Of a DNA stretch of 64,000 nucleotides, positions 1-64,000 are shown one piece after another. Numbering within the stretch: position 1 is the stretch's first letter; each line of letters opens with the position of its first letter. The notes under the pieces were generated by a model. The model saw only the letters and a list, made by a program, of their open reading frames with translations. It made no database searches and was not told where the DNA came from. Both the position numbers and the translations under genes were made by a program. Source of the DNA: Microbacterium murale (GTDB taxonomy: Bacteria > Actinomycetota > Actinomycetes > Actinomycetales > Microbacteriaceae); contig NZ_BMCM01000004.1 in assembly GCF_014635185.1 (NCBI RefSeq), forward strand, positions 124,001-188,000, given 5' to 3'.

Positions 1-371
1 CCGCCGGTGTGCCCGAGACCGCGACCGCTGAGCTGCGGCACCGCGACGCCGAATACGGCGACCAGTGGGGCGAGGGGCAGCGTGATCTTGTCGCCGACGC
101 CACCGGTCGAGTGCTTGTCGACGGTCTTCTTGCCCAGGGATGCGAAGCTCATCCGCTCCCCCGACGCGATCATGGCGTCGGTGAGCACGCGGATCTCATC
201 GCGCTGCATGCCGCGCTGAAACACGGCCATCGCGAACGACGCCATCTGCGCATCCGACACGTAGCCGCGCGTGTAGGCGTCGACCATCCAACGCAGAGCG
301 GGCTCCGGGACCTCGCCGCCGTCGCGCTTCGCGCGGATGACGTCGATCGCGTCGTACGCCTCAACGCTCAT
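1..371 (-). CDS. deoA: Thymidine phosphorylase, N-terminal part (cut by window edge)
   Basis: This enzyme phosphorolyses thymidine (and often deoxyuridine) to base plus deoxyribose-1-phosphate in pyrimidine salvage. About 123 residues are visible from the ATG at 371 and the 3' end lies outside the window. The N-terminal helical domain begins MSVEAYDAIDVIRAKRDGG. It is followed by the family phosphate-binding signature KHSTGGVGDK and by GRGLGHTGG, both diagnostic of the thymidine/pyrimidine-nucleoside phosphorylase family. The start codon overlaps the cdd stop codon (ATGA), so the two are translationally coupled and deoA is the last visible gene of the nucleoside operon. Pyrimidine-nucleoside phosphorylase (pdp) is the alternative name; the visible part cannot separate the two. 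Confidence 0.92.
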   Translation of the reverse strand, partial: MSVEAYDAIDVIRAKRDGGEVPEPALRWMVDAYTRGYVSDAQMASFAMAVFQRGMQRDEIRVLTDAMIASGERMSFASLGKKTVDKHSTGGVGDKITLPLAPLVAVFGVAVPQLSGRGLGHTG

Positions 372-766
372 CGGGCATCCTCCAGGTCACGCGGTCCGAA
401 CGCATCGGGCAGCACCTCGTCGATCGTGCGGATGCCGGACACGGTCTCCAGCAGCATCTCCGGCATGGAGTGCTCGAACAGGAGCTGACGGCAGCGGCCG
501 CACGGCATGATGGTCTGGCCGTCGTTGTTGACGCACACGAACGCGACGAGCCGCCCTCCGCCGGACATGTGCAGATCGCCGACCAGCGCGCACTCGGCGC
601 ACAGGGTCACGCCATACGAGGCGTTCTCCACATTGCAGCCGGCGACGATACGGCCGTCGTCCACGAGAGCGGCGGCTCCCACCTTGTACCGCGAATACGG
701 CGCGTACGCCTTGTGCATGGCGTCGGTGGCGATCTGACGCAGCTCGTCCCAGTCGATGTCAGTCAT
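368..766 (-). CDS. cdd: Cytidine deaminase
   Basis: Zinc-dependent hydrolytic deaminase converting cytidine and deoxycytidine to uridine and deoxyuridine in the cytoplasm. The 132-residue length is typical of the homotetrameric short form. The catalytic signature CAEC contains zinc ligand Cys56 and proton-shuttle Glu58, and PCGRCRQ supplies the other two zinc cysteines (Cys89, Cys92). The substrate-binding NVENASYG stretch is intact. It sits 19 bp after the second permease gene and overlaps deoA by 4 nt, so transport, deamination and phosphorolysis are co-expressed. The Shine-Dalgarno is weak. The start was chosen because the conserved N-terminal helix begins directly after it. Confidence 0.96.
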   Translation of the reverse strand: MTDIDWDELRQIATDAMHKAYAPYSRYKVGAAALVDDGRIVAGCNVENASYGVTLCAECALVGDLHMSGGGRLVAFVCVNNDGQTIMPCGRCRQLLFEHSMPEMLLETVSGIRTIDEVLPDAFGPRDLEDAR

Positions 767-785
767 TGTTGCTGTGCCCTGTCCT

Positions 786-2062
786 CTAGCTCTTGATGTA
801 CGGCTCGCCGGATGCTGCCGGCGGGCGTGATCGTCCGACCAGACCGGCCACGGCGAAGATCGTCACGACGTACGGCAGCATCAGCATGAACTGGCTCGGC
901 ACCGGGGATCCGATGACCGACAGCACTCCCTGAAGGTTCGTGGCGAAGCCGAACAGCAGTGCCGCCAGGGTGGCGCGCACCGGGTCCCACTTGCCGAAGA
1001 TCACGGCGGCGAGGGCGATATAGCCGGCGCCCGCCGTCATCTCGCGGCCGAACTGCGGGTTGGTGACCAGCGTGTAGAACGCGCCGCCCATGCCGGCGAT
1101 CGCGCCGGCGAGCATCATGTTCCAGTAGCGGGTCGGTGCGACCTTGATGCCGACGGTGTCCGCGGCCTGCGGGTGCTCGCCGACCGCGCGCAGGCGCAGG
1201 CCCCAGCGGGTGCGGTAGAGGCCGAACCACACCAGGAACACCGTGATGTACATCAGGTACACGATGATCGTCTGGCGGAAAAGCACCGGGCCGAGCACCG
1301 GGATCTCGCTGAGCACGGGGATCGAGATCACCGGGAACAGCGGAGGGGAGTTGAGTGTCTCGGGATTCGCGTTCAACACCTGGCGGTAGAGGAACGTGGT
1401 CAGCCCGGCGACGAGCACGTTCAGCACCACACCGACGATCACCTGGTTGACGTAGTAGGTGATCGCGAACACGGCGAGCACGAGCGAGACCAGCACACCG
1501 GCGACCATCGCGGCGATGAGGCCGATCCACGGGCTCCCGGTCGCCGAGCCGACGAGGGCGGCCATGAAGGCGCCGGCCAGCAGCTGCGCCTCGATCGCGA
1601 TGTTGACGACGCCGACGCGCTCGCCGATCACACCGCCCAGAGCCCCGAAGATCAAGGGCGTGGCGAGCGCAAGAGCACCACCAAGCAGTCCGATCATCGG
1701 CAGCGTGCCACCAGCCGACGCCCACGCGAGGAATCCGACCAGCAGGATCACGACGTAGACCACGGTCAGCCAGAGCGGCAGTCTGCGCTGGGCGCGCGTC
1801 CACAGCACCGCGAGCAGCGTGGTGGCGGCCATGAGGACGACGCACACCCAGGCGGTCGCGTTGGCCGGGAGGACCAGTTCGGGGAGCTGGATCACGGCGT
1901 CGGCCGAGCGCACCAGCCGGAACGTGCTCATCCCGTCTCGGGGTGCCAGCAGTGGCAGCAGTGCGAAGAGCACCGTGAAGAGCGCGAAGATGACCGGCGT
2001 CTTCCACGAGGTGATGGCGACGCGGCGCTGCTCGTCGCTGACGACAGCTTCAGCGGAGATGG

Positions 2063-2066
<4 letters not shown>
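786..2066 (-). CDS. Nucleoside ABC transporter permease (NupQ/YufQ-like)
   Basis: Inner-membrane permease subunit of a BMP-type nucleoside importer. The 426-residue protein has many hydrophobic helices in the branched-chain/ribose permease fold (BPD_transp_2). Compared with the compact form, it has an N-terminal extension of about 100 residues with extra membrane segments. The GERVGVVNIAIEAQLL stretch (around residues 145-160) is the characteristic early motif of this subfamily. Its start overlaps the preceding permease gene by 4 nt (ATGA). It pairs with the other permease to form the heterodimeric channel. The nucleoside specificity is inferred from the BMP lipoprotein upstream and cdd/deoA downstream. 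Confidence 0.88.
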
Positions 2067-3366
<1,300 letters not shown>

Positions 3367-3370
<4 letters not shown>

Positions 3371-4887
3371 GCGCCTGCCTCCTCGGTCGTCTCGACCATG
3401 CCCGCCATCATCAGGCCGAGCTTCTCCCGTGTGGTGTCGCCCGGCACGACGCCGACGACCTTGCCGCGATACATCACCATGATGCGGTCGGCGAGTGCCG
3501 CCGCCTCATCGAGCTCAGTGGAGATGACGATCACCGGGATGCCCGAATCCCTGGTCTCGATGATGCGCTTGTGGATGAACTCGATGGATCCGACGTCGAC
3601 GCCGCGCGTCGGCTGCGCCGCCACGAAGAGTGAGAGTTCGCGGCTCAGCTCGCGAGCGAGCACGACCTTCTGCTGGTTGCCGCCTGATAGTCGCCCTGCC
3701 TGCTGGGCCGGCCCTTGCGTGCGGATGTCGAACTCGGTGATCTTCTCGCGTGCGAACTCGTCGAGCGCACGCAGTTGCAGGGTGCCCGCTTTGACGAACG
3801 GGGCGCCGACCGAACGGTCGAGAATGAGGTTCTCCGCGATCGAGAACTCCTTCACCAGCCCGTCGACGCTGCGGTCCTCCGGAACGAAGCCGACGCCGTC
3901 GTCGAGGATGTCGCGCACTGATCGCCCCACCAGCTCGGCGCCATTGAGCTGCACGCTGCCTTCGACGCGCGGCTGCAGGCCGACGATCGCCTCGGTGACC
4001 TCGGTCTGTCCGTTGCCCTGCACACCGGCGATCACCAGGACCTCGCCGCCGCGCACCGAGAACGACACGTCGTCGACGAGCACAGTGCCGAAGGGATCGG
4101 TGACGGTGAGGTTCTTCACGATGAGCGATTCCTCGCCCAGCTTCGGTGCGTTCTTGTGCACCCTGAGCTCGACGGCGCGCCCCACCATGAGCGAGGCGAG
4201 CTCCTCGTTGCCGGCGGTCGGAGACGCCTCCCCGACGACCTTGCCGAGTCGGATGACCGTGATCCGGTCCGCGACCTCGCGGACCTCCCGGAGCTTGTGG
4301 GTGATGAAGACGATGGAGGTGCCCGATTCCTTGAGCTGACGCATCGTCGCCATCAGCTCATCGGTCTCCTGCGGCGTCAGCACAGCGGTGGGCTCATCGA
4401 ATACGAGCACTTTGGCATCGCGGGAGAGCGCCTTGATGATCTCGACCCGCTGCTGCACGCCGACGGGCAGATCCTCGACGACGGCATCCGGGTCGACGTG
4501 GAAGCCGAAGCGGTCGGAGATCTCGCGCACCATCGCTCGAGCCGCAGGCAGATCGAGCCGGCCACCGAAGCGGGTCTTCTCATGGCCCAGCATGACATTC
4601 TCAGCGACAGTGAACACGGGGATCAGCATGAAGTGCTGGTGCACCATGCCGATGCCGGCGGCCATCGCGTCTCCAGGACCTGCGAAGTTCTGCACGACAT
4701 CGTCCAGCAGGATCTCGCCCTCGTCGGCCTGGTACAGGCCGTAGAGCACGTTCATCAGCGTCGACTTGCCCGCACCGTTCTCGCCGAGGAGACAGTGGAT
4801 CTCCCCCGGTTCGATCGTGAGATCGATGTGGTCGTTTGCCGTCAGCGCGCCGAACCTCTTCGTTATGCCGCGCAGTTCAAGCTTCAT
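3367..4887 (-). CDS. Nucleoside ABC transporter ATPase, two tandem ATP-binding domains (NupO/YufO-like)
   Basis: Cytoplasmic ATPase of the importer, 506 residues with two fused nucleotide-binding domains. The first domain has a full Walker A (GENGAGKST, near residue 37) and Walker B (VFDEPTAVL). The second has a degenerate Walker A (GVQGNGQTE) and Walker B with Gln in place of the catalytic Glu region (AAQPTRGVD) but keeps the signature LSGGNQQK. This asymmetry is normal for the monosaccharide/BMP transporter ATPases and implies one hydrolytic site. A 112-bp gap with a hairpin separates it from the upstream bmp gene; downstream it overlaps the permease gene. Confidence 0.92.
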
Positions 4888-4952
4888 ATTTCAGATCCTA
4901 ATCAGCAAAGGTGCCCCGTCCCAGGTTCGGGTCGGAGCCGGGGCAACAGCGA

Positions 4953-4981
4953 GGGGAGGCCGGCGGGTCGCCGACCTCCCC
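4953..4981 (-). terminator. GC-rich hairpin after the BMP lipoprotein gene
   Basis: Two 13-nt arms (4953-4965 and 4969-4981) pair with one mismatch around a 3-nt loop, directly downstream of the bmp stop codon and before the ATPase gene. No T-run follows. It probably acts as an attenuator or 3'-end stabiliser that gives more binding protein than membrane subunits, a common arrangement in ABC operons. Confidence 0.55.
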
Positions 4982-4999
4982 CTGTGGTTCGTTCCTCGA

Positions 5000-6082
5000 T
5001 CAGCCGAGGTACGAGGTGACGGTCACGTCTCCGTCGATGATCTGCTGCTGCAGGTCCTGGACAGCGGTCCAGAGCTCAGGGTCGACCTTGTCCTCGAAGT
5101 TGTGGAGGTCGGCGATGCCGACGCCCTTGTTCTCGAGGGTTCCGACATACGCCTCCGCGTCGAACTCGTCGTTCGCGCTGCTCATGGTCGCCTCGTACGT
5201 CGAGAGCTTCATGTCCTTGAGGATCGACGTCAGCACGAAGTCCTCCGTGCTCGGGTCGGTGACGAACAGGTCTGCGTCGGCACCGATGAGTGCGATGTCG
5301 CGGCCGGACTCCTTGATGACCTGGAGCGCCGACTGGTAGATCGGACCGCCGACCGGCAGGAGCACGTCGACGCCCTGGTCGACGATGTTCTGCGCGACCG
5401 ACTTGGCCTCGGGTCCGGCCTCGAAGCCACCGGTGAACGAGGTCATGCCCACGACCTCGACGGCGGTGCCGTTCTGCTCGTTGTAGTAGTCGACGCCCTG
5501 CTTGTATCCGTCCATGAAGATCGTCACGGTCGGGAACTCCATGCCGCCGAAGGTGCCGACCTTTCCGGTCTCCGAGTAGCCTGCCGACAGGTAGCCCGCC
5601 AGGAAGGCCGCCTGGGCCGTGTCATACAGCAGCGGCTTGACGTTCTCGGCATCCTTCTCGCCGTCGAAGTCGTTGTCCGCGGCGTCGTCGACGAGGATGA
5701 AGTCGATGTCCTCGTTCGCTGTCGCGGCCTCGACGGTCGCTGCCGACAGCGCGAAGCCGACGGAGACGATGGCGTTGCAGCCCTGGGAGACGAGGCTCTC
5801 GATGTTCGGGGCGAAGTCGGTCTCGCTGTTGGACTCGACGTTCTTGTACTCGACGCCGAGCTCGTCGGCGGCCTGCACGACACCCTCGTAGGAGAGCTGG
5901 TTGAACGACTTGTCGTCGAACCCGCCGGCGTCGGAGACGATGCAGGGCAGGAAGTCGATGGTCTCGCCACCGGCATTGCCGCCGTCGGAATCCTCCGGAG
6001 CGGCTCCGCAGCCTGCGAGTGCGACGGCGACGCCTGTCGCCACGAGCGCGGCGAGAGCGCGCTTCTTGGTGGAAATGGTCAC
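5000..6082 (-). CDS. BMP-family nucleoside-binding lipoprotein
   Basis: Extracytoplasmic solute receptor (BMP/Med/PnrA family) that delivers nucleosides to the adjacent ABC transporter. I chose the GTG at 6082 instead of the longer GTG at 6094, because a GGAGG lies 5 nt upstream of 6082. This gives 360 residues starting with a Lys-rich signal peptide and the lipobox LAGC, so it is a lipid-anchored protein. The mature protein starts with a short Gly/Asp-rich linker. DDKSFNQLSYEG and VSVGFALS are typical of PnrA-like purine-nucleoside receptors. It is first in the operon and separated from the ATPase by a hairpin. Nucleoside specificity is inferred from cdd and deoA. Confidence 0.93.
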   Translation of the reverse strand: MTISTKKRALAALVATGVAVALAGCGAAPEDSDGGNAGGETIDFLPCIVSDAGGFDDKSFNQLSYEGVVQAADELGVEYKNVESNSETDFAPNIESLVSQGCNAIVSVGFALSAATVEAATANEDIDFILVDDAADNDFDGEKDAENVKPLLYDTAQAAFLAGYLSAGYSETGKVGTFGGMEFPTVTIFMDGYKQGVDYYNEQNGTAVEVVGMTSFTGGFEAGPEAKSVAQNIVDQGVDVLLPVGGPIYQSALQVIKESGRDIALIGADADLFVTDPSTEDFVLTSILKDMKLSTYEATMSSANDEFDAEAYVGTLENKGVGIADLHNFEDKVDPELWTAVQDLQQQIIDGDVTVTSYLG

Positions 6083-6212
6083 GTAAGCCTCCACGACTAC
6101 TGGCCTGCGCCGATCGCAAAGCCCCGTGGGGATAAGTTACCCAGTGTTACGGCATCCGACATCACGGTTGCGGTTAATGGTTACAAACTCGCAATAGACC
6201 GGTGACCTGGGG

Positions 6213-7328
6213 CTAGAGCACGTCGCCGCGTCCGGTGAGCTTGAGGGATTCCACGACGCCCTTGACGCGCTGAGCGTGTTCGGTGGTCGTGACCAGCAGC
6301 GCGTCGGGAGTGTCGACGACCACGATGTCCTTCACACCGACGAGGCTGATCACCCGCGAGGTCTGACTGACGAGGATTCCGGTCGCCGCATCGGAGAGCA
6401 CCCTCGCCTTCGGCCCCAGCACCGCCAGGTCGTTCTTGCGGCCGTTGTTGATCAGCTTGGTGAGCGACGCGAAGTCCCCCACGTCGTCCCAGTCGAAGTG
6501 CCCTGGGATCACCGCGAGGCGCCCCTTGTCGGCGGCGGGCTCGGCGACGGCGTAGTCGATCGCGATCTTCTTCAGCGTCGGCCACACCCGGTCGACGACG
6601 GGCCCGCGACGCTCGCGGTCGTCCCACGCCTCGGCGAGCTCCATGAGGCCGGCGTGCAGTTCGGGCTCGTTCGCGGCGAGTTCGTCGAGCAAGACGCTCG
6701 CCTTGGAGATGAACATGCCGGCGTTCCACAGGAAGGAGCGGTCGGAGTAGTACTGCTTGGCGGTCTCGAGGTCGGGCTTCTCGACGAAGCGCTCCACGGT
6801 CGCGGCCTCCGGCGCACCGTCGACGATGAGCTCGTCGCCCTTCTGGATGTATCCGAAGCCGACGGACGGCTCGGAGGGCTGGATCCCGATCGTGCAGATG
6901 TAACCGGCGCGCGCCACCTCGACGGCCTGCTGCACGGCGAACTCGAAGGTGCGGGTGCCGCGGATGACGTGGTCGGCGGCGAACGAACCGATGATGACAT
7001 CGGGGTCACGGCGATGCAGGATCGCGGCGGCGAGTCCGATCGCGGCGGCGGAGTCCCGTGGCTCCGACTCGAGGAACACGTTCGCGTCGGCGATGCCGGG
7101 CAGCTCGGCCTCGACAGCGGCCCGGTGCGCCCGCCCTGTAACGACCGAGATCCGGTCTGGGCCGGTGAGCGACTCCAGTCGATCCCAGGTGTCGCGAAGA
7201 AGAGAGTTTCCCGAGCCGGTCAGGTCGTGGAGGAACTTCGGTGCGTCAGCACGCGAGAGCGGCCACAGCCGGCTTCCGATGCCTCCGGCGGGGATCACGG
7301 CGTAGAAGTCATCGATCGGCTCGGTCAT
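6213..7328 (-). CDS. manC: Mannose-1-phosphate guanylyltransferase
   Basis: Transfers GMP to mannose-1-phosphate to make GDP-mannose for glycan and glycolipid assembly. The 371-residue single-domain protein has the nucleotidyltransferase signature GGIGSRLWPLSR (near residue 12) and the active-site FVEKPD motif. It lacks the C-terminal isomerase domain of bifunctional enzymes. The reading frame stays open far upstream, but ATG 7328 is preferred: a TACGCT box lies 6 nt before it, which makes a leaderless mRNA, and the conserved N-terminus begins here. It is transcribed alone, divergent from sdhC. Confidence 0.92.
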   Translation of the reverse strand: MTEPIDDFYAVIPAGGIGSRLWPLSRADAPKFLHDLTGSGNSLLRDTWDRLESLTGPDRISVVTGRAHRAAVEAELPGIADANVFLESEPRDSAAAIGLAAAILHRRDPDVIIGSFAADHVIRGTRTFEFAVQQAVEVARAGYICTIGIQPSEPSVGFGYIQKGDELIVDGAPEAATVERFVEKPDLETAKQYYSDRSFLWNAGMFISKASVLLDELAANEPELHAGLMELAEAWDDRERRGPVVDRVWPTLKKIAIDYAVAEPAADKGRLAVIPGHFDWDDVGDFASLTKLINNGRKNDLAVLGPKARVLSDAATGILVSQTSRVISLVGVKDIVVVDTPDALLVTTTEHAQRVKGVVESLKLTGRGDVL

Positions 7329-7334
7329 GACCCC

Positions 7335-7340
7335 AGCGTA
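7335..7340 (-). promoter_or_regulatory. -10 box of a leaderless promoter for manC
   Basis: TACGCT on the minus strand is followed by 6 nt and then the ATG at 7328, with no Shine-Dalgarno. This is the TANNNT-N6/7-start arrangement seen at many genes in this window. Confidence 0.6.
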
Positions 7341-7410
7341 GCCGTCCGAAACAATCTCGACGTCGAGATAGTTAGGCCACCCTTCGTCGCTCCCAGCGAT
7401 TGAACAGGAA

Positions 7411-7416
7411 TAGGAT
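7411..7416 (+). promoter_or_regulatory. Possible -10 box for the sdh operon
   Basis: TAGGAT at this position could place a start site near 7423 and a leader of about 73 nt before the sdhC GTG. No good -35 hexamer is visible, so this is tentative. The rest of the 167-bp manC-sdhC gap shows nothing else I can support. Confidence 0.35.
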
Positions 7417-7495
7417 GGAGCACGATCGGGCACGTCTGCGGTCGCCTCAGACCCAGTGCGCGCTACCGACCTCGTATCGATCAGGGAGGACGACC

Positions 7496-7930
7496 GTGTC
7501 CGCAGGCTTACGCCCCGCACCGTCGATTTCGGAGACCACATCGAAGACGCCGCGCGGCACCCTCTACCGGGGTCGCGAAGGCATGTGGTCATGGGTGCTT
7601 CACCGCATCACCGGAGTCGCGATCTTCTTCTTCCTGTTGGTGCATGTGCTCGACACTGCACTCATCCGGGTCTCCCCCGAGGCGTACAACGCCGTGATCG
7701 GCACCTACAAGAACCCGATCATGGCCATCGGCGAGGTCGTGCTCGTCGCGGCCATCGTGTTCCATGCGATGAACGGCCTGCGCATCATCCTCATCGACTT
7801 CTGGTCGAAGGGCGCGCGCTTCCAGCGGCAGATGTTCTGGGGCGTCATCGCCGTATGGATCGTGCTGATGGCCGGCTTCTCCGGTCGGCACCTCGCCCTC
7901 GCGTTCTCCAGCATGGTGGGAGGCCACTGA
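7496..7930 (+). CDS. sdhC: Succinate dehydrogenase cytochrome b subunit
   Basis: Membrane anchor of complex II that binds haem b and takes part in menaquinone reduction. I start at GTG 7496, which has GGGAGGA five nt upstream, giving 144 residues; longer in-frame starts lack a ribosome site. Three membrane helices are visible. Conserved histidines occur in the HRITG motif at the first helix and in the HAMNGLR motif of the second, the usual SdhC quinone/haem positions. Its stop overlaps the sdhD ATG by 1 nt, making it the first gene of the four-gene sdh operon. Confidence 0.93.
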
Positions 7931-8382
7931 TGTCCGCTCAGACCATCCAAGCGCCGGCGCGTCGCCGCCGCGGGATCAACCTCGAGAAGTGGGGCTGGCT
8001 GTTCATGCGCGGCTCCGGCGTCGTGCTGATCGTGCTGATCTTCGGCCACCTCTTCGTCAACCTGATGGTGGGCGAGGGCATCCACGCTCTCGATTTCGCC
8101 TTCATCGCCGGCAAGTTCGCCACGCCTTTCTGGCAGTGGTGGGACGTGCTGATGCTGTGGCTCGCGCTCCTGCATGGCGGCAACGGCATGCGCACGATCA
8201 TCAACGACTACGTCACGCACGAGAAGGTTCGCAAGGCCCTGGTCTGGGCGGTCGGCCTCGCAGCCGGGCTCCTGATCGTGCTCGGCACCCTGGTCGTATT
8301 CACCTTCGACCCGTGCCTCGGCGTGACCGAGAGCAGCACCCTGTGGGACACCTGCGTGGCCGCGGGCGTCGTCGGGAACTGA
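7930..8382 (+). CDS. sdhD: Succinate dehydrogenase hydrophobic membrane anchor
   Basis: Second membrane anchor of complex II, 150 residues with three hydrophobic helices. An Arg-rich cytoplasmic N-terminus precedes helix 1, which carries the conserved FGHLF histidine. The HGGNGMR motif parallels the HAMNGLR motif of SdhC, consistent with the shared ancestry of the two anchors. The ATG overlaps the sdhC stop codon (TGATG), giving tight coupling. It lies 17 nt before the sdhA start. Confidence 0.92.
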
Positions 8383-8399
8383 GAAGAGAGCAACGAGAA

Positions 8400-10205
8400 G
8401 TGACTACTGAGACACAGGATTCCGTCGTCCGCGATGGTGTGCACTACCACCAGTTCGACGTCGTGATCGTCGGTGCCGGCGGTGCCGGCATGCGTGCGGC
8501 GATCGAGGCGGGGCCGGGTGCGAAGACGGCAGTGATCTCCAAGCTCTACCCGACCCGCTCGCACACCGGCGCAGCGCAGGGCGGTATGGCGGCTGCCCTC
8601 GCGAATGTCGAGGAGGACAGCTGGGAGTGGCACACCTTCGACACGGTCAAGGGCGGCGACTACCTCGTCGACCAGGACGCCGCGGAGATCCTCGCCAAGG
8701 AGGCCATCGACGCGGTCATCGATCTCGAGAACATGGGCCTGCCGTTCAACCGCACCCCAGAGGGCAAGATCGACCAGCGCCGTTTCGGTGGTCACACCGC
8801 GAACCACGGCAAGACGCCGGTGCGCCGCGCCTGCTACGCGGCTGACCGCACCGGCCACATGATCCTGCAGACGCTGTTCCAGAACTGCGTCCGCCTCGGC
8901 ATCAACTTCTTCAACGAGTTCTACGTGCTCGACCTGATCACGGTGAAGGCCGAGGACGGCAGCACCCAGGTCGCCGGCGTCGTCGCATACGACCTCTCCA
9001 CCGGTGAGCTGCACGTCTTCCAGGCCAAGGCAATCATCTTCGCGACCGGCGGCTTCGGCAAGATCTACAAGACCACCTCCAACGCGCACACCCTCACCGG
9101 TGACGGCGTCGGAATCGTGTGGCGCAAGAACCTGCCGCTCGAGGACATGGAGTTCTTCCAGTTCCACCCGACCGGGCTCGCCGGTCTCGGCATCCTGCTC
9201 ACGGAGGGCGCTCGAGGCGAGGGCGCGATCCTGCGCAACGCGTCAGGCGAGCGCTTCATGGAGCGCTACGCCCCCACCATCAAGGACCTCGCGCCTCGCG
9301 ACATCGTGGCGCGGTCGATGGTGCAGGAGGTCCTCGACGGCCGCGGCGCCGGTCCTCACAAGGACTACGTCTACCTCGACTGCACGCACCTGGGAGCCGA
9401 GGTCCTCGAGACCAAGCTCCCCGACATCACCGAGTTCGCCCGCACGTACCTCGGCGTCGACCCGGTGACCGATCCTGTGCCCGTCATGCCGACCGCGCAC
9501 TACGCGATGGGCGGCATCCCCACCAACAACGACGCCGAGGTGCTCGCCGACAACGACACGGTCGTCCCCGGCCTGTACGCGGCCGGCGAGTGCGCCTGCG
9601 TGTCGGTGCACGGCTCCAACCGTCTCGGCACCAACTCGCTGCTCGACATCAACGTGTTCGGCAAGCGTGCGGGCAACAACGCGGTCGCGTACGCCAAGAC
9701 CGCGGAGTTCGTGCCGCTGCCGGAGAACCCGGCGGCATTCGTCTCCGGCCTGCTCGAGCAGCTCCGTGACAGCAAGGGCACCGAGCGCGTCGCCGTGCTG
9801 CGCAAGAAGCTGCAGGAGGAGATGGATCTCGGAGCCCAGGTGTTCCGCACCCACGACTCCCTCGAGCACGTGCTCGGCGTGATCGCCGAACTGCGCGAGC
9901 GCTACAAGAACGTCTACGTCGACGACAAGGGGCACCGCTTCAACACCGACCTGCTCGAAGCCGTCGAGCTCGGGTTCCTGCTCGACATCGCCGAGGTCGT
10001 CGTCTACGCGGCGCAGAACCGCGAGGAGAGCCGCGGCGGACACATGCGCGACGACTTCCCGAAGCGCGACGACGAGAACTACATGAAGCACACGATGGCC
10101 TACCTGACCGGTGACCCGCACTCGTCGACGCCGGCCGACCACATCAAACTCGATTGGAAACCCGTCGTCATGACCCGTTACCAGCCGATGGAGAGGAAGT
10201 ACTGA
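8400..10205 (+). CDS. sdhA: Succinate dehydrogenase flavoprotein subunit
   Basis: Catalytic subunit oxidising succinate to fumarate on covalently bound FAD in the TCA cycle. The 601-residue protein starts at GTG 8400. It shows the dinucleotide-binding VGAGGAGM, the covalent-FAD histidine in [10 protein letters not shown], the substrate-site HPTG motif, and the C-terminal FAD-binding [12 protein letters not shown]. Length and motifs are those of a standard SdhA. The Shine-Dalgarno (GAGAAGAGAG) is loose. The gene is separated from sdhB by one nucleotide. Confidence 0.97.
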
Positions 10206-10206
10206 A

Positions 10207-10968
10207 ATGTCGAACGCTGTCGCAGAGGCACCATCCGCGGCTGACCCAGCCATCCAGTCCTTCCTGGTCACCTTCACCATCCGACGGTTCGATCCCGAGA
10301 AGGACGCCGAGCCGCGCTGGGTCGACTACGACGTGGAGCTGTTCTCCACCGACCGCGTCCTCGACGCCCTGCACAAGATCAAGTGGGAGGTCGACGGCTC
10401 GCTGTCGTTCCGCCGCTCCTGCGCGCACGGCATCTGCGGCTCTGACGCCATGCGCATCAACGGCCGTAACCGCCTCGCCTGCAAGACGCTGATCAAGGAC
10501 CTCGACATCTCGAAGCCGATCTACGTCGAGGCGATCAAGGGCCTGCCGCTCGAGAAGGACCTCATCGTCGACATGGAGCCGTTCTTCGCCTCGTTCCGCG
10601 AGGTGCAGCCGTTCCTCGTCGCGAACTCCACGCCTGAGAAGGGCAAGGAGCGCGTGCAGACGATCGCCGACCGTGCGATCTTCGACGACACCACCAAGTG
10701 CATCCTGTGCGCCGCGTGCACCTCGTCCTGCCCGGTGTTCTGGACCGACGGCCAGTACTTCGGGCCCGCCGCCATCGTGAACGCGCACCGCTTCATCTTC
10801 GACTCGCGCGATGACAACGCCGACGTGCGACTGGACATCCTCAACGACAAGGAAGGCGTCTGGCGCTGCCGCACGACCTTCAATTGCTCCGAGGCATGCC
10901 CCCGCGGCATCGAGGTCACCAAGGCCATCGCCGAGGTCAAGCAGGCCGTCCTCCGCGGACGCCGCTGA
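10207..10968 (+). CDS. sdhB: Succinate dehydrogenase iron-sulfur subunit
   Basis: Electron-transfer subunit of complex II, 253 residues. The N-terminal ferredoxin domain has the [2Fe-2S] cysteine cluster in CAHGICG and a later LACK. The C-terminal domain has CILCAACTSSCP for the [4Fe-4S] centre and CSEACPRGI for the [3Fe-4S] centre. All expected cysteines are present. It is the last gene of sdhCDAB. A strong hairpin that also covers the next gene's start follows 18 bp after the stop. Confidence 0.97.
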   Translation: MSNAVAEAPSAADPAIQSFLVTFTIRRFDPEKDAEPRWVDYDVELFSTDRVLDALHKIKWEVDGSLSFRRSCAHGICGSDAMRINGRNRLACKTLIKDLDISKPIYVEAIKGLPLEKDLIVDMEPFFASFREVQPFLVANSTPEKGKERVQTIADRAIFDDTTKCILCAACTSSCPVFWTDGQYFGPAAIVNAHRFIFDSRDDNADVRLDILNDKEGVWRCRTTFNCSEACPRGIEVTKAIAEVKQAVLRGRR

Positions 10969-10986
10969 GCGCACGCATCGTCAACG

Positions 10987-11020
10987 ACACGCCCCCGCCC
11001 TGGATAGGGTGGGGGCGTGT
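10987..11020. terminator. 14-bp hairpin between sdhB and the YihY gene, overlapping the latter's start
   Basis: The arms 10987-11000 and 11007-11020 pair over 14 bp with a single G-T wobble position and a 6-nt loop. It could end sdh transcription. The right arm contains the GTG start codon (11017-11019) of the next gene, and the -10 box of that gene lies across the loop and right arm. Confidence 0.65.
11005..11010 (+). promoter_or_regulatory. -10 box of a leaderless promoter for the YihY gene
   Basis: TAGGGT is followed by six G/C bases and the GTG at 11017. No Shine-Dalgarno is present. An mRNA starting at the GTG would not contain the left hairpin arm, so only read-through RNA from sdh would fold over the start codon. 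Confidence 0.6.
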
Positions 11021-12225
11021 CTGATTCCGGGGCGGATGCATCCGCCGGTCGCCTCGACGTCGCGGTCGAGCGCGCGACCGCGCTGACCCGGCGCACGCTC
11101 GCCCTGTTCCCGGTGCGCGTCTGGCGCCACTTCCTGCAGAACAACGGCTTCCTGCTCGCCGCCGGCGTGAGCTATCAGGCTCTGTTCGCAATCTTCGCCG
11201 CCGTCTATCTCACCTTCGCCATCTCCGGGCTGTGGCTCGGCGGGAGCACGGAGGCCGTCGACGCGCTGATCGGCGTCGTCAACGGCTACGTCCCCAACCT
11301 GATCAGCGAGCACAGCAAGATACTCACTCCCGAGCAGGCGTACGGAATCGCCAGCGACATGGCCGGAGTGCTCACCATCACCGGTGTGATCGCGCTCGTC
11401 GCGGTCGTCTGGACGGCGATCGGCTGGGTCACGTTCTCACGACGTGCGGTGCGCGACATGTTCGGCCTCGCGCCCGATCGGCGCAGTTACCTGCTGCTCA
11501 AGGCGCGCGACCTGTTCGCGGCCGTCATCTTCGGCGTCGCGCTGATCGTCGGTTCCGCCTTGAGCTATGCCAGTACCGCGGTGCTGACCTGGCTCATCGA
11601 GCTGCTGGGGTGGGGCACCGGCTCAGACGCCGTGAACCTGCTGATCCGCATCGGCTCCGTTGTGGTGTCGTTCGCGCTGCTGTCTTCCGCACTGGCCGCG
11701 ATGGTGCGCTTCCTCACCGGGACCTCTCTGCGATGGCGCACGATCTGGCCGGGAGCCCTGCTCGGCGGCGGCGCCATGACCGTGCTGCAGTTCGGCGCGG
11801 GCTTCCTGCTGAGCTACACGCCGGCCAACCCTCTGCTCGCCACGTTCGCGATCTTCGTCGGCCTCCTGCTGTGGTTCCGCGTCAACGGTGTGATCATGCT
11901 CGTGGCAGCGGCGTGGATAGCGGTGGCCGCGCGGGACCGCGACCTCCCGCTGCTTCGCCAGAGCGAGGACGAGCGCATCGCCGCCGAGTATCAGGCGCTG
12001 CTCATGGCCGCGCGCATCCGCCTGCGCGAAGCCCGCCAGGCGCAGGACGAGGCCGGTTGGTTGCGTTCGTGGAGCACCCGACGAGCGGTGCGCTCGGCGA
12101 CGGCGGAACTCGACGGGCTCCTCGCCGATCCGCCGGAGGTCACGACGACGCCGGATGCCGCGACCGCTCACCGGCTGCTGACAGAGCTCACGCGATCGCG
12201 CCGCGATGTCGGAGGCGCTGGCTAG
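11017..12225 (+). CDS. YihY/BrkB family inner-membrane protein
   Basis: Integral membrane protein of 402 residues in the YihY/virulence factor BrkB family, whose biochemical role is not settled. An N-terminal cytoplasmic segment contains the family LFPVRVWRHFLQNNGFLLAAG-like stretch, followed by about six hydrophobic helices up to residue 300. The C-terminal tail of about 100 residues is charged, cytoplasmic and rich in Arg/Ala. The start is GTG 11017, directly after a TAGGGT -10 box. The 3' end overlaps the -10 box of the downstream exonuclease gene, so the two are separately transcribed. Confidence 0.88.
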   Translation: MSDSGADASAGRLDVAVERATALTRRTLALFPVRVWRHFLQNNGFLLAAGVSYQALFAIFAAVYLTFAISGLWLGGSTEAVDALIGVVNGYVPNLISEHSKILTPEQAYGIASDMAGVLTITGVIALVAVVWTAIGWVTFSRRAVRDMFGLAPDRRSYLLLKARDLFAAVIFGVALIVGSALSYASTAVLTWLIELLGWGTGSDAVNLLIRIGSVVVSFALLSSALAAMVRFLTGTSLRWRTIWPGALLGGGAMTVLQFGAGFLLSYTPANPLLATFAIFVGLLLWFRVNGVIMLVAAAWIAVAARDRDLPLLRQSEDERIAAEYQALLMAARIRLREARQAQDEAGWLRSWSTRRAVRSATAELDGLLADPPEVTTTPDAATAHRLLTELTRSRRDVGGAG

Positions 12226-12228
12226 GCT
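12223..12228 (+). promoter_or_regulatory. -10 box of a leaderless promoter for xth
   Basis: TAGGCT followed by 7 nt and the ATG at 12236. The box contains the last codon bases of the upstream YihY gene. Confidence 0.6.
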
Positions 12229-12235
12229 TGATCCC

Positions 12236-13075
12236 ATGCCTCATCTGCGTATCGCCTCGGTCAATGTCAACGGAATCCGGGCGGCGGCCCGCAACGGGAT
12301 GAGCCGCTGGCTCGACACGGCAGGCGTCGACATCCTGACCCTTCAGGAGGTCCGTGGTCAGGACGAGCATCTCGAAGCCGCCCTCCCCGGCTGGTCGATC
12401 GTCCACGACGAGGCGACGGCCAAGGGGCGCGCAGGCGTCGCCATCGCGAGTCGAACCCCTGCGGTGGCCAGTCGCACGACCTTCGGCGCCGATGACTTCG
12501 ATTCGAAGGGCCGCTGGATCGAAGGCGACTTCCCGATCGGCGATCGCACACTCACCGTCGTGAGCGCGTACGTGCATTCCGGCGAGGCCGATACACCGAA
12601 GCAGGACGAGAAATGGAAGTTCCTCGACGCTTTCGGCCTTCGCCTCGAAGAGCTGAGTCTGGGTGGCGCACTCGCGCTCGTCACAGGCGACCTCAACGTC
12701 GGCCACCGGGAGCTCGATATCAAGAACTGGCGAGGCAACCGCAAGAAGGCGGGTTTCCTCCCCCGTGAGCGCGCATACTTCGATCGCTTCCTCGGCGACG
12801 CAGGCTCAGAGGTCACGGGCGTCGACGGTACCGTCGGAACCGGTCTCGGCTGGGTCGACGTCGGGCGCCGCTTCCACGGCGAGATCGATGGTCCCTACAC
12901 GTGGTGGTCGATGCGAGGTCAGGCGTTCGACAACGACAGCGGCTGGCGCATCGACTATCACCTGGCGACTCCGGCACTCGCGGAGCGCGTGGAGGCGTAC
13001 AGCGTGGCACGCGCAGCCTCCTACGCCGAGCGGTGGAGCGACCACTCCCCCGTGATCGTGGACTACTCGTATTGA
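12236..13075 (+). CDS. xth: Exodeoxyribonuclease III / AP endonuclease
   Basis: DNA-repair nuclease of the ExoIII/EEP superfamily that cleaves at abasic sites and trims 3' blocked ends. The 279-residue protein has the metal-binding NVNGIRAA and LQEVRG motifs near the N-terminus, the central GDLNVGH catalytic motif, and the C-terminal SDHSPV with the general-base His. Start ATG 12236 is 7 nt after a TAGGCT box. The open frame extends upstream only inside the previous gene. Confidence 0.93.
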   Translation: MPHLRIASVNVNGIRAAARNGMSRWLDTAGVDILTLQEVRGQDEHLEAALPGWSIVHDEATAKGRAGVAIASRTPAVASRTTFGADDFDSKGRWIEGDFPIGDRTLTVVSAYVHSGEADTPKQDEKWKFLDAFGLRLEELSLGGALALVTGDLNVGHRELDIKNWRGNRKKAGFLPRERAYFDRFLGDAGSEVTGVDGTVGTGLGWVDVGRRFHGEIDGPYTWWSMRGQAFDNDSGWRIDYHLATPALAERVEAYSVARAASYAERWSDHSPVIVDYSY

Positions 13076-13106
13076 GCGACATGCGGATCGCCCCACGTCG
13101 TCCCCG

Positions 13107-13112
13107 TAGGAT
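13107..13112 (+). promoter_or_regulatory. -10 box of a leaderless promoter for trpS
   Basis: TAGGAT, then 6 nt, then GTG 13119. No ribosome-binding site is present. Confidence 0.65.
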
Positions 13113-13118
13113 TGATTC

Positions 13119-14123
13119 GTGAAGAAACCTCGCCTCTACTCAGGAATGCAGCCCTCCGCCGACTCCCTCCAGATCGGCAACTACATCGGGGCTCTCCTGC
13201 AGTGGCGGGATCTGCAGAACTCCTACGACGCATACTTCTCGGTGGTCGACCTCCACGCGCTGACCGTCGCACAGGAGCCGAAAGAGCTCCGCGAGAAGAC
13301 GCGCCGTACGGCCGCACAGTACATCGCAGCGGGCATCGAGCCGTCCCAGTCGACGCTGTACGTGCAGTCGCACGTGCGCGCGCACGCCGAGCTCGCGTGG
13401 ATCCTCAGCACCATCACCGGGTTCGGCGAAGCCGGACGCATGACGCAGTTCAAGGACAAGTCGTCCCGCTATGGCGCGGACGCCACCTCCGTCGGCCTGT
13501 TCACGTATCCGGTGCTGATGGCCGCCGACATCCTGCTCTACCAGACCGACGTGGTGCCGGTCGGCGACGACCAGAAGCAGCACGTCGAGCTGACGCGCGA
13601 TCTCGCTGAGCGGTTCAACTCGCGCTTCGGCGAGACGTTCACCGTGCCGATGCCGGTGATCCAGAAGGACACGGCACGCATCTACGACCTTCAGAACCCG
13701 ACGGCGAAGATGTCGAAGTCTGCGGAGAGCGATGCCGGCGTGCTCTGGATGCTGGATGACCCGGCCAAGTCGGCGAAGAAGGTCATGCGTGCGGTGACGG
13801 ACAACGAGGGCAGCGTGCGCTTCGATCGGGAGAACAAGCCCGGCGTTTCGAACCTGCTGACGATCTACGCGGCGCTCTCCGGACGTCAGGTCGCGGCGAT
13901 CGAGGATGAGTACGCCGGCCGCGGCTACGGCGATTTCAAGAAGGGCCTCGCGGAGGTCGTCGTCTCGGAGTTCGAGCCGGTGCGCGCCCGCGCACTCGAG
14001 CTTCTCGACGACCCGGCCGAGCTCGACCGCATCCTCGCCGCGAACGCGGCACGAGCCGACGCGGTGGCTGACGCGACGCTCGCCGACGTGTACGACAAGG
14101 TCGGGCTGCTGCGTCGAGTCTGA
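13119..14123 (+). CDS. trpS: Tryptophanyl-tRNA synthetase
   Basis: Class I aminoacyl-tRNA synthetase charging tRNA-Trp, 334 residues, the normal bacterial length. The N-terminal [17 protein letters not shown] contains the HIGH-equivalent. The KMSKS loop is seen in [11 protein letters not shown] near residue 195, and [17 protein letters not shown] is the conserved tRNA/ATP-binding helix. The start GTG follows a TAGGAT box by 6 nt and begins directly with the conserved [12 protein letters not shown] sequence, so the leaderless start is well supported. Confidence 0.96.
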
Positions 14124-14179
14124 TGAGCCCCTCGGCCTGCGCTCCGAGCTCGGCTGCGCTCCGCGATCCGCCCTCGCTC

Positions 14180-14185
14180 TAGGAT
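14180..14185 (+). promoter_or_regulatory. -10 box of a leaderless promoter for the proline-rich membrane protein
   Basis: TAGGAT followed by 7 nt and GTG 14193. A nominal ATG at 14184 lies inside the -10 box, so it cannot be the start of an RNA made from this promoter. Confidence 0.6.
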
Positions 14186-14192
14186 GGTGTGC

Positions 14193-14816
14193 GTGACCGA
14201 TCCGCAGCTTCCGCCGCCCTCGCCCAACGGCCCAGTGCCGCCGGTGCCGCCCGCACCCGGTTACCCGGCATCGCCTGCCGGTGCACCCGCGTACCAGCCG
14301 CCTGCCGGCGCATACCCGGCGCCCGCAGATCCTGCGTACCAGGCGCCGCCCGGAGCATACCCGGCGCCCGTCGGCGGATACAGCGCACCCACCGGGGCAT
14401 ACCAGCCGTCCGCCACGCCGCAGCAGAAGTCTTCTGCACTCGGCATCGTGGCGTTCGCGCTGTCGATCGTGGCCGGCGTCGTCGCGTCGATCGTCGCGGG
14501 CGCAGCCGGCTACCAGATCGGCTTCAGGCTGCCGACGGTGATGCAGCAGATCGACGGATCCACGAGCGATCTCTCCTTCCTCGCACCAGTGCGGGACCAG
14601 GTGCTGATGGGCGAGGTCTCGTTCTGGCTCGGCACCCTCGCCGGCATCGCAGCGATCGTGCTCGGGATCATGGCGATCGTGAAGCGCTCCGGACGAGCAT
14701 GGGGCATCACTGCGCTGATCCTCGGTGTGCTCGGCCCGGTGATCTTCTTCACCGTGCTCGGCGTCACGCTCGGAATCGGTGCAGGGGCCGGCTCCGCGAC
14801 GCTCTACGGAACCTGA
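14193..14816 (+). CDS. Proline-rich DUF4190-like membrane protein
   Basis: Membrane protein of unknown role, 207 residues from GTG 14193. The first 75 residues are a low-complexity cytoplasmic tail with repeated units of the form PAYQPPAGAYPAP, rich in Pro, Ala, Gly and Tyr. Two or three hydrophobic helices follow in the DUF4190-like layout (helix, loop containing Thr/Ser/Asp, helix pair). Proteins of this kind are common in actinobacteria and are sometimes linked to envelope proteins or protein export, but nothing here assigns a function. The tail repeats vary in length, suggesting recent repeat expansion. Confidence 0.8.
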   Translation: MTDPQLPPPSPNGPVPPVPPAPGYPASPAGAPAYQPPAGAYPAPADPAYQAPPGAYPAPVGGYSAPTGAYQPSATPQQKSSALGIVAFALSIVAGVVASIVAGAAGYQIGFRLPTVMQQIDGSTSDLSFLAPVRDQVLMGEVSFWLGTLAGIAAIVLGIMAIVKRSGRAWGITALILGVLGPVIFFTVLGVTLGIGAGAGSATLYGT

Positions 14817-14855
14817 TCGATCAGTATCCCTGATGGGCGGAGGACGCCGGTCGGA

Positions 14856-15437
14856 TCAACGCGGAGCGTGATGCTTCTGCTGGGCGGCGAGCAGCCCCTC
14901 GGTCACCAACAGTTCGACGGCATCCGCTGAGTCGGCGACGAGGATCCCGAGCGTCTCCCGCTCCGCCTTGCCGAACGGCGACAGCACCCAGTCCGCGGGG
15001 TCCTGGCGCCCGGGTGGCCGGCCGATGCCGACGCGCACCCGCGGGAAGTCCGCCGTGCCGATCGCGCGCGCGACATCGCGAACGCCGTTGTGCCCGCCGT
15101 GCCCTCCGCCGATCTTGAGCTTGAGAGTGTCGAACGGGATGTCCAGTTCGTCGTGGACCACGACCGTGCGCTCTGGCGGAACCGAATAGAACCGCGCCAG
15201 AGCAGCCACCGGCGTGCCGGAGACGTTCATGAAGGAGTTCGGCTTCGCGAGCACGAGCTTGTCGGCGCCGGGTCGCACCCAGGTCTCCACCACCCGCGCA
15301 CCGCCCTTGTGCTCACGGAAGCTCTCGCCACGACGCGCGGCCAGCTCATCCACGACGAGCTGGCCCACATTGTGCCGGGTCGCCTCGTACCGGGGCCCAG
15401 GATTGCCCAGTCCCACGATCAGCCAGGTGTCGGCCAT
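14856..15437 (-). CDS. pth: Peptidyl-tRNA hydrolase
   Basis: Releases peptides from prematurely dissociated peptidyl-tRNA. The 193-residue protein has the N-terminal [18 protein letters not shown] signature with the catalytic His, the [12 protein letters not shown] motif, HDELD with the conserved Asp, and [14 protein letters not shown] lies 7 nt upstream of ATG 15437. It is downstream of rplY on the same strand, a standard actinobacterial pairing, with a 17-bp perfect hairpin between them. Confidence 0.96.
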
Positions 15438-15465
15438 CTCACGCCTTTCGAACGTCGTCAGGATA

Positions 15466-15504
15466 CGACAGAGGGGACGCGATGTGCTCGCGTCCCCTCT
15501 GTCG
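15466..15504 (-). terminator. 17-bp perfect hairpin between rplY and pth
   Basis: The arms 15466-15482 and 15488-15504 are perfectly complementary over 17 bp with a 5-nt loop. It lies 17 nt after the rplY stop and 28 nt before the pth start. No T-tract follows, so it may be a non-canonical terminator or an mRNA-processing/stability element that makes bL25 more abundant than Pth. Confidence 0.75.
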
Positions 15505-15521
15505 TCGGAAGTGCGTGTGGA

Positions 15522-16145
15522 TTACTCCGCAGCAGCTTCTTCGGTCTGTGCTTCTGCGGCTTCGCCCTCGGCGGAGACCTCTTCGGTCGCCTCCTCAGCG
15601 GCCTCAGCGGTCGGCACGTAGATCGCGACGATGAGCGTCTCGGGGTCTGCGAGCAGCGATGCACCCTTGGGGAGCTTCACATCGGCGGCCGTGATGTGCT
15701 GGCCCTCTTCCAGGCCCTCGATGGAGACCTCGAAGTTCTGCGGGATGTGCGTCGCCTCGACCTCGACCGCGAGGGAGGTCGCGTCGAGGTTGGCAACCGT
15801 ACCGGCGAAGGACTCGCCGACGACGACGATCGGCACGTCGACCTGGATCTTCTCGCCCTTCTTCACGACGAGAAGGTCGATGTGCTCGATGATCTGGCGC
15901 ACCGGGTCACGCTGAACGTCCTTGACGAGCGCGAGCGAGGCGGTGCCTTCGATGTCGAGCTCTAGCAGCGCGTTCGCGCGGCGGATGATGAGCGAGACCT
16001 GGTGGCCCGGCAGTGCGACGTGCACCGGCTCGGTGCCGTGGCCGTAGATGACGGCGGGGATCTTGCCGGCTGCGCGCAGGCGACGGGCGAAGCCCTTGCC
16101 GAACTGCTCGCGGACCTCGGCGTGGACCTTGGTGTCCTCAGACAT
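15522..16145 (-). CDS. rplY: Ribosomal protein bL25 (CTC/TL5 long form)
   Basis: 5S rRNA-binding protein of the large ribosomal subunit. The long frame begins earlier, but ATG 16145 has AAGGAG six nt upstream and gives 207 residues. The N-terminal 5S-binding domain carries VREQFGKGFARRLRAAGKIP and VIYGHG. A second beta domain (TL5 C-terminal type) follows, and the tail is a Glu/Ala-rich acidic segment. The long CTC form is associated with general stress in Gram-positive bacteria. It is transcribed towards pth and has a leader of about 150 nt. Confidence 0.94.
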   Translation of the reverse strand: MSEDTKVHAEVREQFGKGFARRLRAAGKIPAVIYGHGTEPVHVALPGHQVSLIIRRANALLELDIEGTASLALVKDVQRDPVRQIIEHIDLLVVKKGEKIQVDVPIVVVGESFAGTVANLDATSLAVEVEATHIPQNFEVSIEGLEEGQHITAADVKLPKGASLLADPETLIVAIYVPTAEAAEEATEEVSAEGEAAEAQTEEAAAE

Positions 16146-16302
16146 GAATTCTCCTTCGGGGCACACGACGAACTGCTCGCCGCGTGGTGGTCTATTGGTC
16201 GGCTTCCCGGACGCAGACGTGCGAAAAAGCCACGAGGCTTGGTTCGCCGCGTCGATAACGGATGCCGCGCACGCGAAGCATCCCTCGCCGAGGAACTCCT
16301 CT

Positions 16303-16327
16303 ATCGTACCGGATGACCGAGTAGGCT
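16303..16327. promoter_or_regulatory. Possible back-to-back promoters for rplY and the 41-residue membrane protein
   Basis: On the minus strand TACGAT (16308-16303) has a weak -35-like TTTCAG 17 nt upstream and points to rplY. On the plus strand TAGGCT (16322-16327) points to the small gene at 16369. Nothing else is recognisable in the 16146-16368 interval; no tRNA fold was found. Confidence 0.4.
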
Positions 16328-16368
16328 GAAACTCAGCTCATTTCCCCTCCCAGAACTTGGAGTCCGGC

Positions 16369-16494
16369 ATGCTCGACGGCGCCTTCCTCTCACACGTCCT
16401 CCTCTGGCTCATCGGCGCCATGGCGGTGTGCGCGACGGTTTTCACCCTCGGCGCCCTGTTCTCCATGGGTCGCAGCAGCTACCGCAAGGACTGA
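16369..16494 (+). CDS. Small single-pass membrane protein, 41 residues
   Basis: Short frame starting ATG 16369 with GGAG about 7 nt upstream and ending TGA 16494. The product begins MLDGAFLSHVLLWLIGAM and has one long hydrophobic helix of about 25 residues with a basic C-terminus (RSSYRKD), predicted to sit inside-positive in the membrane. It lies between the divergent rplY and gnd genes, behind a TAGGCT -10 candidate. Codon use is GC-rich at third positions like the neighbours, supporting real coding. I do not recognise the family and infer no function. Confidence 0.65.
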   Translation: MLDGAFLSHVLLWLIGAMAVCATVFTLGALFSMGRSSYRKD

Positions 16495-16649
16495 CTCCGC
16501 GCGGGGCCGGATGCCGCCCACCCGACGGCACCGCCGATGCGACGGCGTGCTCGCGCCAACAAACGGCATCTCCCGTCACACACGCGCTCGCCCGTCGCCC
16601 TCAGCGATAATCTGAGACCATCCCTAACTTCCCGACCGAGGAGCAGTCT

Positions 16650-18098
16650 GTGCCCGAAGCATCAGCGAACATCGGAGTCGTCGGACTCGCCGTCATGGGT
16701 TCGAATCTCGCCCGCAACCTCGCGAGCCGCGAGGGCAACACGGTGGCGATCTTCAACCGCAGCTACGAGAAGACCCAGGGCGTGCTCGACGCGCACCCCG
16801 AGGCCGGATTCATCCCGGCATCCACCTATGAGGAGTTCGCCGCGTCGCTGCAGAAGCCGCGCACCGCGATCATCATGGTCAAGGCCGGCGCGGGCACGGA
16901 CGCCGTGATCCAGGCACTCACCGAGGTGTTCGAACCGGGTGACATCATCGTCGACGGCGGCAACGCCTACTTCCCCGACACGATCCGCCGTGAGAAGGCC
17001 GTCCGCGAGACCGGCATCAACTTCGTCGGCGCCGGAATCTCCGGTGGCGAGGAGGGCGCACTCCTCGGCCCGTCGATCATGCCTGGCGGCTCCGACGAGT
17101 CGTGGGTCACCCTCGGCCCGATCCTGAAGTCCATCGCCGCTGTCGCCGAGGGCGAGCCGTGCGTCACCCACATCGGCCACGACGGCGCCGGCCACTTCGT
17201 GAAGATGGTGCACAACGGCATCGAGTACGCCGACATGCAGCTCATCGCAGAGGCGTACGACCTGATCCGACGCGGCACGGGCAAGAGCCCCGCCGAGATC
17301 GCCGAGATCTTCGCCGAATGGAACAAGGGCGAGCTCGAGTCGTACCTGATCGAGATCACCGCGGAGGTGCTGCGTCAGGTGGATGCCTCCACGGGCAAGC
17401 CGCTCGTCGACGTCATCCTCGACCAGGCCGGAGCCAAGGGCACCGGCGCATGGACAGTGCAGACCGCCCTGTCGCTCGGCGTACCGGTGTCCGGCATCGC
17501 CGAGGCCACCTTCGCCCGCTCGCTGTCCTCGCACCCCGAGCAGCGCGCCGTCGCCGTGAACCTCCCCGGCCCCGACGACGCGTTCGCCGTCACCGACCAC
17601 GACGCTTTCATCGAAGACGTCCGCCTCGCGCTCTACGCCTCGAAGATCGTCGCCTACAGTCAGGGCTTCGACGAGATCCGTGCCGGTGCCGCCGAATACG
17701 GCTGGAACATCGACCTCGGCGCGGTGTCGAAGATCTGGCGCGGCGGCTGCATCATCCGTGCCCAGTTCCTCAATCGCATCGCCGACGCGTACGCCGAGAA
17801 CGCCGACCTGCCCGTGCTGATGACCGCACCGTACTTCGCCGACGCCATCGCCGGCAGCCAGGCGTCATGGCGGCGCGTCGTCGTCGCGGCAGCGACCGCA
17901 GGCATCCCGGCTCCCGCGTTCAGCTCGTCGCTGTCGTACTACGACGGCATCCGCGCCGACCGCCTTCCTGCCGCGCTCGTGCAGGGTCAGCGCGACTTCT
18001 TCGGTGCGCACACCTACAAGCGCATCGACAAGGAAGGCACCTTCCACACGCTGTGGTCGGGCGACCGCACCGAGATCGAGGCGGAAGACACGCACTGA
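16650..18098 (+). CDS. gnd: 6-phosphogluconate dehydrogenase, decarboxylating
   Basis: Oxidative pentose-phosphate enzyme producing ribulose-5-phosphate, CO2 and NADPH. The 482-residue protein is the long dimeric form. It has the nucleotide-binding GLAVMGSNLARNLA motif, the substrate-binding GISGGEEGALLGPSIMPGG, and the catalytic Lys in HFVKMVHNGIEY. The NRS sequence after the second strand fits NADP preference. GTG 16650 has GAGGAG six nt upstream. The gene ends in a hairpin shared with the convergent oxidase gene. Confidence 0.97.
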   Translation: MPEASANIGVVGLAVMGSNLARNLASREGNTVAIFNRSYEKTQGVLDAHPEAGFIPASTYEEFAASLQKPRTAIIMVKAGAGTDAVIQALTEVFEPGDIIVDGGNAYFPDTIRREKAVRETGINFVGAGISGGEEGALLGPSIMPGGSDESWVTLGPILKSIAAVAEGEPCVTHIGHDGAGHFVKMVHNGIEYADMQLIAEAYDLIRRGTGKSPAEIAEIFAEWNKGELESYLIEITAEVLRQVDASTGKPLVDVILDQAGAKGTGAWTVQTALSLGVPVSGIAEATFARSLSSHPEQRAVAVNLPGPDDAFAVTDHDAFIEDVRLALYASKIVAYSQGFDEIRAGAAEYGWNIDLGAVSKIWRGGCIIRAQFLNRIADAYAENADLPVLMTAPYFADAIAGSQASWRRVVVAAATAGIPAPAFSSSLSYYDGIRADRLPAALVQGQRDFFGAHTYKRIDKEGTFHTLWSGDRTEIEAEDTH

Positions 18099-18118
18099 GC
18101 GGAGAATCCGCGTAGGCG

Positions 18119-18146
18119 GGGCCGGTGACCGACAGGTCACCGCCCC
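18119..18146. terminator. Bidirectional hairpin between gnd and the FAD oxidase
   Basis: The 12-nt arms 18119-18130 and 18135-18146 pair with one mismatch around a GACA loop, in the 71-bp gap between the convergent genes. Confidence 0.65.
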
Positions 18147-18169
18147 CCCTGCACGTCACAGGGTCGGCA

Positions 18170-19408
18170 TCACACGATGATGTTGTGATTGCGCTGGAAG
18201 AGGTTCTGCGGGTCCCACTTCGCCTTCGCGGTGCGCAAACGCTCGTACGCCTCCGTGGTGAACATCCCCGGCACGGCTGCGGGTCGCTCCGTGTCGGCGA
18301 AGTTGCCGTACTCGGCGAGGCGCCCCGACTCGATCCTGTGCCAGTCGGCGAGGATCGCCGCTCGAGTGTCGTCGTCGATCATGCCCGGGATGTCGAATCC
18401 TCCGGCCATCACGAACCAGGCGGCCGACCGAGCGGGGAACGGCGTCTCCTCCTGGGGCACGTCGCCGAATGCTCCGCCCAGGGAGCGCAGGAACACCACG
18501 GATGCGGGGTACGCCGCACGGAACGCCACGAGCCGGTCGATCAGCTCGTCATCCAGTGCGGCGAAGAGGCCGTTGCCCCCGATGAAGCCGGGAGGAGCCG
18601 GAGCATCCTCCCCCGCCTCCGGCGCCGGCATCTCGAGCAGGATGTCGCGGTACGCCGGGGGCGTCACCGTCGCCTCGACGCCCTCCGATGCCGCCACCGG
18701 CGCGAGCGCAGCCTCGAGCGAGTCCACTTCGTCGCCGGCCCAGACCGCGGCCAGTCGTGCGCCTGCCGGCGCGCTCGGATCCATCGCGGGAACATCCATG
18801 TACGTCACGGTCAGCTCGCGCGGTGCCGTGCGCATGATGTCGCGGCACGTGCGCAGCACCGCGGCCGCATCGCCGCCGATCACGTACTCGCCGTGGACGA
18901 TGCCCGTGAACCGATGCGCTTCGAAGTCGAAACGCGTGACGATGCCGAAGTTGCCACCGCCGCCGCGCAGAGCCCAGAACAGGTCTGCGTTCTCATTCGC
19001 GGAGGCCTCGACGATCTCGCCGGTCGCCGTCACGACCTGCGCGCCGACCAGCTGGTCGACGGCGAGCCCCCACGCGCGCACCATCCATCCGATACCGCCG
19101 CCGAGCGTCAATCCGCCGACGCCGACCGTGGACGTGTCTCCTGAGCTGATGGCCAGGCCCGCCTCGGAGAGCGCGGCGGCGATCGCACCCCACGTCGCTC
19201 CGCCGCCGATGTGCACGATGGAGCCGTCGATGCGGATGTCGGCGAGGCTGGTGAGTTCGATGCGCATGCCGTCTGCTTCGTCGTGCGACCATGGCCCGTG
19301 ACCACCGGATACCACGGTGACGAGGAGCGATTCCTGGTGCGCGCGGCGCACCAGTGCGGCGACGTCCTCCGGGGTCGCCGGACGTACTGCGAGTGGACTT
19401 TCTGTCAT
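18170..19408 (-). CDS. FAD-linked oxidase of the berberine-bridge / sugar oxidase family
   Basis: 412-residue PCMH-type flavoprotein, starting at ATG 19408 where the conserved domain begins (the frame is open much further upstream). The FAD_binding_4 domain has the SGGHG histidine used for covalent FAD attachment and GVGGLTLGGGIGW. The position that is Cys in bicovalent relatives is Thr/Ser here (GDTSTVGVGG), so attachment is probably through His only. The C-terminal BBE segment ends KWDPQNLFQRNHNI. Relatives oxidise sugars at C1, alkaloids or aromatic alcohols. It is last in the sugar-acid operon, so an aldose/oligosaccharide oxidase role is a guess. No signal peptide is seen. Confidence 0.82.
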   Translation of the reverse strand: MTESPLAVRPATPEDVAALVRRAHQESLLVTVVSGGHGPWSHDEADGMRIELTSLADIRIDGSIVHIGGGATWGAIAAALSEAGLAISSGDTSTVGVGGLTLGGGIGWMVRAWGLAVDQLVGAQVVTATGEIVEASANENADLFWALRGGGGNFGIVTRFDFEAHRFTGIVHGEYVIGGDAAAVLRTCRDIMRTAPRELTVTYMDVPAMDPSAPAGARLAAVWAGDEVDSLEAALAPVAASEGVEATVTPPAYRDILLEMPAPEAGEDAPAPPGFIGGNGLFAALDDELIDRLVAFRAAYPASVVFLRSLGGAFGDVPQEETPFPARSAAWFVMAGGFDIPGMIDDDTRAAILADWHRIESGRLAEYGNFADTERPAAVPGMFTTEAYERLRTAKAKWDPQNLFQRNHNIIV

Positions 19409-19464
19409 GCGCAGATCGTATTCCCGGGCGCCGACATCGGCCACCGGCATCCCGCCGTTCGCGC

Positions 19465-20505
19465 TCAGCGAGCCCGCGTTCCTCCAGGCACGATCACCGT
19501 CTTCAGCCCTTCGCCGCGAGCCGCGGCATCCAGAGCATCGAAGAAGGCGTGCAGTGGCACCCTGTTCGTGATCAGAGGAGTCAGCACGACATCGCCCGCC
19601 TCGATCAGCCGCATCGCGGCCCGCCACGATATCGGCGTGGACGCGAAGCCGCTGGTCACGGTGAGCTCCTTGTAGAGCACCAGATCGAGCGGCAGCGACA
19701 CATCGCGTCCGAAGATCCCGACCTGCACGTAGCGGGCGCCGCGACGCGCCGCGCGCAGCGCGCCGGCAGCACCGGGAGCCGAACCAGAGCATTCGATGAC
19801 GACGTCGAAGGCGTCCTGTTGCGGCGTCGCCGTCGTGGTGCCGATTCCGTGCGCTGCGGCGACGGCGAGGCGCTCCGCATCGGCTGGCAGCCCCGCGAGA
19901 GTCACGACGCCGCCGGATGCCTTCGCCACCTGCGCCGCGAGCTGCCCCATCGCACCCGGTCCTGTGACGAGCACCTGGTCTCCCGGTTGCACGACGGGAG
20001 GGTCGAGCAGGCACTGCGCGACGCATGCCAGCGGTTCGCTGAGTACGCCGTCGAGGTCGCCCGGAGTGTCCGGCATCCGGTGCAGGTTGATGACAGGCAC
20101 GAGCAGCTTCTCAGCGAACCCGCCGTTGCGGAACGATCCGATCGAACGACGATCCGTGCACAGGTTGCGCCTGCCGGAGCGGCACATGTCGCACACCTCG
20201 CACGCCGAGAAGTAGGTCTCGACGGCGACTCGGACGCCGAGCCACGCCGCATCGTCGTCGGACCCGACCTCGCAGACGACGCCGAGGACCTCGTGCCCCA
20301 TGATGACGGGAGCCGCATAGCCGTACTCGTCGTGGGCGATGTGCACGTCGGTCCCGCAGAGGCCGGTCGCGAGCACGTCCACGACGGCATGCCCCGGTGT
20401 GGCCGTCGGCATCGCCGCCCGGCCGATCTCGATGCCTTCGACGCCGGGGCCGTGCTTGATCACCGCCGCCATCGTGCGCGGCAGATCCGCTCCGTCAGTG
20501 GTCAT
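19465..20505 (-). CDS. Zinc-dependent medium-chain alcohol dehydrogenase
   Basis: 346-residue MDR enzyme of the threonine/sorbitol dehydrogenase type. Catalytic zinc ligands Cys50 (GLCGTD), His71-Glu72 (MGHEV) and Glu157 (SEPLACV) are present. The structural zinc site has Cys102, 105, 108 and 116. The Rossmann motif is GPGAMG. Six bases separate its start from the dgoD stop, so it is co-expressed with D-galactonate dehydratase and may oxidise a sugar or polyol feeding that pathway (inference). The substrate cannot be read from sequence. Confidence 0.85.
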   Translation of the reverse strand: MTTDGADLPRTMAAVIKHGPGVEGIEIGRAAMPTATPGHAVVDVLATGLCGTDVHIAHDEYGYAAPVIMGHEVLGVVCEVGSDDDAAWLGVRVAVETYFSACEVCDMCRSGRRNLCTDRRSIGSFRNGGFAEKLLVPVINLHRMPDTPGDLDGVLSEPLACVAQCLLDPPVVQPGDQVLVTGPGAMGQLAAQVAKASGGVVTLAGLPADAERLAVAAAHGIGTTTATPQQDAFDVVIECSGSAPGAAGALRAARRGARYVQVGIFGRDVSLPLDLVLYKELTVTSGFASTPISWRAAMRLIEAGDVVLTPLITNRVPLHAFFDALDAAARGEGLKTVIVPGGTRAR

Positions 20506-20511
20506 GACCGC

Positions 20512-21663
20512 TCACCACTCCGCGACCGAGCCATCGGCGTGCCTCCAGATCGGGTTCTGCCAGCTCTCCCAGCGCGAGGATGCGTGGCGCACGGCATCCT
20601 CATCGATCTCGATTCCGAGACCCGCTCCGGTCAAGCGTTCGAACCCACCGTCGACGAACCCGAGCGGCGATGTGTCGAGCACGTAGTCGAGCACCTCTGC
20701 ACCCTTGTTGTAGTGGATGCCGATCGACTGCTCCTGGATGAGGTGGTTCGGCGTCGCGAAGCCGACCTGCAGGCATGCGGCGAGCGCGAGCGGGCCGAGC
20801 GGGCAGTGCGGGGCGATCACCGCATCGAACGTCTCGGCGAGTGCGGCGATCCGACGCACTTCGGAGATGCCGCCGGCGTGCGAGAGGTCGGGCTGCGCGA
20901 TCGCGATGCCGGCCTGCAGCACCGGCAGGAACTCCTGACGGCTGTACAGCCGCTCCCCGGTCGCGATCGGGATGGTGGTGGCATCCACCATCCGCCCGAT
21001 CACGTGCGAGTTCTCGGGGACGACCGGCTCCTCGATGAAGAACGGATGCAGCGGTTCGAGCAGCGGCGCCAGTCGACGCGCTGTCGCGAGGGTGAATCGG
21101 CCGTGCAGGTCGACGGCGACGTCTCGATCGGGCCCGAGCGTGGCGCGGGCGCTGGCGACCCTCGCGACGACGGCATCGATTTCCGCCACCGAGCCGTTGC
21201 GGCTCATCTTCCCTGATCCGTTCATCTTCACCGCGGTGAGGCCGACGTCGAGCTGCGCCGAGATCTGGTCGGCGACCTCCGCCGGGTCATCGCCGCCGAC
21301 CCACCCGTACGCACGGATCCGATCGCGCACCGCTCCGCCGAGGAGGTCGTGCACCGGCACCCCCAGACGCTTGCCCTTGATATCCCACAGCGCCTGGTCT
21401 ATGCCGGACACCGCGCTCGCGAGCACCGCCCCTCCGCGATAGAACTGGCTCTTGGTGAGCACCTGCCAGTGATCCTCGATGAGCCCAGGGTCAGTGCCGA
21501 TGAGGTATCCGGCGAACTGATCGACGGCCGCCCGCACGACGTCTGCGTACCCTTCCAGCGACGCCTCTCCCCAGCCCACGAGTCCGTCGCCGGTCTCGAT
21601 GCGCACGAAGAGCCAGCGCGGCGCGACCGGGAACGATTCGACGCGCTCGATCATGTCGGCCAT
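20512..21663 (-). CDS. dgoD: D-galactonate dehydratase
   Basis: Enolase-superfamily enzyme dehydrating D-galactonate to 2-dehydro-3-deoxy-D-galactonate. The 383 residues match the known DgoD closely along the full length, including FYRGGAVL, SGIDQALWDIKGK, SWVGG-like YGWVGGD, SIGIHYNKGAEVLD and the exact C-terminus SVAEW. Metal ligands Asp185, Glu211 and Glu237 and the catalytic His187 and His286 are all present. Start ATG 21663 has GAGG 3 nt upstream; ATG 21654 is an alternative. No kinase or KDPGal aldolase gene is next to it, so the later steps must be encoded elsewhere. Confidence 0.9.
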   Translation of the reverse strand: MADMIERVESFPVAPRWLFVRIETGDGLVGWGEASLEGYADVVRAAVDQFAGYLIGTDPGLIEDHWQVLTKSQFYRGGAVLASAVSGIDQALWDIKGKRLGVPVHDLLGGAVRDRIRAYGWVGGDDPAEVADQISAQLDVGLTAVKMNGSGKMSRNGSVAEIDAVVARVASARATLGPDRDVAVDLHGRFTLATARRLAPLLEPLHPFFIEEPVVPENSHVIGRMVDATTIPIATGERLYSRQEFLPVLQAGIAIAQPDLSHAGGISEVRRIAALAETFDAVIAPHCPLGPLALAACLQVGFATPNHLIQEQSIGIHYNKGAEVLDYVLDTSPLGFVDGGFERLTGAGLGIEIDEDAVRHASSRWESWQNPIWRHADGSVAEW

Positions 21664-21668
21664 TCGCC

Positions 21669-22550
21669 TCAGCCCTTCGTCGCGCCGGCGGTGAGGCCAG
21701 TCACGATGTAGCGCTGAGTGAACAGGGCGATCAGCATGATCGGTGTCGTCACGACCACGGAGGCCGCCATCAATGCACCCCAGTCGATCGAGGCGTACCC
21801 GATGAAGTCGAAGATCGCCACCGGAAGCGTCTTCGTCGAGTTGCCGGAGAGCACGAGCGCGAACATGAAGTTGTTCCACGAGAAGATGAACGACAGGATC
21901 GTCGCGGTCGCGATGCCAGGCACCGACAGCGGCAGCGTGATGCGGAAGAACGCCCCGATCGCGGTGAGCCCGTCGACCTGGGCCGACTCCTCCAGCTCCT
22001 CCGGGAGCTGATCGAAGAACGACATCATGATGTACAGGATCAACGGCAGCGAGACGAACATGTGCGAGAGGATCAGCGGCAGGTAGCCGCCGGTCATCTT
22101 CAGCTGGGCGAAGATGAAGTACCACGGCACCAGCAGGCTCACGCCGGGGATGATGCGCGCGAGCAGCACGACCATCGCCGACTTGTTCATCATGAACCGG
22201 CTCATCGCGTACGCGGCCGGAACGGCGAGCACGAGCGAGAGCGCCGTGGCCATGAAGGCGACGAAGAACGAGTTCCAGATGTAGACGAGGTAGTTGCCAC
22301 GACGCGGATCGAACACCGTGCCGTAGTTCTCCAGGGTCGGGTCGAACAGGAACGCCTTGGTCGGATCGTAGATCTGCACATTGAGCTTGAAGCTCGCCAG
22401 CACCATCCACACGATCGGGCCGAGGAAGGCGAGCACGATGAGCGCGAGTCCGACGAATCGGCCCACCGGTCCCCAGCGGAACTTCCGCCGGCGCCGCACC
22501 GGAGCGGTCGCCCCGCCTGTGACGATCGTGCGGGTGTCTGCCGTGGTCAT
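21669..22550 (-). CDS. Carbohydrate ABC transporter permease (MalG type)
   Basis: Inner-membrane subunit, 293 residues with six predicted helices after an Arg-rich N-terminus. The EAA loop (EELEESAQVDGLTAIGAFFR), which contacts the ATPase, lies near residue 190. No ATPase gene is encoded in the cluster, so a shared MsiK-like ATPase elsewhere probably energises it, as is usual for actinobacterial CUT1 systems. It overlaps the MalF-type gene by 4 nt and is followed 5 bp later by dgoD. Confidence 0.9.
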   Translation of the reverse strand: MTTADTRTIVTGGATAPVRRRRKFRWGPVGRFVGLALIVLAFLGPIVWMVLASFKLNVQIYDPTKAFLFDPTLENYGTVFDPRRGNYLVYIWNSFFVAFMATALSLVLAVPAAYAMSRFMMNKSAMVVLLARIIPGVSLLVPWYFIFAQLKMTGGYLPLILSHMFVSLPLILYIMMSFFDQLPEELEESAQVDGLTAIGAFFRITLPLSVPGIATATILSFIFSWNNFMFALVLSGNSTKTLPVAIFDFIGYASIDWGALMAASVVVTTPIMLIALFTQRYIVTGLTAGATKG

Positions 22551-23473
22551 GAGTCCTTGCCCTTTCTCTGCATCTGGAGAACCCAGATCACGCCGAGGAT
22601 CAGCAGGAAGAACAGGATGAGAACCGCCGACGCCAATCCGTACTCGTTGTAGTCGAAGCTCAGACCGTAGGCGTAGACGTTGAGCGTCTCGACGTCGTGG
22701 AAGGCACCGCCGCCCTTGCCCTTGGTGGCATAGAGGATGTCGAAGGTCTTGAGCGCATCGATACCGCGAAGCAGCACGGCAGCGATGATCACAGGGCGCA
22801 TCAGCGGCACCGTCACGTACCAGAACCGCTGCCAGCCGTTGGCTCCGTCGACCTTCGCCGCCTCCTGCGGCTCCTCAGAGAGGCCGGTGAGGCCTGCGAG
22901 CAGGATGAGCGCCACCATGGGCGTCCACTGCCAGATGTCGACGAAGGTCAGCGTCGCGAGTGAGGTGGCAGGGTCCGCCAGCCACGGCTGCGGCGGTATG
23001 CCGACCCAGGACAGCATCTCGTTGACGAAGCCGATGTTCGGCTCGAAGAGCAGGCGCCACATCATGCCGACCGCGACGGGAGTCGCCACGAGCGGCAGCA
23101 GGATGATCGTGCGCACGACGCCCTGACCGCGGAAGGGCTTCCACAGCAGCAGGGCGATGATCATTCCGAGGATCAGCTCGAAGAAGAGGGCTCCACCGGT
23201 GAAGGCGAATGTGCGCCATACGGCCGGCCAGAACCGCTCGGTGTCGGTGAGCGCCTCGACGTAGTTGTCGAGCCCATTGAAGTCGAACTTGCGCCTGACC
23301 GAGCGCTTGGCGTCGGTGAAGCTGAGGAACAGCGTCCAGCCCAGCGGGATCGCGAGCAGCAGTGCGGTGAACACGATCGAGGGCCCGGCGAACAGCCACT
23401 TGCGATGCCGGTTGGCCCAGCGGCTGAAGTGCTCCCTCGTCCCGACGTCTTCGGGGGTGCGTAGTGCAGTCAT
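22547..23473 (-). CDS. Carbohydrate ABC transporter permease (MalF type)
   Basis: 308-residue inner-membrane subunit with a cytoplasmic basic N-terminus and six hydrophobic helices. The ATPase-contact EAA motif is EEPQEAAKVDGANGWQRFW. It partners the MalG-type permease downstream (4-nt overlap). A 68-bp gap with a 14-bp hairpin separates it from the binding-protein gene, which probably lowers permease expression relative to the receptor. Confidence 0.9.
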   Translation of the reverse strand: MTALRTPEDVGTREHFSRWANRHRKWLFAGPSIVFTALLLAIPLGWTLFLSFTDAKRSVRRKFDFNGLDNYVEALTDTERFWPAVWRTFAFTGGALFFELILGMIIALLLWKPFRGQGVVRTIILLPLVATPVAVGMMWRLLFEPNIGFVNEMLSWVGIPPQPWLADPATSLATLTFVDIWQWTPMVALILLAGLTGLSEEPQEAAKVDGANGWQRFWYVTVPLMRPVIIAAVLLRGIDALKTFDILYATKGKGGGAFHDVETLNVYAYGLSFDYNEYGLASAVLILFFLLILGVIWVLQMQRKGKDS

Positions 23474-23494
23474 GAGTGCTTCCGTGAGGTCCGC

Positions 23495-23529
23495 CGTCGC
23501 CGCCCCGGATGGACTCCGGGGCGGCGACG
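23495..23529 (-). terminator. 14-bp hairpin after the sugar-binding protein gene
   Basis: The arms 23495-23508 and 23516-23529 are perfectly complementary over 14 bp with a 7-nt loop, 12 nt downstream of the binding-protein stop. It is a probable partial terminator/stabiliser within the operon. Confidence 0.7.
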
Positions 23530-23541
23530 GACTCGGAATGG

Positions 23542-24855
23542 TTACTCTGCGTCTTCGAGGAGGAACTCGTCGAACGCCTTGTTCGCGCTCTCAGCCGCAG
23601 CATCCACATCGCCACCGGAGATCGCGGCGACGATCGGGTCTCCGACGATCTCACGGGCCTCCGCCACCTGGATCACGAGCGGACGATCCTCGCCGACGCC
23701 GTTCTCACCGTTGATCTTGATGGCCTCCACGAGCTCGGCCGGATAGTCGGCGGTGGCGTCCGCGTCGTCCCACACCGAGGTGCGAGCGCCCATGACACCG
23801 AGCTTCGACATCTCGAGTGTGATCTCCTTCGAGGTCGCCCACTGGATGAACTGCCATGCGGCCGACTGATTCTCGGAGCTCTCATTGATCGCGAGCGCCC
23901 ACGCAGCCACGTTGTACGGCTTCGATCCCGCTTCCCCTTCTGGGAAGGGCGCGAATCCGACCTGATCCGAGACCGTCGACTGCGACGGGTCGGTCATGTT
24001 CTTGTAGAGGCTGTCGGCATCGGCGATGAACGCCGCCTGTCCCTGCTGGAACACGGCGAACGCCTCGGGCCAGCTCATCTCGGGGTTGATGGTGGCGTCG
24101 GTGTGGTCGCGGATGAGGTCGCCGTAGAACTGATAGGCACCACGGGCCTCTTCACTGTCGATCGCCGACGTGCCGTCGTCGTTGATCCACTTGCCGCCGG
24201 AGCTGAACAGGAATGCGCTGAACTGGGTCACCGCTGCGGACTTTCCCGTGCGGCCGATGTAGCCGGCAACCTCGGGGTGCAGTTCATGGATCGCGGCTGC
24301 CGCGGCGTCGAGATCTTCGAGCGTGGTCGGCACCTCAAGCCCCGCTTCTTCCAGCAGGTCCTTGCGGTAGTAGAGCACCGTGCGCTCGGTGATGATCGGG
24401 ACGCCGACGACCGTGTCGTCGTACGTCGTGAGCGATGCAGGTCCGGATTGGAAGTCGGACCAGTCCCATTCGTCGTCGCCCTCGACCTGCTCGGTGATGT
24501 CCGAAAGGTACCCGTTGCTGGCGAAGAGCTTGTTCTCCTGCAGCGGCCGGTACATCAGCACGTCGATCTCGTCGGTGCCGGCATTGAGCTTGACGTTGTA
24601 CTGGTCGGAGAGCTGATCCTCCGCGAGTTGCGAGATCTCGACCTTCGCTCCGGTCTCCTCCTCGAACTCCGGGATGAGTTCCTTGATCGTCTCGGTCCAG
24701 ACATGGTTGGCGAGGGTGACGCGGATGGTGGTGCCCTCGATCCCCTCGCTCTCGTCGATCTCCGAGCCCGAGCTGCAGCTGACGAGCGTGCCGGCGACGA
24801 CTGCTGTGGTTGCCGCTGCGAGGAAGCGAGCGGTCTTGGATCGGTACTTCACTGT
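23542..24855 (-). CDS. Sugar-binding lipoprotein of the ABC importer
   Basis: Extracellular solute-binding protein (family 1, CUT1), 437 residues from GTG 24855. That start has GGAG five nt upstream; the longer frame start at 24873 has none. The signal peptide ends with lipobox LVSC and an S/E/D-rich linker. The mature domain has the usual family features (ETGAKVEIS, FQQGQAAFIADAD). It is the first gene of the dgoD operon, with its own -35/-10 promoter. The ligand is unknown; galactose, galactonate or a galactoside is inferred only from dgoD. Confidence 0.92.
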   Translation of the reverse strand, partial: TVKYRSKTARFLAAATTAVVAGTLVSCSSGSEIDESEGIEGTTIRVTLANHVWTETIKELIPEFEEETGAKVEISQLAEDQLSDQYNVKLNAGTDEIDVLMYRPLQENKLFASNGYLSDITEQVEGDDEWDWSDFQSGPASLTTYDDTVVGVPIITERTVLYYRKDLLEEAGLEVPTTLEDLDAAAAAIHELHPEVAGYIGRTGKSAAVTQFSAFLFSSGGKWINDDGTSAIDSEEARGAYQFYGDLIRDHTDATINPEMSWPEAFAVFQQGQAAFIADADSLYKNMTDPSQSTVSDQVGFAPFPEGEAGSKPYNVAAWALAINESSENQSAAWQFIQWATSKEITLEMSKLGVMGARTSVWDDADATADYPAELVEAIKINGENGVGEDRPLVIQVAEAREIVGDPIVAAISGGDVDAAAESANKAFDEFLLEDAE

Positions 24856-24927
24856 GACTCCGTCCTGAACCACGCAGCATCGCGAGGTTCGCTGGTGCAG
24901 ATGCTCCGTTACGTCTGCTCAGTGGCC

Positions 24928-24957
24928 AAGATAGACCCCACAAGTCATACCTTTCAA
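24928..24957 (-). promoter_or_regulatory. Promoter of the dgoD/sugar-transport operon
   Basis: On the minus strand TTGAAA (24957-24952) and TATCTT (24933-24928) are separated by 18 bp, a good -35/-10 pair, about 73 nt ahead of the GTG at 24855. Confidence 0.65.
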
Positions 24958-24967
24958 GATGTGTGAC
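24944..24967. promoter_or_regulatory. Candidate operator for the divergent FadR/DgoR-type regulator
   Basis: The arms GTCATAC (24944-24950) and GTGTGAC (24961-24967) form an imperfect inverted repeat (6 of 7 positions) with a 10-nt spacer. The repeat covers the -35 box of the transport operon and ends 9 nt before the -10 box of the regulator, so one bound dimer could control both directions. Confidence 0.55.
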
Positions 24968-24975
24968 CAGAAAGA

Positions 24976-24981
24976 TATGAT
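24976..24981 (+). promoter_or_regulatory. -10 box of a leaderless promoter for the GntR regulator
   Basis: TATGAT is followed by 6 nt and the ATG at 24988. No Shine-Dalgarno is present. Confidence 0.6.
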
Positions 24982-24987
24982 CTAGCC

Positions 24988-25758
24988 ATGAGCCCGCTCC
25001 CCGGCATCGGTGCCGATCCGGCGTCATCGTCCGTCGCATCCATTCCCGTGACAGGTCGACGCAACCTGGTCTTCGACACTCTGGGCCGGGAGATCTGCGC
25101 CGGCGTGATCGCGCCGCAGGCGACCTTCACCACGGAGTCGATCGAGAGCCGGTTCCAGGTTTCGCGCTCGGTCGTCCGCGAGGCGCTGCGCGCACTGGAG
25201 GCCCAGGGCCTGATCACACCGAAGAGACGCGTGGGCGTGCGAGTGCTGCCGCTCACCGACTGGAACGTGTACGACCTGCAGGTCATCCGCTGGCGACTCG
25301 CCGGTCCGAGCCGCGTCGCGCAACTGCGTTCACTCACTGAACTGCGCGCAGCCATCGAACCGGCCGCCGCCCGCATGGCGGCGCTGCGTGCCCCGCTGAA
25401 TCAGGCGAGCGACCTCGTCGGACTCGCCGGTCGTCTGTGGGCTGCCGGGCGCGAAGGGGATGCACCGAAGTTCCTCGACCTGGACAAGGAGTTCCACGCC
25501 CTCATCCTGACCATGAGCGGGAACGAGATGTTCGCGCAGCTGCACCATCTCGTCGCCGAGGTGCTCACCGGTCGGACCCAGTACGATCTCATGCCGAAGT
25601 ACCCGGCGCCGGAAGCTCTGCAGATGCACGTCGACATCGCGACAGCGATCCAGACGGGGAACGCCGAGAAGGCCGCGGCCTCCATGGTCTCGATCATGGA
25701 CCGCACGCTCGCGGAGATGAGTTCCATCTGGGAGCAGAAAGCCCCGATCATCGGCTGA
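24988..25758 (+). CDS. GntR-family regulator, FadR/FCD subfamily (DgoR-like)
   Basis: 256-residue transcription factor. The N-terminal winged helix contains FTTESIESRFQVSRSVVREALRAL, the typical GntR recognition helix, and the helical C-terminal FCD domain carries metal/ligand-binding histidines (DKEFHALIL, MHVDIATAI). It is divergent from the sugar-acid operon, the same arrangement and subfamily as E. coli DgoR controlling galactonate genes. It is therefore the likely local repressor, released by a sugar acid (inference). About 20 extra N-terminal residues precede the winged helix. Confidence 0.88.
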   Translation: MSPLPGIGADPASSSVASIPVTGRRNLVFDTLGREICAGVIAPQATFTTESIESRFQVSRSVVREALRALEAQGLITPKRRVGVRVLPLTDWNVYDLQVIRWRLAGPSRVAQLRSLTELRAAIEPAAARMAALRAPLNQASDLVGLAGRLWAAGREGDAPKFLDLDKEFHALILTMSGNEMFAQLHHLVAEVLTGRTQYDLMPKYPAPEALQMHVDIATAIQTGNAEKAAASMVSIMDRTLAEMSSIWEQKAPIIG

Positions 25759-25775
25759 CGCATGAAGATCGGGGC
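25741..25775. terminator. Possible hairpin at the end of the regulator gene
   Basis: The nine-base arms 25741-25749 and 25767-25775 are perfectly complementary but enclose a 17-nt loop and include the last codons. It lies between convergent genes. Confidence 0.35.
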
Positions 25776-25783
25776 CCCTTCGA

Positions 25784-26521
25784 CTACTTCGTGATGTCGT
25801 GCACCACGCCCTTCGCCAGGCGCAGGCGGCGGGTCGCGCGCCGGGCCACAGCGGAGTCATGCGTGACGACGATCATCGTGATCCCCTCAGCGCAGAGCCG
25901 TTCCAGCAGGGCAAGGATCTCGTCGCGCATGCTCTCGTCGAGATTGCCGGTCGGCTCGTCGGCCAGCAGCACTCTGGGCCTCTTCACGATCGCGCGAGCG
26001 ATCGCGACGCGCTGCTGCTGACCGCCGGAGAGCTCGGTGGGAAGGTGATCGCCGCGGTCGGCGAGCCCGACGTGTGCGAGCGCCTCCTCGACTCGACGCG
26101 TGCGCTCACCGGATGCGAGCTTCATCGGCTCGAGCGCCATGTTCACGTTCTCGGCCGCCGTCAGCGTGGGCATGAGGTTGAAGCCCTGGAAGACGAAGCC
26201 GATCTCGTCGGCGCGAATGCGGCTGAGCTCCTTGCCCGACGCCGACGCCAGTTCGATGTCGCCGAGGCGCAGAGACCCCGAGGTAGGCGTGTCCAGAGCT
26301 CCGAGCAGCTGCAGCAGGGTCGATTTCCCTCCCCCGGTAGCACCCTGGATCGTGACGAATTCGCCGGGCACGATCTCGAGGTCGACGCCGGCGAGCGCCT
26401 TCACGATCCGTCCCTTCTGGCTGTACGTGCGGGTCACATCCTTGAGCCGGTAGAGCGGCGCCGTCCGCGTGAGTGTCACGTCTGTCATGTCTGTCATCTC
26501 CGTCATCTCTTTCACATCCAT
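25784..26521 (-). CDS. ABC transporter ATPase, MacB/LolD type
   Basis: 245-residue ATPase partner of the adjacent FtsX-like permease. Walker A is GATGGGKST, the signature is LSGGQQQR, Walker B is VLLADEPTGNLD, and the MacB/LolD-typical FVFQGFNLMPTLTAAENV stretch is present. These systems work mechanically across the envelope and do not classically import. AGGAGG lies 8 nt before ATG 26521. The first 17 residues contain a short repeat (EMTEMTDMTDVT) encoded by near-identical 9-nt units with several in-frame start codons. The permease gene ends 19 bp upstream. Confidence 0.9.
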   Translation of the reverse strand: MDVKEMTEMTDMTDVTLTRTAPLYRLKDVTRTYSQKGRIVKALAGVDLEIVPGEFVTIQGATGGGKSTLLQLLGALDTPTSGSLRLGDIELASASGKELSRIRADEIGFVFQGFNLMPTLTAAENVNMALEPMKLASGERTRRVEEALAHVGLADRGDHLPTELSGGQQQRVAIARAIVKRPRVLLADEPTGNLDESMRDEILALLERLCAEGITMIVVTHDSAVARRATRRLRLAKGVVHDITK

Positions 26522-26540
26522 CTCCGTGTCCTCCTGTCTC

Positions 26541-28043
26541 TCATGCGACCGAGCGAAGCGCCTCGGCTGGGCTCAGCCGGGCGGCTCGCCAACCGCCGAA
26601 TGCTCCGGCGACGAGTCCGCCGAGCACCGCGAGAGTCACGGCTGCCACGAGAACCCAGAGCGTGACCGGCGCCTGCAGCACGATGTCGGCACCGGCCGCG
26701 GCCTGGAACATGCCGCCGCCGCCCGTCGGGCCGCCGCCAGCGCCTGCGCCTGCGCCTGGCCCACCGGAGCTGCCGGCCGGCGTCTCAGCGGTCGCCGAGA
26801 TCGTCGGCTGGACGATGTTGATGATCAGGATGCCGACCAGTCCCAGTGCAAGCCCGACGACACCGCCGATGAGTCCCTGCACCATCGACTCGCCTGCGAC
26901 CTGGCGTACGACGCGGCCGTTGGACCAACCGATCGCCTTGAGTGTCCCGAACTCGCGTGTGCGCCGCGAGACGCCTGAGGTGGTCAGGAGCACCGAGATC
27001 AGCAGCGCGACTGCGAGCACGATCACGGACAGCCAGGTGCCGAGGCTCGTGATCATCGAGGTCGCGCTCGTGAGGGAGCCGGAGACCGTCGCTGCGAGAT
27101 CGGACTGTGAGCTCACGGTGGCGTCTGGCAGGTCTTCGGTGAGTGCGGACTGCACCGCGGCGATGTCCGATGCCGACGACGCCTGGACGTAGACGGTCGA
27201 GATGACTTCGCCGACTCCCGAGAGCTCCTGCGCCGTGTCCAGCGGCAGGTACACGTTGGCGGCTGTGTCTGCGGAATCAGATGTCGAGCTGACGACTCCG
27301 ACGATCTCCACCTCGGATCCGGCCACGTCGATCACATCGCCCACCGCGATCTCGGCGGTCGACGCATATGAGCTGTCGACCAACGCAACCAGCGCAGCGG
27401 AGTCGTCCGCGTCGAACCCACGCCCGTCGGCGACCTCGACCGATGCGAGCGGGCCGATGGAGTCGGCGTCCGGATCGATGCCCAGCACCGTGAACGAGTC
27501 GACCCCGAAGGCACTGCCGCCTGCGCCGTCGGCGCCGCCTTCCGCGGGCGCCTGTCCTTCGGCGGGCGCCTGCATCTCGCCGGTCTCACCGGTATCGCCT
27601 TCGCCACCGCCGAACCCGCCGGTCGGCATCTCACCCGAGAACGTGGAGTTGGTCAGGCTGAGCGCCCCGGATGCTGCGGCGACGCCGTCTGTGCCGGTCA
27701 CGGTTTCGAGGACCGAAGCATCGAGAGTGCCGCGCATCCGCTCGGTCGTGAGCATCGACTGGCTCAGCGTCGTCGTGTCATCACCCGATTCCGCCGCGTC
27801 GGCGTCGAACTCGAATCGCTGACCGCCGCCACCTTCTCCCGGCTCTGCCGCCGCGCCGGTGACAGTGAGATCCGTCCCGACCCCGTACACCGATTCGAGC
27901 GCCTGCGACTGCGCATCGCGCACTCCAGCGGTGAGTGCGTTCACGATGATGACCAGCGCGATGGCGATCGCCAGTCCCGCTGCGACGATGATCGTCTGTT
28001 TCTTGCGGCCGGCCAGTTCCCGCCGCAGATACGTTGCGTACAT
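26541..28043 (-). CDS. MacB/FtsX-family ABC permease with large extracytoplasmic domain
   Basis: 500 residues from ATG 28043, which has AAGGAG upstream; the frame extends further but without a start signal. The layout is MacB-like: one N-terminal helix (residues 15-40), a periplasmic-type domain of about 300 residues, then three C-terminal helices. The extracellular domain is rich in Gly, Glu, Asp and Ser, with a Gly/Pro/Ala-rich insertion (residues 140-190). A second Gly/Ala/Pro-rich loop (AGAGAGGGPTGGGG) lies between the last helices. It is divergent from an OmpR/HK pair, suggesting that system senses and controls it, as with antimicrobial-peptide resistance modules (inference). Confidence 0.86.
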   Translation of the reverse strand: MYATYLRRELAGRKKQTIIVAAGLAIAIALVIIVNALTAGVRDAQSQALESVYGVGTDLTVTGAAAEPGEGGGGQRFEFDADAAESGDDTTTLSQSMLTTERMRGTLDASVLETVTGTDGVAAASGALSLTNSTFSGEMPTGGFGGGEGDTGETGEMQAPAEGQAPAEGGADGAGGSAFGVDSFTVLGIDPDADSIGPLASVEVADGRGFDADDSAALVALVDSSYASTAEIAVGDVIDVAGSEVEIVGVVSSTSDSADTAANVYLPLDTAQELSGVGEVISTVYVQASSASDIAAVQSALTEDLPDATVSSQSDLAATVSGSLTSATSMITSLGTWLSVIVLAVALLISVLLTTSGVSRRTREFGTLKAIGWSNGRVVRQVAGESMVQGLIGGVVGLALGLVGILIINIVQPTISATAETPAGSSGGPGAGAGAGGGPTGGGGMFQAAAGADIVLQAPVTLWVLVAAVTLAVLGGLVAGAFGGWRAARLSPAEALRSVA

Positions 28044-28172
28044 GTCTCTCCTTCTGCCGCGGATGTCGCGGTGCAGATCTGACGGTATGGAGACAGCTTC
28101 TGGAGATGTGAGCAAGCAATGATGAGATCCGTATGAGAATGCAGACGCGATGATCATGATTCACAGGAAGCA

Positions 28173-28200
28173 CATAGTGCACTCCATAGAAATCCCATAG
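28173..28200. promoter_or_regulatory. Three CATAG direct repeats upstream of the response regulator
   Basis: CATAG occurs at 28173-28177, 28185-28189 and 28196-28200, at 12- and 11-bp steps. This helical-turn spacing of direct repeats is typical of OmpR/PhoB-type response-regulator sites. The array ends 21 bp before the regulator ATG in the 178-bp divergent gap, so it could control both the regulator and the ABC permease. Confidence 0.5.
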
Positions 28201-28221
28201 CTGATTCCACAGAATAAGACC

Positions 28222-28950
28222 ATGACAAGCGATCAGCCCGACCTGCGCCGCCCCGACGGCTCCCCCCTGCGCATCCTCGCCGTCGACGACGAGCAGATGC
28301 TCACCGATCTGCTCGCCATGGCGCTTCGCATGGAGGGCTGGGAGGTGCGCACAGCATCCTCGGGCCTCGAAGCGCTCCAGGTTGCCAGGGATTTCGAGCC
28401 CGATGCGCTGGTGCTCGACATCATGATGCCCGATCTCGACGGCATGAGCGTGCTGCGGCGACTCCGCGAATCGGGCAATCTCGTGCCGGTACTGTTCCTG
28501 ACGGCCAAGGATGCCGTCGGCGATCGCATCGCCGGGCTCACGGCCGGCGGCGACGACTACGTCACCAAGCCCTTCAGCCTCGAGGAGGTCATCGCGCGCC
28601 TGCGTGCGATCATCCGCCGCACCGGGCTCGCCAGCGCCGACGAAGGGCAGTCGATTCTGCGGGTCGGCGATCTCACCCTCAATGAGGACAGCCACGAGGT
28701 CGAACGCTCCGGCACCGAGATCGAGCTGACGGCCACCGAGTTCGAACTTCTCCGCTACCTCATGCGCAACGAGCGCCGTGTGCTGTCGAAGGCGCAGATC
28801 CTCGACCGGGTCTGGAGCTATGACTTCGGCGGAAAATCCTCGGTCGTCGAGCTGTACATCTCGTACCTGCGCAAGAAGATCGACGCCGGTCGCGCACCGC
28901 TGCTGCACACGGTCCGCGGCGTCGGATACATGATCAAGGCCCCGCAGTGA
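28222..28950 (+). CDS. OmpR-family response regulator
   Basis: 242 residues: a receiver domain with DDE near residue 23, phospho-acceptor Asp66 (LVLDIMMPD) and Lys in VTKPFS, then a C-terminal winged helix (ELTATEFELLRYL, VVELYISYLRKKID, TVRGVGYMI). ATG 28222 lacks a clear Shine-Dalgarno. The gene overlaps its histidine kinase by 4 nt. The most likely targets are itself and the divergent MacB-like operon, given the CATAG repeats in between. Confidence 0.94.
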   Translation: MTSDQPDLRRPDGSPLRILAVDDEQMLTDLLAMALRMEGWEVRTASSGLEALQVARDFEPDALVLDIMMPDLDGMSVLRRLRESGNLVPVLFLTAKDAVGDRIAGLTAGGDDYVTKPFSLEEVIARLRAIIRRTGLASADEGQSILRVGDLTLNEDSHEVERSGTEIELTATEFELLRYLMRNERRVLSKAQILDRVWSYDFGGKSSVVELYISYLRKKIDAGRAPLLHTVRGVGYMIKAPQ

Positions 28951-30500
28951 CCGCATCGGGGATGATGCACCGCCCGCTGACTCTGCAGACGCGGCTGATG
29001 GCCGCCGTCATCGGGTTCGTGTCGCTCATCCTCATCATCGTCGCCGTCATCACGAGCACGCTGCTCGGATCAGCGCAGGAGGGACAGCTCTCCGAGCAGC
29101 TGAGGTCGCTGTCCGGCCGCACCACGAACCTGGTCACGCAGGCGTCGATTCCGGCGGCGCTGCATGACACCCGGCTGACGGCACAGTCGACGATGGAGAA
29201 TGTCGCGCCTCCTCCCACCGGACTCCTCCTCGCCATCGCTGCGCCCGACAGCGGCGCGAGCGGCGTGCTGGTGGATGGCTCGGGAGACGTACGCGACCTG
29301 AGCGACGATCAGCTCACCGCGATCAACGACGCGCTGAGCGGCCGCGGCTCGGGATCGATCACCTTCGCGGGGCCAGGCGGCGGCTCGTACCAGCTGACCG
29401 TCACACAGACCTCTGTCACACAGTTCTCGGACAAGATCACGGTGGTCACCGGCCTCCCCCGCGATGCGATCCAGAGCACGATGGCACAGCTGTTCACCGT
29501 GATCGCGCTCGCGACACTCGGCGGACTCATCCTGCTCGCACTCACGACGGCGATCACGATCCGCGTGAGCCTGCGTCCGTTGCGTGCGGTGGCTGGAACG
29601 GCGACCAGGGTGGCCAATCAGCCTCTCGACCGCGGCGAGGTCACCATCACCGAGCGCGTCCCCGCATCCGAAGCGGACCCGCGCACCGAGACCGGGATGG
29701 TGGGCGCTGCGCTGAACACGCTGCTCGATCACGTCAACGACTCCCTCGCTTCCCGGCAGAAGAACGAGGAGCGGATGCGACGGTTCGTCGCCGACGCCAG
29801 TCATGAACTGCGCACGCCGCTGGCATCGATCCGTGGATACTCCGAGCTGTCGCTGCGCGATCGCGAACTGCCGGAGACGGCGCAGACGGCGCTGGAGCGC
29901 ATCCAGGCGCAGTCTCTGCGGATGACGCGCCTGGTCGAGGACCTGCTGCTGCTCGCACGTCTCGATGAGGGTCAGGAGCTCGTGCACGGCACGGTCGACC
30001 TCACGCAGCTCGCGCTCGAAGGACTGACCGACGCACGTCCGACGGCTCCGGAGCACCACTGGAACATCGACGTCCCGGAGGAGCCGGTGGTCATGCTCGG
30101 CGACGCGGGGCGGCTGCATCAGGTCGTCGCGAACCTGCTCGCCAACGCCCGCACCCACACTCCGGCCGGTACCTCGATCACGCTGAGCGTGGCCAAGGAG
30201 GGCGATGAAGCCGTGATCCGAGTGCGCGATGACGGCCCAGGGATCGATCCGCAGGTGCGCGAAGAGCTCTTCGCCCGCTTCGCGAGAGGCGACAGCTCCC
30301 GTGCACGCCAGACCGGCGGCACGGGTCTCGGTCTCGCGATCGCCAAGGCCATCGTCGAGGGCCATCACGGCACGATCGCTGTGGAAAGCGAGCCCGGCGA
30401 CACCACGTTCACGGTTCGTTTCCCGCTGACGCCGGCATCCGGAGCTTTCGACAATCACCGGATCGCGCCCGACGGAACCCCGGAGGGCGCTGTTCAGTAG
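28947..30500 (+). CDS. HAMP-domain sensor histidine kinase
   Basis: 517-residue membrane kinase, starting with GTG 28947 that overlaps the regulator stop codon. The first helix (about residues 15-40) and second helix (about 180-205) flank a 140-residue extracytoplasmic sensor domain without a recognisable fold. HAMP follows, then HisKA with His286 in DASHELRTP, and the HATPase domain with N box (NLLANARTHTP), DDGPGI and GTGLGLAIAK. It overlaps the convergent flavin-transfer gene by 7 nt at the 3' end. Confidence 0.94.
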   Translation: MTASGMMHRPLTLQTRLMAAVIGFVSLILIIVAVITSTLLGSAQEGQLSEQLRSLSGRTTNLVTQASIPAALHDTRLTAQSTMENVAPPPTGLLLAIAAPDSGASGVLVDGSGDVRDLSDDQLTAINDALSGRGSGSITFAGPGGGSYQLTVTQTSVTQFSDKITVVTGLPRDAIQSTMAQLFTVIALATLGGLILLALTTAITIRVSLRPLRAVAGTATRVANQPLDRGEVTITERVPASEADPRTETGMVGAALNTLLDHVNDSLASRQKNEERMRRFVADASHELRTPLASIRGYSELSLRDRELPETAQTALERIQAQSLRMTRLVEDLLLLARLDEGQELVHGTVDLTQLALEGLTDARPTAPEHHWNIDVPEEPVVMLGDAGRLHQVVANLLANARTHTPAGTSITLSVAKEGDEAVIRVRDDGPGIDPQVREELFARFARGDSSRARQTGGTGLGLAIAKAIVEGHHGTIAVESEPGDTTFTVRFPLTPASGAFDNHRIAPDGTPEGAVQ

Positions 30501-32068
30501 CCGGCGAATGCGTCGGTCGTGACCGAGTGCGCCTTCTGCAGCGCCGGCGCGAGGTCGGCGATCAACCGCGGCGGACCGGAGATGAAGGTGTGGCGCGCGG
30601 CGATGTCGGGCACGACGCGCTCGAGGCCGGCCGCGTCGAGGCGGATGCCCTGCGCCCACACCCAGTGGTCAGGAAGGCCCTCGGGCCGGTCGCGGCAGAA
30701 CACGATCGTGGGCACACCGGTCTCGGCGAGTTCCGCGCGGAACGCGAGCTCTGACGCCTCTGCCGCGACGTAGACCAGCACGACATCGCGCGTTCGCCCT
30801 TCGGCATGCAGCTGTCGCAGCTGCGAGACGAACGGCGTCACGCCGATGCCTGCGGCGACCATCAGCACAGGCGCCTCGCCCTTCGGCAGCACGAAGTCGC
30901 CCCAGGTGCCGGTGACGGCGAGCGTGGCGCCTGGCTCGGCGGCCGCGAGCGCCCGCTTGTACGAGGACGGATGCTTCTGGTCACCGTTCTTGTACGCGAT
31001 GCGCAGCGTCGGCAGATCGGCAGGGGCCGAGACGATGCTGAACTCCCGGCGGGTGCCTCGTGCGTCGGGATGGTGATGCGGCACGTCGAGTTCGAGGTAC
31101 TGACCGGGCAGGAATTTGAGCTTCCCCCTGGCGCGGAAGGTGAGCTCCTGCGCGGTCGGGGTGATGAACTCGCGCTTCTCGAGCGTCAGGCGCACCGAGC
31201 CGCGCAGTGCGAAGGCGAACGCGAGCAGGTTGCCGATCAGCAGCGCGCGCTCCTGGCCGAGCGTGAACAGCCCGCCCACCATGATCGGCCATCCGGCGAG
31301 CACGCCGACGAGCCCCGCGACCCAGAACTGCTGCCAGCGCCGAGGCGGGAGCGTCAACGGCTCGGACACCATGAAGGCGCCGAGGAACAGGAACGGGCTC
31401 TGCAGCACCGCGAACTGCAACGCCGTCGCGATGTCGAAGTCGATGTCGAACTGCTGAGCCTGCACGGCCTGGCGGACGACGGCCGTACCGATCGCGATCA
31501 GTAGGAACACGAGGACGACGCGCACCTTCTCCGTGCGCCACAGGACGGCCAGCCCGAGCACGGCGACCGGGATCGCCATCGCGCCGTTCCCGACCCACCA
31601 CGAGGCCGAGGTGCCGAGCCACTCGAACGCACCGAACGAGCCGATGACCGAGACGACCGCGGCGCCGAATGCCGCAGGGTTGAGGATGTGACGGCCTCGC
31701 CAGGCGATCAGGTACTTGGACACGCTCGCGAGGATGCCGGCCAGTGCGAGGCCGATCAGTGCTGCGGGCTCCACACCAGGGCGCATCACGAACAGCATGA
31801 TCAGCGCGGTCACGAGCGAGGACTCGATGCGCCACGGCAGGTGCAGCAGTCGTTGCACGCCGGCATCGACCGCCGAGATGACGAGCGCGAGCACGACGAA
31901 CGATGCCAGGAGTTCGAGAGGCGTCGGCGACACGATCACGCCGAAGGTCGACAGCACCAGAGCGATCAGAGCGAGAGCCACCAGCGAGTACAGCACAAGG
32001 CGATACATGGACATCGCACCGAGAACCGCCAGAACCCGCTGACGGATGGCCGTGAATGAGAACGTCAC
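30494..32068 (-). CDS. Membrane NqrB/RnfD-like domain fused to FNR-type NAD(P)H oxidoreductase
   Basis: 524-residue fusion. Residues 1-285 hold about nine to ten helices resembling the NqrB/RnfD/RnfE family, including RGRHILNPAAFGA, the usual conserved loop. Residues 300-524 form a ferredoxin-reductase domain with FAD-binding PGQYLELDV and RREFSIVSAP and nucleotide-binding VAAGIGVTPF. It is predicted to take electrons from cytosolic NAD(P)H across the membrane to the flavinylated lipoprotein encoded upstream. It is the third gene of the FMN-bind/apbE operon, 15 bp after apbE. Confidence 0.85.
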   Translation of the reverse strand: MTFSFTAIRQRVLAVLGAMSMYRLVLYSLVALALIALVLSTFGVIVSPTPLELLASFVVLALVISAVDAGVQRLLHLPWRIESSLVTALIMLFVMRPGVEPAALIGLALAGILASVSKYLIAWRGRHILNPAAFGAAVVSVIGSFGAFEWLGTSASWWVGNGAMAIPVAVLGLAVLWRTEKVRVVLVFLLIAIGTAVVRQAVQAQQFDIDFDIATALQFAVLQSPFLFLGAFMVSEPLTLPPRRWQQFWVAGLVGVLAGWPIMVGGLFTLGQERALLIGNLLAFAFALRGSVRLTLEKREFITPTAQELTFRARGKLKFLPGQYLELDVPHHHPDARGTRREFSIVSAPADLPTLRIAYKNGDQKHPSSYKRALAAAEPGATLAVTGTWGDFVLPKGEAPVLMVAAGIGVTPFVSQLRQLHAEGRTRDVVLVYVAAEASELAFRAELAETGVPTIVFCRDRPEGLPDHWVWAQGIRLDAAGLERVVPDIAARHTFISGPPRLIADLAPALQKAHSVTTDAFAGY

Positions 32069-32083
32069 GAGTACAACTCTTCC

Positions 32084-32953
32084 CTATCTGCGGATGCCGG
32101 GGGTCGTGAAGAGCTCCACCGGGCAGTTCGGCGAGCGCTCGGCGATGCCGGCCGTGCTCATGCGCACCCATTCCACGCCCCAGCGTGCGGCGAGTTCTGC
32201 CCCTCCGTCGAAGAACAGGGCCGTGGCCACGGCATCCGCGTGCATCGCATCCGGTGCGATCGCCCACGTCGCGGCCCACGTGCGCACCGGAACACCGGTA
32301 CGGGCATCCAGAACGTGATGCAGTCCGTCTCCCCATGCACGCCGGTTGATGGCCGAGGCGCACAGCGCCTGGTCGCGGATGCTCGCGACGCCGATGGCCT
32401 TCGTCTGGTCGAACGGGTGCTCGAGTCCGATGCGCACCTCATCGCCGCGCACGGCGATGTCGCCACCGGCATCCACGGTGACGTTGCCGCGAACGCCGGC
32501 GAGCTCCGCGAGAACCAGGTCGACGAGGCGACCCTTGCCGAGGGCGCCGACATCGATCTGCCTCGGGGATGCGACGGTCAGACGCGAGTCGGTCCAGGTG
32601 AGAATGCCGGCCCAGCCGGCGGGCGCGGGCCGGGGCGCACCCGCGACGAGGGACACCGTGGCGTCGTACCCGAGTGCGCTGAGGCTCTCCCCCACCAACG
32701 GGTTCACGGCGCCGTCTGTGGCGTCGGAGAGTTCGCGGTACGCATCGAGCATGGCCACGGCATCCGCTGGGCTGGGCACCTCACCACCGGTGCGGGCGAG
32801 CGAGGATACGAGCGAGTCGGCGCGGAATCGCGACCATGTGCGATCGAAGGCGACGATCACCGCATCCACCGCGGCGCGCTCGTCGTCATCAAGCAGACTC
32901 TCGGTCTCGATCTCCCAGCGCGTGCCGATCGCGTCGAAGCGCCAGACGGACAT
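32084..32953 (-). CDS. apbE: FAD:protein FMN transferase (ApbE)
   Basis: Moves FMN from FAD onto a Thr/Ser of a target protein outside the cytoplasm. The 289 residues include the N-terminal GTRWEIE, the metal/FAD-binding VDAGGDIAV and the later HHVLDARTG motifs of the family. No signal peptide or lipobox is obvious, so it could act before or during export, or the true N-terminus differs. It sits 5 bp after the FMN-binding lipoprotein gene, its likely substrate. Confidence 0.9.
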   Translation of the reverse strand: MSVWRFDAIGTRWEIETESLLDDDERAAVDAVIVAFDRTWSRFRADSLVSSLARTGGEVPSPADAVAMLDAYRELSDATDGAVNPLVGESLSALGYDATVSLVAGAPRPAPAGWAGILTWTDSRLTVASPRQIDVGALGKGRLVDLVLAELAGVRGNVTVDAGGDIAVRGDEVRIGLEHPFDQTKAIGVASIRDQALCASAINRRAWGDGLHHVLDARTGVPVRTWAATWAIAPDAMHADAVATALFFDGGAELAARWGVEWVRMSTAGIAERSPNCPVELFTTPGIRR

Positions 32954-32958
32954 GGTGC

Positions 32959-33435
32959 TCAGGCTGCGGCCTGATCCTTGATGTCCTCGACGGCGGAGTT
33001 GAATCCGCCGCTCGTGAGCGATGACCCTGCGACGCGGCTGACGTTCAGTTCATCGATCGACACACCGACGACCTCTTCGGCGATGCCTGCGATGAACTGG
33101 CCCTGGTACTGCTCGGTCTCGCGGGCCTGCGGGTCGCCGGTCACCTCGACATCGGTGACGACGCCGGCTTCGAGCGTGAGCGTGACAGAGATCTGTTCGA
33201 CCGTCTCCGGGGTCTGGTACGAGCCGTCGGCCGAGTACGTGCCGTCAGCGTAGGCGCCGGTGTCGGATGACGGGGTCGACGTGTCGGTGCTTGTTCCGCT
33301 GTCGGTCGTCGTGCTGCTGTCGGTCGCATCTTCGGCGTCGGCCGCACCGGAGCACCCGGTCAGAGCGAGAAGACCGGCGACACCTACGACAGCGGCACCC
33401 TTACGAACGGAGGAGGAGACTCTCAGGCTGGTCAT
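32959..33435 (-). CDS. FMN-binding lipoprotein, ApbE substrate
   Basis: 158-residue lipoprotein: a signal peptide ending in lipobox LTGC (Cys28), a linker of about 35 residues rich in Ser, Thr and Asp, then an FMN_bind domain (residues 62-158). The flavinylation motif usually written SGATxTS reads AGSSLTS (residues 136-142), so the acceptor would be Ser139 in place of Thr. The gene is first in the operon and begins at ATG 33435, 7 nt after a TAATCT box (leaderless). It is predicted to carry electrons outside the membrane. Confidence 0.87.
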   Translation of the reverse strand: MTSLRVSSSVRKGAAVVGVAGLLALTGCSGAADAEDATDSSTTTDSGTSTDTSTPSSDTGAYADGTYSADGSYQTPETVEQISVTLTLEAGVVTDVEVTGDPQARETEQYQGQFIAGIAEEVVGVSIDELNVSRVAGSSLTSGGFNSAVEDIKDQAAA

Positions 33436-33442
33436 GGTTCCG

Positions 33443-33448
33443 AGATTA
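33443..33448 (-). promoter_or_regulatory. -10 box of a leaderless promoter for the FMN-binding operon
   Basis: Minus-strand TAATCT followed by 7 nt and ATG 33435, within the 42-bp gap after prs. Confidence 0.6.
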
Positions 33449-33477
33449 TGTCGACCCGCTATGGGCAGGCTGTGCTG

Positions 33478-34512
33478 TTACGCGTCGCCGCCGAACATGC
33501 TGGTCACGGAGCCGTCTTCGAAGACCTCGTGGATCGCGCGCGCGAGCAGTGGCGCGATCGGGAGGATCGTCAGCCCCTCCCAGCGACGCGACTCGGTGAG
33601 TGGGATCGTGTCGGTGACGACGACCTCGTCGATCGATGCATCCTGCAGCCGTTCGCTGGCCGGATCGCTGAAGATCGCGTGCGTGGCGGCGACGATCACC
33701 CGTCGGGCGCCCGCTGCCTTCAGTGCCTGCGCGGCCTTGACGATCGTGCCACCGGTGTCGATCATGTCGTCCACCAGCAGGCACGTACGACCCTCGACGG
33801 CGCCGACGATCTCGTGCACCGAGACCTGGTTGGCGATCTTCGGGTCGCGGCGCTTGTGGATGATCGCAAGCGGAGCATCCAGGCTGTCTGACCAGGTGTC
33901 GGCCACGCGGACGCGACCCATGTCTGGCGAGACGATCGTGAGCGTCTCGCGGTCTTCGGCGGTGAGATTCTCACGGAAGTACTCGAGGAGAACGGGCTTG
34001 GCGAACAGGTGATCGACTGGACCGTCGAAGAAGCCCTGGATCTGCGCGGCGTGCAGGTCGACGCTCATGACGCGGTCGGCGCCGGCTGTCTTGAGCAGGT
34101 CGGCGACGAGGCGGGCGCTGATCGGCTCGCGGCCACGACCCTTCTTGTCCTGACGCGAATACGGGTAGTACGGCGCGACGACGGTGATGCGCTTGGCCGA
34201 TGCGCGCTTGGCGGCATCGATCATGATGAGCGTCTCCATGAGCCATTCGTTGACGGGCTCGCCGAAGGTCTGGATGAGGAAGAGGTCGCAGCCGCGGATC
34301 GACACCTCGAAGCGGGAGTAGATCTCTCCCGACGCGAACGTGCGGTGCTCGGTCGGGGCGATCTCGGTGCCGAGGCCCGCGGCGACCGCTGACGTCAGGG
34401 CAGGGTGAGAGCGCCCGCCCGCGATGACGAGTCGCTTCTTCGTCTTGGCGACGAGTCCCGGCGCGACACCGTTGTCCCGATCCAGTTCAACGGTCTTCTT
34501 CTTGCGCGCCAT
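33478..34512 (-). CDS. prs: Ribose-phosphate pyrophosphokinase
   Basis: Makes PRPP from ribose-5-phosphate and ATP for nucleotide, His and Trp synthesis. I take ATG 34512 (344 residues), because the longer frame runs into glmU. About 25 extra N-terminal residues (basic, KKK-containing) precede the conserved core. Motifs: FASGEIYSRFEVSIRG (ATP loop), the flexible-loop PYYPYSRQDKKGRGREP, DLHAAQIQGFF, and the PRPP-binding LLVDDMIDTGGTI. It is 7 bp after glmU on the same strand, a conserved actinobacterial arrangement. Confidence 0.95.
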   Translation of the reverse strand: MARKKKTVELDRDNGVAPGLVAKTKKRLVIAGGRSHPALTSAVAAGLGTEIAPTEHRTFASGEIYSRFEVSIRGCDLFLIQTFGEPVNEWLMETLIMIDAAKRASAKRITVVAPYYPYSRQDKKGRGREPISARLVADLLKTAGADRVMSVDLHAAQIQGFFDGPVDHLFAKPVLLEYFRENLTAEDRETLTIVSPDMGRVRVADTWSDSLDAPLAIIHKRRDPKIANQVSVHEIVGAVEGRTCLLVDDMIDTGGTIVKAAQALKAAGARRVIVAATHAIFSDPASERLQDASIDEVVVTDTIPLTESRRWEGLTILPIAPLLARAIHEVFEDGSVTSMFGGDA

Positions 34513-34519
34513 GGTCCGC

Positions 34520-35950
34520 CTATTCCGCCGATTGTTCTCGAGCTGCGGCATCCGCCGCACCCGTGCCTGCTCTGTTCTTCTCGACCCAGCCCTCGATGTT
34601 GCGTTGCGGGGCCACGCTCATGGCCAGCGCTCCGGCGGGGACGTCCTTGCGGACGACGGCGCCTGCACCGGTCTTCGCACCTGCTCCCAGCTTAACGGGC
34701 GCGACGAGCACCGTGTGCGAGCCGGTGTGCACCTCGTCGCCGATCTCGGTGCGGTGCTTGTTCACATCGTCGTAGTTCGCGGTGATCGTGCTCGCGCCGA
34801 GATTCACGCCACGGCCGATCGTCGCATCGCCGACGTAAGAGAGGTGCGGCACCTTGCTGCCGTCGCCGATCTGCGCGTTCTTGGTCTCGACGAAGGCGCC
34901 GATCTTGCCGCCCGCACCAAGTGTCGTGCCCGCCCGGAGGTATGAGAACGGTCCGACCGTGGCGCCGGCGCCGATGACGGCGAGGGTCGCCTCCGAGCGG
35001 CGGATGACGGCGTCCGCACCGACCTCGCAGTCGACGAGCGATGTGTCGGGTCCGACGACGGCGCCGGGCTCGATGACCGTCGCACCGACGATGTGCGTGT
35101 TCGGCAGGACCGTGACATCGGCTGCGAGCTTCGCGTCGTCGTCGATCCAGGTGGTCGCCGGGTCGACGATCGTGACGCCCTCGAGCTGCCAGCGACGCAC
35201 GATGCGGGCGTTCAGCAGACGACCCACCTCTGCCAACTGCGCGCGGTCGTTGACCCCGTAGGTCACCGTGACATCAGAGACGACGGATGCCGCGACCCGG
35301 CCGCCGTCGCGGCGCAGGAGCCCGGGGACATCCGTGAGATACATCTCGCCCTGAGCGTTGTCCACGCCGATCGCGGGGAGGTACTCGCGCAGCGTGGTGG
35401 CACGGAACACGTACATTCCCGCGTTGATCTCCTGGACGGCTGCCTCGTCGACGGTGGCGTCCTTCTGCTCGACGATGCGGTCGACACCGCCGCCGGCATC
35501 CCGGATCACACGGCCGTAGCCGGTCGGATCGGCCACGACTGCCGTCATCAGCGTCGCAGCGGCGCCGGCCGCTCTGTGCGCGGCGATGAAGGCGGTCAGC
35601 GTCTCGGCATCCGCCAGCGGGCAGTCACCGGAGAGGACCAGCACGTCGCCGTCGTAGTCGGAGGGCAGTGCATCGACCGCGACCTGTACCGCACGCCCGG
35701 TTCCTGGGACCTCGTCCTGGTCGACGAACGTCACGTGCGGATGGTCTGCGGCGAGCGCTGCCACCACCTGGTCACGCTCGTGGCGCACGACCACCTCGAC
35801 GTGCGCGGCGCCGAGCGCAGCCGCGGTCTTCAGCACATGCCCCACCAGCGGGCGGCCGCTGATCGGGTGCAGCACCTTCGGCAGTCTGGACTTCATCCTG
35901 GTGCCCTGACCTGCGGCGAGCACGATGATCGCGAGCTTGTTCTCCGTCAT
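34520..35950 (-). CDS. glmU: Bifunctional UDP-GlcNAc pyrophosphorylase / GlcN-1-P acetyltransferase
   Basis: Makes UDP-GlcNAc for peptidoglycan and other glycans. 476 residues: an N-terminal nucleotidyltransferase with LAAGQGTRMKSRLPKVLH and a C-terminal left-handed beta-helix of hexapeptide repeats (from about residue 260) with acetyltransferase residues in SYVGDATIGRGVNLGAST and NYDD. The ATG is only one nucleotide after the 3' end of the upstream tRNA-Gln gene, so there is no room for an ordinary leader. Processing of the tRNA would leave a nearly leaderless glmU mRNA. Confidence 0.96.
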   Translation of the reverse strand: MTENKLAIIVLAAGQGTRMKSRLPKVLHPISGRPLVGHVLKTAAALGAAHVEVVVRHERDQVVAALAADHPHVTFVDQDEVPGTGRAVQVAVDALPSDYDGDVLVLSGDCPLADAETLTAFIAAHRAAGAAATLMTAVVADPTGYGRVIRDAGGGVDRIVEQKDATVDEAAVQEINAGMYVFRATTLREYLPAIGVDNAQGEMYLTDVPGLLRRDGGRVAASVVSDVTVTYGVNDRAQLAEVGRLLNARIVRRWQLEGVTIVDPATTWIDDDAKLAADVTVLPNTHIVGATVIEPGAVVGPDTSLVDCEVGADAVIRRSEATLAVIGAGATVGPFSYLRAGTTLGAGGKIGAFVETKNAQIGDGSKVPHLSYVGDATIGRGVNLGASTITANYDDVNKHRTEIGDEVHTGSHTVLVAPVKLGAGAKTGAGAVVRKDVPAGALAMSVAPQRNIEGWVEKNRAGTGAADAAAREQSAE

Positions 35951-35951
35951 G

Positions 35952-36023
35952 CTCCGCCGCCAGGATTCGAACCTAGACCTAACAGCTCCAAAGGCTGTCG
36001 TGCTGCCATTACACCACGGCGGA
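35952..36023 (-). tRNA. tRNA-Gln, anticodon TTG
   Basis: 72-nt cloverleaf on the minus strand. The acceptor stem is TCCGCCG with CGGCGGA, discriminator G, and CCA is not encoded. The D-arm contains GTGTAATGGCAGCAC, the anticodon stem ACAGC/GCTGT encloses the loop with TTG, and the T-arm GGTTCGAATCC is standard. The gene lies directly before glmU, separated by one base. Confidence 0.95.
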
Positions 36024-36115
36024 CCGCGACCCTGAGGCCACCAGACGATTCTGCCATGCCGGTCGCCCGACGATTCGCAGGTGTGGATAGATTCGAAATC
36101 AGTTCACAGAACTTC

Positions 36116-36144
36116 TTGCATTACTCGTAGTTCTGTTCGATACT
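36116..36144 (+). promoter_or_regulatory. Promoter of the DUF222/HNH gene
   Basis: TTGCAT (36116-36121), a 17-bp spacer, and GATACT (36139-36144), with the ATG 6 nt further at 36150. This is the best -35/-10 pair in the window and predicts a leaderless mRNA. Confidence 0.65.
36125..36140 (+). promoter_or_regulatory. Candidate SOS (LexA) box
   Basis: The 16-mer TCGTAGTTCTGTTCGA matches the actinobacterial LexA consensus TCGAAC-N4-GTTCGA at 10 of 12 defined positions, with a perfect right half. It lies across the spacer and the first bases of the -10 box of the HNH gene, a position where a repressor would block transcription. Confidence 0.6.
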
Positions 36145-36149
36145 TGAGT

Positions 36150-37394
36150 ATGCCCATCACCGCAGAGCATCGAACAGACCTGGGGGTCGACACCGACCGT
36201 CGGGCTGTGCTGCTCGACGAATGGGTCGACGTCGGAGCGGAGATCGCGCGGCTCGAAGCCCGCCGGATGCGCCTACTCGCCGAACGCGACGAGCTTCTTG
36301 CCTACGAGACCGGGCCGAAGATCATCCACAGCTCGATGGCGCAGCGTTCGATGGTCTCCGAGTTCGCTGCGGCGGGTCATGTCGCACCCGGTGTGATGAC
36401 GAACCAGTTCGCGGTCGCCGCGGTGCTCGTCCGAGATTTTCCCGCGACGCTCGAGGCGCTCGCCGAGGGGCGGATCAGTCGCCGTCACGCCGAGGTGATC
36501 CTTGAAGAAGCGCCGAAAGGCGAGCACGATGCCGCTGACGGAGGTGCGACGCTTCGAGCCGCCTATGAGCACGACGTCGTCCCGTACGCGTGCAACACGA
36601 CCGCGCCCCGAACACGAGCACACGCGCGTTCCGTGACCGCGGCGCTACGACCTGTCACACAGGAACAGGCGCACCGCGAGGCGCGGGATGAGCGCGAGGT
36701 CAGCGTGCGCCCGACGTGCGACGGCATTGCTCAGTTGATCGGAGTGATCCCGGAAGTTCTCGCCTATGCGATCTTCGACCGTCTCACAGCGATGGCGGCA
36801 GCGATGGACGATGACCGCACGATGGACCAGCGTCGCGCTGATCTGTTCTGCGATCTGCTGCTGACCGCGATGGCTTCGACCGCCACCGGCACGGAAATGG
36901 ATGCGTTCCGCCCGAACGTGCAGGTGACGATCGCGGCGAGCACGCTGGCCGGCCGGGACGACGCGATGGCCGAACTCGACGGTGTCGGGCCCATCCACCC
37001 CGACCTCGCCCGCAGCATCGCAGGTCGGGCGCTGAGCTTCTCCCGGTTGTTCCTCGATCCCGACGGCATGGTCACCAACGTCGACACGTACGTCCCCTCC
37101 AGTCGCATGAAGAGGTACCTGCGTGCTCGAGATCAGCACTGCCGGTTCCCCGGTTGCCGGGCGAAGACCTCCCGGTGCCAGATCGACCACAATCACGACC
37201 GCGCGCGGGGCGGGGCGACCTCACTGTGCAATCTCGCCTGTTTCTGCACGAGTCATCATCCGGTGAAGCATCCGGACGTCGATGCACGACATCGATGGAC
37301 CGTTCGACAGCAGTCGGAGGGGACTCTGGTGTGGACGAGTCCCCTCGGACGCGAGTACATCGACACCCCCGAACCGCGAGTGATGTTCGTCTGA
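36150..37394 (+). CDS. DUF222 domain HNH endonuclease-like protein (REP13E12 type)
   Basis: 414 residues from ATG 36150. The N-terminal 290 residues form an alpha-helical DUF222 region that starts with a coiled-coil-like Arg/Glu/Leu stretch. The C-terminal HNH motif is HCRFPGC ... CQIDHNHDRARGG ... NLACFCTSHH, with zinc-type Cys pairs and the catalytic His in IDH. Such proteins are numerous in actinobacteria, often near tRNA genes or as repeats, and their cellular role is unclear. Here a LexA-like box overlaps the promoter, suggesting DNA-damage induction. The leader 36060-36150 is visibly more AT-rich than its surroundings. Confidence 0.88.
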   Translation: MPITAEHRTDLGVDTDRRAVLLDEWVDVGAEIARLEARRMRLLAERDELLAYETGPKIIHSSMAQRSMVSEFAAAGHVAPGVMTNQFAVAAVLVRDFPATLEALAEGRISRRHAEVILEEAPKGEHDAADGGATLRAAYEHDVVPYACNTTAPRTRAHARSVTAALRPVTQEQAHREARDEREVSVRPTCDGIAQLIGVIPEVLAYAIFDRLTAMAAAMDDDRTMDQRRADLFCDLLLTAMASTATGTEMDAFRPNVQVTIAASTLAGRDDAMAELDGVGPIHPDLARSIAGRALSFSRLFLDPDGMVTNVDTYVPSSRMKRYLRARDQHCRFPGCRAKTSRCQIDHNHDRARGGATSLCNLACFCTSHHPVKHPDVDARHRWTVRQQSEGTLVWTSPLGREYIDTPEPRVMFV

Positions 37395-37453
37395 ATCGAG
37401 TTGCACGGTCACCACCTGGTCAGAGCGCGGGCGCTTCGACGGATAATAGAAGG

Positions 37454-37948
37454 ATGAGCGAGGCAGACGAAGTCGACCGGATCGTCGGCGCGTGGAACAC
37501 ACAGCGCCCCGATCTCGACTTCTCTCCCCTCGAGGTGCTGTCCAGGATGGACCGGCTCTCCAAGCACCTCGATCGCGCGCGCCGCGACGTGTTCCGCCGC
37601 AGCGACATCGAGCCGTGGGAGTGGGATGTGCTCTCGGCGCTTCGGCGCGCTGGCACCCCTTTCCAGCTCTCGCCCAAGCAGCTGCTGCAGCAGACGCTGG
37701 TATCCAGCGGCACCATGACGAACCGGATCGACCGGCTGGTCGGGCGCCGCTTCGTCAGGCGCGAGGCAGACCCCGGCGACGGCCGGAGCGTGCTCGTCAC
37801 CCTGACCGAGGACGGCCAGATGCGAGTGGATGCCGCGATCACCCGCCTCGTCGACGTCGAAGCCGAACTGCTCCAGGCGCTCTCCCGCGCCGACCGCGAC
37901 CGGATGGCAGCGCTGCTGCGCAAGCTCAGCCTGAGCTACGACTCATGA
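37454..37948 (+). CDS. MarR-family transcriptional regulator
   Basis: 164-residue winged-helix dimeric regulator. The DNA-binding segment is SPKQLLQQTLVSSGTMTNRIDRL, followed by a wing containing ADPGDGRSVLVTLTEDG. ATG 37454 is directly preceded by GATAAT plus 6 nt, compatible with a leaderless start; AGAAGG abuts the ATG and is too close to act as a ribosome site. It lies just upstream of a pseudouridine synthase gene (33-bp gap). Its ligand and targets are unknown. Confidence 0.88.
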   Translation: MSEADEVDRIVGAWNTQRPDLDFSPLEVLSRMDRLSKHLDRARRDVFRRSDIEPWEWDVLSALRRAGTPFQLSPKQLLQQTLVSSGTMTNRIDRLVGRRFVRREADPGDGRSVLVTLTEDGQMRVDAAITRLVDVEAELLQALSRADRDRMAALLRKLSLSYDS

Positions 37949-37981
37949 TGGCGGGCCTGCTCTGATGAGGAGCGTGTTCTG

Positions 37982-38899
37982 ATGGCGATGCGCTCTCCTC
38001 TGCCCGTGCGCGACGGCGTCGGTGCCACGCGCCTGCACGTGCCGCTCACCGGCCCGTGGCCCACCGTGAGCGCGTACATGGTCGAGCGCTTCTTCCACCT
38101 CGATTCCCAGCAGCTTCTGACACGTTTCGACGACGGTGAGATCGTCGCGATGGACGGCTCACCCGTCACCCGTCACGCACCGCTCGGCGCGGAGGAGTTC
38201 GTCTGGTACTACCGCGAGCCGCCTGCGGAGACGCACATCCCGTTCGACATCGAGATCCTGCACGAGGACAGGGATCTGGTCGTGATCGACAAGCCGCACT
38301 TCCTTCCGTCGACGCCCGCGGGCAGGTACGTGCAGAACTCCGCACTCGTGCGTCTGCGCCGCCTGCTCGACAACCCCGATCTCGCTCCGGTGCACCGCCT
38401 GGATCGCGCGACCGCCGGACTGCTGATGTTCTCGGCACGCCCCGTGACCCGCGGCGCCTATCAGACCCTGTTCCAACGTCGCAGGATCGAGAAGGTGTAC
38501 GAGGCGGTGTCAACGCGGCCTGCCGAGTGGACGAACGATCTTCCTCGCACAGTGCGGCTGCACATCGAGAAACTGCGCAGTCAGGTGTGCGTCGATGTCG
38601 ACGCCGACCGCGAGCCGAACTCCGAGACGCTCATCGAGCTGATCGACGCCGACGAGCACGTCGTCCACACGCTGCTGCGCCCGCACACCGGCAAGATGCA
38701 CCAGCTGCGTGTGCATCTCGCGAGCATCGGTCTCGGCATCCTGCACGACAATCTGTATCCGATCCTCACGGACGAGAAACCGGACGACCACGACCGTCCT
38801 CTGCAGCTTCTCGCCCGAGAGCTGCGCTTTGTCGACCCGCTCAGTGGTGAAGAGCGGGACTTCCGCACGCGGCAGACACTGCGTTACGCTCCACGCTGA
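37982..38899 (+). CDS. RluA-family pseudouridine synthase
   Basis: Isomerises uridine to pseudouridine in structured RNA. 305 residues with catalytic motif HRLDRATAGLLMF (Asp of RLD) near residue 140, VIDKPHFLPSTP before it, and the HTGKMHQLRVHLASIG motif near the end. There is no S4 domain; the N-terminal 85 residues are the extension seen in the RluA/RluC-like actinobacterial group. GAGGAG lies 9 nt before ATG 37982. The substrate RNA (23S rRNA or tRNA) cannot be decided from sequence. Confidence 0.9.
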   Translation: MAMRSPLPVRDGVGATRLHVPLTGPWPTVSAYMVERFFHLDSQQLLTRFDDGEIVAMDGSPVTRHAPLGAEEFVWYYREPPAETHIPFDIEILHEDRDLVVIDKPHFLPSTPAGRYVQNSALVRLRRLLDNPDLAPVHRLDRATAGLLMFSARPVTRGAYQTLFQRRRIEKVYEAVSTRPAEWTNDLPRTVRLHIEKLRSQVCVDVDADREPNSETLIELIDADEHVVHTLLRPHTGKMHQLRVHLASIGLGILHDNLYPILTDEKPDDHDRPLQLLARELRFVDPLSGEERDFRTRQTLRYAPR

Positions 38900-38921
38900 T
38901 CGCCGTCCCGTCGCGCCCCGG

Positions 38922-39587
38922 TCATTCCGGAACAGCGACCACTCTGTTCTGATAGGCCCAGACAACCGCCTGCAGCCGTGAGCGGACCCCGAGTTTGGGC
39001 AGCATCCTGGCCAGATGAGACTTCACCGTCGACACCTCGACGACCAGCGATGAGGCGATCTCCTCGTTCGACATGCCCTGTGCCAGCAGCAGGAGGATCT
39101 CCCGCTCTCGCATCGTCAGCACGTCATGCGCCCGCTGTGCCGTGACCGGCTGGAGACGACGGCGCTGCACGAACTCCCGGAGGATGCGGCGCGTGAGGGC
39201 GTGGTCGATGGTGCCGTGCCCGGCGGCGACCTGCCGCACCGCGTCGATGATGATCTCGGGCTCCGCGTCCTTGAGGAGGAATCCGGCGGCGCCAGCCTCC
39301 AGCGCACCGAAGACGTAGTCGTCCAGGTCGAACGTCGTGAGGATGAGCACCGGAACCGGCGCTCCCTTCTCGGGTGCGGACAGTTCGCGGGTCACCTCGA
39401 TGCCGTCGCGTCCGGGCATCCGGATGTCGAGGCAGGCCACGTCGGGGCGGAGCTCGGCGGCGAGATCGAGAGCCTGGATGCCGTCCTCGGCGACGCCCAC
39501 GACCTCGATGTCGTCCTCCGCGTCGAGCAGGGCGGACAGCCCTGCCCTCACGAGCGCCTGGTCGTCGGCGATCAGCACTCTGATCAT
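38922..39587 (-). CDS. NarL/LuxR-family response regulator
   Basis: 221 residues: a receiver with DDQ acidic cluster near residue 9, phospho-acceptor Asp54 (ACLDIRMPG) and a Lys in FLLKDAEP, then a LuxR helix-turn-helix (LTMREREILLLLAQGMSNEEIA). It overlaps the upstream kinase by 4 nt. Targets are unknown; the CPBP protease gene directly upstream of the kinase is a possibility. Confidence 0.94.
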   Translation of the reverse strand: MIRVLIADDQALVRAGLSALLDAEDDIEVVGVAEDGIQALDLAAELRPDVACLDIRMPGRDGIEVTRELSAPEKGAPVPVLILTTFDLDDYVFGALEAGAAGFLLKDAEPEIIIDAVRQVAAGHGTIDHALTRRILREFVQRRRLQPVTAQRAHDVLTMREREILLLLAQGMSNEEIASSLVVEVSTVKSHLARMLPKLGVRSRLQAVVWAYQNRVVAVPE

Positions 39588-40861
39588 GTCGCGTGCTCCT
39601 TATCAGGCCCCGTTTCGTCGACCACGCCTTCGCGGGGAATCGCGAGCCTGACCTCCCAGCCGCCTTCGCTCGTGCGGTCGTGATGCAGCTCCGCCCCGAC
39701 GAGATCGGCGCGCTCGCGCATGCCGACGAGTCCGTATCCACCGCCCGATGGCGGCTCAGGCGTCGTGACCGCCGGTGCGTTGCGCACGACGATGCGCACT
39801 TCCGCCGCATCAGTGTCGTCGATCTCGACGACACTGTCTGCACCGGGGGCGTGCATCGCCGCGTTCGCGAGCGCCTCCTGGACGGTGCGGTACGCGGCGA
39901 GCTGGGCGAGCGGGCCCACGCCGGATCCGAACGGACGACCGGATGCGGATCGCAGCATGCGCAGTTGCACGTCAGCGTCGTGGTCGGCGCTCACGCGCTC
40001 GACCAGATCAGGCAGGGAGGCGAACGTCTCCACCGAACGCCCCGCTGCACCGTCATCGCGGAGCAGACCGACGACGCGGCGCAGGTTCTGAAGCACAGCG
40101 GTGCTCTCGGCGCGGATCTGCACCGCCGCATCGCGCGCGGCATCCGGATCGGTGCCGATCTGCCGCTCCACCGCCGAGGCCATCAGCGCGATCCCGGAAA
40201 GATGATGAGCCGCGATGTCGTGCAGCTCCCGCGCCATCGCCGTGCGTTCGCGTGCCACCGACGCATCGACCAGGGCGTCCCGCTCTCGCCGGAGCGCGTC
40301 GAGCTCGCGCCGCTGAGACTCACGCGATTCCCGCCTGGCGCGCAGAACGGCTGCGAGCAGCAACGGGATGACGAACAGACCGCCGATCTGCACCGCGGCC
40401 TCGCCGAACGCGAGTATCGGCTCTGCGCCCTCGGCGAGGATGCCGTTGACGATGCTCCCGGCCGCGACGAGGAGCGCCGCGCTCGCCCAGATCACCCATG
40501 CGCTGCGCGTCGGCGCCACGCCGAACCCGAAGAACACCGCCACGGGAACTGCGAATGTGGCGATGTCGAAGACGGCGCCCGGCGTGGTCAAGGCGAACAG
40601 GAACGCCACAACGGCTACCGAGAGCACCACTGTCCTGGGCGCGTGGCGCGCCCAGGACAGCAATACGCACTGCACGATGATGACGGCGGCGACCAACCAC
40701 CAGGACGCCGTGCCGACGGCCGGCGTCGCCGGCTCCCGCTCAGGCAGATCGGCGAGCAGCTGGCGGATCAGCAGCAGAGCGCTGAATGCGACTGCACCCG
40801 TCACGCCCGCGATGGCAATGTCTCCCGCACGCGGAGCGCGAAGAGTGTCGGCGACGGCCAT
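39584..40861 (-). CDS. Sensor histidine kinase, HisKA_3 (NarX/DesK-like)
   Basis: 425 residues: five or six membrane helices in the first 175 residues, a short coiled-coil rich in Arg/Glu, then HisKA_3 with His214 in ARELHDIAAHHLS, and HATPase_c with EALANAAMHAP and GGGYGLVGMRERA. There is no large extracellular domain, so it probably senses membrane state or an intramembrane ligand. ATG 40861 follows a TAGACT -10 box by 6 nt, so kinase and regulator have their own leaderless promoter. Confidence 0.93.
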   Translation of the reverse strand: MAVADTLRAPRAGDIAIAGVTGAVAFSALLLIRQLLADLPEREPATPAVGTASWWLVAAVIIVQCVLLSWARHAPRTVVLSVAVVAFLFALTTPGAVFDIATFAVPVAVFFGFGVAPTRSAWVIWASAALLVAAGSIVNGILAEGAEPILAFGEAAVQIGGLFVIPLLLAAVLRARRESRESQRRELDALRRERDALVDASVARERTAMARELHDIAAHHLSGIALMASAVERQIGTDPDAARDAAVQIRAESTAVLQNLRRVVGLLRDDGAAGRSVETFASLPDLVERVSADHDADVQLRMLRSASGRPFGSGVGPLAQLAAYRTVQEALANAAMHAPGADSVVEIDDTDAAEVRIVVRNAPAVTTPEPPSGGGYGLVGMRERADLVGAELHHDRTSEGGWEVRLAIPREGVVDETGPDKEHAT

Positions 40862-40867
40862 GTCCGG

Positions 40868-40873
40868 AGTCTA
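40868..40873 (-). promoter_or_regulatory. -10 box of a leaderless promoter for the NarL-type two-component pair
   Basis: Minus-strand TAGACT followed by 6 nt and ATG 40861. It overlaps the stop codon of the CPBP protease gene. Confidence 0.6.
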
Positions 40874-41800
40874 TTGCCTGGCGATCGCCGGGTCAGTGCC
40901 GGGAGCGGGCACTCCGAGCCGTCCCCGCGTCGCCCACCCGATCCATACCGCCGCGATCGTCGCCATGACCATGAGCATGAGCGAGAGGGTCCCACCGTCC
41001 AATGTCGGGTACATGTCGGGCAGCAGGATCGACGCCGTGTTGTTCACGCCGACGTGCATCAGCATCGAGAGCGGCAGCGACTGGTTCGTGCGATTGAACA
41101 CCCACGACATCACGACGTTGAACGCGATGCAGAAGCCGGTGAAGTACAGCATCCTCGTCCAGTCCGCGTCCGGGTATCCGCCCCATTCGGTGAGGAACAG
41201 CGGAAAGTGCCACAGCGCCCACAGCGGGCCGAGGATGAAGCTCGATGCCAGAGGGCTGAATCGACTCTGCAGGCGAGGCAGCGCGAAGTCACGCCAGCCC
41301 GGCTCCTCGGCGAGGCCGGTCGTGATCATCTGCAGCACCAGTCCGGGCAGGAGGAAGGCGAGTGCCGCGATCGATGGCGCCTGCACGACCCCACCGGAGA
41401 ACACGAAGCTGCCTGCGACGAGCGCCACCGGGACGCCGATCAGCGCGAGCGCATACCAGCGCCAGTTCACGCGCCAGCGCCACAGACGCCCCGCCCACCG
41501 ACGCAGGCCCGGCCTGCCGTCGACAAGAGCGGTGATCAGCAGAGCGGAGGTGATCGGCCCGAGGTACGCGCCCGGCAGCACGCCGAGAAGCTGGCTCGTG
41601 CCCAGAAGCACCGGGAAATCGTAGTCCCACAGGCCGAGGCCGTTGTTCGACAGGATGTACGGGATCCATGCCAACCAGCTCAGTGCGTTCGCGAGCGCGA
41701 AGAAAGAGATGAGCGGATGCCGGGCGATCAGGCCGAGCAGACCTCGCCGTTCAGGCGGGGCGAGAATGCCCGGTGTACGGGCGAGAGATTGGGACGACAT
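40871..41800 (-). CDS. CPBP-family intramembrane metalloprotease
   Basis: 309 residues from ATG 41800, which has GGAAGGA upstream; ATG 41818 lacks one. About seven to eight membrane helices are present. The three CPBP/Abi motifs are there: EEPGWR (Glu165-Glu166, Arg170), ALWHFPLF and HVGVNN. Relatives include type II CAAX proteases and bacteriocin-immunity proteins. The neighbouring two-component system shares the strand and starts within 9 bp of the stop, so co-regulation is plausible. Confidence 0.87.
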   Translation of the reverse strand: MSSQSLARTPGILAPPERRGLLGLIARHPLISFFALANALSWLAWIPYILSNNGLGLWDYDFPVLLGTSQLLGVLPGAYLGPITSALLITALVDGRPGLRRWAGRLWRWRVNWRWYALALIGVPVALVAGSFVFSGGVVQAPSIAALAFLLPGLVLQMITTGLAEEPGWRDFALPRLQSRFSPLASSFILGPLWALWHFPLFLTEWGGYPDADWTRMLYFTGFCIAFNVVMSWVFNRTNQSLPLSMLMHVGVNNTASILLPDMYPTLDGGTLSLMLMVMATIAAVWIGWATRGRLGVPAPGTDPAIARQ

Positions 41801-41952
41801 TCGATTTCCTTCCGTCATGGCGGGTGTCTTCGACCCGCACTACGACGCTAGGAATCGGGGAGCGCACGATCGAGCGGCGCAAGGATGAAGAACCGAGCCT
41901 CCATCGAAGGATGCAATGCGGGCCGCCCGCTCGCACGTTCGTCCGCGAAAAC

Positions 41953-41971
41953 CATTCGGGGACGTCGAATG
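41953..41971. promoter_or_regulatory. Candidate operator upstream of the peptide-salvage cluster
   Basis: The perfect 6-bp inverted repeat CATTCG/CGAATG with a 7-nt spacer lies 38 bp before the -10 box of the first S12 hydrolase gene. The binding protein is unknown; the PucR regulator at 55028 is one candidate. The remainder of the 41801-42020 gap shows only the leader of the CPBP gene. Confidence 0.35.
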
Positions 41972-41981
41972 TGTTCGCTGA

Positions 41982-41992
41982 CACGAATCGTG
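41982..41992. promoter_or_regulatory. 11-bp palindrome at the -35 region of the peptide-salvage cluster
   Basis: CACGAATCGTG is a palindrome with 5-bp arms around one base, 16 bp before the TAGGGT -10 box. Its position over the -35 region suggests a regulator site. Confidence 0.4.
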
Positions 41993-42008
41993 CGGGTTCT
42001 CGCCTGCA

Positions 42009-42014
42009 TAGGGT
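42009..42014 (+). promoter_or_regulatory. -10 box of a leaderless promoter for the first S12 hydrolase
   Basis: TAGGGT followed by 6 nt and ATG 42021. The GAGG in between is too close to the ATG to serve as a ribosome site. Confidence 0.6.
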
Positions 42015-42020
42015 GAGGCC

Positions 42021-43406
42021 ATGGAGAGCCGTGAAGAAGTCGCTGAATTCCTGAAGTCCGAACTGGCGCACCGGGCAGCAGCCCGCGGAGTTCCGGCGGC
42101 CGCGGTCGCGGTCGTCATCGACGGCGAGATCGTCGATCACGCGGTCGGGGTTCTCAGTACCGCGACGGGTGTGGAGGCGACCACGGAATCGGTCTTCCAG
42201 ATCGGGTCGATCACCAAGGTGTGGACGGCGACGCTTGTCATGCAGCTCATCGATGAGGGGCTGGTCGAGCTGGACGAACCCATCCGCACCTACCTGCCGG
42301 AGTTCCGCCTCGGCGATGATTCGGCCACCGGATCCATCACGGTGCGCCAACTGCTCACCCACCAAGCCGGGTTCGAGGGCGACATCTTCACGGACACCGG
42401 ACGTGGCGACGATGCGATCGAGAAGTTCGTCGACCTGCTCGCCGAGATGCCGCAGACCTTCCCGCCCGGATTCATGTTCTCGTACAACAACGCCGGATAC
42501 ATCGTGCTCGGCCTCCTCGTCGAACGTCTGCGCGGGAAGACCTGGGAACAGGCCCTCGTGGCGCACATCGCTGCGCCGCTCGGCTTGCAGCGCGTATCGC
42601 CGAGTCCGTACGAGGCCATCCTGCATCGCGTGGCGGTGGGCCACATGGGACCGGGAGAGGATGGCGTCGCGACGCCTGCCCCGATGTGGGCGATGGCGCG
42701 CTCGAACGAGCCGGCCGGCTCGATGCTGGCGATGACAGCACGCGATCTCGCCGGATTCGCACGGATGCACCTCACGGGCGGCACAGCGCCGGACGGCACT
42801 GCCGTGCTCTCGTCGTCTGCGGTGGAGGCGATGCGGGCGACCACCGTCCACCTTCCGGTCATCACGGGCCTCGGCGCCGCATGGGGCCTTGGGTGGGAGA
42901 TCGACCGCGATGACGACGTGCGGCTGTACGGCCATGACGGCAACACGATCGGGCAGGCCTCCTACCTCCGCATCGCACAGGACGCCCGGGTGGCCGTCGT
43001 CCTGCTCACCAACGGCGGCGATGGCCCTGGACTTCTCCACGACATCGTCGATCCCCTTCTGCGCGAGCTCACCGGCGAGGGTCTGCCTGCGGCGCCCGTC
43101 CCGTCGGCGGACCCGCGTCCCGTGGATGCCACCGGGTATGTCGGCACGTACTCCAACTCGATCTTCGACATGGAACTGTCCCAAGACGACAGCGGCCGGG
43201 TCTGGCTCGAGCAGCGGCCCAAGGGTCTGCTGCTCGAGATGGGCGAGCAGCCGTCCCAGGATGAGCTGATCTCGTTCGGCGAGGACTCACTCATCATGCG
43301 CGAGGAGAAGAACGGCATGCACATCGTGTACACATTCGTCTCTCCGGATGCCGACGGACGACACGCCTACGTCCAATTCGGGCGCGCGCTCGCACGCACG
43401 TCCTGA
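42021..43406 (+). CDS. S12-family serine hydrolase (beta-lactamase fold, D-aminopeptidase-like)
   Basis: 461 residues with no signal peptide, so cytoplasmic. Catalytic motifs of the class C beta-lactamase/D-peptidase fold: Ser63-x-x-Lys66 (GSITK), Tyr155-Asn-Asn157, and His305-Asp-Gly307 (GHDGNT). The C-terminal 90 residues form a predicted beta-rich lipocalin-like domain starting YVGTYSNS. It is closely similar to the second half of the protein encoded at 48613, sharing for example GDxFTDTGRGDD. Members of this family cut peptides or amides with D-configured residues; here it heads a peptide-transport operon. True substrate unknown. Confidence 0.88.
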   Translation: MESREEVAEFLKSELAHRAAARGVPAAAVAVVIDGEIVDHAVGVLSTATGVEATTESVFQIGSITKVWTATLVMQLIDEGLVELDEPIRTYLPEFRLGDDSATGSITVRQLLTHQAGFEGDIFTDTGRGDDAIEKFVDLLAEMPQTFPPGFMFSYNNAGYIVLGLLVERLRGKTWEQALVAHIAAPLGLQRVSPSPYEAILHRVAVGHMGPGEDGVATPAPMWAMARSNEPAGSMLAMTARDLAGFARMHLTGGTAPDGTAVLSSSAVEAMRATTVHLPVITGLGAAWGLGWEIDRDDDVRLYGHDGNTIGQASYLRIAQDARVAVVLLTNGGDGPGLLHDIVDPLLRELTGEGLPAAPVPSADPRPVDATGYVGTYSNSIFDMELSQDDSGRVWLEQRPKGLLLEMGEQPSQDELISFGEDSLIMREEKNGMHIVYTFVSPDADGRHAYVQFGRALARTS

Positions 43407-43486
43407 CCACTGCAGCCCGCACCCGCACGACGCACCACACGCACCGCAGGCCAGACCGGAACATTCATCGCCCAGGAGGAAACGAA

Positions 43487-45073
43487 ATGACACGGAAACG
43501 CACTGTCGCAGCGGCCGTCACCGCCGTAAGCGCTCTCGCACTCGCCCTCGCCGGATGCTCGTCCGACGGCGGCGGGACGCCGACAGGAGAGCCGGTCGAA
43601 GGCGGCACCTTCACGCAGATCCTGAACGCGGACCCCGGCAACCTCGATCCGCAGATGTCCGCCGGCAGCGCGTTGTTCGACGTGTCCGTCTTCGCCTACG
43701 ACACCCTCGTCGCCGTCGACGCCGAAGGCAAGCCGCAGAGTCAACTGGCCTCGGACTGGACCCAGGACGGGTTGACCGCGACGCTGACGCTGAACGACGG
43801 GATCCTCTGCAGCGACGGCACCGAATTCACCGCGCAGACCGCGGCGGACAACCTCAACTGGATCTCGGATCCCGCGAACCAGAGCGCATTCCTCGGAGCG
43901 TTCTTCCCCGTGGGCGTCACCACCGTCGCAGAGGGGAACACCATCACGTTGACCCTCAGTGCGCCCGCCCCGTTCCTCCTGCTGGGTCTCGCCAATCTCC
44001 CCATGGTGTGCGATGCCGGTCTCGCCGACCGCTCCACGCTCGCGGCGGCATCCAACGGCACAGGGCCGTACGTCCTCACCGAGGCCGTGCCGAACGACCA
44101 CTACACGTTCGAGCTCCGCGAGGAGTACGCGTGGGGACCGGACGGCGCAACAGTCGACGAGACGGGCATCCCCGCGGTGGTGAACATCCGCATCGTCGCG
44201 GATGGGACGACCGCGACGAATCTCATGCTCTCCGGAGAGGGCAACGCCGCACAGCTCCTCGGTCCGGATGCGGAGCGCGCACTCGGAGCCGACCTGTTCG
44301 CCCTGGAGTCCAGCGCGGTCGTCGGCGAGCAGTGGTACAACCATGCCGAAGGCCATCCGACCAGTGATCCGGCGGTTCGCATGGCGCTGACGCAGGCCCT
44401 CGATCTCGACGAGTTGGCGAACGTCATCACCACGGGCAAGGGGGGACCTGCAAGCGCGCTCGCGACCGTGGATCCCAGAGGGTGCACCTTCGATTCGGTC
44501 TCCGACGTCCTTCCCGACTTCGACGTGGATGCCGCGAACGCAGCGCTGGATGCTGCCGGATGGAAGCTCGGCGCGGACGGCGTGCGGGTCAAGGACGGCA
44601 CTCCCCTGAGCATCGTCTTCCTCTACCAGAACGGTCTGGGCGCAGCGGGCACGGCGGCCGCGGAACTCGCGATCGCGGCGTGGGAGCAGATCGGTGTGGA
44701 TGTCGACGGCAGAGAGCAGGACGAGCCCTCCATCCTCGATGCGATCTTCAGCACCGGTGCGTGGGATGTCAGCTGGGTCCCGGTCAGCGTCAACAGCCCG
44801 GATCAGTTGATCGGCTTCCTCAGTGGGATCGTCCCGCCGGAGGGCGTCAACTTCTCCGGCATCCAGAACTCCGACTACGAGGCCGCCATCGCCGAGGCGA
44901 TGCAGCTGCCGGGAACGGAAGGCTGCCCGACGTGGCAGGAAGCCGAATCCGCACTCATCGAGGCCGCAGACATGGTGCCGTTCGCAGAAGGCACCGTCTA
45001 CATGTTCGGCAGCGGCGCGGAGTTCGAATGGACAGGTCAGATCGCACCGACGAGCATCCGCATGCTCGGCTGA
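43487..45073 (+). CDS. Peptide ABC transporter substrate-binding lipoprotein
   Basis: 528-residue SBP_bac_5 (DppA/OppA type) receptor. AGGAGG lies a few bases before ATG 43487. The signal peptide has lipobox LAGC, then a Gly-rich linker. The mature domain has the typical LNADPGNLDPQ opening and NxVxTGKGGPA-like region. It delivers peptides to the downstream permeases. An 80-bp spacer separates it from the S12 hydrolase. The family also binds nickel or sugars, but the surrounding peptidases favour peptides. Confidence 0.92.
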   Translation: MTRKRTVAAAVTAVSALALALAGCSSDGGGTPTGEPVEGGTFTQILNADPGNLDPQMSAGSALFDVSVFAYDTLVAVDAEGKPQSQLASDWTQDGLTATLTLNDGILCSDGTEFTAQTAADNLNWISDPANQSAFLGAFFPVGVTTVAEGNTITLTLSAPAPFLLLGLANLPMVCDAGLADRSTLAAASNGTGPYVLTEAVPNDHYTFELREEYAWGPDGATVDETGIPAVVNIRIVADGTTATNLMLSGEGNAAQLLGPDAERALGADLFALESSAVVGEQWYNHAEGHPTSDPAVRMALTQALDLDELANVITTGKGGPASALATVDPRGCTFDSVSDVLPDFDVDAANAALDAAGWKLGADGVRVKDGTPLSIVFLYQNGLGAAGTAAAELAIAAWEQIGVDVDGREQDEPSILDAIFSTGAWDVSWVPVSVNSPDQLIGFLSGIVPPEGVNFSGIQNSDYEAAIAEAMQLPGTEGCPTWQEAESALIEAADMVPFAEGTVYMFGSGAEFEWTGQIAPTSIRMLG

Positions 45074-45084
45074 GGCGAACAGAC

Positions 45085-46089
45085 GTGAGCACAGCCACCA
45101 CCGTGACCACCCTCGTGGCGGAGGACGCCACGCGCATCAGCGACAGCCGCTGGCCGCGTTTCATCCTCCGCCGCGGCGGGCGGCTGCTCGTCTCGCTCTG
45201 GGTGCTGGTCACGGCATCCTTCCTGATGATCCATCTCGTCCCCGGCGACCCGGTACGCGCAGCGCTGGGGCCGACCGCATCGGCGGCGATCGTGGACGCA
45301 CGTCGGGAATCGCTCGGCCTCAACGACCCGCTGTGGGAGCAGTACCTGCATTATCTGCAGGGCGTGCTGACCGGTGATCTGGGGGTGTCGATCGGGTCGC
45401 AGCTTCCGGTGGCCGACACGATCGCGCAGCGACTCCCCGCCACGGCCGCACTCGCCGTCCTCGCGTTCATCGTGGCGGTGCTCATCTCGATCCCGATCGG
45501 CGTCGCCGTCGCCATCGCGACCCAGCGCGGACGCGCACGGGGCCTCGAACTCGGCTTCAGCTCGACGAGCGTGCTGCTGGGGTCCATCCCGGAGTTCCTG
45601 CTCGGCGTCGCCCTCGTCGCCGTGTTCGGGGTGCAGCTCGGATGGCTGCCGGTCGCAGGACGGGAAGGTGCCGGCTCCTACATCCTTCCGGTGCTCGCCC
45701 TGGCTCTCGGGCCGGCCGCGGTGCTCGCACGCATCGTCCGGCTGGAGGTGCTCGCGGTGCTCGAGACCGACTTCGTCCGCACAGCGCAGTCCAAGCGGCT
45801 GCGCACCTGGAAGATCAACATCCGTCACGTGCTGCCCAACGCGCTCACCGCGACGCTCACACTGGGCGGACTGATCCTCAGCAGTCTCGTCGCCGGAACC
45901 GTGCTCGTCGAGACGGTGTTCGCGTGGCCAGGACTCGGCAGTACGATCGTCGGCTCGATCCAGACGAAGGACTACCCATTGGTGCAGGGCACAGTGCTCG
46001 TCTACGGCATCGGCGTGCTGCTGGTGAACACGATCGTCGACGCGGCACTCGCGATGCTCAACCCGCAATCTACGGTCGCGGAGGGATGA
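45085..46089 (+). CDS. Peptide ABC transporter permease (DppB type)
   Basis: 334 residues from GTG 45085. An unusually long cytoplasmic N-terminus of about 35 residues comes before helix 1 (LLVSLWVLVTASFLMIHLVPGDP, the family signature region). Six helices are predicted, with the ATPase-contact loop TAQSKRLRTWKINIRHVLPNAL. It overlaps the next gene by 4 nt (ATGA). It forms the translocation channel with the permease half of the next protein. Confidence 0.92.
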   Translation: MSTATTVTTLVAEDATRISDSRWPRFILRRGGRLLVSLWVLVTASFLMIHLVPGDPVRAALGPTASAAIVDARRESLGLNDPLWEQYLHYLQGVLTGDLGVSIGSQLPVADTIAQRLPATAALAVLAFIVAVLISIPIGVAVAIATQRGRARGLELGFSSTSVLLGSIPEFLLGVALVAVFGVQLGWLPVAGREGAGSYILPVLALALGPAAVLARIVRLEVLAVLETDFVRTAQSKRLRTWKINIRHVLPNALTATLTLGGLILSSLVAGTVLVETVFAWPGLGSTIVGSIQTKDYPLVQGTVLVYGIGVLLVNTIVDAALAMLNPQSTVAEG

Positions 46090-47834
46090 TGCGCGCTCTC
46101 CGCCTCATGCTGCGCAGCCCACTCGGCGCGACGGCGATCACGCTGTTCGCATTCGTGGTGCTCACCGCCGTCTTCGCTCCGCTGATCTGGGGTGTGCAGG
46201 CATCGGTCACCAACACCGGCGACCTGCTGGCCGGCCCCTCAGCCGAGCACCTGATCGGTACAGACAATCTGGGCCGAGACCTGCTGCTGCGCACGCTCGT
46301 CGCGACGCGGCTCTCGATCGTGCTGGCCGTGCTGGCCACAGCGGTGGCGGTCGGAGCGGGGCTCATCCTCGGCGTCGCGCCTCTGCTGCTCGGACGCCTG
46401 CTCGGTCGACCGGTCATCTGGTTCACCGGCATCGCCGTCGCCTTCCCCGGACTCCTGCTGGCGCTCTTCTTCGCCGCGATCTTCGGCAGCAGTTCGACCG
46501 CAGCAGTGTTCGCCATCGGCCTGGCCGGTGCACCGGCATTCGCACGCCTGTGCCAGAACCTCATCGCCGGCATCGAGGCGCGTGACTTCGTCGCCGCCGC
46601 ACGAGTCGGCGGCGTCGACAGGTTCCGCGTGCTGCTGCGGCACGTGCTCCCCAACATCGGCGAGCCTCTCATCGTGAACGCGACGATCGGGGCCGGTGGC
46701 GCACTGCTGGCGTTCGCGGGTCTGTCGTTCCTCGGTTTGGGAGTTCAGCCGCCCGAGTACGACTGGGGCCGGCTCATGATGGACGGAATACGCGGGATCT
46801 ACCTCAACCCGCTCGCCGCACTCGCGCCAGGTGCGGCCGTCGTGATCGCGGGTCTCGCCTTCAACCTCCTCGGCGAATCCGCGGCGCGCACGCTCGGGAT
46901 CTCCGATGACGCCATCCTCATCTCCCTTGCACGTCGACGCTCTTCGCGGCGGCTGCGCCCCGTCGCCGCGCCGACCGCTCCCACCCCCGCTGAGCACGAC
47001 GAGAACGTGCTCGAGGTGCAGGACCTGCGCGTGACCTTCCCCGGGGCCGCCGGCCCCGTCCACGCGGTGCGCGGAGTGTCGTTCTCGGTACGCGAGGGTG
47101 AGATCGTCGGCATCGTGGGAGCGTCCGGCTCCGGTAAGTCGATGACCGCGCTCGCCGTCGCACAGCTCGTCGCCGAGCCGGCTCTGGTCGAAGCATCCGT
47201 CCTGCGCTTCCTCGGCATCGACCTGCGGACCGCGCGCAAGGAGAAGCTGCGCCGCCTGCTCGGCACGTCGCTCGCGATGGTGTTCCAGGACCCGATGTCG
47301 TCTTTCAATCCCACGATGCGGATGGGCGATCAGCTAGCTGAGGTGGCCACGGAGCACGCGGGGCTCAGCCGACGTGAAGCACGTCGACTCGCCGCCGATC
47401 GTCTCGCCGCGGTGCGGATCAGCCAACCGGCACGGAGAGTGCGCCAGTACCCCTACGAGTTCTCCGGTGGAATGCGGCAGCGGGCGATGATCGGGATGGG
47501 GCTCATGATCTCGCCGCGTCTGATCATCGCCGACGAGCCGACCACCGCCCTCGATGTCACCGTTCAGAGTCAGGTTCTCGAGCTGCTGCGCGAGATCCGC
47601 GACAGCGACGGCGCGTCGATCCTGTTCATCAGCCACGACATCTCCGTGGTCGCGGAGCTCTGCGATCGCGTGCTCGTGATGAATGCGGGCGAGATCGTCG
47701 AAGAGCTTCGCGCATCCGAACTCTCCTCGGCGCGGCATCCGTACACCCGGGCGCTGCTCGCGGCCGTACCGCACATGGGCACCGATCTGGACCGCCCCCT
47801 GGCGGGCATCGAGGACGAGGTGACGACGCGATGA
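46086..47834 (+). CDS. Fused peptide ABC permease (DppC type) and ATPase (DppD type)
   Basis: 582-residue fusion. Residues 1-285 form a DppC-type permease with six helices and the contact loop GGVDRFRVLLRHVLPN. A linker rich in Arg/Pro/Ala follows, and residues about 305-582 are a full ATPase: Walker A GASGSGKSM, signature FSGGMRQRA, Walker B IIADEPTTALD. DppC and DppD are normally separate; joining them fixes permease-ATPase stoichiometry. The start ATG overlaps the dppB-type stop and the end overlaps the dppF-type start by 4 nt. There is no frameshift or internal stop, so the fusion is real in this sequence. Confidence 0.93.
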   Translation: MMRALRLMLRSPLGATAITLFAFVVLTAVFAPLIWGVQASVTNTGDLLAGPSAEHLIGTDNLGRDLLLRTLVATRLSIVLAVLATAVAVGAGLILGVAPLLLGRLLGRPVIWFTGIAVAFPGLLLALFFAAIFGSSSTAAVFAIGLAGAPAFARLCQNLIAGIEARDFVAAARVGGVDRFRVLLRHVLPNIGEPLIVNATIGAGGALLAFAGLSFLGLGVQPPEYDWGRLMMDGIRGIYLNPLAALAPGAAVVIAGLAFNLLGESAARTLGISDDAILISLARRRSSRRLRPVAAPTAPTPAEHDENVLEVQDLRVTFPGAAGPVHAVRGVSFSVREGEIVGIVGASGSGKSMTALAVAQLVAEPALVEASVLRFLGIDLRTARKEKLRRLLGTSLAMVFQDPMSSFNPTMRMGDQLAEVATEHAGLSRREARRLAADRLAAVRISQPARRVRQYPYEFSGGMRQRAMIGMGLMISPRLIIADEPTTALDVTVQSQVLELLREIRDSDGASILFISHDISVVAELCDRVLVMNAGEIVEELRASELSSARHPYTRALLAAVPHMGTDLDRPLAGIEDEVTTR

Positions 47835-48580
47835 GCGAACTCCGTTTCGAGAACGTGTCGGTGCGCTATGGTCACGGCCGGACCGCCATGACCGCAGTCG
47901 ACGATGTGTCGCTCACAGTGCCGGACGGCGAGGTGCTCGGCGTCGTCGGCGAATCGGGTTCGGGCAAGTCGACTCTCGCACGCGCTGCCGTCGGCCTGGT
48001 TCCGCTGCACTCGGGCAGGATCCTCGTCGACGGTGAGCCGGTCCCCCGGCGCGGCCAGCGCCCGCTGCAGATGGTCTTCCAGGATCCGTATTCCTCGCTC
48101 GACCCGCGGATGACGATAGGTGCGAGCATCGCCGAGATCATGCCCTCGGGGATGACGCGGCGAGCGCGTGCAGCCGAGGTCGCGCGGCTGCTCGAACTCG
48201 TCCACCTCGACCCCGACAAGGCGGATGTCTTCCCCGCCCGGTTCTCCGGCGGGCAGCGCCAGCGCGTCGCGATCGCACGGGCGCTCGCGGGCAAACCGCG
48301 GGTGCTCATCGCCGACGAGATCACCTCGGCGCTGGACGTGCTGATCCAGGGCACGATACTCAACCTCATCCGCGAACTGCAGGCCGAGCTCGGCCTCTCA
48401 TTGCTGTTCATCTCGCACAACCTCGCCGTCGTGCGCTATGTCGCCTCCCGCGTCGCGGTGATGCACGACGGACGCGTCGTCGAAGAGGGCGCATCCGCCG
48501 ACGTGCTCGGCGACCCGCAGGATCCGTACACCCGCGAACTTCTGGCCGCGATCCCCCGTCCTATCCGATTCACCCCGTGA
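47831..48580 (+). CDS. Peptide ABC transporter ATPase (DppF type)
   Basis: 249-residue second ATPase of the peptide importer: Walker A GESGSGKST, signature FSGGQRQRV, Walker B VLIADEITSALD. It is shorter at the C-terminus than usual DppF and stops soon after the oligopeptide-transporter motif DPYTRELLAAIP, lacking the Cys-rich iron-sulfur tail. It overlaps the fusion gene by 4 nt and is followed 32 bp later by the fused peptidase. Confidence 0.92.
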   Translation: MSELRFENVSVRYGHGRTAMTAVDDVSLTVPDGEVLGVVGESGSGKSTLARAAVGLVPLHSGRILVDGEPVPRRGQRPLQMVFQDPYSSLDPRMTIGASIAEIMPSGMTRRARAAEVARLLELVHLDPDKADVFPARFSGGQRQRVAIARALAGKPRVLIADEITSALDVLIQGTILNLIRELQAELGLSLLFISHNLAVVRYVASRVAVMHDGRVVEEGASADVLGDPQDPYTRELLAAIPRPIRFTP

Positions 48581-48612
48581 TGAAGATCCACCCCGCAACG
48601 AAGGAGCACAGC

Positions 48613-51600
48613 GTGACCCGCAGAATGCGCATCGACGACGTCCTCGCTCTCACCGTCCCGAGCCAGCCCGCCCTCTCCCCCGACGGCGCGCGGCTGGCGT
48701 ATGTCCTCGGAGGCGTCGACGTCGACGCGGATCGGGCGACGAGCGCGATCTGGCTCGCCGAGGACGGCGCCACCCGCGCCCTCACGCACGGCACGAGCGA
48801 CGCCGCCCCGGTGTTCTCCCCCGGTGGCGACGAACTCGCCTTCCTCCGCGACGGACAGCTGTGGACGCTGCCGCTCGCCGGCGGAGAGCCGCGGCAGCGA
48901 ACCCGCATCCCGCTCGGCGCCGGCACCGCTGTCTGGAGTCCTGATGGCACGAAGATCGCCTTCGCGGCGCCGGTCGCCAGGGAATCCGGGGAGACCGAGA
49001 CCGATGAGCAGCGCGCGGCGCGCGAAGGCGCGCCCATCGTCACGGACGCCATCGACTACCTGATCGACGGCGCGTGGCTCGTGCGCGGAGTGCGCCAGCA
49101 GCTGCACGTGCTCGATCTCGCGGACGATCGCGTCCGACCGCTCACCGACGGCGACGTGCATGTCGGAAGCCCGGCATGGTCGCCGGATGGCAGGACGCTC
49201 GCCTACACGGCACGTCCGTCCGGAGCGACCGATCTGGAGGCCCGCTCCGCGGTGCACGCCATCGATCCGGCCGATCCGGCCGCCGCACCGCGCGTACTCG
49301 CGTTCACCGATGGGTACGCGGCGACGGTGTCGTACACGCCGGACGGCGCGTCGCTGATCATCGTCGGCTGGAGTGGCGAGCCGGTCGGGCACGCCGGTCT
49401 GTTCACCGTGGAGTTCGCATCCGGAAAGACGACGGATCTCGCAGCATCCCTCGACCGCAACGTGATGCCGGGGGCTCCGGCATACCCTGGCGCCCTGCCG
49501 CAGATCACCGAGTCCGGCGACATCCTCTTCGCCGTCCGCGACCGCGGCGCGACGCATCTGTATGCGGTCCCGCCGACCGGGGGCGACCCCCGCCATGTGT
49601 TCGGGGGCACCGACGAGGTCGTCAGCGGCCTCTCGGTCGCGGGTGGCGCCGTCGCCGTCGCGCTTGCGACGCCGACGTCTTTCGGCGAGATCGTGCGCGT
49701 GGATCCTTCGACCGGGAAGGGCGACGTCATCACGTCGCACGGCTCCGCGCCGGAGGGCGTCGACCTGTTCGTGCGGGAGAGTCGCGAGTTCACCATCAGC
49801 GACGGCACCACGGTGCAGGGCTGGATCGTGCGCGACCCTTCGGTGAGCGGACCGACGCCGCTCCTGGTGGATGTGCACGGAGGCCCGCACAACGCCTGGA
49901 ACGGCGCGATGGACGAGATGCACGTCTTCCATCAGGAGCTCGCCGCCAAGGGCTGGACGATCGTCATGATCAACCCGCGGGGCAGCGACGGCTACGGCGA
50001 GGCGTTCTGGAAGGGCGTGAACGAGGCCTGGGGCGTCGCCGACGCGAAGGACTTCCTCGAGCCCATCGGCGAGCTCGTCGCCGACGGCACCGCCGATCCC
50101 AAGCGGCTGGCCATCACCGGCTACAGCTACGGCGGCTTCATGACCGCCTACCTCACCGCTCACGACGACCGCTTCGCCGCGGCAGCAGCGGGCGGCATCG
50201 TCTCCGACCTCGTGAGCATGGGCGGCTCCAGCGACGACGCGCACCTGCTCAACGTCTACGAGATCGGCAGGATGCCGTGGAGTTCGGCCGACCGCGAGAG
50301 CCTCGCGGCGATGTCGCCCTACACCGCCGTGGAGAATGTCACCACGCCGACGCTCGTGCTCCACGGCGAGAAGGACCTGCGCTGCCCCCTCGGTCAGGCG
50401 CAGCAGTGGTACGCGGCACTGCGCGAACGCGATGTGCCGACGCGCCTGGTCGTGTATCCGGGCGGCAGCCACATCTTCCCGCTGATGGGCGTGCCCAGCC
50501 ACCGCGTCGACTACGCGCGGCGCGTCGTCGAATGGGTGCAGCAGTACGCTGGCAGCGCCGAAGGACCACGTCCTGCGCGCATCGACGCCGCGCACTGGCA
50601 GCGCCGCCTCGACGCCCTCAGCGCCCTGCACGGCGTCCCGGGTGCGCAGCTCGGCATCCTGCGATTCGACCCCGAGGGCGAAGACGACGTCGTCACCCTC
50701 GCGACGGGAACCCTCAACCAGAACCTGCCGTCCGCGTCCGCGAAGACGCTGCCGGATTCCCTCTTCCAGATCGGATCGATCTCGAAGGTCTGGACCGCGA
50801 CAGTGGTCATGCGTCTCATCGAAGACGGACACTTCACTCTCGACACGCTCGCGAAGGACATCATCTCCGGCCTGCGCCTCGCGAACGACGAGCTGACTGC
50901 CGGCATCACCGTGCGGCATCTGCTCACGCACACCAGCGGTCTCGACGGCGACGTGTTCACCGACACCGGGCGGGGCGACGACTGCCTCGAGAAGTACGTC
51001 GGTCTGCTCGCGGAGGTCGGCCAGAACCATCCCCTCGGCGCCACTTGGTCGTACTGCAATGCCGGCTTCTCGCTGCTCGGGCGCATCATCGAGCAGGCCA
51101 CGGGCAAGACCTGGGATGCGGCCATGCGCGATCTGCTGTTCACCCCGCTCGGGCTCACGCACACCGTGACGCTGCCGGAGGAGGCGATCCTGCATTCCGC
51201 AGCCGTAGGTCACGTGGATGCCGGTGACGAGCAGATCCTCGCGCCGGTGTGGAGCCTGCCGCGCTCGCTGGGTCCCGCCGGTCTCATCGCCGCACGCGCA
51301 CAGGATGTGCTGGGCTTCGCCAGGCTGCACCTCGCCGGTGGCGTCGCCGGCGATGGCGTGCGCCTGCTCGACGCCGAGGCGGTGGCCGACATGCAGGCCT
51401 TCCACGCCGAGGTGCCGGACAAGCACGTGCTCGGCGATTCATGGGGGCTCGGCTGGATCCGGTTCGACTGGAACGGCGAACGCCTGTACGGCCACGACGG
51501 CAACACGATCGGACAGGCCGCGTTCCTGCGCGTGCACCCGGAGTCGGGAGTCGCGGTCACGCTGCTGACGAACGGGGGCCACACCCGCGACCTCTACGGC

Positions 51601-51972
51601 GACCTCTACCGGGAGATCTTCGCAGAGCTGTCGGGGGTTCGGATGCAGGAGCCCGTCCAGCCACCGGCAGAACCCGTCGACGTCGACATCACCCCGTACA
51701 TCGGCACCTATGAGCGCGCCTCGGTGCGCACCGAAGTGTACGTCGGTGATGACGGCGACCCGATGATGCGCACGACCGTCCTTGGGCCGCTGGCCGAACT
51801 CGAGCCCGATCCGGTGGACGAGTACACCCTGACCGCTCTCAGTGAGAACGAGTTCGCGCTGCGCCAGCCGGGCACGCAGACGTGGGTCACGGTGACCTTC
51901 TACGCGCTGCCCACCGGTGAGGAGTACGTGCACTTCGGCGCCAGGGCGACCCCGAAGGTGGCGGCCGGCTGA
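48613..51972 (+). CDS. Bifunctional peptidase: S9 prolyl oligopeptidase fused to S12 beta-lactamase-fold hydrolase
   Basis: 1119-residue two-enzyme protein. I chose GTG 48613 because GAAGGAG lies 6 nt upstream. Residues 1-380 resemble a beta-propeller with PDG repeats, and residues 380-660 an S9 alpha/beta hydrolase with Ser505 (GYSYGG), Asp588 and His620 (GGSHIF), as in acylaminoacyl-peptidase/DPP-type enzymes. Residues about 670-1119 are a complete S12 hydrolase with Ser722-x-x-Lys725, Tyr814-Cys-Asn816 and His961-Asp-Gly963, then a lipocalin-like C-terminus. The S12 half is a paralogue of the protein at 42021. No signal peptide, so cytoplasmic. It sits between the peptide transporter and the M20 gene (1-nt overlap). 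I know of no standard family with this fusion. Confidence 0.9.
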   Translation: MTRRMRIDDVLALTVPSQPALSPDGARLAYVLGGVDVDADRATSAIWLAEDGATRALTHGTSDAAPVFSPGGDELAFLRDGQLWTLPLAGGEPRQRTRIPLGAGTAVWSPDGTKIAFAAPVARESGETETDEQRAAREGAPIVTDAIDYLIDGAWLVRGVRQQLHVLDLADDRVRPLTDGDVHVGSPAWSPDGRTLAYTARPSGATDLEARSAVHAIDPADPAAAPRVLAFTDGYAATVSYTPDGASLIIVGWSGEPVGHAGLFTVEFASGKTTDLAASLDRNVMPGAPAYPGALPQITESGDILFAVRDRGATHLYAVPPTGGDPRHVFGGTDEVVSGLSVAGGAVAVALATPTSFGEIVRVDPSTGKGDVITSHGSAPEGVDLFVRESREFTISDGTTVQGWIVRDPSVSGPTPLLVDVHGGPHNAWNGAMDEMHVFHQELAAKGWTIVMINPRGSDGYGEAFWKGVNEAWGVADAKDFLEPIGELVADGTADPKRLAITGYSYGGFMTAYLTAHDDRFAAAAAGGIVSDLVSMGGSSDDAHLLNVYEIGRMPWSSADRESLAAMSPYTAVENVTTPTLVLHGEKDLRCPLGQAQQWYAALRERDVPTRLVVYPGGSHIFPLMGVPSHRVDYARRVVEWVQQYAGSAEGPRPARIDAAHWQRRLDALSALHGVPGAQLGILRFDPEGEDDVVTLATGTLNQNLPSASAKTLPDSLFQIGSISKVWTATVVMRLIEDGHFTLDTLAKDIISGLRLANDELTAGITVRHLLTHTSGLDGDVFTDTGRGDDCLEKYVGLLAEVGQNHPLGATWSYCNAGFSLLGRIIEQATGKTWDAAMRDLLFTPLGLTHTVTLPEEAILHSAAVGHVDAGDEQILAPVWSLPRSLGPAGLIAARAQDVLGFARLHLAGGVAGDGVRLLDAEAVADMQAFHAEVPDKHVLGDSWGLGWIRFDWNGERLYGHDGNTIGQAAFLRVHPESGVAVTLLTNGGHTRDLYGDLYREIFAELSGVRMQEPVQPPAEPVDVDITPYIGTYERASVRTEVYVGDDGDPMMRTTVLGPLAELEPDPVDEYTLTALSENEFALRQPGTQTWVTVTFYALPTGEEYVHFGARATPKVAAG

Positions 51973-53114
51973 TGAGCACACCGTCCACTGTGCGCGACAG
52001 CGCGGTCACCCAGGCCGCGATCATCGACACGATCCGCCGTCTCGTCGAGTGCGAGTCGCCGTCCGGTGACCACGCCGCCGTCGCGCGCTCGGCCGACCTG
52101 GTCGCCGAGCTCGGCACGCGGCTGCTGGGCGCGGCCCCGGAGCGCATCGAGGTCGACGGTGTCGTGCATGTGCGGTGGAGGTTCGGTGCATCGACGCGGG
52201 TGCTTCTGCTCGCGCACCACGACACCGTCTGGCCGATCGGCACGCTCCGGCGGCTGCCCTACGATGTGCGCGCCGGCGTGCTCACCGGCCCCGGCAGCTT
52301 CGACATGAAGACCGGACTCGCCATGGCGCTGCACGCTGTCGCGGGCCTGGACGATCGCGACGGCGTCACCATCCTGGTCACCGGGGATGAGGAGCTGGGT
52401 TCGCCCCGATCGCGCGCTCTCATCGAGGAGACCGCGCGCGGTGCGAGTGCCGCCCTCGTCCTGGAGGCGTCAGCGGACGGTGGCGCTCTCAAGACCGAAC
52501 GCAAGGGTGTCTCGCTGTACGAGATGGTCGTCTCGGGGCGTGCCGCACATGCAGGGCTCGAGCCGGAGAAGGGCGTGAACGCCAGTGTGGAGCTCGCGCA
52601 TGTCACCATCACGGCTGCCGCTCTGACCGATGCCGCCGCCGGAACGAGCGTCACGCCGACCGTGGCCTCATCCGGTACGACGACGAACACGGTCCCCGCC
52701 GCCGCGCGGCTGTGGATCGACGTCAGGGCGCGCACCGCGGATGAACTCGAACGCGTGGACGTCGCACTCCGCGGGTACGTGTGCGTCACACCCGGCGCAT
52801 CGATCGAGGTGCGTGGCGGCGTCAACCGCCCGCCGCTGGAGCCTGGGATGTCGGCGGGGGTGTTCGCACTCGCGGCACGGCTCGCAGATCGTCTGGGCCA
52901 CGAACCGTTGACGCACGTCGCCGTGGGCGGCGCGAGCGATGGCAACTTCACCGCGGGAATGGGCGTGCCGACCCTGGACGGACTCGGCGCGGTCGGCGGC
53001 GGCGCCCATGCCGATGACGAGCACGTCCTCGTGGACGAGATCGTTCCGCGCACACGCCTTCTGACCGAACTGGTCGCCGCGATATCGAGAACGGAAGAGC
53101 CATGGCACAACTGA
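51972..53114 (+). CDS. M20-family metallohydrolase (N-acyl-amino-acid deacylase / carboxypeptidase G2-like)
   Basis: 380 residues in the M20A layout. Zinc ligands: His82 and Asp84 in AHHDTV, bridging Asp111 in GSFDMKTG, catalytic Glu140 with zinc ligand Glu141 in GDEELGS, and a C-terminal GGGAHADDE histidine. The dimerisation domain (residues 175-285) has the substrate His in GRAAHAGLEPEKG. In this setting it is the best candidate for an N-succinyl- (or N-acyl-) L-amino acid hydrolase acting after the racemase. Alternative: a carboxypeptidase of the G2 type. Confidence 0.88.
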   Translation: MSTPSTVRDSAVTQAAIIDTIRRLVECESPSGDHAAVARSADLVAELGTRLLGAAPERIEVDGVVHVRWRFGASTRVLLLAHHDTVWPIGTLRRLPYDVRAGVLTGPGSFDMKTGLAMALHAVAGLDDRDGVTILVTGDEELGSPRSRALIEETARGASAALVLEASADGGALKTERKGVSLYEMVVSGRAAHAGLEPEKGVNASVELAHVTITAAALTDAAAGTSVTPTVASSGTTTNTVPAAARLWIDVRARTADELERVDVALRGYVCVTPGASIEVRGGVNRPPLEPGMSAGVFALAARLADRLGHEPLTHVAVGGASDGNFTAGMGVPTLDGLGAVGGGAHADDEHVLVDEIVPRTRLLTELVAAISRTEEPWHN

Positions 53115-53905
53115 CGCGAGACGATGCGGTGGCAGCGGCAGCGGTCCTGGACGCCGAACGGGCAGCATCCCATGCGGGTGTGAGCCTGCGCGAGCTGACC
53201 GGTATGGGCGAGCAGGCGGAGTCGATCCGACTCCTCTCCGAGATCTGGAAGCGTTCGCCGGAGAACCCGCCAGTGCCGCCCGAGCTGCTTCGGGCGATGA
53301 GCAAAGCCGGCAACTACATCGCAGGCGCCTTCATCGAGGACGAACTCATCGGCCTGGCCATCGCCTTCCACGCCGACCCCGATCGACACGCACTGCACAG
53401 CCACATCGCCGGCATCTCGCCCGCACACGCGGGCCGTTCGGTCGGCTTCGCGCTGAAACAGCATCAGCGGGCGTGGGCCCTCTCCCGCGGCATCGATACG
53501 ATCGAGTGGACCTTCGATCCGCTCGTCGCACGCAACGCGTACTTCAACCTCAGCAAGCTCGGTGCAGAGCCGGCGGAGTACCTCGCGAACTTCTACGGTG
53601 AGATCGCCGACGGCATCAACACCGACGATGAGACGGACAGGCTGCTGGTGAGCTGGCGGCTGCGCAGCGAGGTAGCCGTCGCCTGCGCCGCGGGTGCCTC
53701 TGCGGTCGCCGTGCGGGAGCCGGGAGACGTCTGGGTCGCGGTGCCGACCGACATCGAGCAGATCAGACGCGAGGACATGGCCGCCGCGCAGCAGTGGCGA
53801 CACCGCGTGCGGGATCAACTGACGGAACTGCTGGATGCCGGTGGCCGCATCATCGGATTCGATCGCGCCGAGGGCTACCTCGTGCGCCCGGGAAGGGACT
53901 CATGA
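53102..53905 (+). CDS. GNAT-superfamily N-acyltransferase (COG3375 type)
   Basis: 267-residue putative acetyl/succinyltransferase. A GNAT-like core is visible in residues 45-165 (AGAFIEDELIGLAIAF, then a helix start AGRSVGFALKQHQRAWALSRG resembling the acyl-CoA-binding segment). It is followed by a C-terminal domain of about 100 residues. COG3375 proteins are repeatedly encoded next to N-succinylamino acid racemases and are proposed to succinylate D-amino acids. It overlaps the M20 gene by 13 nt and the racemase gene by 4 nt, so the three are tightly coupled. Confidence 0.82.
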   Translation: MAQLTRDDAVAAAAVLDAERAASHAGVSLRELTGMGEQAESIRLLSEIWKRSPENPPVPPELLRAMSKAGNYIAGAFIEDELIGLAIAFHADPDRHALHSHIAGISPAHAGRSVGFALKQHQRAWALSRGIDTIEWTFDPLVARNAYFNLSKLGAEPAEYLANFYGEIADGINTDDETDRLLVSWRLRSEVAVACAAGASAVAVREPGDVWVAVPTDIEQIRREDMAAAQQWRHRVRDQLTELLDAGGRIIGFDRAEGYLVRPGRDS

Positions 53906-55011
53906 TGAGACTCGAAGGACTGGAGCTGCGTCGGGTGGCGATGCCGCTCGTCTCGCCGTTTCGCACGTCGTTCGGAACGCAGACCGCGAAGGACATCCTG
54001 CTGATCAGGGCCGTCACAGCGGACGGCGAGGGGTGGGGCGAATGCGTCACCCTTCCCGACCCGGTCTACTCCCCCGAGTACACCGAAGGCGCCGTCGACG
54101 TCATCCGGCGCTTCATCGCACCCGCTCTGGCCGGCGCGCGACTCAGCGGAGCGCACATGATCGGCGAGACGCTTGCGAAGTTCAAGGGGCACCGCATGGC
54201 CAAGGCCGCGGTCGAGATGGCGGTGCTCGATGCCGAGCTTCGTGCACAGGGCCGCTCGTTCGCCCGTGAACTGGGTGCGGTGCACGACACCGTGCCGTGC
54301 GGGGTGTCTGTGGGCATCATGGATGAGATCCCCCGGCTGCTCGATGCCGTCGACGAGTACCTCGACGAGGGCTATGTGCGCATCAAGTTGAAGATCGAGC
54401 CCGGCTGGGACATCGACGTCGTGCGCGCGGTGCGCGAACGCATCGGCGATGGCGTGCAGCTGCAGGTGGATGCGAACACGGCGTACACGCTCCGCGATGC
54501 GCAGCACCTCGCACGGCTCGACGAATTCGGGCTGCTGCTGATCGAACAGCCGCTGGAGGAGGAGGACATCCTCGGGCACGCCGAACTCGCCCGAATCCTC
54601 AGCACCCCCATCTGCCTGGACGAGTCGATCACGTCGGCGCAGACGACCGCCGCGGCGATCGGCCTCGGAGCGACCAGCATCGTGAACATCAAACCGGGCA
54701 GGGTCGGCGGATATCTCGAGGCCCGCCGCATCCACGACGTCGCGATGGCGCACGGGGTGCCGGTGTGGTGCGGCGGGATGGTGGAGTCGGGGATCGGTCG
54801 CGCAGCCAACATCGCCCTGGCTGCGCTGCCCGGTTTCACGCTTCCGGGAGATGTGTCCGCCAGCGATCGCTTCTACCGCACCGACATCACCGAGCCGTTC
54901 GTGATGAAGGACGGCCACCTGGCCGTGCCGCAGGGCCCCGGCCTCGGTGTCACGCCGATTCCGGAGGTGCTCGACGAGCTCACGACCTGGACCCAGTGGG
55001 TGCCGATGTGA
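53902..55011 (+). CDS. N-succinylamino acid racemase / o-succinylbenzoate synthase-like enolase
   Basis: 369-residue muconate-lactonising subgroup enzyme. Catalytic lysines Lys162-x-Lys164 (IKLKIEPG) and Lys264 (NIKPGRVGG) and metal ligands Asp190, Glu215 and Asp240 are all present. GMVESGIGR is typical of the OSBS/NSAR family. Sequence alone cannot separate o-succinylbenzoate synthase (menC, menaquinone pathway) from racemase. The adjacent GNAT and M20 genes and the absence of men genes favour N-succinylamino acid racemase. ATG 53902 or ATG 53905 could be the start; GGAAGGGA precedes both. Confidence 0.88.
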   Translation: MMRLEGLELRRVAMPLVSPFRTSFGTQTAKDILLIRAVTADGEGWGECVTLPDPVYSPEYTEGAVDVIRRFIAPALAGARLSGAHMIGETLAKFKGHRMAKAAVEMAVLDAELRAQGRSFARELGAVHDTVPCGVSVGIMDEIPRLLDAVDEYLDEGYVRIKLKIEPGWDIDVVRAVRERIGDGVQLQVDANTAYTLRDAQHLARLDEFGLLLIEQPLEEEDILGHAELARILSTPICLDESITSAQTTAAAIGLGATSIVNIKPGRVGGYLEARRIHDVAMAHGVPVWCGGMVESGIGRAANIALAALPGFTLPGDVSASDRFYRTDITEPFVMKDGHLAVPQGPGLGVTPIPEVLDELTTWTQWVPM

Positions 55012-55014
55012 GGT

Positions 55015-55020
55015 TATGCT
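55015..55020 (+). promoter_or_regulatory. -10 box of a leaderless promoter for the PucR regulator
   Basis: TATGCT followed by 7 nt and ATG 55028, starting 3 nt after the racemase stop codon. Confidence 0.6.
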
Positions 55021-55027
55021 CACGGTT

Positions 55028-56650
55028 ATGAGCTCGCTGACCCGGTCGAGCTGGGGCCGCGTCTACGACGACCTCGGTGTGACTCTCCTCGACGTCGCGC
55101 ATGGCGCGATCGACGTGGATCAGCAGGTCGGCGGCGTCGTGATCCACGACCCGATCGACGAACCGGTCTATCCGCCGGATGCGATCGTCCTCGCGGTCGG
55201 AGTCCAGGACCCTGGTGCCCTGGCGTCACTGATGTCGGATGCCGGTGGGCGCGGCGCCGTCGCCGTGGTGGTGCGCGCGTCGATCGAACTTCCGGACGCC
55301 GTCCTCGGCGAAGCGGACGACGCCGGTGTCGCGATCCTCAGTCTTGCGCGTGGAGCGACCTGGACGCAGTTGGCTGCCCTTCTGCGCTCCGTGCTCTCGG
55401 AGGACGACATCGGGCGCACGCCGTCCGAGTCGCTCGGCGGTGTCTCGGCCGGCGACCTTTTCGCCGTCGCGAATGCGATCGCCGCCCTCTTGGGCGCTCC
55501 CGTCACGATCGAGGACCGCTCGTCGCGCGTGCTCGCGTTCTCCGGCGGACAGGAGTCTGCCGACGAGTCGCGGGTCGAGACGATCATCGGCCGCCAGGTG
55601 CCTGATCGATATGCGCGCGTACTCACCGAGATGGGCGTGTTCCGAGATCTGTATCGCGACGACGTCCCCGTCGTGATCGACCCGATGGATCTCGGTCAGG
55701 GTGTGACGACGCAGCGCATCGCCATCGCGGTGCGCGCCGGCGATGAGGTGCTGGGCTCGATCTGGGCGGCGATGGACGGGCCGCTCACACCCGAGCGCAC
55801 GTCGACGCTGCGGGATGCCGCGAAACTCGTCGCGCTGCATCTGCTGCGGGTGCGTGCAGGAGCGGATGCCGAGCGTCGGCTGCGGGCAGAGCTCGTGAGC
55901 AGGGCGGTCGACGGCGGTGCAGAGGCGCGTGACGCGCTGAGCCGCCTCGGCCTGGCGGGTCAGCGCGTCTGCGTCGCCGCAGCCGCACTCGCCAGGGGCC
56001 CGGGAGGCGAGACCCGAAGCGATCAAGACCTCATCGCCGACCGCGAGCGCCTCACCGATGCCCTTGCTCTGCATCTTTCCGCCGTGCAGCGCGGTGCGGC
56101 GGTGGCGCTCGTCGGAGACACCGTCTACGGCATCCTTCCCGTCGCCGACGTGTCGGCCGAGGAGCGCTCGGCACGCCTCGCCGAGGATTTCCTGCAGCGC
56201 GTCGGTTCTCGACTGCCGGCGCTGATCGGGATCGGTCAGCCGGCGGAGTCGGTCGCCGACATCGCCCGCTCGCGCACGCAGGCGCGACGGGTGCTGCGTG
56301 TTCTCGCGGAACGGCCGGGCCACCGCACGATCGCCCGTCTCTCCGAGGTCGAGACGGAATCGCTCCTGCTGGAGCTGCGTGACATGCGCGCGTCTCGCGG
56401 CGACGTCATCTCGGGGACGCTCGAACGCCTTGTCGAGTACGACGCACGCAATGACGCGCATCTGATCGAGACGCTCTCGGCCTGGCTGGACAGCTTCGGC
56501 GAGGTGAAGACCGCCGCAGCGGCGTGCTTCGTGCACCCGAACACGTTCCGCTATCGGCTGCGCCGCGCCGTGGAGGTCAGCGGCATCGACCTCGACGACC
56601 CGGAGGCGCGCTTCGCGACCATGCTCGAACTGCGCACGCTTCCGCACTGA
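55028..56650 (+). CDS. PucR/CdaR-family transcriptional regulator
   Basis: 540 residues. An N-terminal ligand-sensing region (about 1-140, purine catabolism PucR-like) and a GAF-like middle section (ALLGAPVTIEDRSSRVLAFSG) precede a GGDEF-like/CdaR segment and the C-terminal helix-turn-helix with FVHPNTFRYRLRR. Such regulators commonly activate nitrogen-source or amino-acid catabolic operons from an adjacent gene. It has its own TATGCT leaderless promoter and lies at the end of the D-amino acid island, so it is the probable local regulator (inference). Confidence 0.87.
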   Translation: MSSLTRSSWGRVYDDLGVTLLDVAHGAIDVDQQVGGVVIHDPIDEPVYPPDAIVLAVGVQDPGALASLMSDAGGRGAVAVVVRASIELPDAVLGEADDAGVAILSLARGATWTQLAALLRSVLSEDDIGRTPSESLGGVSAGDLFAVANAIAALLGAPVTIEDRSSRVLAFSGGQESADESRVETIIGRQVPDRYARVLTEMGVFRDLYRDDVPVVIDPMDLGQGVTTQRIAIAVRAGDEVLGSIWAAMDGPLTPERTSTLRDAAKLVALHLLRVRAGADAERRLRAELVSRAVDGGAEARDALSRLGLAGQRVCVAAAALARGPGGETRSDQDLIADRERLTDALALHLSAVQRGAAVALVGDTVYGILPVADVSAEERSARLAEDFLQRVGSRLPALIGIGQPAESVADIARSRTQARRVLRVLAERPGHRTIARLSEVETESLLLELRDMRASRGDVISGTLERLVEYDARNDAHLIETLSAWLDSFGEVKTAAAACFVHPNTFRYRLRRAVEVSGIDLDDPEARFATMLELRTLPH

Positions 56651-56668
56651 TCACTGCTGCCGGGCGAC

Positions 56669-58471
56669 TCAGTTGACCTGGTCGCTGACCTCCAGCCAGC
56701 GCGTCTCGTTATCTTCGACCTCGGACTCCAGCGCGCTGATCCGCTTCATCTTCTGAGCGAGTCCTTCGTAGTCGGACTGATCGTGCTCCACCAGCGCGTG
56801 CTTGGCCTTGTCGATCTGCTGGGTGAGCTTCTGGATCTTGCGCTCGAGAGCTGCGACCTCCTTCTGCGCTGCGCGGAGAGCAGCGCCGTCCAGGCCGGAC
56901 GATGACGTCGTCGCCTTCGCCGATGGTGCCCCATTCTGCTCTGCCGCCCGCAGCCGCAGATACTCGTCCACACCACCCGGAAGGTGTCGGAGTCTGCCTC
57001 CCATGACGGCGAACTGCTGGTCGGTGACGCGCTCGAGGAAGTACCGGTCGTGGCTGACCACGAGCAGAGTGCCTGGCCAGGAGTCCAGCAGGTCCTCGAT
57101 GGCCGCGAGCATGTCGGTGTCCATGTCGTTGGTCGGCTCGTCGAGGATCAGCACGTTGGGCTGTTCGAGCAGCACGAGCAGCAGCTGGAGCCGTCGCTGC
57201 TGACCACCGGAGAGATCCTTCACCGGCGTCGAGAGCTGAGCGGATGAGAAGCCGAGGCGCTCGAGGAGCTGGCCGGGTGTGAGCGACTGCGACTTGGACC
57301 CGGTACCGAAGGTGTACTCGGTGCGCAGGCTCTCGATGACCTTTCTGACCGGATCGTTCCACACCGCGGCCAGCTCGTCGATCCGCTGAGTGAGGGTCTT
57401 GACCTTGACCGTCGTGCCGCGCTTCACCCGTCCGCTGGTCGGCTCGATCGTTCCCGCGACGAGCCCGAGCAGCGTCGACTTGCCTGCACCGTTCACGCCG
57501 AGGATCCCGGTGCGCTCGCCCGGTGCGATGCGCCATTCCACGTCGTGCAGTACCTCGCGGGCTGCGCCGGTGTCCGTCGCGGGGTACGTCACGCCGGCAT
57601 CCAGCAGGTCGACGACGTCCTTGCCGAGGCGGGAGACGGCGAGGGACTGCAGCGACACCTTGTCGCGGATCTCCGGCACATCCTCGATCAGTTCGTTCGC
57701 GGCATCGATGCGGAACTTCGGCTTCGCCGTACGCGCCGGCGCACCGCGGCGCAGCCACGCGAGCTCCTTGCGCGCGAGGTTCTGCCGCTTCGCCTCTGTC
57801 ACCGCCGACATGCGATCGCGCTCCACGCGCTGCAGGATGTACGCGGCGTAACCGCCCTCGAAGGGCTCGACGATGCGGTCGTGCACCTCCCAGGTCTCGG
57901 TGCAGACCTCGTCGAGGAACCAACGGTCGTGCGTGACGACGAGGAACGCGCCGGAGTTCACGGCCCAACGCTTCTTCAGGTGCCCGGCGAGCCAGGTGAT
58001 CGCCTCGACGTCGAGGTGGTTGGTCGGCTCATCCAGCGCGACGATGTCCCAGTCCTTGACGAGCAGTGTGGCGAGCGCGACACGACGCCGCTGGCCACCG
58101 CTGAGACCCAGCACCTGCGCGTTCCAGTCCAGATCTGCGAGCAGTCCCTGGATGACGTCGCGCACGCGGGCGTCGCCCGCCCACTCGTACTCCGGCATGT
58201 CGCCGACGACCGACTGTGCGATCGTGAGCGAGTCGTCGAGGGTGTCGGCCTGATCCAGCACGCCGACGGTGGTGCCGGCGCGCATCGTCACGCGTCCGGC
58301 ATCCGGCTCCTTGCGACCGGCGAGCATCGCCAGCAAGGAGGATTTGCCGTCGCCGTTGCGACCGACGATGCCGATCCGATCCCCCTCCTCGATGCCGAGG
58401 GTGATGGAGTCGAAGACGACCTTGGTCGGGTATTCCAGATGGAGGCCCTCGGCCCCGAGAAGATGTGCCAT
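56669..58471 (-). CDS. ABC-F family ATPase, Uup-like
   Basis: Soluble translation/DNA-associated ABC protein, 600 residues with two ATP-binding domains (Walker A GRNGDGKSS and GVNGAGKST; signatures LSGGQRRR and LSGGQQRR) and no membrane segment. The interdomain linker contains ARKELAWLRRGAPARTAKPK, the Uup-type arm, and the last 70 residues form a charged coiled coil. These are features of Uup and not EttA. ATG 58471 has GGAG four nt upstream. It is divergent from a deaminase gene 46 bp away. An antibiotic-resistance role is possible but not indicated. Confidence 0.9.
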   Translation of the reverse strand: MAHLLGAEGLHLEYPTKVVFDSITLGIEEGDRIGIVGRNGDGKSSLLAMLAGRKEPDAGRVTMRAGTTVGVLDQADTLDDSLTIAQSVVGDMPEYEWAGDARVRDVIQGLLADLDWNAQVLGLSGGQRRRVALATLLVKDWDIVALDEPTNHLDVEAITWLAGHLKKRWAVNSGAFLVVTHDRWFLDEVCTETWEVHDRIVEPFEGGYAAYILQRVERDRMSAVTEAKRQNLARKELAWLRRGAPARTAKPKFRIDAANELIEDVPEIRDKVSLQSLAVSRLGKDVVDLLDAGVTYPATDTGAAREVLHDVEWRIAPGERTGILGVNGAGKSTLLGLVAGTIEPTSGRVKRGTTVKVKTLTQRIDELAAVWNDPVRKVIESLRTEYTFGTGSKSQSLTPGQLLERLGFSSAQLSTPVKDLSGGQQRRLQLLLVLLEQPNVLILDEPTNDMDTDMLAAIEDLLDSWPGTLLVVSHDRYFLERVTDQQFAVMGGRLRHLPGGVDEYLRLRAAEQNGAPSAKATTSSSGLDGAALRAAQKEVAALERKIQKLTQQIDKAKHALVEHDQSDYEGLAQKMKRISALESEVEDNETRWLEVSDQVN

Positions 58472-58504
58472 GTCACTCCAAGGCTACGGCAGTCGGCTGA
58501 TTGC

Positions 58505-58510
58505 TAACCT
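58505..58510 (+). promoter_or_regulatory. -10 box of a leaderless promoter for the deaminase
   Basis: TAACCT followed by 7 nt and ATG 58518. A minus-strand TAGCCT lies about 25 bp away and could serve the ABC-F gene. Confidence 0.55.
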
Positions 58511-58517
58511 CGGTGCC

Positions 58518-59009
58518 ATGACGACCTTCCATGAGCCCACTGCCGCCGAGTCCGCACATCTTCGCCGCTGCGTCGATCTCGCCCGCGAGGCGCTCGACGA
58601 CGGAGACGAGCCGTTCGGATCCGTCCTCGTCGATGCCGAGGGCGCTGTCCGCTTCGAAGACCGCAACCGTGTCAAGGACGGGGATCAGACGCGGCATCCG
58701 GAGTTCGAGATCGCCCGCTGGTCGGCGACGAATCTCACCGCCGAGGAGCGCGCATCGAGCACGGTGTACACCTCGGGCGAGCACTGCCCGATGTGCGCGG
58801 CGGCGCACGCGTGGATGGGGCTGGGCCGCATCGTCTATGCGGCGAGTTCGGCGCAGCTCGTGCAGTGGAGTGCAGAGCGCGGCGCCGCGCCCTCCCCCGT
58901 GGCGGCGCTGCCCATCACGGCCATCGCCCCCGGTGTCCCCGTCGCGGGGCCCGTCGCCGCGTTCACGGACGAACTTCGCGCACTGCACCTTCGCCGAGGG
59001 CGCGGCTGA
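58518..59009 (+). CDS. Nucleoside/guanine deaminase-like protein (CDA fold)
   Basis: 163 residues of the cytidine/deoxycytidylate deaminase fold, starting at ATG 58518 although the frame is open further upstream. The zinc site is HPEFE (His and catalytic Glu) with EHCPMC supplying two Cys, as in guanine deaminases and tRNA-adenosine deaminases; PFGSVLVD is the usual first-strand motif. The conserved Trp in HAWMG fits the guanine-deaminase-like branch. Substrate unknown. It is not linked to the nucleoside operon at the other end of the window. Confidence 0.86.
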   Translation: MTTFHEPTAAESAHLRRCVDLAREALDDGDEPFGSVLVDAEGAVRFEDRNRVKDGDQTRHPEFEIARWSATNLTAEERASSTVYTSGEHCPMCAAAHAWMGLGRIVYAASSAQLVQWSAERGAAPSPVAALPITAIAPGVPVAGPVAAFTDELRALHLRRGRG

Positions 59010-59017
59010 CACGGAAC

Positions 59018-59049
59018 GAGCCGCCCGGACCCTGAGGTCCGGACGGCTC
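59018..59049. terminator. 14-bp bidirectional hairpin between the deaminase and chvE
   Basis: The arms 59018-59031 and 59036-59049 pair over 14 positions with one mismatch and a 4-nt loop, 8 nt after the deaminase stop and 21 nt from the chvE stop on the other strand. Confidence 0.75.
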
Positions 59050-59070
59050 GCGCGTCCCCAAAGGGAGTCG

Positions 59071-60189
59071 TTACTTGTACGACTCCACGATCTCCAGGAG
59101 GCTCGGCACGTTGGCGTATGCCTCGGCAGCGTTCTCCTTCGTGACGATGACCGGGTCGAGCAGGTACGACGGGACGACCTTCGAGCCGTTGTCATAGGAC
59201 TCGGTGTCGTTGACCTCGGCCTCTTCGCCCTTCTGCAGCTGTCCGACCATCTTGATGGCCTGCTCCACGAGCAGCGTGGTGTCCTTGTTGATCGTGGAGT
59301 ACTGGATGCCCTCCATGATCGACTTCACGGACTCGACCTCGGAGTCCTGACCGGTGACGACCGGCACGCCCTTACCGGCCTGCTGTGCAGAGGTGAGGAT
59401 GGCGCGTGCCAGGGTGTCGTTCGGCGACAGCACGCCGTCGAGCACCACGTCGCCGCCGTACGAGCCGGTGAGCAGCGTGTCCATGCGGTTCTGCGCGTTC
59501 TCCGCGAGCCAGCCCTCGGTGGCGGTCTGAGCGATCTCGGTCTGACCCGAGACGACGTTCAGCGTGCCGTCATCGATCGCCGGCTGCAGGACCTCCATCG
59601 CGCCGTCGAAGAAGACGGCCGAGTTGGCGTCGTCCGGCGAGCCGGAGAACAGCTCGACGTTGTACGGCGCCTCGTGACCGGCGCGCTCTGCGAGCCCGTC
59701 GAGCAGGGCCTGGCCCTGGAGGTTGCCGACCTTGAAGTTGTCGAACGCGACGTAGTAGTCGAGCGCATCGGTGTTCTCGATGAGGCGGTCGTACGCGATC
59801 ACGTAGGCGCCGGCATCCTTGGCCGCCTGTACCTGCGTGGCCAGCTGCTTGCCGTCCTTCGCGCCGATGATGATGACCTTGGCGCCGTTGGTGACCATCG
59901 ACGTGATCTGGTTCTGCTGCTCGGCGACGGTGTTGCTGGCCGGCGCGTACTGCACGTCGGCCTTGTAGCCGGCCTCTTCCAGTCCGTCGGTGAACAGCTG
60001 ACCGGCCAGCACCCAGTTCTCACTGGTCTTGTCCGGCAGCGCGACGCCGATCGTCGAGCCTGCGTCGAATCCGGTGACTTCCTCGTCGGTACCGCCGCCG
60101 GTGTCGCCGCCACGGTCGGATGAGCAACCGGTGAGGGCGAGAGCTGTTGCGGCGACAAGCGCTGTGGCCGCAAATGCCATTCTCTTCAT
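59071..60189 (-). CDS. chvE: Multiple-monosaccharide-binding lipoprotein (ChvE type)
   Basis: 372-residue periplasmic-binding-protein-like receptor (type 1 fold) with a signal peptide and lipobox LTGC followed by a Gly/Asp linker. Motifs such as IGVALPDKTSENWVLAG, AYDRLIENTDALDYYV and VTGQDSEVESVKSI are the ChvE/XylF pattern for aldose pyranoses (xylose, galactose, glucose, arabinose). It is cotranscribed with gguB and gguA but is the last gene here, 30 bp after the permease. AAAGAG precedes the ATG. Confidence 0.92.
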   Translation of the reverse strand: MKRMAFAATALVAATALALTGCSSDRGGDTGGGTDEEVTGFDAGSTIGVALPDKTSENWVLAGQLFTDGLEEAGYKADVQYAPASNTVAEQQNQITSMVTNGAKVIIIGAKDGKQLATQVQAAKDAGAYVIAYDRLIENTDALDYYVAFDNFKVGNLQGQALLDGLAERAGHEAPYNVELFSGSPDDANSAVFFDGAMEVLQPAIDDGTLNVVSGQTEIAQTATEGWLAENAQNRMDTLLTGSYGGDVVLDGVLSPNDTLARAILTSAQQAGKGVPVVTGQDSEVESVKSIMEGIQYSTINKDTTLLVEQAIKMVGQLQKGEEAEVNDTESYDNGSKVVPSYLLDPVIVTKENAAEAYANVPSLLEIVESYK

Positions 60190-60219
60190 GCGATCTCTTT
60201 CTCTGTTTCTTGGTGTGGA

Positions 60220-61542
60220 TTACTTGGGTTTTGGATAGTCGGTGAGGTTGGGGCCGTCCGGACGGTTGCGCCGGCGCATCATGAAGCCGATCAGCGACGG
60301 GCGGCCCTGTTGCTTGTTCCAGACGTCGATGCCGACGGCGACGAGGAGCACGAGGCCCTTGATCATCGCGACCACGTCGGCGCCCTGGCCGAGCAGCTGC
60401 AGACCGTTGTTGAGGAACGCCATCACGAGACCACCGATGATCGACCCGATCACCGTGCCGATGCCGCCGGCGACGGCGGCGCCGCCGATGAACACACTGG
60501 CGATGGCGTCGAGTTCCCAGCCGTTTCCGTCACCGGGGCCGGAGGCCTGCGATCGTGCGACGAAGATCATGCCGGCGAGAGCGGCGAGCGTGGACATGTT
60601 CATCATCACGAAGAAGTCGACCCAGCGGTCCTTCACACCCGACAGGCTGGCGGCCTGCCGGTTGCCGCCGACCGCGTAGATGTGCCGGCCGAAGACCGTG
60701 TTGCGCGTGACGAAGGAGTAGATGATGACCAGTGCGAGCAGGATGATTCCCGACACCGGGAAGCTCGTACCAGGACGACCGGTGGCGAACATCCAGCCGG
60801 CTACGAGGACGACGACCGACAGCAGCACGACCTTGGTCACACTCACCCACAGGGGTGCGGTGTCAGAGCCCATCTTGTGCTGAACGCGGCGGGTGCGGAT
60901 CTCCCAGAAGATCAGCCACGCGACGCCGGCGAGGGCGAGGATCATGGTCGGCACGTTGAACGGCAGCGGAAGCGAGACCTCGGGCAGGTACCCCGCACCG
61001 ATGTAGACGAACTCCTTGGGCACCGGGATGGACTGCGAGTCGCCGATCCACTGGTTGGCGCCACGGAAGAACAGCATGCCGGCCAGCGTCACGATGAACG
61101 CCGGCACCCCGATGTATGCAACCCAGAACCCTTGCCATGCCCCGACCAGGGCACCGACGACCAGGCCGAGGACGATGGCCAGCGGCCAGGGAAGGTTCCA
61201 CTCCGCCATCGATTTCGCGACGATGATGCCGACGAAGGCTGCGACCGATCCGACCGACAGGTCGATGTGACCCATGATGATCACCATCACCATCCCGATC
61301 GCGAGGATCAGGATGAAGGAGTACTGGTTGATGACGTTGATCAGGTTGCCGGGTGTCAGCGTCGCGCCGTTCGGGCCGTTGCGCACCAGCGTCATGACCT
61401 CGAAGAAGAGGACGATGACGATCAGGCTGCCGAAGATGCCGAACTGGCGCAGCGACGACTGCGCACCACCGAACATCTTTCGGATGTCGCGGAAGTGGAA
61501 CCCCTGATCCTTGACCTCGGGGGTGGTGCTGGTGCTGCTCAT
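60220..61542 (-). CDS. gguB: Multiple-monosaccharide ABC transporter permease (GguB/XylH type)
   Basis: 440-residue inner-membrane protein with about eleven helices, longer than RbsC because of an N-terminal cytoplasmic segment (about 30 residues) and extra helices, as is normal for GguB/MmsB. Signature regions [17 protein letters not shown] and [17 protein letters not shown] are present. The ATG overlaps the gguA stop codon by 4 nt. It forms the homodimeric channel. Confidence 0.93.
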
Positions 61543-63107
61543 GCGGTCGCTTTCTGGTTCGTGGAGGTCATGCTGCGCATGAGCGCCTCCGGAGTTGCCT
61601 GGTCAGCGGGGATGCAGTCGGTGACGCGCCCCTCGAAGATCGTGTAGATGCGATCGGAGATGCCCATCAGCTCTGGCAGCTCGCTGGAGATGACGATGAC
61701 GCCCTTTCCGGATGCCGCGAGCTCGTTGATGATCGAGTAGATCTCGTACTTCGCGCCGACGTCGATGCCACGGGTGGGCTCATCGAGGATCAGCAGGTCG
61801 GGGTCGGTGAACATCCACTTGGCGAGCACGACCTTCTGCTGGTTTCCGCCGGAGAGCTTGCCGACGCCCTCTTCGACCGAGGGGGTCTTGATGCGCAGGG
61901 CCTTGCGGTACCGCTCGGCCACCGCGAACTCCTCGCGGCCGTCGACCACTCCCCGGCCTGCGATCTTCGACAGCTTGGCGGAGACGATCGCGCGCTTGAT
62001 CGTGTCGAGCAGGTTCAGCCCCAGGGTCTTGCGGTCTTCGCTGACGTAGGCGAGGCCGTGGCGGATGGCACTGGACACGTCGCGCAGTTCGATCTCCTCG
62101 CCGTCCTTGAACATCTGGCCGCCGAGGAAGTTGCCGTACGAGCGGCCGAAGATGCTGCGGGCGAACTCGGTGCGTCCGGCGCCCATGAGACCGGCGATGC
62201 CGACGACTTCGCCGCGACGGACGGTGAGTCCGGATCCCTTGACGACCATGCGCTCGGCGACGGTGGGATGCTGCACCCACCAGTCCTTGACCTCGAAGAA
62301 GACCTCGCCGATCTCCGGCGTGCGGTCGGGGTACCGGCTCTCGAGGGAACGACCGACCATGCCCCGGATGATGCGGTCCTCGTTGATCTCGCCCTTGGTG
62401 ATGTCGAGGGTCTCGACGGTGCGGCCGTCGCGGATGATCGTGATCTCGTCGGCGATCTGCTCGATCTCGTTGAGCTTGTGGCTGATCATGATCGACGCGA
62501 TGCCCTTGGCCTTGAGGCCGAGGATCAGATCGAGCAGGTGCTGCGAGTCGTTCTCGTTCAGCGCCGCCGTGGGCTCGTCGAGGATGAGCAGGCGCACATC
62601 CTTGTTCAGCGCCTTGGCGATCTCGATCAGCTGCTGCTTGCCGACACCGAGGTGCTTGATCGCGATATCGGGATCCTCGTTGAGGCCCACGCGGGCGAGC
62701 AGCTCAGTGGCACGGGTCTTCGCCGCGCTCCAGTCGATGACGCCGCCGCTCGCGATCTCGTTGCCGAGGAAGATGTTCTCGGTGATCGAGAGCTCGGGGA
62801 TCAGCGCGAGCTCCTGGTGGATGATGGCGATGCCGGCCTGCTCGCTGGCCACGATGTCCTTGTAGCGCTGCTCTTCGCCGTACAGCAGGATGTCGCCGTC
62901 GTACGTGCCGTAGGGGTAGACCCCGGAGAGCACCTTCATCAGAGTCGACTTGCCGGCGCCGTTCTCACCGCAGATCGCGTGGATCTCGCCCGCGCGCACG
63001 GTGATCGAGACGTCGGAGAGTGCTTTCACACCGGGGAACTCCTTGGTGATGTTTCGCATCTCCAGGATCGGCCCCGACACTGCTGGCATCGTTGCTGTGC
63101 TGCTCAC
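61539..63107 (-). CDS. gguA: Multiple-monosaccharide ABC transporter ATPase (GguA/XylG type)
   Basis: 522 residues from GTG 63107, which has GAGGAAG four nt upstream; the longer frame to 63140 would begin inside the operator region. Two ATP-binding domains: the first with Walker [10 protein letters not shown] and [11 protein letters not shown], the second with degenerate Walker [10 protein letters not shown], signature LSGGNQQK and [22 protein letters not shown] is typical for the GguA group. It is the first gene of the operon, behind a LacI-type operator. Confidence 0.93.
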
Positions 63108-63139
63108 GGATCTTCCTCGATACTTGACGGTCATTCTCA

Positions 63140-63155
63140 ATGTGACCGTTCACAT
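63140..63155. promoter_or_regulatory. LacI-type operator upstream of the monosaccharide transporter
   Basis: ATGTGACCGTTCACAT is a 16-bp palindrome with one mismatched pair and a central CG, the classical LacI/GalR operator form. It lies 33 bp before the gguA GTG, within the likely promoter. The adjacent LacI-family gene (63240 onward) is the natural candidate repressor. Confidence 0.7.
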
Positions 63156-63239
63156 GAGACACAATATTGCGCCTGTTGATCTCCGGTGTCAAGTGGAGGT
63201 CTTCTCTCGTTGCGTTATCGAGACGCGATCGGCGCGATG

Positions 63240-64000
63240 TCAGCGCGACGCGCTGGAGGACCGCAGTCGGAGTTGCGGCGCGACGGGGCCGAATTCCGGG
63301 ATCGCTTCGCCGCGGATCTGCGCGAGAAGGATGTGCACGGCACGCTGTCCCAGTGACGGAAAATCCTGGTGCACGGTCGTGAGCGGTGGCCAGACATGAG
63401 CGGCGACGGGGATGTCATCGAAGCCCACGACGCTGACCTGGCGGGGCACCTCGATCCCGGCATCCCTGAATCCGTGCATCAGGCCGATCGCCATCAGGTC
63501 GTTCGCGGCGAACACGGCGGTGAAATCTCGGCGGCGCACGAGTTCGGTGCCCGCGAAGTAGCCGAAGTCCGCCGTCCAGTCGCCGCGGATCGGCGGGAAG
63601 GTCGGCAGATCCGCCTCACGCAGGGCGTCGAGGTACCCGCGCATGCGTGACTCGGCCTCGATCCAGTCCTGCGGTCCTGCCAGATGCAGGATGTCGCTGT
63701 GCCCCAGGGAGATCAGATGCTCTGTGACAGCGCGCGCACCGGCCACCTGGTCGGCCGAGTGCGAGATGCCGTCGGAGCCCGACGCGGTCTGCAGACTGAC
63801 GAACGGCACGCCGACAGCCATGCCGCGCAGCACGTTGAACACGCGCACCTGCGGGGCGAGCACCACGATGCCGCTGACCTGCTCCCGCCCGAGCTGCCGG
63901 ATCGCATCCCCGATCGCCTCCGGCGTGGTGGCTGGGAGGTTCACCGTCGTGACCGAGTACCCCTCTGCCCTCGCCGCATCCTCGATGCTCGCGATCGACG
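63240..64000 (-). CDS. LacI-family transcriptional regulator, C-terminal part (cut by window edge)
   Basis: About 253 residues of the sugar-sensing periplasmic-binding-protein-like domain are visible; the N-terminal helix-turn-helix and start lie beyond base 64000. The leftmost visible residues (SIASIEDAARAEGYSVTTV) are the usual beginning of the ligand domain. FAANDLMAIGLMHGFRDAG, VSVVGFDDIPVAAHVWPPLTTV and the end of the fold are standard. It is transcribed in the same direction as gguA, 132 bp upstream of it, with a LacI operator in between, so it probably represses the sugar importer. Confidence 0.92.
   Translation of the reverse strand, partial: SIASIEDAARAEGYSVTTVNLPATTPEAIGDAIRQLGREQVSGIVVLAPQVRVFNVLRGMAVGVPFVSLQTASGSDGISHSADQVAGARAVTEHLISLGHSDILHLAGPQDWIEAESRMRGYLDALREADLPTFPPIRGDWTADFGYFAGTELVRRRDFTAVFAANDLMAIGLMHGFRDAGIEVPRQVSVVGFDDIPVAAHVWPPLTTVHQDFPSLGQRAVHILLAQIRGEAIPEFGPVAPQLRLRSSSASR

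Follow-up and report, generated by a model that had tools for sequence, protein, structure and literature searches.

How might a bacterium make use of peptides that contain D-amino acids? The question is raised by ten genes, all on the plus strand, that the ORF list places within 42021..56650 of a 64,000-nucleotide stretch of Microbacterium murale DNA, the whole of which we call the window. A sequence-only reading had described this block as encoding an S12 hydrolase, a peptide importer, an S9-S12 fusion, an M20 enzyme, a GNAT acyltransferase, an NSAR-type enolase and a PucR regulator, and all of these families were confirmed by Pfam. It seems likely to us that the operon serves to salvage D-amino-acid-containing peptides, which would be imported, cleaved in the cytoplasm and converted from D- to L-amino acids via N-succinyl intermediates.

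Gene layout and the peptidases

The block begins with S12a, a 461-aa S12 serine hydrolase (42021..43406; PF00144, 2e-66) that is a paralogue of the S12 domain in the S9-S12 fusion. A Dpp/Opp-type importer follows, the parts of which are complete by Pfam, with two permeases and two ATPases: a family 5 substrate-binding lipoprotein of the peptide/nickel class (43487..45073; PF00496, SBP_bac_5, 1.3e-45), with a lipoprotein-type N-terminus, LALAGCSS, recognized by eye; a DppB-type permease (45085..46089; PF00528, BPD_transp_1, 1.8e-31, and PF19300), for which the GTG start was picked by eye; a DppC permease fused to a DppD ATPase (46086..47834), with PF00528 and PF00005 within a single ORF; and a DppF-type ATPase (47831..48580; PF00005, ABC_tran, 1.3e-31). 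The best NCBIfam model for the binding protein is the nickel-type NikA, below its cut-off; the ligand is not fixed by the protein's family, and peptide binding is a prediction. Next come the S9-S12 double hydrolase of 1131 aa (48577..51972; PF00326, Peptidase_S9, 1.6e-44, and PF00144, Beta-lactamase, 2.7e-51), an M20 metallo-amidohydrolase resembling carboxypeptidase G2 (51972..53114; PF01546, 1.7e-25), the GNAT acyltransferase (53102..53905; PF00583, Acetyltransf_1, 6e-06), the NSAR-type racemase of the enolase superfamily (53902..55011; MR_MLE_C, 3.5e-55; phmmer to 1sja, 1.9e-179) and a PucR-type transcription regulator (55016..56650; HTH_30, 2.2e-20), which scores 127 bits against the AdeR model, under its cut-off of 700.

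The genes are tightly packed, and the overlaps previously noted from dppB through the racemase were borne out at every junction, at 1 to 13 bases each. Overlaps of 4 bases join dppB to dppCD, dppCD to dppF and dppF to the fusion; the fusion and M20 genes share 1 base and the M20 and GNAT genes 13, while the GNAT/NSAR overlap is again 4 bases if the earlier of the two candidate starts for NSAR is used. Short gaps separate the binding-protein gene from dppB (11 bases) and the NSAR gene from pucR (4 bases). The operon is bordered upstream by a divergent CAAX-protease-like gene and downstream by a convergent ABC-ATPase gene.

The closest solved chains to S12a are IS11 (1.6e-60), 6ksu (SurE, 6.4e-47) and the R61 DD-peptidase (3.3e-29), followed by ClbP (3e-24) and alkaline D-peptidase (4.6e-24), with esterases and beta-lactamases ranking lower. 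The S12 residues that we take to be catalytic (SxxK, Tyr and HxG) are present in both S12a and the fusion. In the latter, the presumed active sites are Ser517/Asp600/His632 in the S9 part and Ser734/Lys737/Tyr826/His973 in the S12 part, and these were identical in all 73 rows of an alignment of the window and 72 of 80 related loci, the other eight having been left out for stops within the span. No D-specific residue rule was established for the S12 domains, a family that also holds esterases and beta-lactamases; Gly235 of SurE was considered as a marker of a D-residue pocket and dropped, the matching glycine appearing, by eye, to be common to the S12 family. As to location, S12a, the fusion and the M20, GNAT and NSAR proteins all lack an N-terminal signal peptide as far as a simple hydropathy scan shows. 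The hydropathy peaks of S12a (1.62, residue 27) and the fusion (1.71, residue 348, within the S9 part) are borderline values, compared with 2.02 for the signal of the lipoprotein. Since the N-termini of both peptidases show no signal peptide, the peptides are probably cleaved in the cytoplasm.

Linkage and spread among actinobacteria

The sequence-only reading had called for a search of actinobacterial genomes for co-occurrence of these gene types, and such a search bears the association out. When species genomes were scanned with aligned fusion and S12a sequences as the query, at least 539 stretches were confirmed, and the best 80 loci were kept. These are the best-scoring loci rather than a random draw, and at least two (L078 and L109) come from one strain. 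Locus L021, from a genome of the same genus as ours, and L046 (NZ_SSDJ01000040.1, Microbacterium sp. K24) are one and the same piece of DNA. Both the S9 and S12 parts were matched in all 80, which span Microbacteriaceae, Nocardioidaceae, Kribbellaceae, Pseudonocardiaceae, Streptomycetaceae, Thermomonosporaceae, Micromonosporaceae and other families. One apparent S9-S12-M20 fusion (L022) was rejected; its S12 tail is out of frame, reflecting a frameshift or assembly error.

Before any extension, 65 of the 80 loci held the full importer, 55 GNAT and NSAR, 46 both, and 27 all twelve query pieces. With six loci extended upstream, the counts were 65 for the importer, 61 for NSAR, 63 for GNAT, 58 for M20 and 61 for PucR; NSAR occurred together with the importer in 52, and GNAT, NSAR and M20 were all present in 53. 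Among the 63 loci with near-full flanks, 56 had the importer, 52 NSAR and 47 both, so that NSAR was not close by in 11. GNAT occurred without NSAR in just two of the 80. The 61 NSAR loci include L112 and L119, where the sole NSAR sits in an inverted set and, in L119, has lost catalytic residues. There are 32 gene-order strings among the 80 loci, some differing merely through contig ends. The same gene set thus recurs far beyond chance, which is excluded as an explanation, and the keeping of the set while its order changes is the strongest sign of a joint function.

The 25 loci that were without NSAR before extension deserve closer attention. The loss of NSAR suspected in Amycolatopsis-type loci came down to short flanks in each of the six that were extended: NSAR, GNAT, PucR and amidohydrolase genes lay just beyond the earlier flank in 6/6, and M20 in 5/6. 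The genomes of 14 of the 25 were searched for NSAR at E 1e-60, and 12 of them encode it somewhere, with no match in the genomes of L093 and L104. In the genomes of L097, L054, L067 and L108, NSAR is on a different contig and adjoins GNAT; the last also has a second NSAR copy without a GNAT match nearby. Twenty further stretches (19 from Microbacterium and one from another genus) were chosen to include divergent and partial matches, and 16 remain after removing four (L155, L156, L157 and L173) that repeat loci of the 80. NSAR was found whole or in part in 12 of these and was missing from L161 and L163 (GNAT being present in both) and from L168 and L171. The modules can also come apart, with S9 lacking S12 but adjoining GNAT and NSAR in L172, and S12 lacking S9 alongside an importer, amidohydrolase and M20 in L169 and L170; the L169 stretch covers just 70 residues of NSAR.

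Extra partners accompany the set in some sister loci. An amidohydrolase gene adjoins the M20, GNAT and NSAR genes in all six extended loci, and the one tested (L145:4084-5592) has N-acyl-D-glutamate deacylase (7.9e-25) and D-aminoacylase (1.3e-21) as its nearest solved relatives. In L109, the fusion is followed by a DAO-family oxidase and an amidohydrolase of this type, with no NSAR nearby; the oxidase is under every NCBIfam cut-off, with glycine oxidase the best model, and the same strain has an NSAR-bearing locus, L078. Genes resembling class A beta-lactamases, as judged by similarity to two of L084 that belong to PF13354, occur in 20 of the 80 loci; by eye, the two L084 proteins have neither a signal peptide nor a Glu166-type motif. 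These extra partners point to D-residue amides, but at the level of family resemblance.

The fusion is patchily spread. A search at E 1e-200 detected it in 56 of the 367 Microbacterium genomes, in 50 of them with most of its length matched; when 149 genomes were drawn from the phylum, two had it, counting our own. In a quick racemase tree, supported by SH-aLRT only and with several forks open, the cluster copies of Microbacterium fall in three places. Moreover, 12 records of a plasmid collection carry the fusion; of two inspected, one holds the whole operon and the other runs from a PucR-type gene to the fusion, with no NSAR in the stretch shown. Based on the patchy spread, the tree and the plasmid copies, the operon probably moves between species.

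The racemase, its partners and a candidate pathway

The window enolase is 73.2% identical to 1sja, which we take to be the Amycolatopsis T-1-60 enzyme, and it keeps Lys161/163/263, Asp189, Glu214, Asp239 and Arg266 (1sja numbering). It thus has the Lys pair and three Mg ligands of the NSAR/OSBS family, in the roles we presume for them, together with closeness to characterised members, and Arg266 is presumably the NSAR determinant. Five of these catalytic and metal residues are present in all 88 aligned rows, and Lys263 and Arg266 in 87, the exception being L119_15321, in which Lys263, Arg266 and Gly291 are lost. N-succinylamino acid racemase activity is predicted for the window enzyme. The 1sja enzyme groups inside the cluster enzymes in the racemase tree, and is 89.1% identical to the cluster racemase of Streptomyces antnestii (L113, genome G110) and 97.3% identical to that of A. 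dendrobii (L141, the same genome and contig as L074). Given the latter identity, the operon is probably the natural setting of the solved Amycolatopsis racemase. Work by Sakai and by Glasner in 2006, and later work on Arg266, may reportedly already assign the NSAR role to Amycolatopsis enzymes. In a passage of one review, o-succinylbenzoate synthase (OSBS) activity is given as the biological role of the Amycolatopsis racemase (PMC4215206).

The other two enzymes are less sharply defined. A profile of nine M20 orthologues matched 1cg2 best (8.8e-49, first of 27 solved matches), and this nearest relative, carboxypeptidase G2, counts against the salvage reading. The GNAT protein is identified by membership of the GNAT Pfam family; among PDB chains, phmmer gave no match even at E values as high as 1. 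Of 99 Microbacterium genomes, 88 encode relatives of it. Among 20 of their neighbourhoods that were fetched, eight contain the operon, nine pair GNAT with an NSAR-like gene but show neither an M20 nor a peptidase match, and in three GNAT stands alone; because of those nine, GNAT-NSAR pairs evidently have another life as well, in a setting other than the operon.

The order of events that we propose follows from the protein families. The lipoprotein and DppBCDF would bring a peptide into the cell, where the S9 site would take off pieces made of L-residues and the S12 sites would cleave bonds at D-residues, freeing D-amino acids. The GNAT enzyme would then succinylate the D-amino acid, the NSAR enolase would racemise the N-succinyl product, and the M20 enzyme would strip succinyl from the L-form, so that the flow would run irreversibly towards L-amino acids; PucR may sense a substrate or product. 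Succinyl as the acyl group, and the stereochemistry of the GNAT and M20 steps, would be as in the Geobacillus route, from which they are borrowed by analogy. We infer the substrate, the cytoplasmic site, PucR's signal and the D-specificity of the S12 domains. Much the same scheme had been put forward from the letters alone; what now stands of it is the coupling of importer, fusion, GNAT, NSAR and M20, a racemase that is not needed as an OSBS, and the D-aminoacylase-like partners, with cytoplasmic cleavage probable. All in all, this is a real and recurrent system, and probably a catabolic one.

Rival readings and known systems

The most direct challenge is that the enolase is simply the cell's OSBS, its position beside a peptide operon being incidental. 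It does score over the cut-off of the OSBS model (NCBIfam TIGR01928), and one plasmid copy of its gene is annotated menC. The sequence-only reading had named its own undoing as an enolase with only OSBS activity and men genes lacking elsewhere, a case that does not hold here: a separate MenC (467 bits) and a MenD over its cut-off are found in the same genome. MenC is likewise over the cut-off in 15 of 16 other fusion-bearing genomes searched (14 of the 16 from Amycolatopsis), three of the 15 matches containing one stop codon. The sixteenth, Streptomyces antnestii, has neither MenC nor MenD over the cut-off and has two strong matches to PF02621, presumably a family of the futalosine route, which was not found in G000 and G101; for these reasons S. 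antnestii, unless its draft genome misses genes, is very unlikely to use the enolase as an OSBS. Together with the stable link of the enolase to GNAT, M20 and the importer, the gene content largely refutes the OSBS reading, which we regard as hardly credible: the racemase is not needed as an OSBS in its own genome and elsewhere, and that role was set aside.

The substrates might alternatively be stem or cross-bridge peptides of peptidoglycan, which in this family are rich in D-residues, and the operon a recycling system. D-Ala and D-Glu would supply substrate, B-type walls contain further D-residues, and the R61 DD-peptidase is among the closest solved S12 relatives. However, the Pfam matches of the ten operon genes include no LD-carboxypeptidase, NlpC/P60, amidase or muropeptide ligase family, and the patchy spread fits an optional catabolic trait better, making this reading unlikely. 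It is more doubtful still that the operon detoxifies or uses peptide antibiotics or beta-lactams, with the S12 and class-A-like proteins as drug hydrolases. Many hosts of the operon make antibiotics, S12 includes class C beta-lactamases, and class-A-like genes have been added in a quarter of the best loci, but the two class-A-like proteins of L084 have the shortcomings already described, and we know of no resistance operon in which an importer is combined with the conversion of D- to L-amino acids. Finally, the route could conceivably run in reverse and supply D-amino acids from L-peptides, given that the racemase is reversible and the GNAT and M20 stereochemistry only predicted. Set against this highly improbable direction are an importer and peptidases that look catabolic, the D-aminoacylase-like partner, and the Geobacillus route, which as described reportedly runs from D to L.

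Returning to the salvage of D-residue peptides, the fuller claim would be that a horizontally moved, widespread but patchy operon eats such peptides by an N-succinyl route, with the Amycolatopsis NSAR/OSBS as its racemase rather than a menaquinone enzyme and the S9-S12 fusion as a double-headed peptidase acting on chains of mixed L/D residues; here we consider the chances evenly balanced. If true, this would explain what a model enzyme of promiscuity evolution, the purpose of which has been debated, does in nature, correct the menC annotation of the racemase gene, and provide an enzyme set for degrading mixed L/D peptides. The purpose of the Amycolatopsis racemase thereby becomes directly testable.

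Several known systems resemble parts of the operon. The R61 DD-peptidase and SurE (a PBP-type thioesterase) are sequence relatives of S12a; R61, unlike S12a as read here, is a secreted enzyme. SurE requires a C-terminal D-residue, according to a passage in PMC11735501. It differs from S12a in being a cyclase. In Geobacillus kaustophilus, GNAT, NSAR and M20 enzymes reportedly form a D-to-L amino acid pathway, described by Sakai in 2006, and to our knowledge no importer, S9-S12 fusion or S12 enzyme goes with it. The Geobacillus NSAR has been used together with an L-succinylase, as one part of PMC7431475 describes. The same three enzyme families are encoded by adjacent genes in our operon, the M20 and GNAT likeness being at family level. 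The dppABCDE-ykfABCD murein-peptide operon of Bacillus subtilis encodes a peptide importer, a D-aminopeptidase and an enolase-superfamily epimerase whose substrate is the dipeptide L-Ala-D/L-Glu rather than an N-succinyl amino acid. Our operon likewise combines a peptide importer with an enolase-superfamily enzyme, but its peptidase families differ, and its enolase fails the L-Ala-D/L-Glu epimerase models (51.5 bits vs 343 for NF011708 and 79.3 vs 500 for NF041118). The operon was not described in any of the titles and abstract openings listed from the openly licensed literature. The novelty that had been claimed for the combination must be narrowed, the import and epimerisation of D-residue peptides being already known as a kind from Bacillus; the parts are known, and it is this particular combination of enzymes that appears new.

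Other enolase and transporter genes of the window

Besides the racemase of the peptide operon, the window carries an additional enolase-superfamily gene with an MR_MLE_C match (20593-21276, minus strand), one of ten such matches in this Microbacterium murale genome. Downstream of the operon, on the minus strand at 59071-63140, lie ABC transporter genes of another type than the operon's importer, encoding Peripla_BP_4, BPD_transp_2 and a double ATPase.

Pairs of GNAT and racemase-like genes outside the operon

A GNAT gene together with a gene resembling N-succinylamino acid racemase (NSAR), without M20 or peptidase matches, occurred in 9 of the 20 Microbacterium neighbourhoods fetched (L028, L029 and L031-L037, at about 2-13 kb in each). 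Four neighbourhoods were read further, and in three a glycyl-tRNA synthetase-like protein was recognized by eye near the pair.

Variant and plasmid-borne loci

Behind the S9-S12 fusion gene of locus L109 (13461-16582) lie a DAO-family oxidase and a D-aminoacylase-like amidohydrolase, and the same strain also has an NSAR-bearing locus. The S12-M20 read-through at L022 (7110-11633) is a frameshift or assembly error: the end of S12 is out of frame there, and no stop separates it from M20.

In Arthrobacter locus L112, an inverted second set of S9/S12, GNAT and NSAR genes (17161-21000) adjoins a first set, which has its own GNAT and lacks its own NSAR. The NSAR-like gene of Arthrobacter sp. 35W (L119, 15321-16430) lacks the catalytic Lys263, as well as Arg266 and Gly291 (1sja numbering).

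Finally, a 508-kb linear Streptomyces plasmid (NZ_CP045548.1) carries the complete operon (L178, 1807-17508), with its racemase annotated as menC.
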